Positions 1-58,692 of a stretch of 58,692 bases of DNA are shown here, piece by piece. The notes beneath the pieces are model-generated. The model did not search any database. It saw nothing but the letters and a program-made list of their open reading frames with translations, and was not told the DNA's origin. The translations under genes were made by a program, and so were the position numbers. Numbering within the stretch: position 1 is the first letter of the stretch; every line of letters starts with the position of its first letter. The DNA is from Candidatus Kapaibacterium sp. (lineage in GTDB: Bacteria; Bacteroidota; Ignavibacteria; Kapaibacteriales; UBA4661), in contig JALONG010000024.1 in the NCBI GenBank assembly GCA_025455065.1, positions 1 through 58,692 on the forward strand, given 5' to 3'.

Positions 1-105
1 TTGCTGGCAGAAACGACTCCTCAACTTCTAGGGCAACTGCTTTTCTTGATGCCCTTGCAAAGCCCCTTCACGGCTAACGAGAACTGTCAAAACTACTGTC
101 ACCAT
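1..105 (-). CDS. Kinase linker reading frame continuing off the left edge (after frameshift)
   Basis: This frame is open from position 105 to the window edge and is shifted relative to the PAS sensor ORF that stops at 74-76. Its translation includes SREGALQRASRKAVALEVEE and then SFLPA. That resembles the linker between a PAS/PAC domain and the HisKA domain of (hybrid) sensor kinases, where a stretch like 'ALE..KSEFLA' directly precedes 'MSHEIRTP'. The H-box would lie just outside the window. I infer that the two frames once formed a single PAS histidine kinase; a genuine frameshift or an assembly error are both possible. Confidence 0.4.
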
Positions 106-1147
106 TAGTATCAAGTATGGCAATACACTCCCAATTGCACATTCGGGATTTGCCTGATTCGGATACCAAACAAAGAGTTTCTCTAATCGGTGTAGCAGGG
201 TGTTTGAAACACTCTTCTATTGTGCGCTGAAATGTAATACCATCTTCAGGCATAAGAATACGTTGAATACTATTGCTGACTGTGGTTTCACCTTGAACAG
301 CAGTGAATTTTTCCGCAAATGTTTTGTTCTGATAAGTGTAATGTCCATGTTTATTGACGCGGAAGACGTAAAGATGGACATTGTCGAGCAATGAATGAAG
401 ATAGGCGGTTTTAACGCGCTCTTCGCGGTATAATCGGTTGTAGTTTGCGGTGGTGTGCATGAGCAGAACGCTCAGAACTATCACCATTGTTGTTAAAATC
501 ACATTAGACAGCACTTTCAGGACGCGGCTTCTGTAGCCCAAGTCATTAAAGCCTTGTTCGGTTTTTTGCACGAGGTCGTTGGCGGCAGCCAGCACAATAC
601 CGCTTTGGCGTAGTATATCCTGTCGGAGAGAATCCCGCACCGAGAGCGGTGGAAGGGTATTCACAGTATTCTCAGTAGTATTTTCAGCAGTATTCTTAGC
701 AGTATGCTCAGTTGTGTTCGCTTCGTAAACGCGCATTTGGGAAAGAGCGCTAATATACGCTTTCGAGAGTGTGTCGAGGTGATTCCACGATGAGTGAGCA
801 GCATCAAATTCGGGAGTGTTTCGTGATTCGTCGAGATATTGGGCAATTTCTTCAAGACGATTGCGAAGTTCTCGTTCAAGGGATGCAGGCGAGTTCCATT
901 GTTCGGATGGGGGTGCAGTGGTTTGGTTCGCTGGATGAAGCACGGAGTGATGGAGTGTTTGCAACACTAATCGTTGGGATAGTGTCCTAATAAACCCAAC
1001 ATGATTCATTATCGTTGAGGCTCTGAAGAGCGGTGCAGAATAACTGCCCACGATAAGGTCTAAAATTGCGGCAACAAGAAGTAATAGTGCAGTACCGATG
1101 AACAAGCGTTTGCGTATGCCGGGATGCCATTGTAGCTGTTTTTCCAT
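74..1147 (-). CDS. Membrane PAS-domain sensor, probable N-terminal part of a frameshifted histidine kinase
   Basis: This 357-residue protein has a transmembrane segment near residues 14-34, an extracytoplasmic region of about 180 residues, a second membrane segment near 212-232 and a PAS domain from about 245. The outer region begins with a helix containing LSQRLVLQ, reminiscent of PilJ/type-IV-pili chemoreceptor sensor modules. The PAS domain reaches 'WECIAILDTNGD', typical of a PAC motif, and then stops abruptly. The next frame continues with a kinase-like linker, so the ORF is probably truncated by a frameshift near 75-105. Residues about 142-163 are a Thr/Asn/Glu-rich stretch encoded by a 12-bp tandem repeat. 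No clear ribosome binding site precedes the ATG at 1147. The role (membrane sensing feeding a kinase) is inferred from domain content; the ligand is unknown. Confidence 0.7.
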   Translation of the reverse strand: MEKQLQWHPGIRKRLFIGTALLLLVAAILDLIVGSYSAPLFRASTIMNHVGFIRTLSQRLVLQTLHHSVLHPANQTTAPPSEQWNSPASLERELRNRLEEIAQYLDESRNTPEFDAAHSSWNHLDTLSKAYISALSQMRVYEANTTEHTAKNTAENTTENTVNTLPPLSVRDSLRQDILRQSGIVLAAANDLVQKTEQGFNDLGYRSRVLKVLSNVILTTMVIVLSVLLMHTTANYNRLYREERVKTAYLHSLLDNVHLYVFRVNKHGHYTYQNKTFAEKFTAVQGETTVSNSIQRILMPEDGITFQRTIEECFKHPATPIRETLCLVSESGKSRMCNWECIAILDTNGDSSFDSSR

Positions 1148-1265
1148 GACACTATTTCAAAAAGTTGAGAGGGGAGAGAGATGAAGAGATTTTGAGTGTG
1201 GAGTGGAGTGTGCGAGAACTTTTGAGTAAACCTACAAAAACAACTTTCTAGATTGCGACCTATTG

Positions 1266-3119
1266 TCAATGTGTATGAATGGTAAAGTGCTCTAATTGCA
1301 ATTCTAAATCTTGTGTTAAAGCAAAGAGTTTTTGTGCGGCATCTTGAAGTTGCTCTAAACCGGCAGTAGATTCTGCTATTGCAGAAGAAATTTCTTCAAT
1401 AGTTACAGCAACGGCATCGGTCGAGCGAGATTGTTCATGGAGAGAGGCAGTGGTTTGTGTCACCATTGTTCCTGTTTCCTGCGTTACGGCAACCAAGGTT
1501 TGGAGTGCATTTTCTGCATCACTTGCACGAGCAAGACCAGTTTGCATATTGTGTTCCGTTGCCTGCATCTGTTGGACAGCACGTTGAGTGTCTTGTTGTA
1601 TGGTACGGACGGTTTCGGTAATTACTTTAGTTGCTTTTGTGGTACGTTCGGCAAGTTTTCTAACTTCATCGGCAACAACGGCAAACCCTTTTCCATGTTC
1701 ACCGGCACGTGCTGCTTCTATTGCTGCATTAAGTGCAAGCAAATTCGTTTGATCTGCAATTTCGTCAATAACTTTAGTGATTTCTCCAATTTCTGCGCTT
1801 GAATTGCCCAAAGTGCCGATAACATCTCCTGCAACACTGACAGAATCAGCTATTTTCGCCATTACACCCCCTACTTCTTGTACGATTGTAGCTCCTTGTT
1901 TCGCAACTTTCCCCGCTTCTTGCATGAGAATGTTTGTTCGATGAGCATATTGAGCTGTTTCGCTAAGATTTTTCGACATTTCTTCAACAGTTAAGGCAAT
2001 AGATGAGATTTGCCGGGTTTGATCAGTTGCGGCAGAAACGACAATCTCCGATACGTTCGCAAAGTGCTCAGATAACACAGTTGTTGACTGAAGGGTTGTT
2101 GCGATATTCTCCAGCAGAAGTTGTATAGACCGCACAGTATGATTAAAACTGTAAAAAATATCGGTAAGGTCTGTTCTTGAACCATTTGCTGTATTATTGG
2201 CAAGTTGAGCAAGACTGAGTTTCTTATCGTCAGACCTACTGTTGGCTGAAAGAATAGATTCTTTCGATTGTTCCTGCCCTTGGTATTGCGTTAAGGTCTC
2301 TGGGGGAATTTGTACCGTTACATCGCCGGTTGCCAATCTGCGCATCGCTTCTACTGTTACCCTGACACCTTGTTCTAATATCTGCTGTTGCATATTGAGG
2401 CGTTGTGTATGTTGTCGTTCTTTATCGTGCAAAATTTCCTGCTCTTTGTAAAGTAATTCAATGCTTTCACTGTTTTGGCGGAGTGTTTGCTGTTCTTCGG
2501 ATATCCTTTTTTCCAAACGATTTTGAATTGTGGTATTGGTAGTGTTTTTTAGACAAGCCCAGACCAATACAATATCTTCAAAAACAACGTACCCTGCGTG
2601 TTCAAGAGGTCGCCAAAGACTGATTTCTCTGGTGCAAAAAATAGACATTGGGAGCATATACCCCCTGACAAAATGGTCAGTAGCCACAACAACTGTTGCC
2701 GTAACGAGAATCTTCCAATCATCGTAAAAAGCCACAAATGCTAATGAAGCAAAAATGTGAAAGTGCGCCTCAATGCGTCCTCCGGCAAGAAGAATAAAAA
2801 TACTGGAAAAACCCATCTGGCAACCAGCAATAACATGGCGGGTTAGCGAAGCAGAGGGATATTTCGTCGCAAAAAAAACCGACGATAGTACTAAAACTCC
2901 ACCTCCCAAAACAGCAATTAGCCGATAGGCTGGTATTTCTACGGCAACCCATGTTGAAGCAGTCCACCATTGAGCGACACAAAATGCCACGACCCACTGC
3001 AAAGTAAGCAAAACGATGAAACCAATGTGAATTTGTTTGTAGCGAAGTTCTTGGCGTTGTTCGCTTGAGGTAGCATCTGAGAATAGGATTGATGAAGTGC
3101 TGTCCATAATAACAGTCAA
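1266..3119 (-). CDS. Methyl-accepting chemotaxis protein with multi-pass membrane sensor
   Basis: This 617-residue protein has a membrane-embedded N-terminus (about residues 30-190, several hydrophobic helices) instead of the usual periplasmic ligand domain. The segment '[20 protein letters not shown]' resembles an integral-membrane sensor module I have seen on bacterial kinases and chemoreceptors. A coiled-coil linker and HAMP-like region follow, then the cytoplasmic signalling domain. The receptor tip is clear: '[20 protein letters not shown]' followed by '[21 protein letters not shown]', the conserved hairpin that contacts CheA and CheW. An alternative start is the internal Met at residue 5. 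No che genes lie nearby, so it presumably reports to a chemotaxis array encoded elsewhere. The stimulus is unknown; a membrane-borne or hydrophobic cue fits the lack of a periplasmic domain. Confidence 0.9.
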
Positions 3120-3436
3120 AAAATCTTAGGATGTAAGGAAAAACGACCTGTGGAGAGAGGATAAGACGGCAAAAACTATTGGGAGGTTAGGTACATTCTG
3201 GCATACAAATTATTTGGCAATCTTTGTGGCAGTTCGTAAGTGTCCCATAGACCCATAGAATTGACTCGCAACATTTTTTCTGTCTCTTTCAACTTATGGA
3301 AAAGGGAGGATTTCAACAATGGTAAATCTGTGTATGGGAGAATTATGTTGTTGAATAGTGTTTTACTGTGAAAGCAGCGTGGTTGCGAGGAATCGGAACG
3401 ACACGCGATGCAGCGAGAGAAGCCCCCTGTGCCGTT
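3120..3436. other. Intergenic region without a gene
   Basis: These 317 bp separate the chemoreceptor from the LytTR regulator, both on the minus strand. I see no convincing ORF. The part next to the regulator stop (about 3385-3436) is GC-richer and reads, on the minus strand, GTAGAACGGCACAGGGGG. It shares the GTAGAACGG core with the palindrome at 10982-11054 and may be a degenerate dispersed repeat. Confidence 0.4.
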
Positions 3437-4315
3437 CTACGATTTTGCAGCCAGTACCTTCAGTAAAAGATCTTTTTGATAGCGGCTGAATTTTACTTCG
3501 CTTCCATCGGTTAACGTCAGCGTTCCATCGCCGTGTGCATTGTATTCTATCGCTTTGATATAATTCACATTAACGATAGCTGAACGGTGGATGCGGACAA
3601 ATATTTTGGGGTCTAAATGTAATTCGGCATTGCGCAGACTTCCTCGCAGCAGATAGTTTGCATCTGGAGTATGAATTTCTATGTAGGACTCTGCGGAACT
3701 AAGCCAGAGAATCGTATCTACCGAAACCAGAACATTGCGTTTACCTGAATGTAAAGTCAATCGTTGCCAGTATTGTTCCGAAGAGTCCTGTTCCAACGAA
3801 AAATCAAACAACGGATGTGAAGAGATGAAAGCAAGTAATTCCTCGTAATGCGTTTTTTGCTGAAAAGATTCTACGCGCTGCAAAGCACGAGCAAATGCTT
3901 CTTCAAATCGTTCCAACGTGAATGGTTTCAATACATAATCGGTCGCACTGACTTCAAAAGCCTTTATGGCATATTTGTCGAACGCCGTAACAAAAATGAT
4001 AGCCGGTGGTTTGCGGTTTTGGGTTTGAAGCGCTGAAATCATCTGGAATCCGTTCATTTTCGGCATTTGGATATCAACAATCAAAATATCCACATCTGTT
4101 TTTGCCATATACTCTAATGCTTCCAAGCCGTTACAGGCTTCACCAATCGTAAACCGTATTGGCGTTGGGGCTTTGAGATACCGTTTGCTGATATATTCTA
4201 CAATGAGTAAAATATTTTGCCGCGCTAATTGTTCATCATCCACAAGTAATACGGAATAATATAGATGACTGTTGCTATCTGCAGAGTCTTGTATTCCTAA
4301 AGTATTTTGAGCCAT
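3437..4315 (-). CDS. LytTR-family response regulator (LytR/AlgR type)
   Basis: This is a 292-residue response regulator. The receiver domain (about residues 20-140) has the acidic pair D26-D27, phospho-acceptor D81 in 'ILIVDIQMP', switch residue T110 and K130 in 'YVLKPF'. The C-terminal LytTR DNA-binding domain (about 195-290) contains 'ILWLSSAESYIEIHT' and 'FVRIHRSAIVNVNYI', both family hallmarks. It lies 255 bp downstream of a LytS-type kinase on the same strand, its likely partner. LytTR proteins bind pairs of short direct repeats about one helical turn or two apart. Targets cannot be read from this window. Confidence 0.92.
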   Translation of the reverse strand: MAQNTLGIQDSADSNSHLYYSVLLVDDEQLARQNILLIVEYISKRYLKAPTPIRFTIGEACNGLEALEYMAKTDVDILIVDIQMPKMNGFQMISALQTQNRKPPAIIFVTAFDKYAIKAFEVSATDYVLKPFTLERFEEAFARALQRVESFQQKTHYEELLAFISSHPLFDFSLEQDSSEQYWQRLTLHSGKRNVLVSVDTILWLSSAESYIEIHTPDANYLLRGSLRNAELHLDPKIFVRIHRSAIVNVNYIKAIEYNAHGDGTLTLTDGSEVKFSRYQKDLLLKVLAAKS

Positions 4316-4570
4316 AGATAATTTCTCTCTGAGACGAAAATGAAGGCGAAAAACAAGCGGTTTACAACTCTAACCGCTACCATGAAACATTAACCCTAAA
4401 CCCTGTTTTTACTGCTGTTTGGGCTACTAACAGTTCTTGATTTTGGCTACAGACTTCAGTGTTTTTTCGAGGGTGGGCTATACGATTAGTATTTGATCAA
4501 TCAGCGGAAGCCTTACAAAAATCGGACAACTAGAACATATATTTTTTCTTGAAAATGTGAAGCACTTTCA

Positions 4571-5818
4571 TCAAGCGGAAGAAGGGAATGTGATGGAAGC
4601 GATTGTTCCGTTTGATATATTTGATTGGAGTTGTAACGTGACTCGCTTGCCAAAAAGAAGTGTCAATCGTTCTTCAAGATTAGTGAGTCCTACGCCATAA
4701 TGATTGCGCGACCAGTTTTTCGGCAAACCAATGCCGTTATCCATAACGCTGATAGTAATAAGGTTTTCTGAAAGATTATCGTGAAGATTCTCGCTCAGAT
4801 ATTCTCGTGCTTCAACAATGATGCGCCCTTGAGATTCAAGATTGCGAAACCCGTGTTTGATAGAATTTTCAACAAGGAGTTGGATACAAAAGCATGGTAT
4901 AAGGACTGCCTGCAATTTCTCGGAAATGTGTAGAGATAGGGTAATTGCGTTACTAAAGCGTATTTGTTCCAAAGCGATATACTGCTTAATAACGTTTATC
5001 TCCTCATGCAGGGGAATCATGTCGTCCAAGGAATCTTGCAGTGTAAAGCGCAGGATAGAGGCAAGATTATTTACTGCTTCAATTGCTTGCTCCTGCTTAT
5101 TCCATCGGATGAGTGCCGTAATTGAATTTAAGGTGTTAAACAAAAAATGAGGTTGAATTTGCGACCGAAGATTTTGTAATTGTAACCGCACAAGATGTGC
5201 TTGCAGCAAGTGTGAGCGAAATTCTTCTTCTTTTTTCTCATTCAACAGCAACTCTTCTCTATGAAGTCTTTGTTTCCCTACTAAATATATCATCATATAG
5301 ACGATAAGAGGAACGGTCGCAGCAAAGATTGTGAACGTGAGATAGGAGGATGTTACCATTACTGCCATTTTGACACCCATATACTGCGCAACACCGATGC
5401 AACTTACCCCGATAACCGTAATACCAACCCAAATTTTACCGTTTCGCTCAATATCCAACAATACTGCCGGTAGAATTGGAATTCCCCCCATAATCCATAA
5501 AAACGGCGATAAAACACCGCCGGTTGTTATCAATAAATACATGGACAACACGAAATTTCCTGCTTGGGCAAAACTTACACTTAACCAAAGATTACCTTGA
5601 ATCTTGAGGATACATAAGGAAAAGAAATATACCGAAATATGCAGTGCTGGAATGAGAATTGCATTCGGTGTGGTAAGGGTAAGAAATAAAAAAATTGCAA
5701 CTACAGACCCAAGAAGGCAAAGATTCATTGTTGCCCAAAGTTCATAACGATGTCGTTCTCGTACCGATAATTGCGAAGTTTGGGCAGGTAGTACGAAGAA
5801 AATAAGCCATTGAGCCAT
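4571..5818 (-). CDS. LytS-type sensor histidine kinase (His_kinase family), multi-TM
   Basis: This 415-residue kinase has six or so hydrophobic segments from about residue 30 to 182, a short coiled coil, and the His_kinase (PF06580-like) core with the phospho-accepting histidine in 'QIQPHFLFNTLNS' (H224). The ATP-binding part follows: N-box 'LLVENSIKHGF', G-box 'VMDNGIGLP' and 'GVGLTNLEERL'. An insert before the G1 box contains two copies of a 'LSENL' motif, a small local duplication. No separate extracytoplasmic domain is visible, so the input is probably sensed in or at the membrane. The downstream LytTR regulator at 3437-4315 is the expected phosphotransfer partner. Confidence 0.9.
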   Translation of the reverse strand: MAQWLIFFVLPAQTSQLSVRERHRYELWATMNLCLLGSVVAIFLFLTLTTPNAILIPALHISVYFFSLCILKIQGNLWLSVSFAQAGNFVLSMYLLITTGGVLSPFLWIMGGIPILPAVLLDIERNGKIWVGITVIGVSCIGVAQYMGVKMAVMVTSSYLTFTIFAATVPLIVYMMIYLVGKQRLHREELLLNEKKEEEFRSHLLQAHLVRLQLQNLRSQIQPHFLFNTLNSITALIRWNKQEQAIEAVNNLASILRFTLQDSLDDMIPLHEEINVIKQYIALEQIRFSNAITLSLHISEKLQAVLIPCFCIQLLVENSIKHGFRNLESQGRIIVEAREYLSENLHDNLSENLITISVMDNGIGLPKNWSRNHYGVGLTNLEERLTLLFGKRVTLQLQSNISNGTIASITFPSSA

Positions 5819-6275
5819 AGAACGGTGAATACTTTGGGGCGAGGATAAAATAAGTCCGCAGAATTCAGCGATGATATTTCAACTAATAAAATCACAACCT
5901 CATTGCTTTTGGTTTGACCCCCTAAATAAGGCTGTGAATGTGGTGATAGGTGAGATATCACTCTGGAAACGATGGCATTATTTCATGAAAACAGGCAACA
6001 AATTGTTGTTGGGAATTACGTAATGAACGAGGTAAGGGACAAACTTTTAATGTAATCGCTTCCATTGAAAATATGAAAGGAAAATATGTAGGCAGGAGAA
6101 TTTAGCCTGTTAATGGGGAGACGTGATGAAATGAGATGCAACGTAACGTGATATTATCAAGCAGGAATAGCAGTTTTTTTTGACAACACGAAAGAAAAGA
6201 ATTGTTTACGTGTACGCAGAATGTGTGGAGCTGTTTGGAAAGAATCCCGAGAAAAAAGTCTATGTTTTATCGTTT
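5819..6275. other. Intergenic region without a gene
   Basis: These 457 bp lie between the DUF779 gene stop (minus) and the LytS-type kinase start (minus). I find no ORF with coding character. A small odd-centred palindrome, CAACAAATTGTTG, occurs near 5998-6010 and could be a regulator site, but it is short and unsupported by a second copy. Confidence 0.35.
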
Positions 6276-6692
6276 TCAGTCGTTATTGTCAATGGCGATA
6301 AGCGGTGCTAGATGTTCCAATTCCTCGTCGGTAAATAAGCGAGAAAGTGTGATAAACCGCACTCCAAAGGGTATTTCCAAGGAAAAACTTGCGCCTCTGC
6401 CTTTAACGACGTCAATCGTTAGTTGAGTATGTTTCCAATACTCAAATTGGTCGCCACTCATGTAAAAGTTGCACCCGTGAATCGTTCCTAAACAAACGTC
6501 GTTCATACCGATACGAAATTCTTTGATAGGATAGCACATCGGCTGGGAACCGTCGCAGCAACCACCGCTTTGATGAAATAACAGTTCGCCGTTATCTGCC
6601 CGGAGGTTATCAATCAGTTCTTCGGCGGCTTTGGTCAGCGAAACCCTTGCTACAAGCGTCGTTGAGGTCTCGGTAAGAGATGCAGTACTCAT
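6276..6692 (-). CDS. DUF779 domain protein, aldehyde dehydrogenase neighbour
   Basis: The protein is 138 residues from the chosen ATG at 6692; an upstream in-frame start at 6749 would add a 19-residue leader that overlaps a terminator-like hairpin and is less likely. The DUF779 signature is strong: 'HQSGGCCDGSQPMCYP', then 'GCNFYMSGDQFEYWKHTQL' and a hydrophobic end with 'GVRFITLSRLF'. Three Cys cluster in the first motif. DUF779 genes are commonly found beside acetaldehyde-type aldehyde dehydrogenases, as here (stop of the dehydrogenase 175 bp upstream). The biochemical role is unknown; an accessory or thiol/metal function related to the dehydrogenase is a guess. A hairpin followed by a T-run sits immediately before this ATG. 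Confidence 0.88.
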   Translation of the reverse strand: MSTASLTETSTTLVARVSLTKAAEELIDNLRADNGELLFHQSGGCCDGSQPMCYPIKEFRIGMNDVCLGTIHGCNFYMSGDQFEYWKHTQLTIDVVKGRGASFSLEIPFGVRFITLSRLFTDEELEHLAPLIAIDNND

Positions 6693-6700
6693 AATGTTTG

Positions 6701-6757
6701 AAAAAAAAAAGAGCAACAATGCGGCTTTGGTGGTGATGAGAATCCACATTGTTGCTC
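6701..6757 (-). terminator. Hairpin plus T-run between aldehyde dehydrogenase and DUF779 gene
   Basis: On the minus strand an 11-bp perfect stem GAGCAACAATG / CATTGTTGCTC with a loop of about 25 nt is followed by a run of ten or more T. This looks like an intrinsic terminator. It ends about 8 nt before the DUF779 ATG, so it could act as an attenuator in an otherwise shared transcript. Confidence 0.65.
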
Positions 6758-6867
6758 AAGAAGGTTGTGGTTGTGTAGGAGGTGTTTTTGTTGCCGAAAG
6801 CAGTGAAATTCACACACAATGCTAACGCACACTCGCTGATGCTACGGACGATAAATGCAGCCCTCCG

Positions 6868-8418
6868 TTAGAAAAATCCGAGAGCGTTTTTATCGTAGGA
6901 AATGAGCATGTTTTTTGTCTGGCGATATTGATTCATTGCCATTTTGTGCGTTTCACGTCCGTAGCCCGATTTTTTATAGCCGCCGAAAGGAGCATGAGCC
7001 GGATACGCATGATAGCAATTCACCCAAACGCGACCTGCCTGAATAGCGCGAGGAATCGTGTACATTTCGTGAGCGTCCCGTGTCCACACACCTGCACCCA
7101 AGCCGTAGAGCGTGTCGTTGGCAATGGCAAGGGCTTCTTCGGTGGTCTTAAAGGTGGTTGCTGAGGTAACCGGTCCGAAAATTTCTTCTTGGAAAATACG
7201 CATTTTGTTGTGTCCTTTGAACACTGTCGGCTGAATGTAGTAGCCGTTTTCCAAACCGCTATTGAGCAGGAATGGTGCGCCACCTGTGAGAACTTCCGCG
7301 CCTTCTTCTTTGCCTATCTTCATGTAGGAAAGAATTTTTTCGTATTGGTCGTTTGATGCCTGAGCGCCCATCATTGTTTCAGGGTCAAGCGGATGACCGA
7401 CTTTGATTTTGCGAACCCGCTCCACAACACGCGCCAAGAATTTATCGGCAATGGATTCATGCACCAAAATGCGCGAAGGACAAGTACAGACTTCACCTTG
7501 ATTAAGGGCAAACATTGCTGCGCCTTCCAAGCATTTATCGAAAAAGTCGTCGTCATGGTCCATGACGCTGGGCATGAAGATATTGGGTGATTTACCGCCT
7601 AATTCCATCGTAACGGGGATGATGTTTTCGGAAGCATACTGCAAAATAAGTCGTCCCGTGGTGGTTTCGCCCGTGAAGGCAACTTTGGCAATGCGCGGTG
7701 AGCTTGCAAGCGGTTTGCCTGCTTCCACGCCGAATCCGTTCACGATATTAACCACGCCCGGGGGCAGAATGTCTTGAATTAACTCCATGAAGCAGAGAAT
7801 ACCGACAGGAGTTTGTTCGGCGGGTTTCATCACAACCGTACATCCTGCTGCCAGAGCGGGTGCGAGTTTCCATGCTGCCATGAGCAGGGGAAAATTCCAA
7901 GGAATAATCTGCCCGACAACGCCTATGGGTTCATGGATTTGGAGCGAGAGTGTGTTTGCATCATGCTCGGAAACGGTGCTTTCGTCAGCACGAAGGCAGC
8001 CTGCAAAATAGCGGAAGTGGTCAATCGCCAAGGGTAAATCAGCCGCTTTGGTTTCACGAATCGGTTTGCCGTTATCAACGGTTTCAACGGCAGCCAGATA
8101 GTCTAAGTTTTGTTCCATGCGGTCGGCAATTTTCAACATCAAATTACTACGATACGCCGCAGATGATTTCGACCATGACGGGAAGGCTTTGTGAGCCGCA
8201 TCCAAAGCCATCTCAACATCTTCCGCAGTAGAACGGGCAATTTCCGTGAAGGGTTTGCCGTCAATGGGAGAAATATTTTCAAAGTATTGACCGCGTTTTG
8301 GAGCAATCCATTCTCCACCGATAAAATTCTCGTACCGCGTTTTGAACTGCGGACGAGCAACAAGGTTTTTCGCCGAGTGCTTTACTGTCGGCATGGTTTC
8401 GAGTTCTGCAGTAGCCAT
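6868..8418 (-). CDS. NAD-dependent aldehyde dehydrogenase (AldB/ExaC/AcoD type)
   Basis: The start at 8418 gives about 516 residues, close to the family norm; an upstream in-frame start at 8454 adds 12 hydrophobic residues with little support. Typical ALDH motifs are present: '[20 protein letters not shown]' (cofactor domain), 'FTGETTTGR', the general-base glutamate in '[12 protein letters not shown]', the nucleophilic cysteine in '[11 protein letters not shown]', and 'EEIFGPV'. The C-terminal '[20 protein letters not shown]' resembles AldB/ExaC enzymes that oxidise acetaldehyde to acetate. It should act in the cytoplasm. A DUF779 gene follows on the same strand and an AraC regulator is divergent, a sensible arrangement for aldehyde- or alcohol-inducible expression. 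The exact substrate is inferred. Confidence 0.95.
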
Positions 8419-8773
8419 AACACACAAATAGATAAGAGATTGAACACACAACACATCCTGATAATTCCGCCTTCGCGCAATAACTTTCTTGTGGAAAGGA
8501 ATGCAACCACGATGTGCTAAAAATTATGGTAGCAAAATACAGGAAAAATAACGGCACTTCGCCTCGTATTCTCTCAAAAAATTACACTATTCTATCATTT
8601 TCATTTGGTAGTGCGGAAGATTTAAGTATTTTGTGTCTGATTTAGCTTTCTTCCTATATTTGAAGCACTTATTAGCATTGGTTGTCTAAGGTATGAGCAT
8701 CGTTTGTGTGAATGATCTTGCCGGGTTGGTTATTGTTTAATTCCTCCTTTTTACCTTGTTTTGCTTCGTATCC
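8419..8773. promoter_or_regulatory. Divergent regulatory region between aldehyde dehydrogenase and araC-like gene
   Basis: This 355-bp AT-rich gap separates the minus-strand dehydrogenase from the plus-strand AraC-type regulator. It contains a plus-strand promoter (see 8630-8662). I could not find a perfect promoter for the minus strand or convincing paired operator repeats, but the arrangement suggests the AraC protein controls both directions. Confidence 0.5.
8630..8662 (+). promoter_or_regulatory. Bacteroidota-type promoter for the AraC regulator
   Basis: TTTG at 8630-8633 is followed after 21 bp by TATATTTG at 8655-8662, an exact TAnnTTTG match. This is the -33/-7 pattern described for Bacteroidota primary sigma factors. 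The first plausible start codon is at 8774, leaving a leader of about 105 nt. Confidence 0.5.
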
Positions 8774-9730
8774 ATGAATACTGAATTATTTCACCATTCG
8801 GGCGTATCATATCGTCCGCAGGTGCAGCATTTGACTGCATACCAGAACCTCCAGACCACCGTTGAGAATCGCACAATTTATTCGATGAATCACTGCGAAC
8901 TCAATATCTTTGAAACGCACCAACAAAGCAGCAATGTGCGCTTGCAGTTCGGTCATTTAACCTTTACGGCAATGCTGCGGGGCAAAAAAGTGATGCACTT
9001 GCACAAGGGGAAAAATCGGTTTGAGTATCTTCCGGGGGAATCGGTCGTGTTGCCGGATAACGAAGAAATGGTGATTGATTTTCCCGAAGCAAGCCCTGAA
9101 AACCCAACGCAGTGTATCGCCCTTGTCATCGAAAAGCAGAAAGTGGAAGAAACCTTGGATATGCTCAATGAACGGCACACAAAGGTCGAAACACACGATA
9201 GGTGGATGCTTGATACAGCGCAGTTTCATCTCCAAAATTCTCAAGCAATGACGCATACGATTGACCGATTGATGTTTATTTCCAAAGAGCAACACAGTGC
9301 CAAAGATGTATTGGCTAATTTTGCGCTGCAGGAACTGCTTATTCGGCTCATGCAAACGCAAGCACGCACCCTCATTCTCGGCAATCACCGACAATACTTG
9401 ACAAGCCACCGTTTTGCGGCAGTGGTCGAATATATTCAGCAGCATATCACCGAGCCGATAAGCGTTGAGCAATTAAGTCGCATAGCGTATATGAGCCAAC
9501 CACATTTTTTTCGGTGTTTTAAGCAAGAATTTGGTATTTCTCCGACTGAGTTTCTGATTCAAGAACGTCTGCGCTTGGCAAAGGAGTTCTTGCGTAACCC
9601 GCGAATAAGCGTGATGGACGCTTGTTTCAAGGCAGGGTTTAACAGTGTGAATTACTTTTGTTCAACCTTCAAAAAACATGAAGGTCTTTCACCCAAAGCG
9701 TATCAATTAAAACTGCGATTAGGGGTTTAG
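8774..9730 (+). CDS. AraC-family transcriptional regulator
   Basis: The ATG at 8774 is preferred over the one at 8756 because the extra residues are hydrophobic and unconserved-looking; it gives 318 residues. The N-terminal half has the look of an AraC_N/cupin-like sensing domain ('GKNRFEYLPGESVVLPD'). The C-terminal 100 residues contain two helix-turn-helix motifs: 'ISVEQLSRIAYMSQPHFFRC', then 'FKQEFGISPTEFLIQERL' and 'VMDACFKAGFNSVNYFCSTF', ending with 'GLSPKAYQ'. It is divergent from an aldehyde dehydrogenase/DUF779 pair and most likely regulates it in response to an aldehyde or alcohol. Its 3' end is convergent with the efflux operon, 49 bp away. Confidence 0.93.
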   Translation: MNTELFHHSGVSYRPQVQHLTAYQNLQTTVENRTIYSMNHCELNIFETHQQSSNVRLQFGHLTFTAMLRGKKVMHLHKGKNRFEYLPGESVVLPDNEEMVIDFPEASPENPTQCIALVIEKQKVEETLDMLNERHTKVETHDRWMLDTAQFHLQNSQAMTHTIDRLMFISKEQHSAKDVLANFALQELLIRLMQTQARTLILGNHRQYLTSHRFAAVVEYIQQHITEPISVEQLSRIAYMSQPHFFRCFKQEFGISPTEFLIQERLRLAKEFLRNPRISVMDACFKAGFNSVNYFCSTFKKHEGLSPKAYQLKLRLGV

Positions 9731-9779
9731 ACAAGAGCAAGCGAGAGTTGGGGGAAACCACGCTGAATGACGTAATTAC

Positions 9780-10952
9780 TCAATGCCCATGCTCATCACC
9801 ACCTTCACCCGCTTGCATCGCCGAAAGCAGCGAATACGCGCCTTTAACGACAATTTTGCTTTCCTTGTTAAATTTTTCCGGTAACAACACTTCTGTAAAA
9901 CCTCCGGCAACAGCACCTCGCCTGACTTCTACACGTTCAAACGAATGGTGTGCTGTCTGCTGTTCGTCTGCAAGCATCACAAAGATATAGTCTTTTCCTC
10001 CTGCGTTCACAATCGCCGCATCCGGCACGGCACTAACAGACTGCTCCCCGAGTTCGATAAGCGCTTGCAAGGCGGTGTTCGGGAGCAAACGCCCATTCTC
10101 ATTGTCCAAGTGCGCATGAACACGTACGGTGCGCTCCTGTGTAATTTCCCGTCCAATCAAATAAATTTTTGCCGTGCGTTCTTGGGGATCATTGACCAGC
10201 GTAAAGCGCACGCGCTGACCTTCGCGGAGTTTCGGTGCATCGCGCTCAAAGACCATAAGTTCGATGTGAATATGGCTTGTATTCACGATTCTGCACACTA
10301 CATCGTTGGGCGAAACAAATTTCCCCAACGTGATATTTACTTCGGTAACATAGCCGTCCATTGGCGCAACGAGGCTGTATGCCGCACTCATGCTACTTTC
10401 GGTGAGTTTGTCAGGATTGATACCGATAAGCAACAAACGCTGACGCAAGGCGGAAAGACGCGCCAGAAGGCTTTTGTATTCGGTTGCACTTTGCTGGAAG
10501 GTTTTTGCAGCATTGATATTTTCTTTCTGCAATGCCTCTTGCCGCTTAAATTCTGCTTCGGCGAACTCCAAGCGGCTGCTGGTTTCCAAAAATTCCTGTT
10601 GTAGCATTACAATATCCTGATGCTCCAAAACCGCCAATACCTGACCTTTGCGCACACGAAGCCCCTGCAAAAGCATCGTAGAACGAACATAACCGCCCAA
10701 ACGCGGTGACACGGAAACAACATTTTGTGGTGGCGAATCCAGCATTCCGTTTACCTTCACAACAAGTGATAGATTCTTGGTTTCTACGCCTCCGATTTCA
10801 ATTCCCGCCATTGCGTATTGGTCTCCGGTAAGTTCCACTCGTTCTTCCTGTGGATGCTCCTTTGTTACTACAAGAGCGGTATCGTTTTTGCCGCAGGAAA
10901 TAACGGTAAAAGCGAGGATTAGTGCGGTGAGGAGGTTGATAAGTGTTTTCAT
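9780..10952 (-). CDS. czcB: RND efflux periplasmic adaptor (membrane fusion lipoprotein), CzcB/CusB-like
   Basis: This 390-residue protein starts with a lipoprotein signal (MKTLINLLTALILAFTVISC, lipobox around 'VISC'). It then shows the adaptor pattern: a barrel-sandwich half 'VSPRLGGYVRSTMLLQGLRV', an alpha-hairpin coiled coil (about residues 115-185), the second half 'LVAPMDGYVTEVNITLGKFV', and beta-barrel and membrane-proximal domains. The C-terminus is Gly/His/Asp-rich (GEGGDEHGH). In HME-RND systems this protein bridges the inner-membrane pump and the outer-membrane channel. The pump-channel fusion is just upstream on the same strand; a 120-bp gap containing a 73-bp palindrome separates them. 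The specific metal cannot be read here. Confidence 0.92.
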   Translation of the reverse strand: MKTLINLLTALILAFTVISCGKNDTALVVTKEHPQEERVELTGDQYAMAGIEIGGVETKNLSLVVKVNGMLDSPPQNVVSVSPRLGGYVRSTMLLQGLRVRKGQVLAVLEHQDIVMLQQEFLETSSRLEFAEAEFKRQEALQKENINAAKTFQQSATEYKSLLARLSALRQRLLLIGINPDKLTESSMSAAYSLVAPMDGYVTEVNITLGKFVSPNDVVCRIVNTSHIHIELMVFERDAPKLREGQRVRFTLVNDPQERTAKIYLIGREITQERTVRVHAHLDNENGRLLPNTALQALIELGEQSVSAVPDAAIVNAGGKDYIFVMLADEQQTAHHSFERVEVRRGAVAGGFTEVLLPEKFNKESKIVVKGAYSLLSAMQAGEGGDEHGH

Positions 10953-10981
10953 AATTGCTTGAAAAATTCTTTTGTGGAAAC

Positions 10982-11054
10982 CCGTTCTACGGTTAAGAAA
11001 CCGCAGGACGGGGCTTGTGTGATGCCGTCCTACCGTTTCTTAACGGTAGAACGG
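10982..11054. repeat. 73-bp palindrome inside the efflux operon
   Basis: Two 30-bp arms (10982-11011 and 11025-11054) are near-perfect inverted repeats around a 13-bp loop; the arms begin CCGTTCTACGG and end CGGTAGAACGG. It lies between the pump-channel fusion and the adaptor gene. No T-run follows, so it is more likely an mRNA-stabilising or REP-like element than a terminator. Its GTAGAACGG core recurs near 3385-3436. Confidence 0.75.
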
Positions 11055-11072
11055 CTTTGACGAAAGACCGAG

Positions 11073-14000
11073 CTACGGATTCCCTGCAAGGAACTCCAAC
11101 ATCAAAACGGTGTGGTTATGCGCGTTGAGAGCATCGGCGTAGTTTGTTTTCACTGCTAAAACCCGCGTGAGTGCTTGCGAGTATTCGATGTAGCCGATGT
11201 TGCCGCTTGTGTAGGATTTTTGCGCTGCATCAAGGATTTGTGCGGCTTCGGGGAGTGCTGATTGTTCATAAAATTCCACGCTGCGTTTGAATTTGAGATA
11301 CTGCTGCACGGCTTTCGCATATTCGCCCGTGAGTTGATTCCGCACCGCTTCGGCATTTATACGGGCAAGGTCGGCTGCAAGCCTTGAAGATTCTACCTTC
11401 GCAAGCTGCGGCGGCAACCACAGGGGGACGGCAACACCAACTTGCACACCCGAAAAACGGTCATTTGCTCCGGCGATGCGTCCGTTCTCGCTTGCGCCGA
11501 TGAGCGTTTGCGAAAAATAGCCGACACTGAAATCCGGCAGTATTCGTGCGGCTTCGACGGCTTCGGCAGCATTGGCAATGGCTATTTGCTGACGGATGAA
11601 GGCGTAGAGCGGGTTTTGGGTGATACGTGCAGAGTCGCTCCCTTCGATAAGAGGCATTTGTAATGAGCGTTTAAGCGGGTTTGGGGCGATAATACTCAAG
11701 GTCGAATTTACGCTGCTTCTCACGGCAAGCAAGGTTTGAAGCTGTGTTTGAGCCGTGAGAATGTCAGCGCGGGTTTGTGCGAGAATGGTGGAAACTTCCA
11801 ATGCTTGCAGCGATGCTGCGGAGGCTTCCAATTTCGATGTTTCGCCTGTATTGGTGCGCACTTTCGCTGCTTTGGCAAACATGGCAAGTACGCTGTCTTG
11901 TTCCCGCAAAAGCCGCTCCCGCTCTTGCAAGACGGCAATCTGGTAAAACGCCGATTTGACCGCAAACAGAAGGTCGTTGCGCGTTGCGGCAAATTTCAAT
12001 TCTGCCCCGCGAATGTGTGCATCACCCAGCGCAAATTGGCTTGTCAGCACAGTCGGGAAGGGGATTGCTTGCGAAACGGCAATGCTGTTATCCTGCGCAA
12101 AACTGTTGTACTGCCCAATCATTGCGGAAACTGTTGTTTTGCCAATGTCCGACGAAGTACGCTGCAATGCGCTTTGTAGCTCAATTTCCGTGCGTCCGGC
12201 TTGGAGTGAGGGGTTGTTTTTGAGAGCGATTTCGATGGCTTGTTCGAGGGTAAACCCGTTGGACGGCGAAGAAGCCGTCCGACGGGGTAGTTCGTTGGGT
12301 GTTAGTTCGTTGGGTGATTGTGCGAACATAGTTGCATTGCCAAACAGAAGTAGTATTAGCACAAAAAGTGGCGTATTTGCTTGCGCCTCAAAAGCCCCTC
12401 GCCCTTCGGGAGAGGGGTTGGGGTGAGGGCTACTGCGTTTTCCCCACTTTTCCACCACCACATACAGCACCGGAAGCACAATGAGCGTGAGCAAGGTTGC
12501 CGAGACCAAACCGCCAATAACGACGGTTGCAAGCGGCTTCTGGACTTCTGCGCCGGAGGAATTGGAAAGTGCCATCGGTAAAAATCCGAGCGATGCGACG
12601 GCTGCAGTCATCAGCACAGGGCGCAAACGCACTGCTGTTCCTGTGAGAACAATGTCCTCCACATCCGATATTCCCTCATGTTTCAGGCGATTGAAATAAC
12701 TCACCAGCACAATTCCGTTCAACACCGCCACGCCAAACAGGGCGATAAACCCTATACCCGCAGAAATGGAAAACGGCATTCCGCGAAGCCAAAGTGCAAC
12801 AACGCCGCCGATTGCCGAAAGCGGAATAGCAGTGAAAATAAGCAAGCTGTATTTGACGGAGCGAAAGGTGAAATATAGCAATGTAAAAATGAGGAACAGG
12901 GCGAGCGGGACGGCAATAGCGAGGCGCTGTTTGGCGTGTTGTAAATTCTCAAAACTACCACCGTAGCTGATAAAATAGCCCGTCGGCAGTTTGATTCGTT
13001 GTTGAATTGCGGTGCGGACTTCCTCCACAACGCCCTCCACATCGCGCCCCCGCACGTTGAAGCCAACAATGATGCGTCGTTTTGCGTCTTCGCGTTGGAT
13101 TTGGTTTGGACCAAGTTCGATTTTCACCAAGGCAAGTTCGCGGAGCGGAACGTGATTACCCCTAGGCGTAGAAACGAGTAAGTTCTGCACATCCTCCAAT
13201 CGCTTGCGCTGTGCGGTGTCGAGGCGAACAAGAAGGTCGAAACGGCGTTCATTCTCGAATATCATTCCTGCCGATTCTCCCGCAAATGCGGCGCGAACAG
13301 CATCATTCACGCTTGCCACCGAAACGCCGTAGCGGGCAAGCGCGTCGCGGTCGGGGCGAACGATGATTTGCGGCAGCCCCGTTACGCGCTCAATGTACAC
13401 ATCGCTTGCGCCCTCTATGCCGCTTACCAGCTTTCCTACACGCTTTGCTTCTTCGGCGAGCGCGTCCAAATCTTCTCCATAAATTTTCAGCACCACATCT
13501 TGTTTTCCGCCTGTCATGAGTTCGTTGAAGCGCATTTGGATAGGCTGCTGAAAACCGAACTCTACGCCTGGAAAAACCTCCAATGTAGATGCCATCTTGC
13601 TTGCAAGTTCTTCCATTGTGCTTGCTGAAGTCCATTCGGAGCGGGGTTTCAAAATAATCATCATATCTGCGGCTTCAATCGCCATAGGGTCTGTGGGGAT
13701 TTCGCCGGAGCCGATTTTGCTGGCAACTTGCGTGATTTCGGGGAAGTTTTTCGTGAGAAGTGTTGCTGCTTTGATTGTTGTTTCTACGGTATGCGTAAGC
13801 GAAGAGCCAGTTAGAACGCGGGTATCAACGGCAAAATCTCCTTCGTCCAGTGTTGGGATAAATTCTCCTCCCAGCATGGTAAAAAGCAGCACTGCGCCCA
13901 AAAACAGCACTACTGATGTCGAAAGGACAAGCGTTTTTTGCCGGAGTGTACGACGTAACAATGGCTCATACCACGCCTGAAAGCGTTGCATCATCCGGTC

Positions 14001-15593
14001 GGAGAAGTTTTCTTTGGGTGCAGTATTTTTGCTTAAAAAGAGCGCGGACATCATCGGGATATAGGTCAGCGAAAGGATAAACGCGCCTAAAATTGCAAAC
14101 GAGACTGTTTGCGCCATCGGTCGGAACATCTTGCCTTCCACACCCACGAGTGCCAAAATCGGCAAATAGACAATCAAAATAATGATTTCGCCAAAGGCAG
14201 CAGAAGAGCGAATTTGCGAGGCAGAATGATAAACTTCGCTGTCCATTTCGGCTTGCGAGAGGTGCTGCACCTCAGCAGTAGCATGAGTATTTACGCGCTC
14301 TGAGAGGTGATGCAACGTCGCTTCCACAATAATCACCGCACCATCCACGATAATCCCAAAATCAATCGCACCCAACGACATTAAATTTCCCGACACGCCA
14401 AAAAGGGTCATCATCGCAATCGCAAACAGAAGTGCAAGTGGAATCGTGGATGCAACCACCAACCCTGCTCGAAGATTGCCCAGAAACAGCACCAGCACAA
14501 ACACCACAATGAGTGCGCCTTCGGCAAGGTTGATTGCAACGGTCGAAATGGCGCTATTGACAAGTTTGGTGCGGTCTAAAAAAGGGACGATTTCTACGCC
14601 TTCGGGCAGTGTGGCTTCAATTTGTTTAATGCGCTCTTTCACATTCGCAATCACTTTCGAGGAATTTTCGCCTTTCAGCATCATCACCACTGCGCCGACG
14701 ACTTCACCGTCGCTGTGCAGTTTGCTTGTGTCTGTTGCGGCTGCAACCCGCGTCATTGCTCCATAGCGAATGGCAAAGCCAAGTTGTACCGTTGCTACAT
14801 CGCGGATGAGAATGGGAACGCCTTGCGGAGGAGTTTTGACAACAATTTTTTCCAAATCGGCTGTACCTCGCGCTAAACCTTCGCTGCGGATGAAATAGGT
14901 TTGCGGATGTTTTTCGATGTACGCGCCGCCGGTGTTTTGATTGTTTTGTTCCAATGCCGTGAACACTTCATGGATACTGATGTTCATAGCACGAAGGCGG
15001 TCGGGATTGAGCGCAATTTCGTATTGTTTCAAACGTCCGCCGAAACTGCTCACGTCTGCTACGCCTTCTGTGCCAAGCAGTTGGCGGCGCACCGTCCAAT
15101 CTTGAATCGTGCGGAGTTCCATGGGGCTGTACGTGGCTTCAAAGCCCGTTTTTGCGCGAATGACGTATTGATAAATTTCCCCCAAGCCTGTGGTAACGGG
15201 TGCAAGTTCTGGGCTGCCGATGCCGCGTGGAATCTGCTGTTCAGCCTCTTTAATGCGCTCGGAGACTTGCTGCCGCGCCCAATAGACATCAATCTCTTCT
15301 TTGAACACAATCGTTACCACCGACAGCCCAAAACGCGAGAAGGAGCGTATTTCCTCGCGTCCGGGGATGGTTGCCAATGCCGTTTCCACGGGGAAGGTGA
15401 TAAGCCGCTCGATTTCTTGCGCTCCCAAAGACGGGCTGCGCGTGATAATTTGGACTTGGTTATTGGTAATGTCCGGCACGGCATCAATGGGAAGTTGCGT
15501 CGCCGAATACACGCCCCATGCTATTAGTGCAAGCGTGAGAAGCGCAATAACAAGTTTATTGCGAATGGAAAAAAGGATAGTGCGGTCAAGCAT
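11073..15593 (-). CDS. czcA: CzcA-type heavy-metal RND pump fused to a TolC-family outer-membrane factor
   Basis: From the preferred ATG at 15593 ('MLDRTILFSIRNK') the protein is about 1506 residues; a start at 15644 would add 17. The first ~1045 residues are an HME-RND pump with 12 TM helices. The fourth TM carries 'DFGIIVDGAVIIVEA', the DFGxxxDGA pattern of CzcA-like divalent-cation pumps rather than CusA copper/silver pumps. After 'VVEKWGKRSS' comes a linker, then a hydrophobic stretch 'NTPLFVLILLLFGNATMFAQ' that looks like a retained signal peptide, then a TolC/OEP domain of about 400 residues beginning 'FTLEQAIEIALKNNPSLQAG'. Pump-channel fusions occur in Bacteroidota. The linker contains two palindromic repeats. 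The DNA between the halves shows no stop codon. Confidence 0.93.
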   Translation of the reverse strand: MLDRTILFSIRNKLVIALLTLALIAWGVYSATQLPIDAVPDITNNQVQIITRSPSLGAQEIERLITFPVETALATIPGREEIRSFSRFGLSVVTIVFKEEIDVYWARQQVSERIKEAEQQIPRGIGSPELAPVTTGLGEIYQYVIRAKTGFEATYSPMELRTIQDWTVRRQLLGTEGVADVSSFGGRLKQYEIALNPDRLRAMNISIHEVFTALEQNNQNTGGAYIEKHPQTYFIRSEGLARGTADLEKIVVKTPPQGVPILIRDVATVQLGFAIRYGAMTRVAAATDTSKLHSDGEVVGAVVMMLKGENSSKVIANVKERIKQIEATLPEGVEIVPFLDRTKLVNSAISTVAINLAEGALIVVFVLVLFLGNLRAGLVVASTIPLALLFAIAMMTLFGVSGNLMSLGAIDFGIIVDGAVIIVEATLHHLSERVNTHATAEVQHLSQAEMDSEVYHSASQIRSSAAFGEIIILIVYLPILALVGVEGKMFRPMAQTVSFAILGAFILSLTYIPMMSALFLSKNTAPKENFSDRMMQRFQAWYEPLLRRTLRQKTLVLSTSVVLFLGAVLLFTMLGGEFIPTLDEGDFAVDTRVLTGSSLTHTVETTIKAATLLTKNFPEITQVASKIGSGEIPTDPMAIEAADMMIILKPRSEWTSASTMEELASKMASTLEVFPGVEFGFQQPIQMRFNELMTGGKQDVVLKIYGEDLDALAEEAKRVGKLVSGIEGASDVYIERVTGLPQIIVRPDRDALARYGVSVASVNDAVRAAFAGESAGMIFENERRFDLLVRLDTAQRKRLEDVQNLLVSTPRGNHVPLRELALVKIELGPNQIQREDAKRRIIVGFNVRGRDVEGVVEEVRTAIQQRIKLPTGYFISYGGSFENLQHAKQRLAIAVPLALFLIFTLLYFTFRSVKYSLLIFTAIPLSAIGGVVALWLRGMPFSISAGIGFIALFGVAVLNGIVLVSYFNRLKHEGISDVEDIVLTGTAVRLRPVLMTAAVASLGFLPMALSNSSGAEVQKPLATVVIGGLVSATLLTLIVLPVLYVVVEKWGKRSSPHPNPSPEGRGAFEAQANTPLFVLILLLFGNATMFAQSPNELTPNELPRRTASSPSNGFTLEQAIEIALKNNPSLQAGRTEIELQSALQRTSSDIGKTTVSAMIGQYNSFAQDNSIAVSQAIPFPTVLTSQFALGDAHIRGAELKFAATRNDLLFAVKSAFYQIAVLQERERLLREQDSVLAMFAKAAKVRTNTGETSKLEASAASLQALEVSTILAQTRADILTAQTQLQTLLAVRSSVNSTLSIIAPNPLKRSLQMPLIEGSDSARITQNPLYAFIRQQIAIANAAEAVEAARILPDFSVGYFSQTLIGASENGRIAGANDRFSGVQVGVAVPLWLPPQLAKVESSRLAADLARINAEAVRNQLTGEYAKAVQQYLKFKRSVEFYEQSALPEAAQILDAAQKSYTSGNIGYIEYSQALTRVLAVKTNYADALNAHNHTVLMLEFLAGNP
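12255..12286. repeat. Palindrome encoding part of the TolC-side linker
   Basis: CCCGTTGGACGGC and GCCGTCCGACGGG form an inverted repeat with one mismatch around GAAGAA. It is translated in frame within 'RRTASSPSNG', between the retained signal peptide and the TolC domain. It resembles a REP-like element tolerated inside a coding region. Confidence 0.7.
12391..12431. repeat. Dispersed-type palindromic repeat in the pump-channel junction
   Basis: On the minus strand this reads CCCTCACCCCAACCCCTCTC followed by CCGAAGGGCGAGGGGC, with CCTCTCCCGAAGGGCGAGG able to form a hairpin. It is translated as 'SPHPNPSPEGRGA'. This repeat type is a well-known intergenic sequence in many unrelated bacteria, so its presence exactly at the fusion junction suggests an inserted element. 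Confidence 0.7.
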
Positions 15594-15685
15594 AAATACT
15601 GATGCGTTAGTTCTGCAAAATAGGGTATTCCGAAAACGACGCAAGGATTTATGCCGCTTTCACGAAAAAAAAGAGAATGCAGAAC

Positions 15686-16123
15686 TTAGGCTATCGGTGG
15701 GCGGTACAAGACTTGGCGACTGTGCAAAGGCACACGAGCAGGAGCGTGAGGCAGGAACAACGCCGTTTCCTGAGTAATCATGTTGAACGAAGCGGTCTCT
15801 ACCAATGCGGGAATGTGCGATAGGCAGGGATGGGTGTTGTGGTCGTGGTCAGAAGTTTTGGCGGCGGTATGGGCTGCGAAAGGCAGAGTGGAAGCGGCTT
15901 GGATGATGATTATTGAGGAGTTTTCAGGGAGTTTCTTTTGCGAACTGACGGTGGAAGCAATTTCTTCTCGGAGCAGCGTTTTGTACAGCAGTTGATTGAG
16001 GGGGGCTGTGCAATCGGTATCGCGCATACGCAAGCAATCCACGCACACCAGCAATGATGCGGCATACAAGCTGAGAAGGAGTGTCAGCATTGGTGAGGCG
16101 ATATGGCGTAAGTGGTGAAGCAT
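15686..16123 (-). CDS. Small Cys/His-containing protein at the head of the metal-efflux operon
   Basis: The 145-residue product has an N-terminal hydrophobic segment (about residues 10-27, 'PMLTLLLSLYAASLLVCVDC') that could be a signal or anchor. Cysteines at the end of that segment ('CVDCLRMRDTDC') and a downstream 'SDHDHNTHPCLSH' could bind metal. It lies about 92 bp upstream of the preferred pump start on the same strand. Small Cys/His-rich exported proteins often precede czc/cus-type operons in Bacteroidota, so an accessory metal-binding or sensing role is plausible. I do not recognise the family. Confidence 0.6.
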   Translation of the reverse strand: MLHHLRHIASPMLTLLLSLYAASLLVCVDCLRMRDTDCTAPLNQLLYKTLLREEIASTVSSQKKLPENSSIIIIQAASTLPFAAHTAAKTSDHDHNTHPCLSHIPALVETASFNMITQETALFLPHAPARVPLHSRQVLYRPPIA

Positions 16124-16278
16124 GATGCAAAACTAGCACGAAATTTGGTGGAAAGCAAGGGGAAAGAGAGCAAGGCTTGAAACACTGAACCCATAAAACC
16201 AAGGTGATTTCACACAAGTAGCGGCTTGAATTCAAGTACAAATGTGGTTTTTTTCGCTTGGTCGTGTAAAAGTATGCT

Positions 16279-17136
16279 CTAATACCGAATCCGATATCGT
16301 ATTGGTATTTCCATCCAACGCAGAATAGGCAAACCATTAAGAAAAGCCGGAGTAAATTTCGTATATCGGGCTGCTTGCATAGCGCTACGGTTAAACAGTT
16401 CGGAGGTGGATTGAATAACAAAGCCTTTGATACAATTACCTTCTCTATCAATCAACACGCGCAGGACCACTATTCCTTCTATACCTCCTCGAACAGCAAC
16501 GCTTGGATAGTGGGCATTGTATTGAAGTTCGCGTATATCCACACTGGGTTCACTATCAATTTTCATCACACCGAATGGATTATTGATGATAACGCTATCT
16601 TCTGCACGTAGGCTAGATGCTATGTATGGTGATTCAAAGGAAGTAAGTTGTGCAAGGTCAAGGCTGTCTTGCCGTAACTTTTCTGGGGGAATAGTCGTCC
16701 AAAGAGAATCATTCGGTGTAATGGAAATATCTTGAAATTCATACCAACTGCTTGTCGTTACATCAATTATTGATGCTACAAAACCAAGGTAGAATGCTGT
16801 TGCAAAGCCCGTTAAAACACCTCCGGCAGCATCCAGCGCTAACCAGCCCAAACCAAGTATGCGTTGCGCTTTGACGAAGGCTTCTTTATCACGGTGTCGT
16901 AAGCGCAGTATATGGTCTCTTTTGCATGACAGAGTAACAGACTGAAAGTCGCTTCCTTTTTCCACAAAAAGCACTTGACCATTTTGCATCTGCACTTCTA
17001 AAGGAAAATTTTTATCAATACCAACAAATTTAAGGGTGCTTCGCTCGCCTTTGAAGATAGTTGCACATCCTGACATCGTGAGCCAGAACACGGTTAATTG
17101 GATGATGCAAATTGATTTCTGGATATTCTTTTTCAT
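16279..17136 (-). CDS. Lipoprotein with TonB C-terminal domain
   Basis: From the ATG at 17136 ('MKKNIQKSICIIQL') the protein has 285 residues; the upstream start at 17196 looks spurious. A lipobox occurs in 'FWLTMSGCATIF'. A hydrophobic stretch 'LALDAAGGVLTGFATAFYLG' near residues 110-140 may be membrane-associated. The C-terminal 80 residues form a TonB-like domain: 'GGIEGIVVLRVLIDREGNCI', then 'SAMQAARYTKFTPAFLNGLPI'. Canonical TonB has an N-terminal inner-membrane helix and Pro-rich span, both absent here, so the domain is probably used in another envelope context. No ExbB/ExbD genes lie nearby. Confidence 0.82.
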   Translation of the reverse strand: MKKNIQKSICIIQLTVFWLTMSGCATIFKGERSTLKFVGIDKNFPLEVQMQNGQVLFVEKGSDFQSVTLSCKRDHILRLRHRDKEAFVKAQRILGLGWLALDAAGGVLTGFATAFYLGFVASIIDVTTSSWYEFQDISITPNDSLWTTIPPEKLRQDSLDLAQLTSFESPYIASSLRAEDSVIINNPFGVMKIDSEPSVDIRELQYNAHYPSVAVRGGIEGIVVLRVLIDREGNCIKGFVIQSTSELFNRSAMQAARYTKFTPAFLNGLPILRWMEIPIRYRIRY

Positions 17137-17228
17137 GGAAACAGTGCAAAATGGAGCGGCTAAATACCGATTAATTTCAAGGCAGAAAATGGTCAAAATT
17201 GGTCAAAAATAGGGGAAAGACAGAAACG

Positions 17229-17265
17229 AAAAAACCGCCTAAAACGGTGGTTTTAAGCGGTTTTT
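17229..17265 (-). terminator. Intrinsic terminator after tRNA-Arg
   Basis: On the minus strand the stem AAAACCGC(T)TAAAAC / GTTTTA(G)GCGGTTTT with a CACC loop is followed by TTTTTT. It starts about 3 nt after the encoded CCA of the tRNA and should end the rpsT/tRNA transcript. Confidence 0.85.
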
Positions 17266-17267
17266 AG

Positions 17268-17344
17268 TGGTGCACCCGTAGAGATTCGAACTCCAAACCT
17301 TCTGATCCGTAGTCAGATGCTCTATCCAATTGAGCTACGGGTGC
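17268..17344 (-). tRNA. tRNA-Arg (anticodon ACG)
   Basis: The minus strand folds as a standard cloverleaf. The acceptor stem is GCACCCG / CGGGTGC with discriminator A and an encoded CCA. The D arm contains TAGCTCAATTGGATAGAGCA, the anticodon stem-loop is TCTGA-CTACGGA-TCAGA, and the T arm carries GTTCGAATC. ACG reads CGU codons and, after A34-to-inosine editing by TadA, CGC and CGA. It lies 19 nt downstream of rpsT and directly before a terminator. Confidence 0.97.
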
Positions 17345-17363
17345 GTCCTTGTGGCGTAAAGTC

Positions 17364-17627
17364 TTACGCTGCTTTTTTCAGTTTGTTTACGTGGGCAGCA
17401 AGTTTGGATTTGTGGTTGGCTGCATAGTTTTTGTGGATGATGCCACGGTCTGCTATGCGGTCAAGCACTTCCGAAGCGCGGCGGAGTTTCTGCTCTGCAT
17501 CGGAATAGGTCGTTGCTGAAACCACGTCTTTGATTGCTCGTTTTGCCATGACTTTGTAAAAGCGATTGTATGCTTGGCGCTTTTTGTCTTGGCGTACACG
17601 TTTCTCTGATGAAATGTGATTAGGCAT
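17364..17627 (-). CDS. rpsT: 30S ribosomal protein S20
   Basis: The product is 87 residues, the usual S20 size, rich in Lys, Arg and Ala. Recognisable stretches are 'MPNHISSEKRVRQDKKRQAY', 'KRAIKDVV' and the C-terminal 'IIHKNYAANHKSKLAAHVNK'. S20 binds 16S rRNA in the body of the small subunit as an early assembly protein. It stands alone, as is common, and is followed 19 nt later by tRNA-Arg and an intrinsic terminator, suggesting one short transcript. Confidence 0.97.
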   Translation of the reverse strand: MPNHISSEKRVRQDKKRQAYNRFYKVMAKRAIKDVVSATTYSDAEQKLRRASEVLDRIADRGIIHKNYAANHKSKLAAHVNKLKKAA

Positions 17628-17681
17628 AGTGTTTCTAAATGCTCTTTATGAACTGCGAGAGTTTATAGTTAAAATAGACTT

Positions 17682-17712
17682 CTAACTTACGGCTTTTATA
17701 TTTTGTATGCAA
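17682..17712 (-). promoter_or_regulatory. Possible promoter of rpsT
   Basis: On the minus strand TTG (17712-17710) is followed after 20 bp by TAAGTTAG (17689-17682), one mismatch from TAnnTTTG. This places transcription start about 50 nt before the rpsT ATG. The match is imperfect. Confidence 0.3.
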
Positions 17713-17822
17713 ATTTTTTTTTTTCTTGAACAAATATTTTTTTGTGCTATCTAACGCCTCATGGCTCGGAAATGCAGATGGAATAACGTTTTGTGGGAAA
17801 ATTTATTTGTTGCCCTCAATTC

Positions 17823-19325
17823 TTAAAACCTCACCACAAACTGCGCGGCTATTTGGTGCAGCGTTTGTTCGCTTGCGTAAAATGTACCGCTATACAGTGC
17901 GTTATTGAAATTGCGAAGCGTAGCGCGGTAACTTACGTCTATGCGAGAATTTGGAGCAAGATAGAATCCGCCTCCCAAGCCAATTAATGACGCAACGCCG
18001 CCCGCGACTGATTGCAAATAGGGCGAACTGAAATACGTGTAGCTGCCTCGCACCACAAACGGGCGATTCGGAATGTCATACTCTACGCCAACTCCTGCGC
18101 GAAGTTGCGTGGTCAAAAGGGCATTGGCGGCTTGTTCAATCGCCGTTGCGTCAATCGCAGAGCCTCGCGCACGGATAGCACGCATATCCGAAATTTCCGC
18201 GCTCCCTGTGAAGGTGATACCCGAAAAATTCGCCGACGCGCCCACGTTCAGCACCCAAGGCATCGTAAAAGCGATGTTCATTGGTGCCGGGTCGTTGGGG
18301 TTGAAAAAACGAGTTTCGTTGTTGTCGAATGTCGCCGAATAGCTGTTGCTGAACTGTTCCACTGCTTGAAAACCCAAGGGCAGCGTAAAACTTGCTCCTG
18401 CGCGGATATTGTCGCCAAAACGCCCTTGCGCACCAAAAATCAAGCGGCTTCCCGAAAAACCTTGGTCTATAAATTCCACCATGCGCATTTCGCGGAAATC
18501 AATATCGGTCAAATTCCTCGCATCAAGCCGTGTGTAGCGGTTTTGCGCGTCAATTTCCCGAAATACTCGGCGATAATTATATTCCCCAAACGTGCCGACA
18601 AACGTGATACCAAGCGAAAGATTCCTCAAAATATCCACTCCCAAACCAATACTGAGGTTGTTCATCGCTCCGCGTTCACGAATACCGACTTCTTGTTGGA
18701 GGTTATTGCGCAAAGGCGTAATGAAGCGGTTTCCGACCACATCCGCCAATGCCGTTTCCCAAGCGGGATTCCCGTTGAGGTTTCCTGACTGCTGCCGCGT
18801 TACCCATGTATTGATGAGGCTTGTTGCGGTATTGAAACCGGAAATGGAATCGCCGCCCGTAAAATCTGCTTCGCGTGAATACCCGATGGCAATGGTGTAA
18901 TTCCCTGCATCACCTATGCGGACTGGCAGGGCGATACCGATGTGTCCCAGAAAACCGGATGTTCTGTTGGAGGTCTGTGTTGTGCCGAAATGTGTCGCCG
19001 TGCCGTTGTAACTCAAAAACTGTCCGCTTGCTGAAAACTCAGCTAAGGGCAGCATGGTCAGCCCGGCGGGATTAACGTACAGCGCTGCAAAATCATCGGC
19101 AATACCCGCATACGCAAGACCTAATGCGCCTGCACGGGGAGTAATGATGCCGTTTGGAACAGCATACCGTAAACCGTCTTCGAGGTAAACCGCTTGGCTT
19201 TTCGCAGTGGAGAATGTGCCAAAAAGGGCTACAAGAACAGTGATACAGAATTTCCAAGCATGACGGTCAGCAGGGGATGAGATGCTGAATGATGGCTGAA
19301 TGTGTCGTGAAATAAGCGTTTTCAT
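17823..19325 (-). CDS. FadL/OmpP1/TodX-like outer-membrane protein
   Basis: The ATG at 19325 ('MKTLISRHIQ') gives 500 residues, typical for the family; the start at 19352 adds nine residues and is less likely. A signal peptide spans about residues 22-42 ('FCITVLVALFGTFSTAKSQA'). The mature N-terminus 'PRAGALGLAYAGIADDFAAL' followed by 'YVNPAGLTMLPLAEF' is the classic FadL/OmpP1 pattern: a hatch region with N-P-A-G. The rest alternates short aromatic strands as in a 14-stranded barrel and ends in 'AAQFVVRF', an aromatic outer-membrane C-terminus. It probably admits hydrophobic molecules. Four 17-bp direct repeats lie just upstream at 19376-19443. Confidence 0.9.
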   Translation of the reverse strand: MKTLISRHIQPSFSISSPADRHAWKFCITVLVALFGTFSTAKSQAVYLEDGLRYAVPNGIITPRAGALGLAYAGIADDFAALYVNPAGLTMLPLAEFSASGQFLSYNGTATHFGTTQTSNRTSGFLGHIGIALPVRIGDAGNYTIAIGYSREADFTGGDSISGFNTATSLINTWVTRQQSGNLNGNPAWETALADVVGNRFITPLRNNLQQEVGIRERGAMNNLSIGLGVDILRNLSLGITFVGTFGEYNYRRVFREIDAQNRYTRLDARNLTDIDFREMRMVEFIDQGFSGSRLIFGAQGRFGDNIRAGASFTLPLGFQAVEQFSNSYSATFDNNETRFFNPNDPAPMNIAFTMPWVLNVGASANFSGITFTGSAEISDMRAIRARGSAIDATAIEQAANALLTTQLRAGVGVEYDIPNRPFVVRGSYTYFSSPYLQSVAGGVASLIGLGGGFYLAPNSRIDVSYRATLRNFNNALYSGTFYASEQTLHQIAAQFVVRF

Positions 19326-19375
19326 GGTATTGTACTCCAAATGTATTCTCAAAAATGGTATTCAGACCGAAAAAG

Positions 19376-19443
19376 AAACGTGTAGGTCAAAACAGCACGT
19401 GGAGAAAGTCAGTACGTGGACAAAAACAGTACGTGTACAAAAA
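19376..19443. repeat. Four 17-bp direct repeats upstream of the FadL-like gene
   Basis: Three clear tandem copies (19393-19409, 19410-19426, 19427-19443) have the form CAGtACGTGgACAAAAA, preceded by a weaker copy at 19376-19392 with the core ACGTGTAGGTCAAAA. They begin about 50 bp before the FadL-like start codon, so they could be stacked operator sites or simply a short tandem repeat. Confidence 0.75.
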
Positions 19444-19478
19444 AGGCAAGGACAAAGAAAAATTCCTTTGAGCCTTGC
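19438..19478 (-). terminator. Intrinsic terminator of the Gly-rich lipoprotein gene
   Basis: On the minus strand GGCAAGG-CT-CAAAG pairs with CTTTG-T-CCTTGCC and is followed by TTTTTT. It lies about 60 nt after the stop of the 19540-20802 gene. Confidence 0.75.
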
Positions 19479-19539
19479 CTGATATTTCAATTAACGGATA
19501 GACTGACAAAACATTGTGTGGTTGTCTTGGTGAGAGTGT

Positions 19540-20802
19540 TTAGTTTCCACCACGACTGCGTGCACCACCGCCGCCGGACGAACCACCGTAGCTTCCGCCT
19601 GAGGAAGAACCGCCATAGCTACCACCGGAGGAAGAACCACCGTAGCTTCCGCCCGAATATCCGCCGGAGGAAGATTTACCCCAGCCGCCGCTCGACGAAG
19701 AGTTATACGAACCGCTACCGTAGCTGCTACCGTAACCGCTATTATAGCCGCGTCCATAGCTGCCGTAATCACCGTAACTGCCGCGTCCGCTTCCGCCTGT
19801 GCTTGGTGGAGAAGTGCTGTAATAGCGGGAGTTTTGGTAGGTGCTTGAAGCGTTGTATTTCGTATTGCTACCGCCTGTTGAACCGCTATAATAGTTCAAA
19901 TAGTTGCCGGCAGCATTGCCTGTGCTGTACACCGAATTTTGCGATGCACGGTTGCTCGGATTGTTTTGCTTGTACTCATTTCCTGATGCTGCTTGTCCAC
20001 GCGAGAATGCGCCTCCATTGCCTGTTGCAGTGTAATTGCCCAGATACTGCACGTTACCGTAGGAGTTTGTTCCGGTGTACTGTGCAGCATTGTTGCCATA
20101 CATCCGTTGTGTTCCGAAATCACGCATTTGCGAGGGGTTGTAAATCGGTGCATTGTTGCCGATACTCGGAACCATACCTCCTTGATTAGCAAATTGATTG
20201 CCGAAATTCTGGCTGCTCCAAAAACCAAGTGGGCGATAAAAACCAAATGGCGTGTAGGAGCCGAAATATGGATTAAAGCGCTGCCATGGGGAAGAAAAGA
20301 ACATAAATGAGTTGTTGCAACCCCAGAATGGGTCGTAAAAACTATTCATTGCCCAAGGCGAATTCCAGCCGCCCCAGCCCATGCTCATTCCAAAGCCACC
20401 GCCCCAAAACGGGTCGCCACCAAAACCAAAGGGAGAATTCCAACCGAAACGGTCATACATTCCCCAAAAACGAGCTGATGGACGTGCAAACATACTCCAA
20501 CTGTCGTACCAAGGTGTTACAACCGGAACAAACGCGACGGAACTTGTCACACCGCTTTGCATGGGGTTAGACCACGCTTGCTGGCTGACTTCCTGCTCTA
20601 CTTCCGGCGCGGGAGCGGGTATGTTATTGCGGAAGCCGAAATAATCGGCTTTTGTGCCTTGTACCGAAGCGCAACTTGTCAGAAGGCTGCTGACAATAAA
20701 AATTGCTGCAATCACGCTGAGGAGCGGTGTGATGCTGCTTTTGCGGTACGTTGCGTTGTCAAGCGCAGACCGCGATGCGGGTGTGAACATAGACGTTTTC
20801 AT
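19540..20802 (-). CDS. Gly/Ser/Tyr-rich low-complexity lipoprotein
   Basis: This 420-residue protein begins with an N-terminal signal and lipobox ('SVIAAIFIVSSLLTSCASV', Cys near residue 44). The ATG at 20802 is supported by GGGAG about 8 nt upstream. The middle (about 90-210) is rich in Trp, Phe, Gly and Pro with WGG/FGG motifs. A Gln/Asn/Tyr-rich part follows, and the C-terminus has GGSYGGSSS-type repeats ending in 'GGGGARSRGGN'. I recognise no enzymatic domain. Such composition is seen in adhesive, amyloid-like or surface-matrix proteins, so a structural envelope role is a guess. The opposite strand carries long open frames only because of the skewed codons. Confidence 0.8.
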   Translation of the reverse strand: MKTSMFTPASRSALDNATYRKSSITPLLSVIAAIFIVSSLLTSCASVQGTKADYFGFRNNIPAPAPEVEQEVSQQAWSNPMQSGVTSSVAFVPVVTPWYDSWSMFARPSARFWGMYDRFGWNSPFGFGGDPFWGGGFGMSMGWGGWNSPWAMNSFYDPFWGCNNSFMFFSSPWQRFNPYFGSYTPFGFYRPLGFWSSQNFGNQFANQGGMVPSIGNNAPIYNPSQMRDFGTQRMYGNNAAQYTGTNSYGNVQYLGNYTATGNGGAFSRGQAASGNEYKQNNPSNRASQNSVYSTGNAAGNYLNYYSGSTGGSNTKYNASSTYQNSRYYSTSPPSTGGSGRGSYGDYGSYGRGYNSGYGSSYGSGSYNSSSSGGWGKSSSGGYSGGSYGGSSSGGSYGGSSSGGSYGGSSGGGGARSRGGN

Positions 20803-21068
20803 AGCTTTCTCCCGAATACAGTGAAAAAAGGAGATGAGGAGTTGGTAAAATTTAGAGTTATTCTGTTGTCTAATGGTTTAACACTCAACCATGCGCAAAA
20901 AGTTTCCAAGAACAAAAAAATATGAAATTAGTTCGCGCACGTGCAATTTTCCTTTAGGTAACTCGTGTTTAAGATTGTAAATTGCACAGGATTTAGATGA
21001 TTTCAAACAGATTTTTTTACATTAGACGACAATTCAACTATATTATTTTCATTACGGAGAGAGATACA

Positions 21069-21365
21069 GTGGCAAAAGTTATTTTCACCGTCGGCTACGA
21101 AATACCGGAATCCCACCGCGCACAATACTTGGAACTTGTTCGCCATCTGAAGCCGCATTTGAACACCAACGGCAATTCCTACAGTGTTTGCGAACTTGAG
21201 AACAAGCGCAACCACTTCCACGAGGTGTACACCTATCCTTCCAAAGAGGCGTTTGAAGCGGCTGATGATGCAGAAAATGCCCAAGCCGAAAGCATTATTG
21301 AACAAATTTACGACCTTGCGAAAGACCGCAAAGTTAGCTATACTACCGCAATAGAGATTGTCTGA
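21069..21365 (+). CDS. Small conserved-looking protein, possible dimeric alpha/beta barrel
   Basis: I choose the GTG at 21069 because GGAGAG lies about 7 nt upstream and the first residues then read 'MAKVIFTVGYEIPESHR'; the ATG at 20997 would add an unlikely basic, aromatic leader. The 98-residue product has strand-helix-strand character: 'VIFTVGYEIP', a helix 'AQYLELVRHLKPHL', 'YSVCELENKRNHFHEVYTYP' and a second helix 'EAFEAADDAENAQAESII'. This resembles antibiotic-biosynthesis-monooxygenase-like ferredoxin folds, but I cannot place it in a family. It stands alone with gaps of over 200 bp on both sides. Confidence 0.72.
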   Translation: MAKVIFTVGYEIPESHRAQYLELVRHLKPHLNTNGNSYSVCELENKRNHFHEVYTYPSKEAFEAADDAENAQAESIIEQIYDLAKDRKVSYTTAIEIV

Positions 21366-21586
21366 CGCATAGAAAGAAAGATTGTTATGGGTAAAAAACC
21401 ACCTATACCAATACTTCTACTTCAAAAACCAATATGCTTGGGGCAATAATCCTTGATACACACTGCTTCTTTCGCGTGTATAGGAAATTCGCCTGTGGGA
21501 AATTTATATGTGGGAAACTACTCTTCATTTAAATATTGCTTTATCGTTTGTTTGGCAAAAGCAATGACAACTGCTCCTTAAATCCG

Positions 21587-23056
21587 ATGAAAACTTATCC
21601 TTCTCAAGGCGGCATTTACCGCCTTTTTCCATTTTCATACCATTGTCTCTTTCTGCGTGTGAGTCGGCATCTGTTGTTTTTAGCCCTGCTTTTCGGAGCA
21701 ATGTGTTTTCGTGGAATAAGTCCCGATTCTGCATTAGCACAAGAACCTTCTGTTTTGAAACCTCCTAAAAGTGTTTTGTCATCGTCATTACCACGTTTGA
21801 CGTTGAACGATGCAATTTCTATCGCTTTGGAACAAAATTATGGTGTGCGTATTGCCCGAAATGCAACGCTTATTGCGGAAAATAACACCAACGGAATCAA
21901 AGGCTTGGGCGCAGCAGGGATGTTGCCGACGGTCAATCTCACCGGAGGCTGGAACGAAAGCCGTGATAACGTGCGGCAGCAGTTTTTTAACGGGAATACG
22001 CAAGAACGTGCGGGAGCGCGTACAGACCGCTTTAATACTGCTATCCAACTGAATTGGACGCTGTTTGACGGTTTGCAAATGTTCGCTCAACGCGACCGCC
22101 TTGCTGAGTTGCAAAAACAAAGTGATATTGCCCTCCGGCAGGCTGTCGAAAATACCATTGCACAAGTAATGACAAGCTATACCAACGTTGTTGAGCAGAA
22201 CGTTCTGCTTGCCGCACAGCGTAAATCAATGGAACTTTCGAGGGAACGTTTGACTATTGCAGAGGCAAAATCGCGTATTGGCACTGCATCGGATTTGGAT
22301 GCGCAAAATGCCCGTGTGGATTACAACGCTGACAGCGCAGCTTATTTGCGCCAAGAAGCAGTTCTTATCAACTCAAAAACAGCTCTGTTACAGGTGCTGG
22401 GCAATGTTCAGCAATATAACGACGCTACATTTACCGTCGAGGATTCGCTTACAAGCAACCGTGAAATGGCGCTTGGAGGTCTTCTTGAACGGCTTTCTCA
22501 GCGCAACGCGGCTCTGCGGTCGGCAAGTGTGGATAATACCTTAGCGCAAATAGCCGTGCGGCAAGCGGAAGCATTTCATCTGCCTACCTTGAACGCGACG
22601 GCAAATTACAATTTTACAGGACTTGATGCAGAAGCAGGTGTTATTCAAACTGCACAGTCAAACGGCTTAAACTTTGGTGTTACAGCGCAAGTAAACATTT
22701 TCAACGGTTTGAATATCCAACGTCAAATTGAAAATGCGCGGGTTAGCGCTCTAAGCGCCGAATTGCAATTCCAAGACCTTGAAAACCGCTTAAAAACAAG
22801 CCTTCTGCAAACAATTCGCATTTATTCCAACAGTCGAACACTTGTGCAACTTGAACAGGAAAACACTCGCATTGCAAAAAAAGCCGCACAAGTAGCATTA
22901 GAGCGCTTTCGCTTGGGTAGTATGAGTTCGTTGGATTTGCGCGTAGTGCAGCAAAATTATGTTCGTGCAGAAAGCCGCTTGATAACCGCATTAGCCGATG
23001 CAAAGCGTGCAGAGGTAGAAATAATGAGGCTTGTGGGTGATTTGACGAAAGAATAA
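21587..23056 (+). CDS. TolC-family outer-membrane efflux protein
   Basis: The ATG at 21587 gives 489 residues; the TTG at 21536 would add 17 unremarkable ones. A signal peptide ends near 'GISPDSALAQ'. The mature protein begins 'LTLNDAISIALEQNYGVRIA', the TolC/OEP signature. Two repeats of long amphipathic helices follow, for example 'SRIGTASDLDAQNARVDYN' and 'RFRLGSMSSLDLRVVQQNYV', with barrel strands such as 'TLNATANYNFTGLD'. The family forms trimeric channels through the outer membrane and periplasm. No pump or adaptor gene is adjacent, so it probably works with a system encoded elsewhere. Tandem repeats and a MITE follow its stop codon. Confidence 0.92.
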   Translation: MKTYPSQGGIYRLFPFSYHCLFLRVSRHLLFLALLFGAMCFRGISPDSALAQEPSVLKPPKSVLSSSLPRLTLNDAISIALEQNYGVRIARNATLIAENNTNGIKGLGAAGMLPTVNLTGGWNESRDNVRQQFFNGNTQERAGARTDRFNTAIQLNWTLFDGLQMFAQRDRLAELQKQSDIALRQAVENTIAQVMTSYTNVVEQNVLLAAQRKSMELSRERLTIAEAKSRIGTASDLDAQNARVDYNADSAAYLRQEAVLINSKTALLQVLGNVQQYNDATFTVEDSLTSNREMALGGLLERLSQRNAALRSASVDNTLAQIAVRQAEAFHLPTLNATANYNFTGLDAEAGVIQTAQSNGLNFGVTAQVNIFNGLNIQRQIENARVSALSAELQFQDLENRLKTSLLQTIRIYSNSRTLVQLEQENTRIAKKAAQVALERFRLGSMSSLDLRVVQQNYVRAESRLITALADAKRAEVEIMRLVGDLTKE

Positions 23057-23086
23057 GCACGAAGCACAAGAATAAAGTACAAGGAA

Positions 23087-23130
23087 AAGTACACAATAAG
23101 TACACAATAAGTACACGATAGGTACAAGTG
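23087..23130. repeat. 11-bp tandem repeat, four copies
   Basis: Three near-identical units AAGTACACAAT (23087-23097, 23098-23108, 23109-23119) are followed by a diverged unit AGGTACAAGTG. They lie 30 bp after the TolC-like stop codon and six bases before a MITE copy. Confidence 0.8.
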
Positions 23131-23135
23131 TTAAG

Positions 23136-23249
23136 TAGGACTTTCGCAAATCTGTTGGGCAAGGGGTCAAGAACCCTTGTTAAATAAAGACTTAGCAGCA
23201 AAGGGTCTTGACCCCTTGCTTTAAAGAATGCACTTTTGCGAAAGTCCTA
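23136..23249. mobile_element. MITE copy 1 (114 bp, nested palindrome)
   Basis: The ends are perfect 15-bp inverted repeats, TAGGACTTTCGCAAA and TTTGCGAAAGTCCTA. Inside, GGCAAGGGGTCAAGA pairs with TCTTGACCCCTTGC, so the whole element can fold into one long hairpin. A second copy with about ten differences lies at 43531-43643. It contains no ORF of its own, which fits a non-autonomous element mobilised by a transposase encoded elsewhere. The terminal TA may be a target duplication. Confidence 0.85.
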
Positions 23250-23316
23250 AAGAATATTCCTGTGTCAATGCCTCTCTTCACCATTAATCTATCGGGGGAG
23301 GGCATAAGAACAGGGC

Positions 23317-25632
23317 ATGAGAACATTGTTAATGAGTTTGAGAGTAATGGAAACTGACCACCAACAAAGCAAGAATCTTGATTGTGTCATGGAACAAAAC
23401 CTCGTATCTCGTTCAATTCTTGTAAAGTACCTCTGTCAATACTTTTGCAACGGTACCGTGTTCCAGTGCTGGTGCGTGTTGGCGTGTGTCGTTGCCTTTC
23501 CGTGCTTTGGGCAGTCGCCTGTTACGCCTTCTTCCCGTGAACTGCTTGCACAAATAGAGCGGATGCGTATTGAGCGGATACGCGCCGAAGGTCGTTTAGA
23601 TACCACTTATCTACGACTCTTGCTGAGTGCTGTCGAAGATTTGAATTTGCCGCATATGGCACCGAAATTTCTCAATGAGGCACGAAAAATACTTCCTCGT
23701 GTGGAAAATCCAATCTTAGGGGCAGATTTTCTGCTGGCTGCTGGATTAGTTGCTCGTGCCGAAGGGCGCTATGTTGCTGCTGCCGATACCATGCGCTTGG
23801 CACTTGACCGCTATATTGCCCTTGGCGATAAACCCAAGACTGCTCATACATACTCGCGTTTAGGGCTGCTATATCACCAGTTGGGACAATATGAAGCAGC
23901 AATCATATTTCATCTGGACGCACTTGAGGCAGCACGGGAAATTGGGTACACGGAGATTGTATTTCGGCAAGAAATCAATATTGCCCATTTGCTTTCAGTT
24001 TTTGGAAAGCCTGAACGTGCCTTGGGATTACTCAATCATGCCGAAACTATTATACCGCCGAATGTCCCCGTGCAGCGTTTGGTAGCGTTGTATCAATACA
24101 AAGCAGAAGCATTGTTGCAACAGGGCAATTTTGAAGCGTCAAGTGTCGAGTTACAAAAAGCGCTGAATTTTTCTTGGGGTGCAGAATACCGAGACACCCT
24201 TGTCATTGCGTTTTTATGCGGCGATATGGCACATTTGCTGCAAAAGCAAGGTCAGAGTAGTCAAGCACAGAAAATGATGGATTCAGCCTTAACGCTGCAA
24301 TCGTCGTTGGGCTTTTCCCATGATAATGTCCGCCTAAGTGTTGAAGCAGCGCGTGTCATGCTTATTCGTGCGACACAGGAAAAGGACGGTGCGCGAAAGC
24401 GAGAATTATACCGTGCTGTGATTGCCTATGGCGAACCTGCGTTACAAAACAAAAGTGTCGTGTTAATGTTTCGGCTTTGGCTGAAGCAGATTCTTGCCGA
24501 AGCATATGCAGCACTTGGTGATTTTCAAGCTGCTTACGGTATTGAGCGCCGATATATTTTGTTGCGTGATTCGCTTTTGAATATCGGTTTGGAAGGGCAG
24601 ATTACGGCGGTTGAAGAGCGCTTACAAAGAAATAAACGCGAATTGGAAATTGACCGATTGAGGATGGACAAAACCGCACAAACACAACTTCAATGGGCAT
24701 TGGTCGCGGTGGCTGTTATTCTGGTTGCTTTTGTGCTTGTGCTGTGGAATCGTTTCCGCCTTAAAAAGCGCTCAGAATCTCTTGTTGCGGCGATGAACAA
24801 AAATTTGCAAACAACGAATACCCAGCTTCAAACAGCGAATATGTTGCTTAACCGCGCCAATGCTGATTTGTCACTTGCCAACAAGTATGCCGAGGAGGTC
24901 GCAGATATGAAACAGGCTTTTGTCGAAATGCTTTCGCACGAAATTCGCACTCCCCTTACTGCAATTCAGGGCTATTCGGAGATTCTTTTGTGGGATGCAC
25001 AAGAGCCGCAACAACGTGAATTTGCCGATAATATACGAACCTCTGTTCGGCATCTGCTCTTGCTTTTTGAAGATATGCTTCATTTAGCAAAAATGCGAAC
25101 AGACCAAATTACTTTGGACATTCACCCCGTATCCTTACGCGAACTCTGCCAACAAGTGTGCGCCATCTACGAATCTGCCGCGAAGGAAAAGGGGATTGCG
25201 CTGGGATGTGATATTGGGACAAGTATCGTTCAGTATGTCATGTTGGATGAAGCAAAAGTTCGCCTTATTTTGGTGAACCTGTTGGGGAATGCCGTGAAAT
25301 TTACCCGAGAAGGTTCAGTAATGCTGGCTGTTGCTCTTACCAAGAATGAAAAAAATACTGAATCCACAGAAATCCCTTCATCCATTACTCTTACCGTTAA
25401 AGACACCGGAATAGGTATCTCGGCGGACGCACTACCACATATTTTCGATTCATTCCAACATACGGACGTTGAGACCTATCGTAAATACGGGGGATTGGGG
25501 TTGGGCTTAACAATTTGCAAATCGTTTGTTGATACAATGGGCGGAGAAATCCATGTTACCAGTACCGAAGGCGTAGGGACGGAATTTCGTGTTGTCCTGC
25601 CGTTTGAAGAAGCATATTCGGTTTCAGAATGA
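23317..25632 (+). CDS. TPR-domain sensor histidine kinase
   Basis: The product is up to 771 residues; internal Mets at 23347 and 23389 are alternative starts before a signal-like segment 'VLACVVAFPCFGQSPV'. An extracytoplasmic region of about 350 residues is built from TPR-like helices ('AHTYSRLGLLYHQLGQYEAA', 'ALYQYKAEALLQQGNFEASS'). A TM helix near residues 457-477 leads into a coiled coil and a HisKA domain with H in 'FVEMLSHEIRTPLTAIQGYS'. The ATPase domain has N-box 'LVNLLGNAVKFTREG', G1 'VKDTGIGIS' and G2 'GGLGLGLTICKSFVDTMGG'. This layout is frequent in Bacteroidota. No response regulator is adjacent. Confidence 0.92.
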   Translation: MRTLLMSLRVMETDHQQSKNLDCVMEQNLVSRSILVKYLCQYFCNGTVFQCWCVLACVVAFPCFGQSPVTPSSRELLAQIERMRIERIRAEGRLDTTYLRLLLSAVEDLNLPHMAPKFLNEARKILPRVENPILGADFLLAAGLVARAEGRYVAAADTMRLALDRYIALGDKPKTAHTYSRLGLLYHQLGQYEAAIIFHLDALEAAREIGYTEIVFRQEINIAHLLSVFGKPERALGLLNHAETIIPPNVPVQRLVALYQYKAEALLQQGNFEASSVELQKALNFSWGAEYRDTLVIAFLCGDMAHLLQKQGQSSQAQKMMDSALTLQSSLGFSHDNVRLSVEAARVMLIRATQEKDGARKRELYRAVIAYGEPALQNKSVVLMFRLWLKQILAEAYAALGDFQAAYGIERRYILLRDSLLNIGLEGQITAVEERLQRNKRELEIDRLRMDKTAQTQLQWALVAVAVILVAFVLVLWNRFRLKKRSESLVAAMNKNLQTTNTQLQTANMLLNRANADLSLANKYAEEVADMKQAFVEMLSHEIRTPLTAIQGYSEILLWDAQEPQQREFADNIRTSVRHLLLLFEDMLHLAKMRTDQITLDIHPVSLRELCQQVCAIYESAAKEKGIALGCDIGTSIVQYVMLDEAKVRLILVNLLGNAVKFTREGSVMLAVALTKNEKNTESTEIPSSITLTVKDTGIGISADALPHIFDSFQHTDVETYRKYGGLGLGLTICKSFVDTMGGEIHVTSTEGVGTEFRVVLPFEEAYSVSE

Positions 25633-25708
25633 TAAATTGTTGTTTTGTGACGTTTTATAGGAATCAAGTTCGTCGCTGGCAATTCCTCTTCTCAATGCTT
25701 GCCTTTTT

Positions 25709-27448
25709 TTGTATATTCCTCATACACAATCACACCTTTCATCCACGATGTTTTCTGCTTTTTTAAGCAACTGTGGGGAAATTATGCCTTTCTCTGTACA
25801 CAAGATTTCCATGAGCTTGCTGATTATTTTATTACCAAACGGTGCTTTACCTATGTCTCAGGGCGCGGCTCTGCTACATCTTCCGCAGTTTTATACGGTC
25901 TTTCTGCTCGGTTTTATGCTTGCGTTGGCAGTCGGCATCGGGTGGATGACGGTAATGTTATGGGAAGAAAAGCGACATTATTGTTTGCTTCTTGGCGTAA
26001 TTATTCTTGCAATGGTGAGCGGAACACTCCCTTTTTTGAATGCAAGCAATGACCCTCATTTATGGGAGATATTTCACCAAGTGCAAGCAGCAATAGCAGC
26101 AGCTATGATGATTTGTGGCATATTGTTTTTAAGAGTGCTTTTGAATACACGTTTTATAGCGAAACATTTCGATTTACTGCTTTTGTCATTAACACCACTC
26201 TTGTTCTTGAATGTCGTTATTGCCTTCACTTCTTTTTCGTCCTTTTGGCAACAATATGCTGTGCCGATGACAAATGTTCTTGTCTTTGTCTTGCTTCTTG
26301 TGGTGTGGATGTACGCCTTGCGAGAAAATGCAACAGTTTTGCGGCTCAATAAGCTCAAATTTGTTGCAGCACTAGGCTTTATTATCCTTAGTCCGGGGGA
26401 ATTTCTTCTGCAATCGCTCTTACGTGCAGTGATACCCGTCGAACAAAGAGTATTGACCATGCAAACAGCATTAACACTAGACTTTGTGCTGTTTTTCTTG
26501 GGATTGTTATCTCATCTGCACGTACAGCACAAGCGCTTGAGAACAGCAGCACTGGAGCGGAGTAACGTAGAGCAGGAAGCGGTTACGGAGTATCGGAAAA
26601 ATGACGCACTGCGTAGGGCAAATGCAGAAATACTCACACAACAAGAGCTTTTGCAAAAGCAAAGTGCGCAAATCGAACATATGAATATAGCGTTACAGGA
26701 AAATAACCGCCAACTTGGTGAGCAGAATATCCAACTAAAAGAACTTCACAAAGAGAAAGACGAGTTTTTAGGCATTGTTGCGCACGATTTGAAAAATCCT
26801 CTTGCGGGTATTGCGAGTTTTGCGAATATCATCAAATATGACGACGGCTCCCTTACTTCGGAGCAGCGAAAGGAATTTGTTGGGCATATTATTGAATCCT
26901 CCGAGCGGATGTTTGAAATCATTCGGAATTTGCTGGAAATCAATACCTTAGAGCGAGGCGGTATGCGGGTTTTGCTTCAGCCGATTGAACTTTCCTCAAT
27001 GTTGGACTATGCCGTCGGCAGTTATACCGAAAGGGCGGCACAAAAGCGCATTTTGCTGGAAAAAGATTTTACCGAACCCGCTATTGCCTTAGCTGATGAA
27101 CACTTGATTATGCAGGTGGTGGATAATCTCATTTCCAATGCCGTCAAATACTCTCCTCATGAAAGCACCGTTACAATTCGTGTGCAATGCCGCAGCAGCA
27201 AAATACGGTTAGAAATTCAAGACCAAGGACCCGGCTTGACAGAGGAAGATAAAGCAAAACTGTTTGGCAAATTTGCGCGGCTTTCCGCTCAACCGACGGG
27301 CGGAGAACACAGTACCGGTCTTGGGTTGAGCATTGTGAAAAAAATGGTCGAAGTGATGCAGGGCGCTGTTTGGTGCGAATCAACTGCCGGTGAGGGGGCA
27401 ACCTTTGTGGTGGAACTGCCCGAAGCAAGTGCTGAAGCGGGTTTATAG
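25709..27448 (+). CDS. Multi-TM sensor histidine kinase (HDLKNPL type)
   Basis: The product is up to 579 residues; starts at 25748 or 25784 ('MPFSVHKISM') are plausible alternatives. Seven or eight hydrophobic helices (about residues 55-275) form the sensor without a periplasmic domain. A long coiled coil (about 285-350) precedes HisKA with H in 'EFLGIVAHDLKNPLAGIASF'. The ATPase part shows 'VVDNLISNAVKYSPHE', 'IQDQGPGLTEEDKAKLFGKF' and 'GEHSTGLGLSIVKKMVEVMQ'. The ATPase G2 region is very similar to that of the kinase at 30154-32202, suggesting paralogy. No receiver protein lies nearby. A bidirectional terminator follows. Confidence 0.9.
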   Translation: MYIPHTQSHLSSTMFSAFLSNCGEIMPFSVHKISMSLLIILLPNGALPMSQGAALLHLPQFYTVFLLGFMLALAVGIGWMTVMLWEEKRHYCLLLGVIILAMVSGTLPFLNASNDPHLWEIFHQVQAAIAAAMMICGILFLRVLLNTRFIAKHFDLLLLSLTPLLFLNVVIAFTSFSSFWQQYAVPMTNVLVFVLLLVVWMYALRENATVLRLNKLKFVAALGFIILSPGEFLLQSLLRAVIPVEQRVLTMQTALTLDFVLFFLGLLSHLHVQHKRLRTAALERSNVEQEAVTEYRKNDALRRANAEILTQQELLQKQSAQIEHMNIALQENNRQLGEQNIQLKELHKEKDEFLGIVAHDLKNPLAGIASFANIIKYDDGSLTSEQRKEFVGHIIESSERMFEIIRNLLEINTLERGGMRVLLQPIELSSMLDYAVGSYTERAAQKRILLEKDFTEPAIALADEHLIMQVVDNLISNAVKYSPHESTVTIRVQCRSSKIRLEIQDQGPGLTEEDKAKLFGKFARLSAQPTGGEHSTGLGLSIVKKMVEVMQGAVWCESTAGEGATFVVELPEASAEAGL

Positions 27449-27478
27449 TGGTTTTATGGTTTTGTAGAGACTGCAAAC

Positions 27479-27514
27479 AAAAAAGCCTGTAAGCATCGTG
27501 TTTACAGGCTTTTT
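27479..27514. terminator. Bidirectional intrinsic terminator
   Basis: AAAAAGCCTGTAA pairs with TTTACAGGCTTTTT around a short loop. With A and T runs on both flanks it can terminate the plus-strand kinase and the minus-strand gene that ends at 27583. Confidence 0.85.
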
Positions 27515-27582
27515 GCATTCTTTGTTGTCAAAGCGAGGGACGTAAAATCTTCGTTATCGTCTTTGGTGCGTTACAATCACAC

Positions 27583-28353
27583 TTAATCTTTCGAGGCTTC
27601 AATCTCTTTAACAAGACCGGAACTAATGTTGTAGATTTTTTTGATGTTTTCTTGAGAAATCGGCTTACCTTTTTCAACATTCACAAGGTTTTTGATTTCC
27701 GTGAGCGCCGGAGCCAATTTGCGAACGATTTGATGATTCCGTGCAGACGTGCTGACGTTACCAATTTCGCCAATCAAATAATCCAGCAATTTGGGACTTG
27801 CGATAATAGAACTCGCATTTTCATTGTAATTGGTGGAAAGTGCCTTGGTGGTGATGTGTAAACCTTCCAACCACCCGCCCACAACCACTAGCACTGATGC
27901 GTCTTTGTCGAGGCGATTCAGTTTTCTCTTCGTTTCTTCTTGCTGTTTGTCGAGCATATTGCGGACTTCATTCCAATTTGCCGCTTTCACAAGGTCAAGC
28001 ATTTTTTGGTTTGTCGTTGCGTCAATTTCAGCACCGAGTTTTGTGGCAAGTTCGCTCATGGTCAAAGCCATTTGCACAAATTTTTCATCATCTTTTGCCT
28101 GCGAAGCCACAAATGCGTCGCTAACACGCGAACCGAGATTGAGAGCAATCGTATAGCGGCTGTTGTAGGTGCTGGTGCGGCTGTATGACGATAAACCTTT
28201 CCATGTAACTTTTGATTTGGAAAGCGAATCCAAGGCGCGGAAAACCAGACGTGCCGAAGGTACGAAAACTTTTTCTTGTTGCGCTGAGGCAGAAACACTG
28301 CCGAAAGCCAAGATGCTGCAAAGGACAATGCAAAGTGCAATATGTCGTTTCAT
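27583..28353 (-). CDS. Secreted hypothetical protein
   Basis: The 256-residue product has a clear signal peptide ('MKRHIALCIVLCSILAFGSV' then 'SASAQQ'). The mature part is largely helical and rich in Lys, Leu and Asn ('KMLDLVKAANWNEVRNMLDK', 'VVVGGWLEGLHITTKALSTN'), with no cysteine after the signal peptide. I do not recognise the family. Leading residues after the signal 'VFVPSARLVFRALDSLSKSK' suggest a start of the folded domain. It is flanked by unrelated genes and ends at a bidirectional terminator, so it is probably a single-gene transcript. Confidence 0.82.
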   Translation of the reverse strand: MKRHIALCIVLCSILAFGSVSASAQQEKVFVPSARLVFRALDSLSKSKVTWKGLSSYSRTSTYNSRYTIALNLGSRVSDAFVASQAKDDEKFVQMALTMSELATKLGAEIDATTNQKMLDLVKAANWNEVRNMLDKQQEETKRKLNRLDKDASVLVVVGGWLEGLHITTKALSTNYNENASSIIASPKLLDYLIGEIGNVSTSARNHQIVRKLAPALTEIKNLVNVEKGKPISQENIKKIYNISSGLVKEIEASKD

Positions 28354-28725
28354 AAAAACAATTTCCCAAAAATAATACGAGGTGATGTTGATTGGCGTAA
28401 GAAAAGAAGGCTTGCCGTGCTACATTGGAAGCGGTCTGTGGCAATGTTCTTCTTGTGAATTGGAAACAAAGAGCGCCCAAAAAGTTTAAGGCGAAGGCTT
28501 TTGAAAAGATTTTTTTGCGGGACTCAGTTTGTGGAACTCCGCAAAATTCCTCGCAAATATACAAGGATTAAGCGAATAAATCGGTGAGAAATTTCATCCA
28601 CACTCTCGGTATGACGAAATTTTTGCACAAAGCAAATCCTGAACACGCCATATTTCCTATACTTTCGCTAAATTACCGCAGTATTCCGCCATTCGATTAT
28701 ATTTCCATCACATTTCCTTTCTACT
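28354..28725. other. Divergent intergenic region
   Basis: These 372 bp lie between the start of the secreted hypothetical protein (minus) and the M19 dipeptidase (plus). I see no gene. A stem TTTTGCGG / CCGCAAAA at 28513-28546 could form a hairpin in the minus-strand leader. I found no full promoter consensus. Confidence 0.35.
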
Positions 28726-30024
28726 ATGTCTTTTCCCACAATGTCTTTTCCTGCTAAGCAAACACGATATATCGGTGTTTTCGCCATTCTATTGGGGATA
28801 CTTGTTTCCATACCGCGTTCTGAATCGTGCGCACAGTCATTCGCAACTTCACAAAGGAAGAGCCGCTCAGACGAGGATTTACGTGCCTTGGCGGAAAAAT
28901 TGGCGCATAAATTTATCATCGTGGACGGGCACGTGGATTTGCCATACCGTTTGCGAGTGAAAAATTTCAAATTTGTACGGGAATTTATCGGTATTCCCAT
29001 CGAAGCACCGGACGGGGACTTTGATTATGTGCGGGCAAAAAAAGGGGGACTTTCTGCACCGTTTATGTCCATTTACACGCCGTCGGATTATCAGAAAAAG
29101 GGCGGAGCAAGGAAATATGCGGATTCGCTGATTGATTTGGTAATGGGGATTCCCCAAAATTATCCCGACAAATACGCTTTGGCGGCAAGTCCGGCAGAAA
29201 TTGAGCGGAATTTTAAGCGTGGCTTGATTTCGCTCCCGCTCGGCATGGAAAACGGCGCTCCGATTGAAAACGACATCAAGAATGTGGCGTATTTCCACAA
29301 GCGCGGCGTACGCTACATCACGCTTACCCACGCGACGGACAACCTCATTTGTGATGCTTCTTACGATACCACGCATACATGGAACGGGCTGAGTCCTTTC
29401 GGGGCAGAAGTGGTGCGGGAGATGAACCGCGTGGGGATAATGGTGGATGTGTCGCACGTCTCCGACAGCGCATTTTATCAGGTCTTGCGCGTTACCAAAG
29501 CGCCCGTGATTGCGTCTCATTCCTCGTGTCGCCGCTTCACGCCGAGTTTTCTCCGCAATATGTCGGACGACATGATTCGGGCTTTAGCAAAAAACGGTGG
29601 TGTCATTCACATCAATTTTTCCACGTATTTTCTGGATGACGCAAAACGAAAAGCAATGGAAGAACACGGCGCGGCGCTTGGGAAAATCCTGAAAGAGAAA
29701 GGGCTGAAAGAGGGTGACGCTGCCGCAAAAGCTGTTATTGCAGAATACGAAAAAAACAACCCGCTTGTATTCTCGGATGTGGAGGAAGTTGTCAATCACA
29801 TAGACCACGTGAAAAATCTTGTGGGCGTGGATTATGTTGGCTTCGGTTCGGATTTCGACGGCGTTGGAAACTCGCTTCCGACGGGGTTGAAGGACGTTTC
29901 GCAATATCCGAATTTGATATATGCGCTCTTGAAACGGGGATATTCGGAAGAAGATATTGCGAAGATTTGTTTCAAAAATACGTTTCGTGTTTGGCGAGCG
30001 GTGGAGCGGGTTGCAAGAAAATAA
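28726..30024 (+). CDS. Membrane dipeptidase-like zinc peptidase (M19, renal dipeptidase family)
   Basis: The product is 432 residues (or 427 from the second ATG at 28741; the two starts lie in a short DNA duplication). A signal peptide or anchor covers about residues 14-36. The M19 metal-site motifs are present: HxD in 'IVDGHVDLP', Glu in 'LPLGMENGAPI', His in 'VDVSHVSDSAF', His in 'VIASHSSCRRF' and Asp in 'VGFGSDFDGVG'. The family hydrolyses dipeptides, including D-residue or beta-lactam-like substrates, with two zinc ions. Export suggests periplasmic peptide scavenging or cell-wall peptide turnover. The stop is about 130 bp before the next kinase start, so co-transcription is possible. Confidence 0.95.
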   Translation: MSFPTMSFPAKQTRYIGVFAILLGILVSIPRSESCAQSFATSQRKSRSDEDLRALAEKLAHKFIIVDGHVDLPYRLRVKNFKFVREFIGIPIEAPDGDFDYVRAKKGGLSAPFMSIYTPSDYQKKGGARKYADSLIDLVMGIPQNYPDKYALAASPAEIERNFKRGLISLPLGMENGAPIENDIKNVAYFHKRGVRYITLTHATDNLICDASYDTTHTWNGLSPFGAEVVREMNRVGIMVDVSHVSDSAFYQVLRVTKAPVIASHSSCRRFTPSFLRNMSDDMIRALAKNGGVIHINFSTYFLDDAKRKAMEEHGAALGKILKEKGLKEGDAAAKAVIAEYEKNNPLVFSDVEEVVNHIDHVKNLVGVDYVGFGSDFDGVGNSLPTGLKDVSQYPNLIYALLKRGYSEEDIAKICFKNTFRVWRAVERVARK

Positions 30025-30153
30025 ATCTTGCTTTGTTTGATACGTGTTTTTGAAATTTTTTCATTACATTGTCAGGGTCTCATAGCTCCAACGGTTTCAT
30101 ACACGGTATTTCACTATCAATACCGATTTTTTTATTTTTTATCTGCTGCATTT

Positions 30154-32202
30154 ATGCCTTTTGTGCGCACCATTTCCTTGAGCGACAAGAACATTGTCGT
30201 TGTTGTCAGCATTGTCCTATTGTGGGTCAATCTTGTCGCTCTCTCACCGAGTGCCATAGCGCAATCAGCAGTGCAGCCAGTATTGATAATTTCTCCTGAA
30301 GCAGAAACTATCAATCTTGCTCCTTATACGGAGGTGTATGAGGACAAAACGCATACAGTAACCTTTGCGGCGGTTGTCAAACCGGGTTTTTCAGGATTCG
30401 TACCACTCAAAGGAGCATCGCTCAGTGCAGGATACACCAAATCCGCGTATTGGCTCCGATTCACCATTATTGTCCCACCTTCTCAACTATTCCATCGCCT
30501 TTTGGAGGTAGATTATCCTAATTTACAACGATTGGATTTGTACATTCAGCACTCAAACGGAACAATACGCGAGAAAAAAAGCGGAACAAATTCGCCATTT
30601 GGTTTTGAAGCGCTCACATCTCCTTCCTTTGTATTTCGGCTTCAGAACGTGCTTGAGGGCAGGGGTGCGTCTCCTGATTCACTGACGTGTTATCTGCGGG
30701 TGGAAACGGAAAGTTCAATGATTGTGCCGTTAAAATTACATACGGCAATCGCTTTTGAGCGTCTGGTCATACTGCAATACTTATTTTACGGAGTTCTCTA
30801 TGGAATTATGGCAGCAATGGCGTGTTATAATCTTTTCCTCTGGATTACCGTCCGTGAACGATTTTATCTGTTTTATGTTCTGTATGTTTTTACGTTTTTA
30901 ATCAGTGATATTGCCATTAAAGGTATGGGAGCGGTGGCTACCCAAAGTCCTCAAATGGGATGGATGAAAATGCTCCCTATTTCGATGCCTCTCTCGTCAT
31001 TATGTGCGGTACTTTTTACTCGGAGTTTTTTGCGCCCTGTCGAGTATTCACACCTGGCAGACAAGTTTTTACGCGGAGTTGCGGCATTTCATGTAATAAT
31101 ATTGGTCTTGGCATTTGTCCTTCCGTATCGGGTTATTGTCCCGGTGATTGCGGGAATGATTGGGGTAGTCAGTTTGATATTATTAACCGTAGGAATTGTC
31201 AGTTTACGCAAAGGGTATTATCCAGCGCGGTTTTTTGTCGCAGGTTGGAGTATATTCCTCTTAGGAGCGTCACTGCGAAGTTTAGCGACAATCGGTGTTA
31301 CGCGATTTTCTTGGATGGCTGACCACATTCCGGTTATGGGTGTGGCGCTTGAGACAATCTTGCTCTCGCTTGCTCTGGCTGACCGCATAAGCCTTCTTAA
31401 ACAGCAACAAGCAGAAGTTTTGGAGCGTGCTGTGGAGGCTCGGACATTGGAACTGCAAAAATCGAATGTTGCACTTGAAGAAGCAGACCGATTCAAAACG
31501 CAGATTCTTTCGATTGCTGCTCACGACCTTAAAAATCCCTTGGCGCAGATTCTTGGTTTTACCCAACTCGCAGAAATGCACCTTGAAAAGCAGGAAGCGG
31601 TGAACACCACTAACGACCTTGGTGAACTGCTTCATCATGTCCATTATTCTGCGGATAGAATGCTCGAATTTGTTAACAATATCCTTGATTCTGCCTCAAT
31701 GGAACTTGGAAAAATCCAAATCGTTTACGATGCTTTTTCTCTTTCTATGATGCTCAACGGGGTTTATGAAAACTATGTGTTTGCAGCGTCGCAAAAACAG
31801 CAGAAAATCATGCTGGAGCAGGAGCAGGATATATTTATTGAAGGCGATGGGGAGAGAATTCAACAGGTATTTGATAACTTAGTTTCCAACGCCGTGAAAT
31901 ACTCGCCTCAAGGGAAAACCATTTGGCTAAGAATGAGAATTTTAGAAGAAGCCGTTCAGGTGGAAGTTCAAGACGAAGGACCGGGGCTGAATGAAGAGGA
32001 CAAACGAAAATTATACGGATTTTTCCAACGCTTGAGCGCCCAACCTACAGGCGGGGAATCATCGAATGGGGTTGGTTTAGCCATCGTCAAAAAAATAGTT
32101 GAACTGCACAAGGGACGTATTTGGGTGGAGTCTGAACCGCAACGGGGAGCGAAGTTTGTCGTAGAATTACCATGCCGACGTGGGGAAGAATCCTTTGCCT
32201 AA
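30154..32202 (+). CDS. 7TMR-DISM sensor histidine kinase
   Basis: The ATG at 30154 is preferred; the open frame extends to a TTG at 30028. A signal peptide ends near 'ALSPSAIAQ'. A periplasmic 7TMR-DISMED2-like beta domain follows (about 35-190 after the start, with 'AYWLRFTIIVPP' and 'LLEVDYPNLQRLDLYI'), then seven TM helices (about 200-400) starting at 'LQYLFYGVLYGIMAAMACYN'. After a coiled coil comes HisKA with H in 'ILSIAAHDLKNPLAQILGFT', N-box 'VFDNLVSNAVKYSPQG' and 'GESSNGVGLAIVKKIVELHK'. DISM receptors often sense carbohydrates or other small molecules. The TAA stop lies inside the first REP-like unit of the following array. No response regulator is adjacent. Confidence 0.9.
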   Translation: MPFVRTISLSDKNIVVVVSIVLLWVNLVALSPSAIAQSAVQPVLIISPEAETINLAPYTEVYEDKTHTVTFAAVVKPGFSGFVPLKGASLSAGYTKSAYWLRFTIIVPPSQLFHRLLEVDYPNLQRLDLYIQHSNGTIREKKSGTNSPFGFEALTSPSFVFRLQNVLEGRGASPDSLTCYLRVETESSMIVPLKLHTAIAFERLVILQYLFYGVLYGIMAAMACYNLFLWITVRERFYLFYVLYVFTFLISDIAIKGMGAVATQSPQMGWMKMLPISMPLSSLCAVLFTRSFLRPVEYSHLADKFLRGVAAFHVIILVLAFVLPYRVIVPVIAGMIGVVSLILLTVGIVSLRKGYYPARFFVAGWSIFLLGASLRSLATIGVTRFSWMADHIPVMGVALETILLSLALADRISLLKQQQAEVLERAVEARTLELQKSNVALEEADRFKTQILSIAAHDLKNPLAQILGFTQLAEMHLEKQEAVNTTNDLGELLHHVHYSADRMLEFVNNILDSASMELGKIQIVYDAFSLSMMLNGVYENYVFAASQKQQKIMLEQEQDIFIEGDGERIQQVFDNLVSNAVKYSPQGKTIWLRMRILEEAVQVEVQDEGPGLNEEDKRKLYGFFQRLSAQPTGGESSNGVGLAIVKKIVELHKGRIWVESEPQRGAKFVVELPCRRGEESFA

Positions 32203-32302
32203 GAAGGCAACAGCCGGCGTAGGACGTTAAAGCCGACAGCCGCCTAAGAAGGCGACAGTTGGCGTAGGACGCAGACCACACGTTGCGGGCTGTCCGCTCT
32301 TT
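32198..32302. repeat. REP-like array upstream of the RAYT gene
   Basis: Two copies of a unit beginning CCTAAGAAGGC and ending GGCGTAGGACG occur at 32198-32226 and 32243-32271. They are followed by GACCACACGTTGCGGGCTGT. The segments CGACAG and CTGTC(C)G can pair to form imperfect hairpins. The first unit supplies the stop codon of the kinase gene. Confidence 0.75.
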
Positions 32303-32347
32303 CACTCTCGACGCTTTCCGTTTTTCCCATACATCTCCATTCCAATC

Positions 32348-32887
32348 ATGGAAACTTACCCCAACACATTCTACCACCTCTACAACCGCACGAACAATAA
32401 TGCGGCACTTTTTCGCACTTGTGAAAACCATGGCTTTTTTCTCAAGAAGTATCGTTTTCACTCGGCAGAGCATTGTAGAACGTTGGCGTATTGTCTCATG
32501 CCGACGCATTTTCACTTTTTCATGTTCATCACAAGTGATGACACGCAAGAATTCAGGAACAGGTATTCGACCTTGCTCAGTTCCTACACACAAGCCTTCA
32601 ATAAGCTCTACGGGCGGCATGGGGCGTTATTTCAAAAACGGAGCAAGGCAAAACCGGTGAATGATAATCGTTATGCCGCTACGCTTGCCGCGTATACCCA
32701 CAATAATCCCGTAAGAGCCGACTTGGTAAGTTCACCCGAAGAATGGGAGTTCTCTAGCTATCGTGATTATTGCTCGCTGCGGAGTGGAACGTTGGTAGAA
32801 AAAGAAATGATTTTATCGTCGTTTAGTTCTCTTGAGGAGTTTCGGGTGTTTTCTGAAAGTATTGTCAGCGTGGAAGAGCATTTGTGA
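32348..32887 (+). CDS. REP-associated tyrosine transposase (RAYT, Y1_Tnp family)
   Basis: The 179-residue product is full-length for the family. The HUH motif lies in 'YCLMPTHFHFFMF' (H54 and H56), and 'LYGRHGALFQKRSKAKPV' and 'YTHNNPVRADLV' with candidate catalytic Y116 match TnpA-REP proteins, where the tyrosine precedes a 'HLNPVRA'-like motif. 'PEEWEFSSYRDY' is also typical. RAYTs are single-copy domesticated relatives of IS200/IS605 transposases that process REP hairpins. REP-like arrays lie on both sides (32198-32302 and 33032-33190), so the gene and repeats form a REPtron-like unit. All motifs appear intact. Confidence 0.93.
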   Translation: METYPNTFYHLYNRTNNNAALFRTCENHGFFLKKYRFHSAEHCRTLAYCLMPTHFHFFMFITSDDTQEFRNRYSTLLSSYTQAFNKLYGRHGALFQKRSKAKPVNDNRYAATLAAYTHNNPVRADLVSSPEEWEFSSYRDYCSLRSGTLVEKEMILSSFSSLEEFRVFSESIVSVEEHL

Positions 32888-32891
32888 GATA

Positions 32892-33031
32892 ATACCAATT
32901 TACGTTGAGGATTGTGCATTGTTTTTTTTTAATGCTTTTCCCTGGAAAGAGCATAAATACTCGCACAGACAAGAATGTCTGTGCCACTGAAGCCGGATTT
33001 TTTTTGCATAGTTATCAACTCAAATTGGTAT
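32892..33031. mobile_element. 140-bp MITE-like inverted-repeat element
   Basis: The ends ATACCAATTTACGTTGA (32892-32908) and TCAACTCAAATTGGTAT (33015-33031) are 17-bp inverted repeats with two mismatches. Inside lies a palindrome GCACAGACA-AGAA-TGTCTGTGC. There is no ORF. This structure fits a miniature transposable element inserted next to the RAYT. Confidence 0.65.
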
Positions 33032-33190
33032 AAGCCGACAGCCGGCGCAGAACGCTGACCACACGTTGCGGACTGTCCGATTCTGCCATCGTAATGATGG
33101 CACGGGCTGTCCGCTTTTCTCTTGAAGCCTGCGTGAATGCCGGCAGCCGGCTGAGAAGCCCACAGCCAGCGTAGGACGTAAAGTGCGGGC
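33032..33190. repeat. REP-like array downstream of the RAYT gene
   Basis: The block contains AGCCGACAGCCGGCGCAG, then GACCACACGTTGCGGACTGT, which matches the upstream array at 32270-32295 except for one base. Further diverged units follow: CACGGGCTGTCCGC, GCCGGCAGCCGGCTGAGAAG and CAGCGTAGGACG. The same words on both flanks of the RAYT argue for a shared REP family. Confidence 0.75.
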
Positions 33191-33204
33191 TTACGATTTT
33201 GCTC

Positions 33205-36200
33205 CTAATTACTTGGCGCTGCCGCTCGCTTTTTTCTGCGGAAACGCTGGAAGAAGTTCATCATGCTGTCTCGTGCAGAAAGCATGGCGATTGTGCCGAA
33301 ACTTGCAATGATTGCCATGAGCCACAGTACCAATGCGTCGTAAAGAGCAGTCGGAACAGTTTTGAACCAAGGATAGATTTTGTGCAAGAAGGGAACATAT
33401 TTCGTGGAAACAAGCAAGGGGTAATCCCACCAACTAATCTCTGCATCAATGTCCATGCCTCGCACTGCATCTGCGTGGGCGGCTGCTTCGGCAGTGCCGT
33501 GCTGAATACCTTTCTGAGCAGCAACTTTCAAATCGTGATAAGCATCATTCGCATTACGCACAACACGCGCTATTTCTTGGTTGCCGTACTGTTTTTGGTA
33601 TGCTGCGCGGTGTTGGTCTAGCAAAGAATCCGTGCGCTGCTTCACCACTTGAAAATCTTGCAAATCCAACTCGGTTTTCTGCAATTGTTCATTCAGCGAT
33701 GCGATACGTGCGACATAATTCAAACTGTCGGTTTTGATTTTGTTGTCGAAATATGCTATCGCATTGGTGCGTTCCAAATTCGGTTTGTCAAACTCCGCAT
33801 AGAACGCAAGCGTCTTCTGAGCCTCTTCTTGCAAAGCCTGAATTTGTTTTTTCAACATTTCAGGATTTCCGGCGCTCTTTTTCACGAGCAGACGATTTGC
33901 TTCAATCGCCGAATCCAACGAGGATTGTTTTTTCTGCATATCGTCCATTCTCGCCTGATTTGCCGCCACTTTCTGGTCGAGTTCCTGAATTTTTGCGGTG
34001 CGGGCAGTTGTGTCAGCGATGTACTGCGCTTCGTAGCTAGTGGTAAGAGAATCAATCTCTTTTTCAATATCATCCGCCAAATCCACCAAAATTGTTCCGC
34101 GAATAAGTTTCCGTTGGAGCGCATCGGATTTGGGCTGATAGCTATTGAACGAGTATTGAAGCGACACCAAGCCCTCATACGCCCAGCGTGAAGGAATAAT
34201 TTGGCAAATTTCAGGAACTTCTCGCTTTTTGTTGATTTTGAGGTGGTCCATTTGGCTATACGGGATTAGCGCTCCGGCAAAGATAATTTGCGGAATAAGA
34301 ACAAGCGGAACCACGTTAAATGCTGCTTTGGTGGACATATTCGGAATCGCCGAAATGAGCAACCCAATCGCAATACCGTTGAAGGAAACAATCGTCATAA
34401 AGCCCAGATATTCGGGGTACAATTCCTTCAATCCCAAAATAGGGAACGACACCGCCAAAAAGAGCGCATTTTGCAGAACGCAGAACACAAACAGCGTTAT
34501 GAATTTTGAGGCGTAATAGGCAGTATTCCTGATGTTGAGCATCCTCTCGCGGAGCAGAATTGCCGCGTCTTTGATGATTTCATCCACGCTGTTGGTCATG
34601 GCGAGAAACATCGCAATAATCGTCGCAAGGAAAATATACACACGCAAATTGTCGTTTTGGAAGAGGTTGTATTCCGCCGTTGCGCTGGGGAGTAGGCGTA
34701 AAATCAGTGCCACCGCAACCGCCAACAGCGGTGCTTCCAAGAAGGTAATAAGCAGGTTTGAGCGGTCACGAACTTTGTTTTTGAAATTCCGCGAGAGCAG
34801 ATTCATAAATTGCCGCCATTTGTCGCTGAACTTGTATTCGCGCCCCGGAGGAAGCGGAACGCGGTTCGCATCTTCGACCGTAATGCGTTTGACGCTGTTG
34901 CGATAATCCAAAAAGCGCTCTTTCCAATACTCCGGTGAATACTTCCTTTGGGGAAGCGGCACTCCGTCAATGTCCCGCAGGGGTTCTTCCAAAACTTCCA
35001 AGAGCAAATCCGGTTCGGTCTGTTCCACAAAGGGGCGCTGCGCGGCAACGGTAACAACGTCGAATTGTTCGTTACCGAGTGCGTCGCCTTGGAACAAGCT
35101 CGAATGAGCTTTGAAGTAGGCAAGTGCCATCATCGAATCGCCGTAGAACGCCATTTTACCGCCCTTGTCGAGGAAGAGCGTTTTGTCGAACATTTTGTAA
35201 ATTTTGGAACTCGGCTGGTGAATGACCACAAACACGATTTTGCCTTGCAAACTGAGACGGCGGAGCAGTTCGATGATTTTTTCGGAATCCTTCGAGGACA
35301 AACCTGACGTAGGCTCGTCGAGGAAATACACATCCGCGCCGGAAAGCAGTTCTAAACCGATGTTCAGACGTTTACGCTGTCCGCCCGAAAGTGTCCGTTG
35401 TGTGGGGCTTCCGGCAGGAATATCGCGTTTGTCCGCGAGGTCAATATCCACCAACACGCGCTCAACAAGTTCGTTGATTTCCTTGTCGGTTTTGCGTGGG
35501 TAGCGGAGTTTACCGTTGTAAAAGAGGTTTTCATAAACGGTCAAATTCTCAAACAGCAAGTCATCTTGCGGCACGTAACCCAAATGGTCGCGCAGCGAAG
35601 GGTAGAGCTTGTGCAGATTGTAGGAGTTTAGTTCTACCGTACCGACGGTGGGTTTGTTATAGCCGTTGATGATATTCAGCAGCGTGGATTTACCGCATCC
35701 CGAAGGACCCATGACCGCAACGAGATCGCCGTAATCAATTTCAAAGGTCAAATCATCCAAACCCCGCGTTCCGTCTTGGAATTGATAGCTAATTTGCCGC
35801 CCGATAAAGTCTTTGAAGCGGAAGGGTTCAGTGGATGCAACACCGGTCGAGAAGTTAAGATTAACAACGAATTTATCCACCAAAATCAAGCACCGTTCAG
35901 GGATTTGTTCCGGCTTTTTGAGGACACGAGAATTATGGAAAATCGTGTAAGGGCAGCCTTTCGGCTCAAGTTGTAAGACTTGCTGACCGTCGCGGTTAGA
36001 AACGCGAACAATGCGGAAATCCCATTCTTTGGGCGATTCATCGTTGAGGATAATATCACACTTTTTGTGGTTGCCGATTTTTATCTCATATTTTTCCGCA
36101 TCAAGTTGGAAGGTATCATTTGCCAAACCCTCTTGGAAGGCGATTTTCCGCAGGTTGATGGGGCAGTTATCAACGGAAATATCATCGTTCAAATTCACGA

Positions 36201-37134
36201 AAATTTGCTCATCAATCGGAATCCCGTTTACGGTGAGGTTGGTCATCGGCGTAAGCGGACGGAGCATAATCGTGAGTTTGTTAAACTCAATCGTCATAAT
36301 GTCTTCGTAGCTAGACATTCTTGAAACGATAAATTCTTCCTGACCTTCCAAACTCATTCCCTTCGCTACATAGAGCGTAAGCGGCACAACAAACTTCGCT
36401 TTGAGCTGAAAGTAAAAATTCAGGTCTTCGTAGTTTATCGTGTATTCGCGTATCGTAATGTTTTGGTTGTGCTGAATTTTATTGGCAAGCCGCACACCGA
36501 GATTTTTCGACATACTCGTCGCGCTGCCAATCGTAATCGGATGTCCGGGGGATTTGAGCAGAGCAACATAGATGCTGTTGATTTTGAGGAGTTCCAAATC
36601 AAGCCGTGAATAAGGCATGATAAGGTCAGAATAGCCGGGAATATCGCCAACTTTGAGGGATTGAATGATAGAGGTTTTGCCTGTTTCAATATCCGCCGCA
36701 TCCGGCACATCGAAGATTTTTTCAATAAACGCCAAATCTTCAATCGTCACGCCGATTTCCTGCCCAATAGCCCGTGCTGTCTCGCGTTCCGCCTCTTCCA
36801 TCTGGTCGGTGGAAGCAAGTTCATAAACCTTCATCAAAATAAAAACGCGGTTTTCGTAGGAGAAACCTTCTCGGATTTGCCGCGCTGCGGATTCAACCTC
36901 TGCACCGGTTTCGATGTATTTCTCGAATTGCCCAAAAAGGTAATCCGAAATCGGCGGCAAAAAGAGGGAATCAAGGTAATTGCTCACGTAATTCCGCTCG
37001 GCATCGGAAACAATGCCGTCGGCAATCGCCAAAACGCTGAAGAGCTTGATAGTATTCACGATAAGTGAGTTCTCAAGGCTCTGCTCAATGGCGGCAGTGG
37101 AATTATTAGCGATTAAGGGTTCTGTTGTGGACAT
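33205..37134 (-). CDS. TerB-FHA-ABC transporter fusion, ABCG-like with coiled-coil insert
   Basis: This is a 1309-residue multidomain protein. Residues about 20-150 resemble a TerB-like helical domain ('FSVLAIADGIVSDAERNYVS'). About 330-435 look like an FHA domain ('KIGNHKKCDIILNDESPKEW'). An ABC ATPase follows with Walker A 'GPSGCGKST', Q-loop 'VPQDDLL', signature 'TLSGGQRKR', Walker B 'VYFLDEPTSGL' and H-loop 'VIHQPSS'. An ABC2-type membrane domain starts near residue 790. Between its fifth and sixth TM helices sits a long coiled coil (about 1060-1240). The order ATPase-then-membrane is that of ABCG/White half-transporters. Similar proteins occur in Bacteroidota; substrate unknown. FHA suggests phosphothreonine-dependent control. 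Confidence 0.9.
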   Translation of the reverse strand: MSTTEPLIANNSTAAIEQSLENSLIVNTIKLFSVLAIADGIVSDAERNYVSNYLDSLFLPPISDYLFGQFEKYIETGAEVESAARQIREGFSYENRVFILMKVYELASTDQMEEAERETARAIGQEIGVTIEDLAFIEKIFDVPDAADIETGKTSIIQSLKVGDIPGYSDLIMPYSRLDLELLKINSIYVALLKSPGHPITIGSATSMSKNLGVRLANKIQHNQNITIREYTINYEDLNFYFQLKAKFVVPLTLYVAKGMSLEGQEEFIVSRMSSYEDIMTIEFNKLTIMLRPLTPMTNLTVNGIPIDEQIFVNLNDDISVDNCPINLRKIAFQEGLANDTFQLDAEKYEIKIGNHKKCDIILNDESPKEWDFRIVRVSNRDGQQVLQLEPKGCPYTIFHNSRVLKKPEQIPERCLILVDKFVVNLNFSTGVASTEPFRFKDFIGRQISYQFQDGTRGLDDLTFEIDYGDLVAVMGPSGCGKSTLLNIINGYNKPTVGTVELNSYNLHKLYPSLRDHLGYVPQDDLLFENLTVYENLFYNGKLRYPRKTDKEINELVERVLVDIDLADKRDIPAGSPTQRTLSGGQRKRLNIGLELLSGADVYFLDEPTSGLSSKDSEKIIELLRRLSLQGKIVFVVIHQPSSKIYKMFDKTLFLDKGGKMAFYGDSMMALAYFKAHSSLFQGDALGNEQFDVVTVAAQRPFVEQTEPDLLLEVLEEPLRDIDGVPLPQRKYSPEYWKERFLDYRNSVKRITVEDANRVPLPPGREYKFSDKWRQFMNLLSRNFKNKVRDRSNLLITFLEAPLLAVAVALILRLLPSATAEYNLFQNDNLRVYIFLATIIAMFLAMTNSVDEIIKDAAILLRERMLNIRNTAYYASKFITLFVFCVLQNALFLAVSFPILGLKELYPEYLGFMTIVSFNGIAIGLLISAIPNMSTKAAFNVVPLVLIPQIIFAGALIPYSQMDHLKINKKREVPEICQIIPSRWAYEGLVSLQYSFNSYQPKSDALQRKLIRGTILVDLADDIEKEIDSLTTSYEAQYIADTTARTAKIQELDQKVAANQARMDDMQKKQSSLDSAIEANRLLVKKSAGNPEMLKKQIQALQEEAQKTLAFYAEFDKPNLERTNAIAYFDNKIKTDSLNYVARIASLNEQLQKTELDLQDFQVVKQRTDSLLDQHRAAYQKQYGNQEIARVVRNANDAYHDLKVAAQKGIQHGTAEAAAHADAVRGMDIDAEISWWDYPLLVSTKYVPFLHKIYPWFKTVPTALYDALVLWLMAIIASFGTIAMLSARDSMMNFFQRFRRKKRAAAPSN

Positions 37135-37504
37135 AGCAACACCGCTTGGGCGTAGAGTTATGAAAATAGGAACATATCAACTAACCAACGAACAATATAC
37201 CAAAGACTTGTGCTTTGCGCAAGCGTCAAGAACGCTTTCTTGCTATTGTTGTGCGAAAATTATACGAACTTTGCCTTGTTTTGTGCGAATCAGAGCGGCT
37301 GCAAATTGCAAAAGAGCGCATCAATACTCACGATTATTGTTGAGCAGACGGAAATTTTTTTGTATTATCGTTTGTCTTGACCACGATAAGGTTCAACGTA
37401 GTTCAAACTTCTCATAGTAAATCTCGTTGTCAAATTGCTTGGCATAAAATTTGCATTGAGAAAAGTAATTGAATGAAAACCAAAATTTGATAATCAATCG
37501 AAAA
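37135..37504. other. Divergent intergenic region
   Basis: These 370 bp separate the ABC transporter start (minus) and the OmpA-family gene (plus). No gene is apparent. A candidate plus-strand promoter lies at 37427-37453. Confidence 0.4.
37427..37453 (+). promoter_or_regulatory. Possible promoter of the OmpA-family gene
   Basis: TTG at 37427 is followed after 15 bp by TAAAATTTG at 37445-37453, which is TAnnTTTG with one extra base. The predicted start site lies about 45 nt before the ATG at 37505. Spacing and -7 box are both off-consensus. Confidence 0.3.
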
Positions 37505-39703
37505 ATGATTATGCAAAAAATATGCCAAAATAAGAAGCGTTCTCTATTCCTCCTGCTCTGGCTTTGTGCCATTGGGTGGGGGCTGCTTTCGCAGGAAGTA
37601 TCGTACGCTCAAGCGCAACCGCCTCCGCCCGGCGGATTGTGGGAAATTCCCGATTCCGCCTTGAGGATGCGCCCAAGCGTGGGAATAATTCTGGGCGGGA
37701 ATCTGAACCAGCACATTGCAAGTTTCGAGCAGTTGCCCGGATTTCCGTTGGTACAGCTAACGGGAGCATTGTCACCAAACAGCGCCTTTGGGAAAGTTCC
37801 GCCACGCTACGGTAGTGCCATAGGATTTGGCTTTAGTGCGGGGCTTATTGCTGATATACCTCTGTCGCAACTCTTTGCATTGAGCGGACGATTAATGTTC
37901 AGCACATTAGGTGCGCCTCTTTCGGCTTCGGAAACCATTCGCACCGGATTCCTTTCGGCAGACGGTTCGCAAGTTACCTTTGCCGATGCAAATATCGGTT
38001 GGCAGTTGCAAAACGTTCTCAATCTCGCTTCATTACAAGTTTTAGCGGCAATTCGACCGATTGAATCTGTACCTGATTTACGCCTATATATCGGAGCAGA
38101 AGCGGGCATCTACCTTGCGCCGACATTTTCGCAAAGCGAAGCGATTTTGAACTTGACTGACAATCCGCTTGTTGTTTATAACAATGGGCAAAAAACACGG
38201 AATGTTACTGCGAATGCGCCATTGTCTGTTTCTACGCCACATATCGCCGCCGTCGGTGGTATTGGGTACGATATCCCTCTCAAATTTGGTGCTGCCCGCA
38301 TTATGCTCGCTCCCGAAGCGACGTATGCCTTTGCCATTACGCCTGTTGTTTCGGGTGCGCAATGGAATGTGAATGCCCTTCGAGCAGGCATCACAGCACG
38401 GTTTGTTATTCCCGAACCACCACCACCACCACCACCGCCACCGCCACCACCACCGCCGCCACCGCCGAAACTTGTCGGGGATATTAAGGCGTTCCGTGTG
38501 GATAGTAATGGTGCGGAGTTCCCGCTTATTCGTTTCAAAGTGGAAGAAACTACATCGAAGCAGTTGTATCCGATTTTGCCGTTTATCTTTTTTGACATCA
38601 ACAATGATTCACTTGCTTCGCGCTACAAGCGTTTTGTGAAACCTGATGCAGACGATTTTACCGGTGGCATTGAAGCAGAGTTGAATAACTTCCAAAACCG
38701 TTTTTACAACTCAGACATGATGAGCGTGTATTACGACGTTTTGAATGTCATTGGAAAGCGCCTTGCCGATAAGCCTTCTGCAAAACTTGTTCTGACGGGC
38801 TGTAACGACGGTTTGCCCGGCTCGGAAAAAGGGAATAAAAAACTTAGTTTGCAGCGCGCACTGACGGTAAGAAATTATCTCATCAAAACGTGGGATATTG
38901 ATTCCACTCGCCTCAAAGTTGAAGCACGGGAATTGCCGCAATACGCTACCTCGTCCATTGATACTTTGGAAGGTTCGGAAGAAAACCGCCGTGTGGAAAT
39001 CACGAGTGCTGACCCAAGCATTTTAGAGCCGTTGCTGGTTTTTGACACGCTTTCGATTTGTAACGTTCCGAAAATTCGTATTCGTATGAAAGGCGAAGCA
39101 GAAGCAGGATTTGAAAAATCGGTGATGAGAGCGTATCAAGGCTCAAAAACCCTGAAAGAAGGCACATGGATGGGCGAAGGACCTCCGGCGGTCTTTGATT
39201 GGAACGTGCAAGCAGAGCCTTGGACAATTCCAAAAGCTGATGAGGAGTTGAGTTTTGAGTTGGAACTCTACGACAAAGCAGGGCAGAAAGTCGTCGAACC
39301 GGCGGAAGTTCCTGTGGAGCAGCTTAATCTCAAGCGCAAAAAAGAGCTAAAAATCAAAGACAAAACGGTGGACGTATTTCGTCTTATTTCGTTTCCTTTC
39401 AACAGCACACAAATGGGCTTGCGGAATGAAGACATTGTGAAAAAGTACGTGAATCCTTATTTGCAGAAAGAATCGAAAGTTGTTGCAACGGGGTACACCG
39501 ATAAACTTGGTAATGCCGACGTAAACCAGCGCCTTTCGGATGGACGCGCAAAAAGCGTTGCCGATGCGCTGAAATCCGGGCAAATCTCGTCACTCGGTGT
39601 CGGTAATCGTCGCCCGCTCTACAGTAATGATTTACCCGAAGGGCGCTTCTACAATCGCACGGTGGAAGTGCGTGTAGAAACTCCGGTGGATTACGGGAAA
39701 TAA
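37505..39703 (+). CDS. Outer-membrane protein with two OmpA-like domains and a polyproline hinge
   Basis: The ATG at 37505 (or 37511) is preferred over a TTG at 37469. A signal peptide ends near 'SYAQAQ', followed by a short PPPPGG. An N-terminal domain of about 280 residues looks like an outer-membrane barrel ('PSVGIILGGNLNQHIASFEQ', 'LFALSGRLMFSTLGAPLSAS'). A run of 16 prolines follows. Then come an OmpA-like domain ('ILPFIFFDINNDSL', 'RALTVRNYLIKTWDIDSTRL', 'ENRRVEITS') and a second one at the C-terminus ('LISFPFNSTQMGLRNEDIV', 'LSDGRAKSVADALKSG'). OmpA domains bind peptidoglycan, so the protein should tether the outer membrane to the wall. An intrinsic terminator follows. Confidence 0.9.
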   Translation: MIMQKICQNKKRSLFLLLWLCAIGWGLLSQEVSYAQAQPPPPGGLWEIPDSALRMRPSVGIILGGNLNQHIASFEQLPGFPLVQLTGALSPNSAFGKVPPRYGSAIGFGFSAGLIADIPLSQLFALSGRLMFSTLGAPLSASETIRTGFLSADGSQVTFADANIGWQLQNVLNLASLQVLAAIRPIESVPDLRLYIGAEAGIYLAPTFSQSEAILNLTDNPLVVYNNGQKTRNVTANAPLSVSTPHIAAVGGIGYDIPLKFGAARIMLAPEATYAFAITPVVSGAQWNVNALRAGITARFVIPEPPPPPPPPPPPPPPPPPKLVGDIKAFRVDSNGAEFPLIRFKVEETTSKQLYPILPFIFFDINNDSLASRYKRFVKPDADDFTGGIEAELNNFQNRFYNSDMMSVYYDVLNVIGKRLADKPSAKLVLTGCNDGLPGSEKGNKKLSLQRALTVRNYLIKTWDIDSTRLKVEARELPQYATSSIDTLEGSEENRRVEITSADPSILEPLLVFDTLSICNVPKIRIRMKGEAEAGFEKSVMRAYQGSKTLKEGTWMGEGPPAVFDWNVQAEPWTIPKADEELSFELELYDKAGQKVVEPAEVPVEQLNLKRKKELKIKDKTVDVFRLISFPFNSTQMGLRNEDIVKKYVNPYLQKESKVVATGYTDKLGNADVNQRLSDGRAKSVADALKSGQISSLGVGNRRPLYSNDLPEGRFYNRTVEVRVETPVDYGK

Positions 39704-39725
39704 GAATAATAATGTTCAAAACTTG

Positions 39726-39759
39726 AGAGCCTGAGCTACTTCAATGTGGCTCAGGCTCT
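39726..39759 (+). terminator. Intrinsic terminator after the OmpA-family gene
   Basis: AGAGCCTGAGCTA pairs with TGGCTCAGGCTCT around a short loop, followed by TGTGTTTTGTT. It lies 22 nt after the stop codon. Confidence 0.8.
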
Positions 39760-40142
39760 TGTGTTTTGTTATATGAAAGGTGAAGATTCTCGTAAAAATC
39801 AGTCGTTACTTGACCGGAAAAGCAATCCGTTCAAACTCAAATTTCGTACTATGGTATATCTCTCTTGCCTCAAAAAAGCATCGTCCCAGCCGACTTTTGT
39901 AAACTCATCCGATAAGGACTTATTGAGACATTGAACATTCATATAGCTGTTATTTTTCATTGTTTTACAGATGTTCATTCATCGTTTATTAGGGAATGTT
40001 GTCCCTCGTCAGTTGCGAAGGTCTCGTTTCCGAGTGTGGCTCTGCTTTGTGTGCGTCAAAAGTGCTTTTCTGCAAGAAATGTTTCATCTATACCATAAAA
40101 TTCTGTCATTGATTTATTAGACATTATACCGATTAGCAAACC

Positions 40143-40197
40143 CTTCGACAATCTCAGGGTGAAGCCCGCATAAAACCTCATGCTAATCTTGTCGAAG
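40143..40197. repeat. CTTCGACAA inverted repeat
   Basis: CTTCGACAA (40143-40151), continuing as TCTCAGGGTGA, and TTGTCGAAG (40189-40197) form a 9-bp inverted repeat over 55 bp. The CCTTCGACAAnCTCAGGGTGA form is a common dispersed bacterial intergenic repeat. Confidence 0.55.
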
Positions 40198-40267
40198 CAT
40201 CAATAAAATGACCTTGTTGCTTGTTCTGTATAATGCCTATTACCACATTTTTCACTATAAATTATTT

Positions 40268-41572
40268 ATGCAATCACCACAGGAAAAAGCGCCCTTTCCT
40301 TTGCCGGAAAATGAAGCTCAACGTTTGCAGGCATTATACCGCTATGAAATCCTAGACTCAGGAGCAGAAGATAGTTTTAATCGTTTGGTTGAGATAGTAG
40401 CGAAGTTATTTCGTGTACCCATTGCAATAATTAGCCTTGTTGATGCTGAACGTGCATGGTTCAAAGCTAGTAATGGCATTGTGTTTCAGGAAGTTGAGCG
40501 TCAGCAGACACTTTGTTCATGGGCTATAATGTCCGATGAAGTTTATTATATTGCAAATACAAAACTTGACGAGCGTACTGCCGATAATACTTTTGTCAAT
40601 GATGAGTGTGGCTTTCGTTTTTACGCCGGATCGCCACTCATTACCCCCGACGGGTTTCCATTAGGAACGCTCTGTATTCTTGATACAAGTCCTCGTGAGA
40701 TGTCACTGGATGAGAAAGAATTGTTAAAAGATTTATCAAAGGTGGTGATGAGTGAGTTGGAGATACGGCTTTCCGCAATGCGTACGGTAAAATTACAAAA
40801 AGATTTATTAGGTATTGTTATCCACGACCTTCGTAATCCATTGGCATCAATTACCATGACGGCAACAATGGTGCGTACCTATTTTGAAAAAATGTCTCAC
40901 GAAGCTCTACTACAACATATGGATAATATTATGACATCATCAAAACGCATGACATCAATTATTTCATCGTTGTTGGATACATCAACATTAGAAAACGGTA
41001 TTGTACCTTCAACAATCGAAACATTTGATGTTATTGAATTTATTCGTCAAACTACTCGTAGCTATGCAAGCCAAGCATTTGCAAAAAATATTTCTATTCA
41101 CTTGGATTTACCTATGGAGGCACTGTCGTGGAGTGCAGACCAGCACATACTTGGAAGAATTATTGATAATCTGTTATCAAATGCTGTTAAATACTCGCCC
41201 CGCAACCGTAATATTTGGGTAACGGTATCTCTATTGGATGCTCATACCGTCAAGTCCCTCGTGCCTCCTACGGATGATGTTTTGTCCGCACACATTAGCG
41301 CAACATATTTACCTTCAGCGCTACGACTTGATGTCCGCGATGAAGGACCCGGAATAAGTACCGAGGAGCAGCAAAAATTATTTGGTCGTTTTACGCGGCT
41401 GACACCGCGTCCTACAAATGGAGAACCTTCGCTGGGGCTTGGTTTATGGATTACAAAAATGCTGGTAGAGGCATTACACGGAACAATCCGATGCGAGAGT
41501 GTTTTAGGGGTTGGCTCCACGTTTATTGTTGAATTTCCTATCCAACATCAAGCGCAGGATGCTTCCGTGTGA
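40268..41572 (+). CDS. GAF-domain sensor histidine kinase, cytoplasmic
   Basis: The ATG at 40268 ('MQSPQEKAPFPLPENEAQR') is the natural start; the upstream one at 40208 adds 20 unlikely residues. After it comes a GAF domain of about 160 residues ('ALYRYEILDSGAEDSFNRLV', 'TLCSWAIMSDEVYYIANT', 'FRFYAGSPLITPDGFPLGTL'), typical of GAF kinases that start 'E..RL.AL..Y.ILDT..E'. HisKA has H in 'LLGIVIHDLRNPLASITMTA'; the ATPase domain has 'IIDNLLSNAVKYSPRN', 'VRDEGPGISTEEQ' and 'PSLGLGLWITKMLVEALHG'. No TM helices are visible. A class III cyclase starts 37 bp downstream on the same strand, so the two probably form an operon. Confidence 0.92.
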   Translation: MQSPQEKAPFPLPENEAQRLQALYRYEILDSGAEDSFNRLVEIVAKLFRVPIAIISLVDAERAWFKASNGIVFQEVERQQTLCSWAIMSDEVYYIANTKLDERTADNTFVNDECGFRFYAGSPLITPDGFPLGTLCILDTSPREMSLDEKELLKDLSKVVMSELEIRLSAMRTVKLQKDLLGIVIHDLRNPLASITMTATMVRTYFEKMSHEALLQHMDNIMTSSKRMTSIISSLLDTSTLENGIVPSTIETFDVIEFIRQTTRSYASQAFAKNISIHLDLPMEALSWSADQHILGRIIDNLLSNAVKYSPRNRNIWVTVSLLDAHTVKSLVPPTDDVLSAHISATYLPSALRLDVRDEGPGISTEEQQKLFGRFTRLTPRPTNGEPSLGLGLWITKMLVEALHGTIRCESVLGVGSTFIVEFPIQHQAQDASV

Positions 41573-41609
41573 AATAGGTGGGTATTTTTTTTCACAATCA
41601 TCATTCGTA

Positions 41610-43523
41610 ATGTCGTTTATCTTCAGAACATATACCACTGTCTATTCCTGTATTGTCCGCTTGGTAGGCATATTCGGTCAAAGGCTGCTATATGGTACTG
41701 AACGCCTTACCATGACAGGTGTTTACCTTGCACAAAGTGCATATCAAGCCCGTAAAGTCCGACTTTCTAACCAATTTATAGGTATTGCAGGAGTTTTTCA
41801 CTGTGCATATGCAGCGGTGTACGCTCTCAATGGCTTGTGGAATGGGCTTTGGGAGCCGATTATTTTTTGCTTGTTATCGGTTGTTGTGCTGCGCCTGAAT
41901 AAAGTAGGTTACTTTGCTGAAGCAAAAGCACTTATGATACTGATGGGAAACGTAGCAGTGTACTATGCCAGTTGTATTTTTAATGAGCAAATTCCTGCCA
42001 CACAGCATATGTTGGCAGCCGTAATGCTTTGCGCTTTTTGGATGGTGGATGAAAGTCGCAAAGAACGTATCGTGCTTTGGTTTTCGGTATTAACCAGTGT
42101 AGGTCTCTTTTTTCTCATTGAAGCAGACCCTTGGCATCATCCATTATCCGGTATCATTAGCTTTACTGACACATCTCTTGTGTATATGCAGGTTTTAGTG
42201 CCTGTATCAACGTTTTTTTTGATGATTACCGGTGCGGTGTATTTTCAACGTGATATGGTCACGGCAGAATGGAAACTTGGCGAACAAAACAAGTTGCTGG
42301 AACATCAATCTGTCGAGATTCAGTTGGCGAACAATCAATTGACCGAAAAAAACCTTTATATTGAACAGGAACACCAGAAGCTACAAACCTTATATTTCAA
42401 TACATCGCTGTTAAGCCAGATTGGGCAGCGCGTAGCCGCAAATTCAGAATTAGACGAGGTATTCAAAACATTATACGAAGGGGTACAAGCATTTATGGAA
42501 GTGGCAGCATTTGGTGTTGCCATCTATGATGCTCACACAGACCAACTTGAATTTAATTTTATTATCGAAAACGACACCCGACAACCACCAGTTATTTGCA
42601 ATATGAGCAATCGCCATTTATTGGCAACGTATTGCGCACGGAATCTCAAAGAAATTTGGCTACAAGACGTTCTGCATGAAGCCGAACAGTACGTGCCGCG
42701 CTTAGAAAATGCCGCTCCGGGCAAAACGGCTCAGTCGCTCATGTATCTACCTCTTGTCTCTCGTGAACGACTTATTGGGATAATCACTGTGCAGAGTTTC
42801 GCGCTCCATGCCTATTCGCAATATCAGTTGGATATGTTGCGTACGCTCTCACTCTATGCTGCTTCTGCTATTGAAAATGCTTCCGAGCGGGCGCGTTCTG
42901 AGCAGTTATTACTCAACATTATGCCTGTTTCTATTGCTGAACGGCTCAAACGAGGTGAAACACATATTGCAGACCTGTATGATAGCGTAACGGTGATGTT
43001 CATTGATTTGGTAGGATTTACTGAACTATCCACGCAACAACCGCCATCGGAGGTAGTAAGTATGTTGGATAAAATTTTTTCAATGATTGATGCTATTGCC
43101 GTCCGATATTCTTTGGAAAAAATTAAAACCATTGGCGATGCCTATATGGTCGTTGGCGGACTTCCAACTCCTTTAGCTGAACATACTAAATACGTTGCTC
43201 TTGCCGCGATTGAAATACTGAACTGCATAAAGCAATTATCACAAGAATTAGAATTACATACACTATCGGTGCGTATTGGTATTGACACAGGTCGTGTTGT
43301 TGCCGGTGTGATAGGAACACAGAAACTGAGTTACGACCTTTGGGGTGATACGGTCAATACGGCTTCGAGAATGGAATCATCCGGCACACCCGAAAAAATT
43401 CATGTAACCGAGGCAGTGTACCAAGAACTTTCCCACTGTTGCTTTTTTGAGCATTGTGAGCCCATGCCTATCAAGGGTAAAGGGATATTGCAAACGTATT
43501 TTCTCATGGGATTTCACCAATAA
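41610..43523 (+). CDS. Membrane-anchored GAF class III adenylate cyclase
   Basis: The ATG at 41610 gives 637 residues; the ORF is open from 41511 but would overlap the preceding kinase. An N-terminal region has five or six TM helices (about residues 35-210). A coiled coil and a GAF domain follow (about 270-425), then the cyclase homology domain (about 445-630). Metal-binding aspartates are in 'VMFIDLVGFTELS' and 'IKTIGDAYMVVGGLP'. The Lys in 'EKIKTIGDAYM' and the Asp in 'YDLWGDTVNTASRM' are the adenine-specifying pair, so ATP-to-cAMP is expected. The Asn and Arg of 'NTASRM' are the transition-state residues. A MITE copy lies eight bases after the stop. Confidence 0.92.
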   Translation: MSFIFRTYTTVYSCIVRLVGIFGQRLLYGTERLTMTGVYLAQSAYQARKVRLSNQFIGIAGVFHCAYAAVYALNGLWNGLWEPIIFCLLSVVVLRLNKVGYFAEAKALMILMGNVAVYYASCIFNEQIPATQHMLAAVMLCAFWMVDESRKERIVLWFSVLTSVGLFFLIEADPWHHPLSGIISFTDTSLVYMQVLVPVSTFFLMITGAVYFQRDMVTAEWKLGEQNKLLEHQSVEIQLANNQLTEKNLYIEQEHQKLQTLYFNTSLLSQIGQRVAANSELDEVFKTLYEGVQAFMEVAAFGVAIYDAHTDQLEFNFIIENDTRQPPVICNMSNRHLLATYCARNLKEIWLQDVLHEAEQYVPRLENAAPGKTAQSLMYLPLVSRERLIGIITVQSFALHAYSQYQLDMLRTLSLYAASAIENASERARSEQLLLNIMPVSIAERLKRGETHIADLYDSVTVMFIDLVGFTELSTQQPPSEVVSMLDKIFSMIDAIAVRYSLEKIKTIGDAYMVVGGLPTPLAEHTKYVALAAIEILNCIKQLSQELELHTLSVRIGIDTGRVVAGVIGTQKLSYDLWGDTVNTASRMESSGTPEKIHVTEAVYQELSHCCFFEHCEPMPIKGKGILQTYFLMGFHQ

Positions 43524-44260
43524 TACCTCTTAGGACTTTCGCAAATTTGACAGGCAAGGGGTCAAAAACCTTGTTAAATAAAGACTTAGCAGAAAAGGGG
43601 CTTGACCTCTTGCTCTAAAGAATGCACTTTTGCGAAAGTCCTACTTCTGCTGGTTTGAGTCTTATCACCTCTTTGAAAACATTGTGCCTGTGCCGATATG
43701 TTGGGATTGTATCAACTTCGGCGCTACGCAAATTTTCCTGCCCCGTGTCATAAACCTTGCCTATTCTCCTCGAACAGATTCTAAGCAAATCTGTCCATGA
43801 TTTTTTTGGGGGTAAGTGTATGCTTTCAAAAAATTTAAAGGTAGCGTATCAACCTCTTCAACGTAGCACGACATTTTGAGGAATATCGGTTGGTTTTTTC
43901 CTGATTTACAACGGTCATACATTTTTCCGTAGGTCTCAACGTAGTTCTCAGTTGGATAAACTCTACAGTTTTTCAGATTGCTCAACCAAGCCCTGACAGG
44001 GTTTGATACACCTGTTTTTTGCTGAAAAAAGGGGAAATTTCTTTCCATCTGGCATGGTCTGTGCCTCCATAACGACACTCGGTTCCAGTATCCTTCCACA
44101 GCGACCGCCCCCATAACTCTCGCATTAATACTCACTTTGGTATGATTTTTGCAAAAGGGAATTGTTTATCGGATTAACGTAATTTTATGCCAAAACTTGG
44201 CGTAAAATCAGTAAATTCCATCAAGGTTTTCTCGTGGATGTCTCAAATTTTCCTTCTGTT
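43524..44260. other. Long intergenic region with a MITE and a degenerate repeat
   Basis: This 737-bp stretch contains MITE copy 2 (43531-43643) and, near 43986-44010, a near-palindrome AAGCCCTGACAGGGTTT of a type common in Bacteroidota intergenic DNA. A minus-strand frame at 43761-44135 encodes 124 residues with no recognisable domain and no supporting start signal; it may be a relic. Confidence 0.5.
43531..43643. mobile_element. MITE copy 2 (113 bp)
   Basis: It has the same 15-bp ends as copy 1, TAGGACTTTCGCAAA and TTTGCGAAAGTCCTA, and the same internal core TTGTTAAATAAAGACTTAGC. It differs from copy 1 (23136-23249) at about ten positions, including one deletion. It follows the cyclase stop codon by seven bases. 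Confidence 0.85.
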
Positions 44261-47200
44261 ATGAAACCGATTCCAACAATGAAACAATCAGCGCTTGGGT
44301 TGAAATGGTTGCAAGCTGCTTTACACTTGAGTTTACGGACAAAAACACTGTGGCGAAACGCTATACTTTTTTTGATTGTTGTTATTGCTACTGCCGGGAA
44401 TCTTCAAGCGGTTGATTACTTTTATCAATCCGGCGACCCCGCAGTGTTGGCAAATTGGAATACCTTGCTGGGCGGCGGTGGTGCTACTCCGCCAAATTTT
44501 ACCACGATGACTGACCGCTTTTTCATTCCCAATGGGCGAACGGCGGTTTTGCTTTCCAATCTCACTTTCGGTTCAAATGTTCTGTTGCAAGTGCAGACCG
44601 GAGGCGGCTTAAACGCTCAAGGGTTTTCGTTTTTGGGTGCAGGAGATTTTGAATTGCAAAACGGCTCTTTCCTCATTACTGCTCACGCAAACGGGGTAAA
44701 CGGTGGAACGGTGCAGAATACCGGTGCACGCACATATGGTGCAACGGTTTCGTACACCTTCAATGCAGTAGCACTAACACAAAGCACGGGTTTCCTGCCC
44801 GGAATGCCGATTGGCGCTGCTCAGGCAATCACGGTGAATAATCAAAATGTGGGAACACCGGGGACGCTCGTGTTTGATAACAGCATGACGCTGACGGGCG
44901 CACTGACCATTGTGCGAGGTACGGTGGACTGTGGAGCAGGGCTGAATCACACGTTTAATGGCGGCGCAAACAGCGTTGTTGTTTCAACAGGAACGGTGTT
45001 TATTCGTCGAAATGGGAATATTACCGCTCCTGCTGGAACGTTTCAATATGTTGCCGGTACGCCCATTCCGCAACTGCGCTATGATGCGGGCATGGGAATG
45101 TTGGTAACATCCAGTAGTGAGCTGCCTTCAACAATGCCGGGAGAGGTTCGCATTGAAAACAACATGACCTTGCAACTTGGCGCCAGCATTAGTGCTAATG
45201 CGCCCTTCACGGCAAACGGTTCGCTCAATTTGGGAACATTTTCCTTAACAAACAATTCTTCCTTCAGCGTTGGAGCGACTAGCGTGGTGGACATGAACGC
45301 TGGCACAATGACGTGGAATGGCGCTGTTTCCTTCACAACAGGGCATTTATTCCAAGATAATTCCGCAGGAGGCAATGCGACGCTCAATCTTGCCGGAAGT
45401 GGCGCAATCACGGGATCTCTGCAATGGCTTGGAGGATTAAATAATCTGGGAACATTGACGATAAACCGCATCGGCGCTACGCTCACGGCAGTCGGGACAT
45501 TGACAATCGCCAACGCACTTTCTTTGCAACAGGGCTTCATTGCGGCAACAGAAGTCAGCGTTACTTCGCCCATGATTACTGCCATTCAGGGCGGTTCTTC
45601 GGCTTCCTACGTACTCGGACGCTTGAGACGGCGCGTTCCTCCGAATCAAACCGGCTCACCGAATTTTCTTTTTCCTGTCGGAACAGGCGGAACGTATATG
45701 CCGATCAGTTTCACTGATGCCGTAACGGGACCGGGCGCTCCATCTGTTATTATTGAGGCGTTTACCGGCTTAACAACGGGTGTTTTGGGGGCGAACGTGT
45801 CTTCGCTCAGTTCGATTTATTGGCAAGTTCAACCCGGAGTTGCCGGTGATTACACACAGATGGCTCTTGTTGCGATGCGCTCTACGCCGCCTTTGCTTGT
45901 TACAAGCTCGGCGTTTACAGGAGCAAATGCTACAAATGCTACATTTTCCTTGCTCAATAGCAACGTAACGGGTTTAATTCTTCAAACAACGCGCTTTCCT
46001 GTTAGCGCCGTAGGACCGAGTTTTTTTGCTATTGGCAACGCTACTCCTATTCCTGTTATCACAAGTTTTTCGCCTGTAACGGGTGGCAATGCAACTATTG
46101 CGACAATTACAGGCATGAATTTCACCAATGCCTCGCAAGTAACATTTGGCGGTACACCTGCACAAAGCTTTCAAGTGCTTTCGCCAACAGTGATTCGCGC
46201 AACGGTAAATAACGGCTCAACCGGTCCAATTAGCGTTGTAACGCTCGGAGGCACCGGTTTTTCTTCTACAACCTTTGCTTATGCGCCGCCACCGCAAATT
46301 ACCGGTGTTACGCCCACAGCGGGAGGCAATACCACGATTGTTTCCTTGCGCGGACGTAACTTGGCTTCTACCGGAACCGTTACCTTTGGGGGGCGGCTGA
46401 TGACGATTGTGTTGCGCACCGATACGCTTGTACAAGTACGCTGCTCAACGGTTGATGTATCGGGTGCAATTGCCCTTGGAACCTTGGGCGGTGCTACAAC
46501 AACAACGAGTACATTTTCGTATCTTTTTCCGCCAAGCATTACAGCATTTTCGCCTCCGGTCGCAACTCGGTTGAATGTACTGACGATAACAGGCGCAAAT
46601 TTGAGTATCGTCAATAGTGTTACTGTCGGCGGAGCTCCTGTATTGTCGGTAACGGTCAATTCCTCAACGCAAATTAGTATTGCTTTGCTTGAAGGATCAA
46701 CAGGCACAATCGTTGTACGGACACCTGCCGGAGAAGCTATCAGTCAGCGAACCTTCTTCTATGCCGAGCCGCCAAGACTCTCCGGTGTATTTTTTAACGG
46801 ATTGCCTACCAATACTGCCGTTGCCGGCTCAACATTGCTGGTGCGCGGGCAGAATTTCCTGTTTGCGACAACTGCAAACATCGGCAATGTCACCGCAGCA
46901 ATCGTGGCAATTCTCAGTTCTACCGAAATGACTATTCGCCTGCCGCTTGATGCTGTTACGACCGCCTCATTGCGTGTAGCCACTCCGGGAGGGCTTGCCA
47001 CAACAACAGCACAATTTACCGTGCTTCCGGGGCAGGCAATCACGGACGTTTCGCCCATCAATGGCACGACAGGAACGCTGGTGAGCATCACAGGGCGAAA
47101 CTTCCCGCGTGATGTTGCCGTGAATATCGCCGGAACATCCGCATCAAGCGTGATTGTGGTCTCGACAACGCAGATTTTGGCGGTGGTGGGGGCGTTGCCT

Positions 47201-50200
47201 CCACGCACAACACGGGGCGCGATTACGGTTAGTTCGACGCTGGGGACATTTAGTACGACCACACAATTTATCGTTAGCAACGTAACGCCTGTTATTGCAG
47301 CGATTTCTCCGCTCACGGCGACGTTTGGCTCGATTGTCCAAGTCCGAGGGCAGTTTTTGACGGGAGTGCGTGAAGTCAGTATCGGCGGCGCTCGCGCGGA
47401 GATTGTCGAGAGTGTTTCACCAACAGAATTGCTGGTGCGGGTTACAAGGCAGAATACAAGCGGCACAATGACGCTCACCACGCTCGGAGGCTCGACGACT
47501 TCAACGCTACGGATGACGATTATTCCATCGCCGTTTATTGTGAGTTTTTCACCGCCCTTTGCCGTGTCGGGAGCAACAATCACGCTGCGTGGCGGCAATT
47601 TTACGGGAACAACATCCGTTATTTTTGGCACGATGCCCGCGACACAATTCAATGTCCTTTCCGATTCCGTCATGACGGCAACACTCGGAACAGGCTCCAC
47701 AGGGCTTATCCGCATCGCAGGAGCTAGGGGGACGGCTGTTTCGCCAACGGAATTGCGCGTAGTGTCGCAGTTAGACTTTGAAACCGAGGTTTTGCGAGTC
47801 TTGTACGATAGTTTGGGCGGTGCTTCGTGGAATAACCGCGCTACCAATCGCTGGCTTTCCGGCGACCCTCCGTCGGAGTGGACAGGAGTAACCGTGCAAA
47901 ACGGGCGCATCACGCAAATACGCCTCCCGGACAATGGTTTGCGAGGGCGTTTGCCGGATATTTTGGGCGAACTGACTGCACTCCGCGTCTTAGACCTAAC
48001 CGATAACAATATCACCGGAACGTTCCCCGCGTGGATTCCTCGTGCAACGACGCTGGAAGAAGTGCGAATCGGCGGGAATCAATTTACCGGTACGCTGCCC
48101 GACAGCCTTGGTGTGATGCCGAATTTGCGGGTGTTCGTCGCTGACCGTAACCGCCTTTCTGGTGCGCTCCCGCAAACGCTTTGTTCGCTGCAAGTGATTC
48201 GAGACCTCAATCTGAATCAAAACGCCTTCACAGGCGAGATTCCACCGTGTTTTGGGCAATTACGCACGTTACAAGCGCTTGATTTGGGACAAAATATGCT
48301 TGCCGGAACGATTCCGACGGAATTGGGCGATTTGACCGATTTACAATCGCTCTATCTGCACAGAAACCGTCTGAGCGGCACGATTCCTGCCTCGTTGGGC
48401 AGTGCAACAGCAGCAACACTAACGGCGATGACAAGCGAAAAGGGAAGTTCATCGCTCACGGCTGCCAATAACCTGCGCCGACTGTGGCTTGGCGGGAATC
48501 AACTGACGGGCGAAGTTCCTGAATCTATGCGCTCGCTGACGGCATTGGAAGAATTGCTTTTAGACAACAACCAACTTTTCGGCGAAAGCGTTATGCGCAT
48601 TGTGCCGAGTTTAACGAACTTACAAACGCTGGACATTGGGCGAAATCGCTTCTCCGGCACTCTGCCCAACACGCTTGGAAACCTCAGGCGTTTGCGCTTT
48701 TTGGCATTGCGGAATAACACCTTTAGCGGCGTAGTTCCTACCACGCTCGGTAATTTAGACACGCTCCAAAGTTTGTTTTTGGATAGCAACGCTTTCACGG
48801 GAACAGTGCCCGCGCAGTTTGGCGCACTGAGGAATTTGCAAACGCTGGGTTTGTCGTTTAACCAATTTACCACGCTGCCCCGCATGAGTGCTTTGCTTTC
48901 GGTTTTGTCGGTGCAAGGAAATCGTTTGCAATTCGGCGATTTGCAAACAAACGCTGCCGTGCCGGATTTTACCTACATTCCGCAAGACAGCATCGGTGCA
49001 GTGCGGGATACGGGCGTTGTTATCGGAAATCCGATGCTTCTGACGGTAAACGTTTCGGGGCGCGATAATCTGTACCAATGGTTCAAAAACGGTGTGGAAG
49101 TGCAGACAACTTCGGCAACGGTGGGCTTCCGCGTGGAGCAGTTCGCGGTGCAAGACACGGGTGTTTACACCTGTGCCGTCACCAATCGGCTTATTGAGCG
49201 ATTGACGCTTGTTTCGCGCCCGATTCGTGTGCGAGCATTAGAGCCGCGTCCGCCGAATCAAGCACCGGAACTTGTGTTTCCACAAAGCGGGGCAACCTTT
49301 GTGGCGTTTTCGCCTACGATGCAGTGGACGCGGGTTGATAATGCTATTCGCTACGAAGTGCAGGTTTCGCAGTTGTCTGATTTTACGCTGCTGACAACCA
49401 CTGCCAACGTGCGCTCCGCCGACACAACGCTCACCACCATCAACACGCGCATTGACGGTCTGGAGCCGCTCACGCTCTATTATTGGCGTGTTCGTGCGCT
49501 CAACGGCGTGGATGTGGCAAGTGCATGGTCGCAGGTCAATAGCTTCATTACGGCTCCGTCGGGCGTGGATGTTTCGATTAGTTCTATTAATTTCGGCAAC
49601 GTTATTTTGGGCGAAACAGCGACGGGAACAGCATTTTTGACGAATTTGACGAATCAAAATTTGGTCATTGTGGATATTGACGGCAACGATAATGAGTTCA
49701 GTTTCCGCATCCCGCTTGATGTGCGCTCGCTGCGCTTAAATGCAGGGCAGACGGTCTCAATTCGAGGAATTTCCTTTGCTCCGCGCAGTCCGGGCATCAA
49801 AACGGCTTCGGCACGAATCACGTACATCAAATCCAACGGCGACACCGCAGCAGTGCGCTTGGATAACGTGCTTTTGGGACGCGGAACGCCTATTCGCATT
49901 GATTCGGTGAATTTTGACACGATTCGTGTTGGGCGCACGGCACAAACGCTTGCACAGTTGTCCAATAGAGGCGGCGTTACAACCCGCGTCATTATTGACA
50001 GCGTTGCGATTGTGGGCAGCACCAACGGTTTTGCGGCAGAGCGCTTAACCGAACCTCTGTACATCAATTCCGGTGCGGCTTCGTCGGTGATTGTGCGCTG
50101 CGCACCAACAACGACGGGTAATGTTTCCGCCAATCTGCGCTATTGGGCGAGATTTATTCAGCCCAACGCCAACGGAACGAGTGTTATTTTCCGCGACACA

Positions 50201-51031
50201 CTCACAACCCGCGTCAGTGCTGTTGTTCGCGATACACTCATCACCGATTTTGTGTATGCCGTCGGTGTTCGTCCTGCGCGTGGGCAGGAACGATTGCCGC
50301 CCGGTAGCGCGGTGCGAATGGAAGTGTATATCGCACGGGGAGATATGGGGAATCTCATTCAATTCCGTCCGCTTTCATACAGCACGATTATTCGCTTTAA
50401 CAGACAGGTGCTGGCTTTTGGCACAAATCCGCTTCCGCTCAGAGCAATTTTTAATCCCGAAGCAAACAACAATATCCAGCGCATTTCGGTAACAGTCGGA
50501 ACGGTGAGCCAAAGCGCTCTGGGGCAATTAACGCGGGATAGTGTGTTGTTTCGCTTTACCTGCACGGCGGTCGCCGGGGAAACCACACAAACTCCGATAG
50601 AACTGGAGTATTTCCGCCTTTCGGTTGATACGGTGCGTGCAACGGCGTTCCCACAGGCGTTTACGGCTGGGGAGCGCGTCGTGTTCGTGGAAGGTTTGGA
50701 ACGTTCTTCGTTTACCGCAGCAGCTTCCCGAGCAGGCGGAACGCGGCTTATAGCCCGTGCGCCCACAACAACGGCAACCTTGAGTGCCGTTGCACCAAAT
50801 CCTGTGTTGGACGCGGGACAGGTGAAATTTACTATTGCCGAAGCAAGTCCTGTGCAGCTTGTGTTGGTGGATATTTTCGGCAATGTACTGAAGGTGCTTG
50901 CGGAATACCCAATGGCAAGCGGCGAATACACAGCGTCTGTGCCGATGCAGGACGTACCGACGGGAACGTACTTTGTGATGCTGCGCACTCCTCAGGCGAT
51001 TTTGACCGAGCGCGTGCAGGTGCGAAGGTGA
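44261..51031 (+). CDS. Giant secreted surface protein: IPT/TIG repeats, plant-type LRRs, Ig-like domains, T9SS-like sorting domain
   Basis: From the ATG at 44261 the protein has 2256 residues (a GTG at 44234 adds nine; an ATG at 44279 is also possible). A signal segment 'AILFLIVVIATAGNLQAV' is followed by about 550 residues of Gly/Asn/Thr-rich beta structure. Seven or so IPT/TIG repeats follow (about 46050-47750; recurring 'ITGVTPTAGGNTTIVSLRGR' pattern). About ten LRRs of the plant receptor type come next ('NGLRGRLPDILGELTALRVL', 47790-48950), with a 'LYDSLGGASWNN' cap before them. Then come an Ig-like domain, a fibronectin-like domain, choice-of-anchor/ASH-like repeats and a C-terminal sorting domain ('PTGTYFVMLRTPQAILTERV'). 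It is probably a surface adhesin or substrate-binding protein. Confidence 0.9.
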   Translation: MKPIPTMKQSALGLKWLQAALHLSLRTKTLWRNAILFLIVVIATAGNLQAVDYFYQSGDPAVLANWNTLLGGGGATPPNFTTMTDRFFIPNGRTAVLLSNLTFGSNVLLQVQTGGGLNAQGFSFLGAGDFELQNGSFLITAHANGVNGGTVQNTGARTYGATVSYTFNAVALTQSTGFLPGMPIGAAQAITVNNQNVGTPGTLVFDNSMTLTGALTIVRGTVDCGAGLNHTFNGGANSVVVSTGTVFIRRNGNITAPAGTFQYVAGTPIPQLRYDAGMGMLVTSSSELPSTMPGEVRIENNMTLQLGASISANAPFTANGSLNLGTFSLTNNSSFSVGATSVVDMNAGTMTWNGAVSFTTGHLFQDNSAGGNATLNLAGSGAITGSLQWLGGLNNLGTLTINRIGATLTAVGTLTIANALSLQQGFIAATEVSVTSPMITAIQGGSSASYVLGRLRRRVPPNQTGSPNFLFPVGTGGTYMPISFTDAVTGPGAPSVIIEAFTGLTTGVLGANVSSLSSIYWQVQPGVAGDYTQMALVAMRSTPPLLVTSSAFTGANATNATFSLLNSNVTGLILQTTRFPVSAVGPSFFAIGNATPIPVITSFSPVTGGNATIATITGMNFTNASQVTFGGTPAQSFQVLSPTVIRATVNNGSTGPISVVTLGGTGFSSTTFAYAPPPQITGVTPTAGGNTTIVSLRGRNLASTGTVTFGGRLMTIVLRTDTLVQVRCSTVDVSGAIALGTLGGATTTTSTFSYLFPPSITAFSPPVATRLNVLTITGANLSIVNSVTVGGAPVLSVTVNSSTQISIALLEGSTGTIVVRTPAGEAISQRTFFYAEPPRLSGVFFNGLPTNTAVAGSTLLVRGQNFLFATTANIGNVTAAIVAILSSTEMTIRLPLDAVTTASLRVATPGGLATTTAQFTVLPGQAITDVSPINGTTGTLVSITGRNFPRDVAVNIAGTSASSVIVVSTTQILAVVGALPPRTTRGAITVSSTLGTFSTTTQFIVSNVTPVIAAISPLTATFGSIVQVRGQFLTGVREVSIGGARAEIVESVSPTELLVRVTRQNTSGTMTLTTLGGSTTSTLRMTIIPSPFIVSFSPPFAVSGATITLRGGNFTGTTSVIFGTMPATQFNVLSDSVMTATLGTGSTGLIRIAGARGTAVSPTELRVVSQLDFETEVLRVLYDSLGGASWNNRATNRWLSGDPPSEWTGVTVQNGRITQIRLPDNGLRGRLPDILGELTALRVLDLTDNNITGTFPAWIPRATTLEEVRIGGNQFTGTLPDSLGVMPNLRVFVADRNRLSGALPQTLCSLQVIRDLNLNQNAFTGEIPPCFGQLRTLQALDLGQNMLAGTIPTELGDLTDLQSLYLHRNRLSGTIPASLGSATAATLTAMTSEKGSSSLTAANNLRRLWLGGNQLTGEVPESMRSLTALEELLLDNNQLFGESVMRIVPSLTNLQTLDIGRNRFSGTLPNTLGNLRRLRFLALRNNTFSGVVPTTLGNLDTLQSLFLDSNAFTGTVPAQFGALRNLQTLGLSFNQFTTLPRMSALLSVLSVQGNRLQFGDLQTNAAVPDFTYIPQDSIGAVRDTGVVIGNPMLLTVNVSGRDNLYQWFKNGVEVQTTSATVGFRVEQFAVQDTGVYTCAVTNRLIERLTLVSRPIRVRALEPRPPNQAPELVFPQSGATFVAFSPTMQWTRVDNAIRYEVQVSQLSDFTLLTTTANVRSADTTLTTINTRIDGLEPLTLYYWRVRALNGVDVASAWSQVNSFITAPSGVDVSISSINFGNVILGETATGTAFLTNLTNQNLVIVDIDGNDNEFSFRIPLDVRSLRLNAGQTVSIRGISFAPRSPGIKTASARITYIKSNGDTAAVRLDNVLLGRGTPIRIDSVNFDTIRVGRTAQTLAQLSNRGGVTTRVIIDSVAIVGSTNGFAAERLTEPLYINSGAASSVIVRCAPTTTGNVSANLRYWARFIQPNANGTSVIFRDTLTTRVSAVVRDTLITDFVYAVGVRPARGQERLPPGSAVRMEVYIARGDMGNLIQFRPLSYSTIIRFNRQVLAFGTNPLPLRAIFNPEANNNIQRISVTVGTVSQSALGQLTRDSVLFRFTCTAVAGETTQTPIELEYFRLSVDTVRATAFPQAFTAGERVVFVEGLERSSFTAAASRAGGTRLIARAPTTTATLSAVAPNPVLDAGQVKFTIAEASPVQLVLVDIFGNVLKVLAEYPMASGEYTASVPMQDVPTGTYFVMLRTPQAILTERVQVRR

Positions 51032-51074
51032 TATGAGGGAGTTGTCATCGAATGACTTATTTCGCCAGCGTTCC

Positions 51075-51854
51075 TTAACTAAAATAGTTGATTAGAGAAG
51101 TTCTATAAAGTTGAGATACTTCCAACTCAATAAATTTTATTTCCGATTGCTCATACCTCAAAATAATCGAACATTGTTTTGCTTTGGGTATGATTTCATC
51201 AATAAACTTAGCATTAACTATATAAGAGCGGTGAATTCTAAGAAATCCCATTTGAAGTAATTTTTCTTCTAGTGATCCCAATTGCTGTGTAACTATGTTT
51301 TGTGTGCCATCGGTAAAAAGAATTTTTGTGTAATTTCCTTGTGCTTCACAGAAAAGAATATTTTCAGTTTTTATGATACGAAGGCTTTTCCCAAGTGATA
51401 TTGATAATGATTGCCCTTGAGTTACGGGCAATTGTGTATTTACATTATTGCCTACTTTGAGAATTGAAGGTGCTTGTTGTGCAATAAATGAGTATGAGAC
51501 ATAGACTCTTTGTATTGCTTCTGAAAGATTATCAATGTCAATTGGTTTAAGAATATAATCAATTGCTTTGTACCGAAACGCCTGCACAGCAAATTGGGGA
51601 TGACTTGTAACAAAGATAACAGCAAAATTGGGATCGTCAAAAACATCAAGGACATCAAAGCCTGTTCCTCCTATAATTTCAATATCTAAAAAAACAATAT
51701 CAGGCTTGTGCTTTTGAATTTCATCAATAGCACTATTAACGGAAAAAGCCTCAGCAACAACAATAACCTCATCGTTACATACAGTCATTATCCTATGTTT
51801 TAAAAGAGAACGCTGAGGCTCTTCATCATCAATGACAATTGCACGTAGTACCAT
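51075..51854 (-). CDS. LytTR response regulator of the Kelch-kinase operon
   Basis: The 259-residue protein has a receiver domain with D9/D10, phospho-acceptor D57 in 'DIVFLDIEIIGG', T83 and K103 in 'YILKPIDI', then a LytTR domain (about 155-259) with 'ILFCEAQGNYTKILFTDG' and 'FLRIHRSYIVNAKFIDEI'. It is third in a minus-strand operon: the Kelch-only membrane protein (54023-55459), the Kelch-LytS kinase (51918-54026), then this regulator 63 nt later. The kinase is its obvious partner. Its likely target is the repeat array at 55570-55620 in the promoter of the divergent NHL gene. Confidence 0.93.
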   Translation of the reverse strand: MVLRAIVIDDEEPQRSLLKHRIMTVCNDEVIVVAEAFSVNSAIDEIQKHKPDIVFLDIEIIGGTGFDVLDVFDDPNFAVIFVTSHPQFAVQAFRYKAIDYILKPIDIDNLSEAIQRVYVSYSFIAQQAPSILKVGNNVNTQLPVTQGQSLSISLGKSLRIIKTENILFCEAQGNYTKILFTDGTQNIVTQQLGSLEEKLLQMGFLRIHRSYIVNAKFIDEIIPKAKQCSIILRYEQSEIKFIELEVSQLYRTSLINYFS

Positions 51855-51917
51855 ATAAAATGAAAAATATAAGCTGTTCTATGATAAACATTTAGATAGC
51901 ATTACCGACAGATTGTT

Positions 51918-54026
51918 TTATGTAATTTCAGAAAGAATGGGTAAGTAAAGAGTCACCCGAGTTCCAGATGGAATTCCATTCGGCATAAATAAATCTTCGT
52001 ATTGTACATTCTGTTCTTGCATATTAAAGGCATTTAATAGCGCTAAACGCTCTGTATTGACGCGGGTAGAACGACCTAGGCCCGACGAAAATTTTAGATT
52101 GCCTTGAGCGTACTTCCTTCCAACGCCATTATCTTCAACGGTACAGAGAATAAACGCATTATTACCCACTGTGGTATAATGAAATGAAATGTTTATATTG
52201 CCTTTTCGTGATTGATGAGGAAATTTGTAGTTAAAATCCTGAAGCAATCCAATTCCGTATTTAACAGAATTTTCTATATAAGGTTGAGTAAGCATTGCAG
52301 GAATACGAACTTGCAAATATGAAACTATGTGACTGTCATTAATTGAATAATCAAAAGTATTTCCTGTTCGTAATTGCTCAAGAGCAAGGTATTCGCGTAG
52401 AAAGAGGATCTCATCTTGTAAAGATATGCTTGTATTATCGCTGTTATTAAGAATATTACGCAATAATCTCGAAAAAACTCCAATGTAATGTGATGCTTTA
52501 CTCGTCTCCTGCTGAACTACTAACGATTCAAGCGAAGAAAGTGAGTTGAAAATAAAGTGCGGATTCATTTGCAAATAGAGCGTTTGTAGTTGTAAACTCA
52601 TTGATCTGTTTTGTATCTGCTCTTTTTCAAGTTGTAGCTCAATTGAGTGAACAAGCATTTGCTCGTTTTCACGTCTAATAAGTTGGTAGTGCCTTTCAAT
52701 TGATGTTTGACGTTGTAGCGAATTTACCAGATATACCAATGTTAGGGTTAATGTGAAAAGCCCAACAATAAGTATGATAAGGACTGTTGGAGAAAACCAC
52801 TGCCAGATTATTGCAATGCTATTATCATTTATTTGGGAATCCCAAATATTTTTCTCAAATATTTGTTCAAGAACTTCAATTGAAGAAAGAATCAGCCCTT
52901 GAGAATTTTTTCCGCCCACAACAAAAACTCTTGCTTGATATTGTCTTCCATAATCATCAAATACGGGGGTGCTGATTGATGAAGCATTTGATAGAGGTTC
53001 CAAAAGATTTGGACCACGACTGCTTTTTTCTAAAGCTATATTAAGCCATTCGGATTTATTGCTTATTGCTTGTCCTTTGTTTTGCCCACCTAATACGAGA
53101 ATTGAATCTACGTTCCACTGAACAAGAGCTTGTCCATTGCTGCAATGGGAAAGCGATGCTATTTTTCTAAAACCCGACAATGATTCTATGCAAATTATTG
53201 ATGAATCAGTGTATTGAGATAAGGAATTGCCATTGTTACCAAGTATAAGCAGTCGATTATCGAATAACCTTAATAGAGAAGGAGATTGAAATAAGAATGG
53301 ATACTCATTAAAATAGCACCATGCGGATTTTTTTTCATCATACCAATATATACTATTTGTATGAAGAGAAGTATTTTTAGATATGGCGATTGCTTTGCCA
53401 TATGAGGTTAATATTGATACCGCACATAATATGGGTGTAGATTGGCTAGGAAATTCCGTAACAATACGGCTTTGTTTCGTTTTAATATTGAGTATTTCTG
53501 TTGCCTGTATCGGCTTATTGCGACTATCAACTCCTCCAACAACAAGAATTTGCTCATTATCAATAAACGTTGCAGAATGTTTCTTTCTGGCAATACGTAG
53601 CGAGCCGATAATATGCCATGTTTTAGATTCTCTATCAAAATACTCACAAACAGACGTAAGTTTATTCTTTGAGCCAATGCCACTGAGAATAACCAAGTTA
53701 GAATCACCGCGTTGGACTAAAGCTGCTTCTGCGTGAGGTTCAAATGTCGAATTTGCATCAACTACTTCGGTCGTAGATATATTTATGACTTCACAACGAT
53801 TTGTTGCTTGATATTGATTGTTTCTTAATGTATCACTATAACCACCAATTACTAAGATGTAATTATGACTTATTGCCGCAAGGTTACATGAGAAGCGGGG
53901 AATTTTCAAATAGCCCTTAATTTTCCATTGTAACGTAGAATTGCTATCAGACCCATACATTGCAGATATATGAAATAATAGGGCAGATACCTGAATAATG
54001 ATCGTCCGATATACCATATTTCTCAT
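51918..54026 (-). CDS. Kelch-propeller sensor histidine kinase (LytS-type)
   Basis: This 702-residue protein joins an extracytoplasmic Kelch-repeat beta-propeller (about residues 30-390) to a kinase. Kelch blades carry the paired glycines and spaced Trp ('VCEYFDRESKTWHIIGSLRI', 'HSATFIDNEQILVVGGVDS', 'VFVVGGKNSQGLILSSIEVL'). A TM helix ('WFSPTVLIILIVGLFTLTLT') and coiled coil follow. The kinase core is the His_kinase family: H in 'QMNPHFIFNSLSSLESLVVQ', N-box 'YIENSVKYGI', G-box 'VEDNGVGRKYAQGN' and a final 'GLGRSTRVNTERLALLN'. The start overlaps the stop of the Kelch-only gene by 4 bp (ATGA). I know of propeller-type LytS sensors in Bacteroidota, but they usually carry Reg_prop repeats rather than Kelch. 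Confidence 0.9.
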   Translation of the reverse strand: MRNMVYRTIIIQVSALLFHISAMYGSDSNSTLQWKIKGYLKIPRFSCNLAAISHNYILVIGGYSDTLRNNQYQATNRCEVINISTTEVVDANSTFEPHAEAALVQRGDSNLVILSGIGSKNKLTSVCEYFDRESKTWHIIGSLRIARKKHSATFIDNEQILVVGGVDSRNKPIQATEILNIKTKQSRIVTEFPSQSTPILCAVSILTSYGKAIAISKNTSLHTNSIYWYDEKKSAWCYFNEYPFLFQSPSLLRLFDNRLLILGNNGNSLSQYTDSSIICIESLSGFRKIASLSHCSNGQALVQWNVDSILVLGGQNKGQAISNKSEWLNIALEKSSRGPNLLEPLSNASSISTPVFDDYGRQYQARVFVVGGKNSQGLILSSIEVLEQIFEKNIWDSQINDNSIAIIWQWFSPTVLIILIVGLFTLTLTLVYLVNSLQRQTSIERHYQLIRRENEQMLVHSIELQLEKEQIQNRSMSLQLQTLYLQMNPHFIFNSLSSLESLVVQQETSKASHYIGVFSRLLRNILNNSDNTSISLQDEILFLREYLALEQLRTGNTFDYSINDSHIVSYLQVRIPAMLTQPYIENSVKYGIGLLQDFNYKFPHQSRKGNINISFHYTTVGNNAFILCTVEDNGVGRKYAQGNLKFSSGLGRSTRVNTERLALLNAFNMQEQNVQYEDLFMPNGIPSGTRVTLYLPILSEIT

Positions 54027-55459
54027 GATTGTTGCCTACTTTCGAGATTTGCAACATTGGGGCTATCAAGAATCTTTACACGTAGCTTACGTCGGATGCG
54101 CAGAATTTTTAAAGTGATGTACAGAAGACCAATGATAAGTAGAATAATCAGTAAATGTAATGCGATGATTACATAATGAGAGAAAAGTTTCTTTTGTAAC
54201 CGCAAACGAGAAATCAAGGAGGAAGGAATATTAATTAATGCCTTATCTGAAGTTTCAAGAATTTCTATACTATTGTGAAGAACATTACTTCCATTCTCTC
54301 CACCAATAGCAAGAACAGATTTCTTCGTAATTGCTCCCTGGAGATTACGTACTTCCAGCACTATTGCCTGCATTTCAACTCTCATTTGTAATAACTTCGG
54401 GGCTTCTACAACCGACCCGCTTTCCAAGTCGAACCACTCTGATTGCTGCTGAGGTTCTCTTCCTACTTGAATTGAGCCTCCAATGATTAAACCAATATTA
54501 TTACCCCAACTTATCATTTGACCAATTACTCGACTCTCAAAAGATAAATTCTTGATGGGATGAAAACCCAATGAGTTTTCCACAAGCATAATTGGGGCTT
54601 GGGGCTTACTCGCCCAAGTAGTACTAAAAAGAGCGAATTGATTATCCGATAGCCGTACTCCGTTGCCCGCGATAACACCTTGAAATGCTCGTTTCCATTG
54701 ATTTTTTGCTTTGTCATACTCGTAAAGGCAGGCATTACGAAAACTATCTTTTCCGCCGGTCCGTCCTCCGGTAGCAAGAATTCTCCCCGGCGCTGCTATT
54801 TGTGATATAAAAAGGGTTGTTATTTCTGAAGGAGAGGGGAAATGAGCAATTGCGTGGCTTTTTCTTGTCGTGATATTGAAAATCTCCGCATCACTAATGA
54901 CTGCCTGACCAGACCTGCCGCCAACGATAAGTATTTCTTCCGAATTTATCATTATTGCCGAATGCATCCAGCGAGCGGTGACGAGGTTGCCAATAATTTC
55001 CCACTGACCGGTTTTGCGATTATACAGTTCACAAACCGAAGTTACTTTTTTACTTGTGTCCAATCCTCCTAAGATAATAACATTGGAGTCAATAGTTCGT
55101 ATTAAGGCTCCATGAGCATGTCCTACATTCATTGAAGATGCCATAAATACACAACAACGTTCAATATCAATAATTTCACACTCCCGGCTAACAACGCCTT
55201 CTTCTCCGCGCCAAGAAACATTCTGTATGAACCCTGCCGTTACTAAAACTTGCGTGGGAGAAAGCGCTATCGCTCCAAACCGATGATATCCATTATGAAG
55301 ATTGCCAAAATGTTTCCATCGGAGTTCTTCTTTCTGTGCAAATGTTTGCAACGGTAATAAACTCCATATAATCGTAATAGCTTTGAGTGTCCATAGTAAA
55401 TATTTACTTACAATGTCGCGGTAATTGACAGACCAAAATAAACAAACAGACCAAAGCAT
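54023..55459 (-). CDS. Kelch-propeller membrane protein without kinase (putative co-receptor)
   Basis: This 478-residue protein starts with two hydrophobic stretches, the second ('AITIIWSLLPLQTFAQ') a likely signal peptide. The Kelch propeller covers about residues 45-410 and aligns along its whole length with that of the neighbouring kinase: compare 'VCELYNRKTGQWEIIGNLVT' with 'VCEYFDRESKTWHIIGSLRI', and 'HSAIMINSEEILIVGGRSGQ' with 'HSATFIDNEQILVVGGVDS'. A TM helix ('YVIIALHLLIILLIIGLLYI') and a basic cytoplasmic tail of about 30 residues end the protein; there is no kinase. It is first in the operon and overlaps the kinase by 4 bp, suggesting coupled translation and a physical partnership. 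The function is inferred. Confidence 0.88.
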   Translation of the reverse strand: MLWSVCLFWSVNYRDIVSKYLLWTLKAITIIWSLLPLQTFAQKEELRWKHFGNLHNGYHRFGAIALSPTQVLVTAGFIQNVSWRGEEGVVSRECEIIDIERCCVFMASSMNVGHAHGALIRTIDSNVIILGGLDTSKKVTSVCELYNRKTGQWEIIGNLVTARWMHSAIMINSEEILIVGGRSGQAVISDAEIFNITTRKSHAIAHFPSPSEITTLFISQIAAPGRILATGGRTGGKDSFRNACLYEYDKAKNQWKRAFQGVIAGNGVRLSDNQFALFSTTWASKPQAPIMLVENSLGFHPIKNLSFESRVIGQMISWGNNIGLIIGGSIQVGREPQQQSEWFDLESGSVVEAPKLLQMRVEMQAIVLEVRNLQGAITKKSVLAIGGENGSNVLHNSIEILETSDKALINIPSSLISRLRLQKKLFSHYVIIALHLLIILLIIGLLYITLKILRIRRKLRVKILDSPNVANLESRQQS

Positions 55460-55569
55460 AGTATTTCAAGATTTTGACACGGAAATAGAGAGTGTAAATC
55501 TAAAGAGATGCTATAATAAGAAATATTTCTCCAAATGCCATAGAAAATTCTGTAAGAAAAAAGGGAATT

Positions 55570-55620
55570 TCATACAGTCAGGAGCCCAATTCATACAATC
55601 AAAAGCCCAACTCATACAAT
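55570..55620. promoter_or_regulatory. 21-bp-spaced direct repeats, putative LytTR operator
   Basis: Three copies of a nine-base word occur at exact 21-bp spacing: TCATACAGT (55570), TCATACAAT (55591) and TCATACAAT (55612). The spacers between the first copies are similar (CAGGAGCCCAAT and CAAAAGCCCAAC). A nine-base half-site repeated with a 12-bp spacer is the architecture known for LytTR regulators such as AgrA. The array ends 17 bp before the -33 element of the NHL promoter, a normal activator position. Confidence 0.5.
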
Positions 55621-55636
55621 ATTGACCTTCCTGCTC

Positions 55637-55668
55637 TTGTTATCCCCTACACAGATATAGTAGTTTTG
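55637..55668 (+). promoter_or_regulatory. Bacteroidota-type promoter of the NHL gene
   Basis: TTG at 55637-55639 is followed after 21 bp by TAGTTTTG at 55661-55668, an exact TAnnTTTG. The spacing equals that of the AraC promoter at 8630-8662. The start codon is at 55777, so the leader is about 100 nt. Confidence 0.55.
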
Positions 55669-55776
55669 CAGCCAAGAATACCGTAAAAAACATTGACGTG
55701 AATTCTTTTTCTTGGCAATTAATAACTCTCCGGCGTTACAGTGGAGATTCAGTGTATTATTTTTTTTGGAGTTTTT

Positions 55777-58692
55777 ATGAATGTTCACACTTTGTCGAAT
55801 CGCAATAATTCTTTGGAGCGATTTCGGCATCTCAAGGATTACCACACTAAACATGGTGCTGCGTTTGCGGCTATGGTTTATATGCTGGTGATTTTCTCGC
55901 TTCCAATGATGAGTTTTGCTCAAGTTGGTACTGTTTCTACCTTTTCGGGTACAGGGATACCCATGGCAAATGGATATATGGTAGATGGTGGAGCTTTAAC
56001 AACCGCAAAATATCGGAATGCAAGGTCAATCACACTAACGCCCTCTGGTAATCTTTATGTGCTTGATGCTTATGCTGTTAGGCAAGTCAATCCTGTTTCC
56101 GGTGATGTAATTACTTTAGCTGGGGCAGACGAAGCAGGCTATGTTGATGGGCCTGGTGTTGTTGCAAGGTTTGAAAGCCCAAGCAATATTTCGTCGGATA
56201 ATTCAGGTAATCTTTATGTTACCGATGCTAACAGAATTAGGATGATAACTCCAAGCGGTGACGTTAGTACATTTGCAGGAAATGGAATTAGTGGGCATGT
56301 GAATGGTTTTCGTACGTTAGCACAATTCAGTTCCCCAAATAGCATGGCATTTGACAGTTTCGGCAATATGTACGTGAGTGATAACCATAGAGTTCGTAAA
56401 ATTGCTCCGGATGGTATGGTTTCAACGCTTTTTAACAACCTATATAATACAGACATAATTCAGAATGCAGGAGCGTTAGCTGTTGATCAGAATAATAATC
56501 TTTATATTGGTGGCGTAGGTATCTGGAAGGTAACCCCATCGGGTGATTTTTCTTTTTTATTTCAAAGCTGGAATGTATCGTATATTGATGGTTTTCCTGG
56601 TGGATCACTCGTCATGCCATTAGGTATGAGTGTTGATCCACAGGGAAACTTGTTATTGGCACAGGGGTTTATTATTACAAAACTTACGCCGTTAGGCGCA
56701 TATAGAATTGCTGGTGCTGATTATTCGTACGGTTATATTGATGGTCATGGTAGTGTGGCAAAGTTCTACAATGCCTCTGGAGTGGTTCAAAATGCTGCCG
56801 GAGAACTTTTTGTTGCTGATAATACCAATCAGCGAGTACGCAAAATTACGCCTGGTCCCGCCGCGCAACCTCCAACATGGGTAAACCAAACGCCATCATT
56901 GAATGGCACAATAGGTGCTCCATACAGTTATACTTTCCTTGCCAATGGTATTCCAACACCAACCTATAGCCTTATAAGCGGTACACTTCCTTCGGGATTG
57001 AGTTTTAATCCAAGCACAGGTGTTCTTTCAGGTACTCCAACTTTGGCTGGTAGCTTTGGGCCGATAGTTATCGGCGCAAGCAACAGTGCTGGGGCAATCA
57101 CAAGTACACCGTTTATTATAGTAATACCGAGTGTCAATCAGTCTCCGACATGGGTAAATCAAAGCCCTGCACTTACAGCAAATGTCGGTGCCGCATACAG
57201 CTATACCTTTCTTGCTAATGGTATTCCAACCCCCACTTATAGCCTTGTAAGCGGTACGATTCCTGCTGGCTTGAGTTTTAACCCAAGCACAGGTGAATTT
57301 TCAGGCACACCGACCACAGCAGGCAGTTATGGACCAATAGTAATTGGTGCAAGTAATAGCGAAGGTTCAATTACTAGTATCCCCTTTACTATCGTTGTTT
57401 CGAGTGTCAATCAAGCCCCAACATGGGTAAACCAAACGCCATCATTGATAGCAAATGTTGGCACCGCTTATAGCTACATCTTCCTTGCTAATGGTATTCC
57501 AAACCCTACCTACAGCCTTGTAAGCGGTACACTTCCACCAGGGTTGAGTTTTAATCCCTCTACAGGCGAACTCTCCGGCACACCTACGACGGCAGGCAGT
57601 TACGGACCGATAGTTATTGACGCTAGTAACAGCGAAGGCTCTATTACAAGCACTCCGTTTACGATTGTTGTGCCAACAGTTTCTTGTACATATCCCGTTA
57701 CAACCTTTGCTGGAGGCGGCGCGAGTGCAGTTGTCGATGGCACAGGCACAAGCGCACAATTTGGTAGAATCTACGGCATGGGTGCCGATGTGGCAGGAAA
57801 TATCTATCTGACCGACGGCGCTGCCGGAACGGGTCAAGCAAAGATTCGCAAAATTACTCCCGCAGGAGTTGTTTCAACGATTTATACAAATCCTACTCCT
57901 AGCCAACTTCTATCACCTGGCTTAGGTACAGATGCTTCCGGCAATGTATATTTTGCTGAAGGAAAAATCATCAAAAAATTAAGCCCCGCCGGTACAGCAA
58001 CAACCATTGCTGATGTCACTGGCGTATCCGGTAATGTACAAGATGTCGCTGTTGATGATGCGGGTTTTGTATATTACACTGATGGGTCGAATATCAATAA
58101 GATTAGCCCTTCGGGTACAAATACCCTCATTACAACAATAGCTGCTGGCATTTATGAATTAGTTGTGTATTCGGACGGTACAATGTATGTCAGTAGCTCA
58201 AATACGGCAGCAAGTCCCGGCAATAGAGTGTATAAAATTACTCCTTCGGGCGTAGTTACTCTACTTGCCAGCGACGGTTTATCAAATCCGAGCGGCTATA
58301 GCGGTAACACGGGCATTGTTCTTGATGCGTCCGGTAACCTATATGTTTCAGATTATCATACCAGCACAATTCGTTATGTGAATACAGCAACGGGTGTCAT
58401 GACCACTATTGCCGGAGCATGGTACACATTTGATGATGTTGATGGCAATGGTCTGAATGCAAGAATCGCACTGCCTTGGGGATTAGGTCTCAACGCAAGC
58501 GGAGAGTTGTACATAGCGAACAATTATACACGTGTTCGCAAACTGAATACGTGCGGTGTTGGCGGATATTTCCCAAATCCCAATGCAAATATAGTCGCCC
58601 CAACATGGGTAAATCAAAGTCCTGCATTAACGGGCAGTGTAGGCGTAGCATACAGCTACACCTTCTTAGCAAATAGCTTCCCGACACCGACA
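55777..58692 (+). CDS. Large secreted NHL-repeat protein with putative Ig (He_PIG) modules, partial
   Basis: The reading frame is open from the ATG at 55777 to the window end (972 codons, no stop). GGAG lies six bases upstream. A signal peptide ends near 'FSLPMMSFAQVG'. NHL-type propeller repeats follow ('PSGNLYVLDAYAVRQVNP', 'DNSGNLYVTDANRIRMITPS', 'ADNTNQRVRKITPG'). Then come three tandem putative-Ig modules of exactly 273 bp period starting at 56872, 57145 and 57418, each beginning 'PTWVNQ' and containing 'GLSFNPSTG' and 'LSGTP'. A second NHL block occupies about 57690-58590, and a fourth Ig module starts at 58600. It is a secreted, probably surface-attached repeat protein; a C-terminal sorting domain may lie outside the window. 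It is divergent from the Kelch operon. Confidence 0.9.
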   Translation, partial: MNVHTLSNRNNSLERFRHLKDYHTKHGAAFAAMVYMLVIFSLPMMSFAQVGTVSTFSGTGIPMANGYMVDGGALTTAKYRNARSITLTPSGNLYVLDAYAVRQVNPVSGDVITLAGADEAGYVDGPGVVARFESPSNISSDNSGNLYVTDANRIRMITPSGDVSTFAGNGISGHVNGFRTLAQFSSPNSMAFDSFGNMYVSDNHRVRKIAPDGMVSTLFNNLYNTDIIQNAGALAVDQNNNLYIGGVGIWKVTPSGDFSFLFQSWNVSYIDGFPGGSLVMPLGMSVDPQGNLLLAQGFIITKLTPLGAYRIAGADYSYGYIDGHGSVAKFYNASGVVQNAAGELFVADNTNQRVRKITPGPAAQPPTWVNQTPSLNGTIGAPYSYTFLANGIPTPTYSLISGTLPSGLSFNPSTGVLSGTPTLAGSFGPIVIGASNSAGAITSTPFIIVIPSVNQSPTWVNQSPALTANVGAAYSYTFLANGIPTPTYSLVSGTIPAGLSFNPSTGEFSGTPTTAGSYGPIVIGASNSEGSITSIPFTIVVSSVNQAPTWVNQTPSLIANVGTAYSYIFLANGIPNPTYSLVSGTLPPGLSFNPSTGELSGTPTTAGSYGPIVIDASNSEGSITSTPFTIVVPTVSCTYPVTTFAGGGASAVVDGTGTSAQFGRIYGMGADVAGNIYLTDGAAGTGQAKIRKITPAGVVSTIYTNPTPSQLLSPGLGTDASGNVYFAEGKIIKKLSPAGTATTIADVTGVSGNVQDVAVDDAGFVYYTDGSNINKISPSGTNTLITTIAAGIYELVVYSDGTMYVSSSNTAASPGNRVYKITPSGVVTLLASDGLSNPSGYSGNTGIVLDASGNLYVSDYHTSTIRYVNTATGVMTTIAGAWYTFDDVDGNGLNARIALPWGLGLNASGELYIANNYTRVRKLNTCGVGGYFPNPNANIVAPTWVNQSPALTGSVGVAYSYTFLANSFPTPT
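56872..57690 (+). repeat. Three 273-bp tandem DNA repeats in the NHL protein gene
   Basis: Units start at 56872, 57145 and 57418, with identical spacing and long stretches of near-identical DNA (for example around TATACCTTTCTTGCTAATGG). They encode 91-residue putative-Ig modules. A fourth unit begins at 58600 after an NHL block. Confidence 0.85.

Follow-up and report, generated by a model that had tools for sequence, protein, structure and literature searches.

The DNA analysed here, called the window, is the whole of contig C63 of genome G000 (58692 bases), and it probably encodes a two-component system of the LytS/LytTR kind in which a Kelch propeller serves as the extracytoplasmic sensor. 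Such systems have one to five further Kelch membrane proteins, all lacking a kinase, in the same gene row, and their regulator would activate genes for large secreted proteins. A preliminary description had seen in it a candidate new signalling circuit, too strong a term for a known two-component type with an unusual sensor and co-receptors. How might such a system work? A periplasmic ligand (a peptide, a piece of glycan or a secreted protein on its way out) would bind the propellers of the kinase and/or of its kinase-less sisters. The sisters may join the kinase by way of their related transmembrane segments and control how active it is. In turn, the kinase would phosphorylate the LytTR regulator, and this regulator would bind direct repeats of 9 bp with a period of 21 bp, some 60 bp before the transcription start, and presumably activate, not repress, large secreted NHL/Ig/IPT genes. 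The predicted targets are one adjacent gene for the window system (55741+) and a small regulon of secreted-type proteins for a second system. Tentatively, one might go further and picture a combinatorial receptor, in which Kelch ectodomains with diversified blades and a homogenised membrane segment share one Kelch-LytS kinase, several periplasmic ligands are read to choose among large surface proteins, and regulator and operators co-diverge between paralogous systems. For a poorly studied group, the scheme offers a wiring of the large NHL/Ig/IPT surface proteins that can be tested, from sensor and kinase-less co-receptors through regulator and operator to targets. If the Kelch proteins without a kinase do feed one kinase, this would be a receptor/co-receptor array within a two-component system, an arrangement that to our knowledge is rare in bacteria.

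Gene organization of the window

Open reading frames and Pfam bear out the gene set described earlier: a kinase-less Kelch protein with a transmembrane helix (Kelch-TM), a Kelch-LytS kinase, a LytTR regulator and a divergent secreted NHL/Ig protein (Table 1). The junctions are also as claimed, with an ATGA overlap between the Kelch-TM and kinase genes and a 63-nt gap before the regulator gene. The divergent protein matches He_PIG (110.4 bits) and NHL (64.7 bits) over the curated Pfam cut-offs. A scan with NCBIfam gave nothing over cut-off. The repeat scan found no 21-bp repeat upstream of the convergent IPT/LRR/Ig gene. The host is a little-known freshwater bacterium.

Table 1. Features of the Kelch locus and its surroundings, in window coordinates
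Feature	Position	Strand	Remarks
Four-gene arrangement	51075-55459; 55741->58692	-; +	minus-strand trio and divergent ORF
IPT/LRR/Ig protein (2265 aa)	44234..51031	+	convergent neighbour; T9SS sorting-domain match under cut-off
REC-LytTR response regulator (259 aa)	51075..51854	-	Pfam
Kelch-TM-LytS sensor kinase (702 aa)	51918..54026	-	His_kinase PF06580; N and G boxes by motif
Kelch-TM protein without kinase (478 aa)	54023..55459	-	proposed co-receptor; Kelch propeller, one C-terminal TM helix, short basic tail
Tandem direct repeats, 21-bp period	55569..55623	+	predicted LytTR operator pointing at NHL gene; missed in the preliminary description
TAGTTTTG	55661..55668	+	match to TAnnTTTG; candidate -7 element
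Secreted-type NHL/putative-Ig (He_PIG) protein	55741..58692	+	cut by contig end; likely ATG start 55777; predicted target gene

A Kelch propeller in place of a multi-TM sensor

Are the two Kelch proteins truly of one kind? The 478-residue protein matches Kelch_4 (61.2 bits) and, in Pfam, no kinase family; the 702-residue kinase matches Kelch_1 (58.6 bits) and His_kinase (73.7 bits), all over curated cut-offs. An alignment of their Kelch parts over 368 residues, at 31% identity (E 1e-43), shows homology, and AlphaFold models both as Kelch propellers matching KLHL3 and other Kelch domains (E about 1e-16). Kelch motifs and a modelled beta-propeller fold are found together, and the models do not bear out the possibility raised earlier that the two are unrelated folds. 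Hydropathy, with a threshold of 1.8 for a membrane helix, calls one C-terminal membrane helix in each (residues 430-448 in the Kelch-only protein and 406-424 in the kinase, whose structure model has a helix at 412-439). The N-terminal segments have the look of signal peptides by eye and are modelled as helices, and in both window proteins they stay below the threshold. Judged from sequence, both sensors resemble type I proteins of the inner membrane, and since we take the host group to be diderm, the propellers should be periplasmic. This makes the proposed sensing of an outer surface unlikely if it means direct touch.

The kinase has an H box (NPHFIFNSL) and, by motif only, N and G boxes (ENSVKYG, EDNGVG); the ATPase family PF02518 is not among its Pfam matches. 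In the adjoining gene, the regulator matches Response_reg (63.1 bits) and LytTR (54.8 bits) over curated cut-offs, and its receiver keeps the Asp/Thr/Lys residues, including the phospho-acceptor Asp. As in BtsS/BtsR, YpdA/YpdB and LytSR, a PF06580 kinase and a REC-LytTR regulator share one gene row, and the operators, predicted ones here, are direct repeats. A 5TM or 7TM input module is typical of LytS and BtsS. In the Kelch kinase this multi-TM module is absent, with one adjacent TM helix by hydropathy and a Kelch propeller instead, so it is not a classical LytS sensor. Further differences from these systems are the one to five kinase-less paralogues alongside and the large secreted proteins predicted as targets.

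A second comparison is with the Reg_prop/Y_Y_Y LytS kinases of Bacteroidota and relatives. With the Kelch clade set aside, the kinase that matches best (genome G009, contig C201) has Reg_prop, Y_Y_Y and His_kinase, and the regulator adjoining it ranks second among regulator matches from outside the group; a kinase of this type is the probable source of the kinase half. Its propeller, however, belongs to another family, and the three Kelch kinases have no match to Reg_prop or Y_Y_Y in Pfam scans to E 0.1 and E 0.001. Nor does the G009 pair have a kinase-less sister gene alongside, within its contig (about 0.7 kb upstream). Among the best matches in the CC-licensed PMC literature (titles and abstract starts) there was no paper on a bacterial Kelch histidine kinase.

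Recurrence of the module

Does the module recur, as the preliminary description supposed, near other secreted repeat proteins? It does, as a second copy in the same genome and as a five-receptor version in a congener. The second unit (contig C54) comprises a regulator, a kinase and two Kelch-TM genes with no overlaps, the congener (G007, contig C46) has a regulator, a kinase and five Kelch-TM genes in one operon with 4-bp overlaps, and in a third genome (G004) a Kelch-TM gene lies where the contig ends. A large NHL gene adjoins all three complete loci (window, C54 and G007); of the 29 other LytTR loci in the genome, 4 have large secreted-type ORFs alongside. The C54 and G007 loci are probably orthologous, which makes two independent systems, not three.

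Full-length Kelch-LytS proteins gave only three matches, all in one genus (two in G000, one in G007), among the scored candidates from overlapping sets of 123 genomes of the order, 395 of the phylum and 391 of the class. As few candidates were scored per genome (the best 9 for the order, the best 2 for phylum and class) at E cut-offs of 1e-45 and 1e-30, distant Kelch-LytS proteins could escape this search. The remaining matches, among those listed, cover the Kelch part or the kinase part alone. Nine of 16 ORFs fetched for other kinase matches were scanned, and none carried Kelch: the five shorter ones have TPR and the four longer ones Reg_prop. A search of genome contigs returned four loci, and one of viral contigs a single weak match.

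The kinase-less Kelch proteins

What is the function of these sisters? In a tree of 20 Kelch parts (with a midpoint root for drawing only), the three Kelch kinases form one clade (support 100/100) and nine Kelch-TM proteins a separate one, with two rows on long branches and a support of 92/91 that lies below the tree's 95/80 mark. This separation suggests that the pairing of Kelch-TM protein and kinase probably predates the split of the systems. Overall dN/dS between Kelch-TM copies is 0.20-0.27 in the four pairs tested, that is, purifying selection. Their membrane-proximal block is 93-98% identical (dS 0.09-0.26), and in the most variable propeller blocks identity goes down to 27-60%. Positive selection on the array was not seen at these overall values; in some blocks dS is high or could not be computed. 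A point against the scheme is that the two window proteins share only 21% identity in their TM segments (42 positions), compared with 33 and 43% for two G007 copies.

The kinase-less proteins might be inhibitors or titrators, like the membrane proteins of LytTR Regulatory Systems (LRS), instead of ligand-sensing co-receptors. We regard this as rather unlikely. LRS are not known to have a receiver domain or a kinase, whereas in the window a receiver domain and a kinase with its boxes are present; in addition, variable blades next to a near-constant membrane segment suggest different ligands and not mere titration. Speaking for inhibition, Kelch-TM genes precede the kinase gene, the proteins keep a short cytoplasmic tail, and the LRS membrane partner is described as inhibitory (PMC6193735). 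HdrRM and BrsRM also combine a LytTR regulator and a membrane partner with 9-12-9 direct repeats upstream of promoters, but they are described as autoregulating their own operon (PMC6193735), whereas here the repeats precede NHL genes.

Predicted operators and regulator specificity

The window repeat, of TACARTCA type, was detected at 55569-55620 in the divergent gap and has 9-mers at 55573 (TACAGTCAG), 55594 (TACAATCAA) and 55615 (TACAATATT, a partial copy). None of 2000 dinucleotide shuffles of the window gap reached the observed repeat value at any period from 10 to 59. TAnnTTTG is the -7 element of Bacteroidota, and the window match starts 46 bp past the start of the last repeat, compared with 52 bp in the second system, a mismatch that counts against the scheme. 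Repeats of 21-bp period precede all three NHL genes (26, 22 and 24 of 30 positions match), with a 12-bp spacing between the 9-bp repeats in every locus. As sequence geometry this lies within the 10-13 bp described between the 9-bp direct repeats of LytTR operators, for example CCCGCTTGG-12-GCCGCTTAG (PMC11347149, PMC6193735). Three direct repeats at two-helical-turn intervals, as in the window, are also described for CoxC/RcoM operators (PMC11347149), although those are one-component regulators and CoxC represses. Predicted operators of LytTR type before NHL genes lend weight to the earlier suggestion that the system controls a surface protein. A general pattern of 21-bp repeats before large genes that adjoin a LytTR gene was not seen; at another LytTR locus two adjoining large genes have upstream tandem repeats of other periods, so such repeats are not unique to the Kelch system.

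The second-type repeat, found at C54 and G007, is CCCGCTCAG. Its pair occurs 10 times in four genomes and 0 times in a reversed-pattern control, each time pointing at a secreted-type gene; eight of these are seen to encode at least 900 aa, and the other two run off their contigs after 332 and 575 aa. TAnnTTTG starts exactly 37 bp past the repeats in six of the ten, at 38 bp in one and at 25 bp in one, with no exact match in two; because some promoters are close copies of each other, the ten are not independent. A distance of 37-38 bp puts the proximal repeat near -60, where the AgrA site is likewise described (PMC4227749).

C54 and G007 share 72% identity in their LytTR domains and have one repeat sequence in common; the window domain reaches only 23-24% identity with either, and the window repeat is different as well. 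The receiver domains of the three regulators are 57-68% identical. That DNA-binding domain and repeat differ in step between these paralogous systems makes them a natural experiment in LytTR specificity. Could the repeats instead serve another LytTR regulator, the Kelch system lying beside the NHL genes by accident? The genome has 31 LytTR matches, and two genomes have sites with no orthologous regulator detected (see below). We nevertheless consider this unlikely, as repeats adjoin Kelch regulators in 3/3 complete loci, the repeat sequence changes along with the DNA-binding domain, and the window repeat (up to 2 mismatches) has no other occurrence in 10 genomes.

Sites and remnants in related genomes

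The two genomes, G001 and G002, are fragmented and hold one and two strong second-type sites; neither an orthologous regulator nor a Kelch kinase turned up in them, and the 17 LytTR proteins retrieved from the two include none whose DNA-binding domain is closely related (27-34% identity at best). With this fragmentation and a broken Kelch-TM remnant in G001, loss is possible; a different regulator could also bind these sites. That Kelch-TM genes in general are functionless leftovers of a tandem kinase duplication in which the kinase was lost, the working system being the Kelch-LytS/LytTR pair, is improbable: the decayed G001 copy, the homologous propellers and the varying copy number (one to five) would fit, but the purifying selection, the separate Kelch-TM clade, apparently older than the split of the systems, and the 4-bp overlaps in the window and G007 (not C54) speak against it.

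Autoregulation of the Kelch operon by way of these repeats finds no support at the other loci: upstream of the C54, G007 and G004 Kelch operons there is no period-21 repeat of comparable level. The window gap is common to both directions, so autoregulation is possible there.

The Kelch module and its origin

The Kelch module is most aptly described as a novel form of LytS/LytTR two-component system. All three of its minus-strand genes, and the gene divergent from them, lie and join as the preliminary description claimed, on one entire contig of a 5.6-Mb draft genome (131 contigs). Pfam matches are Response_reg and LytTR in the regulator, Kelch and His_kinase in the sensor kinase, Kelch alone in the kinase-less 478-aa protein (Kelch-TM), and He_PIG and NHL in the divergent product. 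The system looks active by sequence, because the kinase retains its H/N/G boxes and the regulator its receiver residues. The two Kelch parts (31% identity) are paralogues on sequence grounds. Each protein has one TM helix C-terminal to the propeller (hydropathy) and, in its AlphaFold model, an N-terminal helix of signal-peptide look that lies below the hydropathy threshold used. In Foldseek, the models (mean pLDDT 81.3, pTM 0.74 for Kelch-TM; 73.5 and 0.54 for the kinase) align with experimentally determined Kelch structures, among them KLHL3 and KLHL17, at E values of about 1e-15 to 1e-17. What could such propellers sense? An outside surface is unlikely, as the propellers are predicted to be periplasmic; they would more probably detect a soluble ligand or some secreted protein in transit.

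Features and their positions
Feature	Sequence	Strand	Position
REC-LytTR regulator	window	-	51075-51854
Kelch-LytS kinase	window	-	51918-54026
Kelch-TM	window	-	54023-55459
Period-21 direct repeats, 2.5 copies (TRF)	window		55569-55620
NHL/He_PIG gene	window	+	55741->58692
Small ORFs	L135 (G007:C44)		535-858, 1403-1720
REC-REC-LytTR regulator	L135 (G007:C44)		1910-3157
REC-REC-LytTR regulator	L136 (G000:C95)		1708-3114
Broken Kelch-TM remnant	L057 (G001:C441)		6458-7273
2923-aa secreted-type protein	L050 (G000:C79)		104-8875
ORFs behind tandem repeats	L154 (G000:C118)		8306, 11350
Inverted repeat, example	L094		about 1540-1560

The circuit proves to be a real, recurring gene module. A second unit in the window's genome (G000, contig C54) comprises a regulator, a Kelch-LytS and two Kelch-TM genes without overlaps, and another genome of the genus, G007, has a regulator, a Kelch-LytS and five Kelch-TM genes with 4-bp overlaps throughout. 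In G004 a Kelch-TM gene sits at a contig end and may belong to a unit cut there. Full-length Kelch-LytS occurs in two of eight genomes of the genus and in none of the other genomes searched outside it (no more than 2 or 9 candidates scored per genome). The broken Kelch-TM remnant in G001, just 5' of a giant IPT/LRR gene, suggests past loss of a unit.

In a tree of 20 Kelch parts, whose midpoint root is a drawing aid only, the three kinase propellers group (100/100), as do nine Kelch-TM propellers (92/91), and eight others, mostly secreted, separate at 96/95; long branches make the exact placement of two members, the window's Kelch-TM and C54's kinase, unsure. Outside the Kelch clade, the kinase half matches best a Reg_prop/Y_Y_Y LytS kinase (G009, C201). 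Among regulators outside the Kelch group, the one adjoining that kinase ranks second as a match, behind a REC-REC-LytTR protein on G007 C44. Replacement of the sensor would be the simplest origin of Kelch-LytS.

In both REC-REC-LytTR regulators the second receiver closely resembles the receiver of the Kelch systems. G007 C44 also has a pair of small ORFs whose leaders are alike and whose ends are Cys-rich; we take them to resemble RiPP (lanthipeptide-type) precursors. The 2923-aa protein carries a receptor-related Kelch propeller together with NHL repeats, IPT/TIG domains and a T9SS sorting domain, fusing a receptor-type propeller to target-type domains.

Proposed kinase-less receptor arrays

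Four Kelch-TM pairs (three in G007, one in C54) have whole-gene dN/dS of 0.20-0.27. A 45-column block containing the TM helix is 93-98% identical (dS 0.09-0.26), and identity drops to 27-60% in those propeller blocks that vary most. Since dS outside the TM block is mostly higher (0.21 to 4.8 or not computable; a single propeller block, in one of the G007 pairs, comes close at 0.21), the pattern suggests gene conversion or strong constraint at the TM block. Two G007 copies share 33 and 43% identity with the kinase TM segment over 42 positions; in the window the relation is weak (21%). Related, near-constant TM segments and variable propeller blocks would fit the proposed co-receptors, with a common membrane interface and different ligand faces.

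Predicted operators and targets

How would the module act on a surface protein? Repeats of LytTR type supply a plausible output for the control first proposed. In the window's divergent gap 26 of 30 positions agree at period 21, a value that 2000 dinucleotide shuffles never reach, whichever period between 10 and 59 is taken. Two period-21 repeats also precede each NHL gene next to the C54 and G007 units (22 and 24 of 30 positions). None of 13 other gaps inspected, one too short for the test, has such a repeat at a comparable level, though repeats with different periods occur in two gaps of another LytTR locus. The repeat pair, CCCGCTCAG-12-CCCGCTCAG, compares with the 10-13 bp spacing that one account gives for the 9-bp direct repeats of known LytTR operators (PMC11347149), for example CCCGCTTGG-12-GCCGCTTAG (PMC6193735).

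The repeat sequence shared by C54 and G007 (second type; up to 3 mismatches) marks three sites in G000, four in G007, two in G002 and one in G001 (C166), and none in six other genomes of the genus and family; the reversed pattern gave no match. A promoter model was built from these ten and so recovers them by construction; across 41 genomes, under strict filters, it added two weak sites and no strong one. All ten downstream products have a hydrophobic N-terminal stretch (by eye); eight targets reach at least 900 aa, and contig ends cut the others at 332 and 575 aa. Eight of the ten targets were scanned with Pfam and contain NHL, IPT/TIG, He_PIG, DUF5122, BNR and CUB domains, two having a T9SS sorting domain above cut-off; NHL repeats are present in the G007 C109 target. 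The window's pattern (up to 2 mismatches) has no other occurrence in ten genomes, so its system may have a single target.

Are large secreted neighbours simply common? Among 31 LytTR loci of G000, some near contig ends, a large (800 aa or more) secreted-type ORF adjoins both Kelch loci and 4 of 29 others; a fifth has an 870-aa neighbour without the secreted flag. A single-repeat search (E <= 1e-5), which missed the window's own NHL ORF and so gives lower bounds, found at least six NHL ORFs in G000 and at least five in G007, where one of the five found adjoins the Kelch regulator and another lies directly behind it.

LytTR domain and repeat sequence change together: the C54 and G007 domains (72% identity) accompany the same repeat, whereas the window's (23-24% to either) accompanies a different one, with receivers at 57-68% throughout. 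This supports the prediction that each regulator acts on its neighbouring gene. Against it, second-type sites occur in G001 and G002, although none of 17 fetched LytTR proteins from these genomes has a domain close to the second type. Their sites carry 2 and 3 mismatches versus 0-1 in G000/G007, from which the pattern was drawn, biasing the count in that direction; decay after loss of the regulator would fit, but the cause may equally be gaps in the assemblies or a different regulator.

TAnnTTTG starts 37 bp past the 38-bp repeat pair in six of the ten second-type promoters, at 38 bp in one and 25 bp in another; two lack an exact match. We take this motif to be the -7 box. If so, its spacing would put the proximal repeat near -60. 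For AgrA, one report places the proximal repeat at about -60 (PMC4227749). An inverted repeat, CTCTCA-N-TGAGAG, lies directly 5' of the direct repeats in eight of the ten promoters (L091-L100) and is possibly a second operator. Elsewhere in G000, 17-bp and 13-bp tandem repeats precede two large secreted-type genes adjoining another LytS/LytTR pair (L154).
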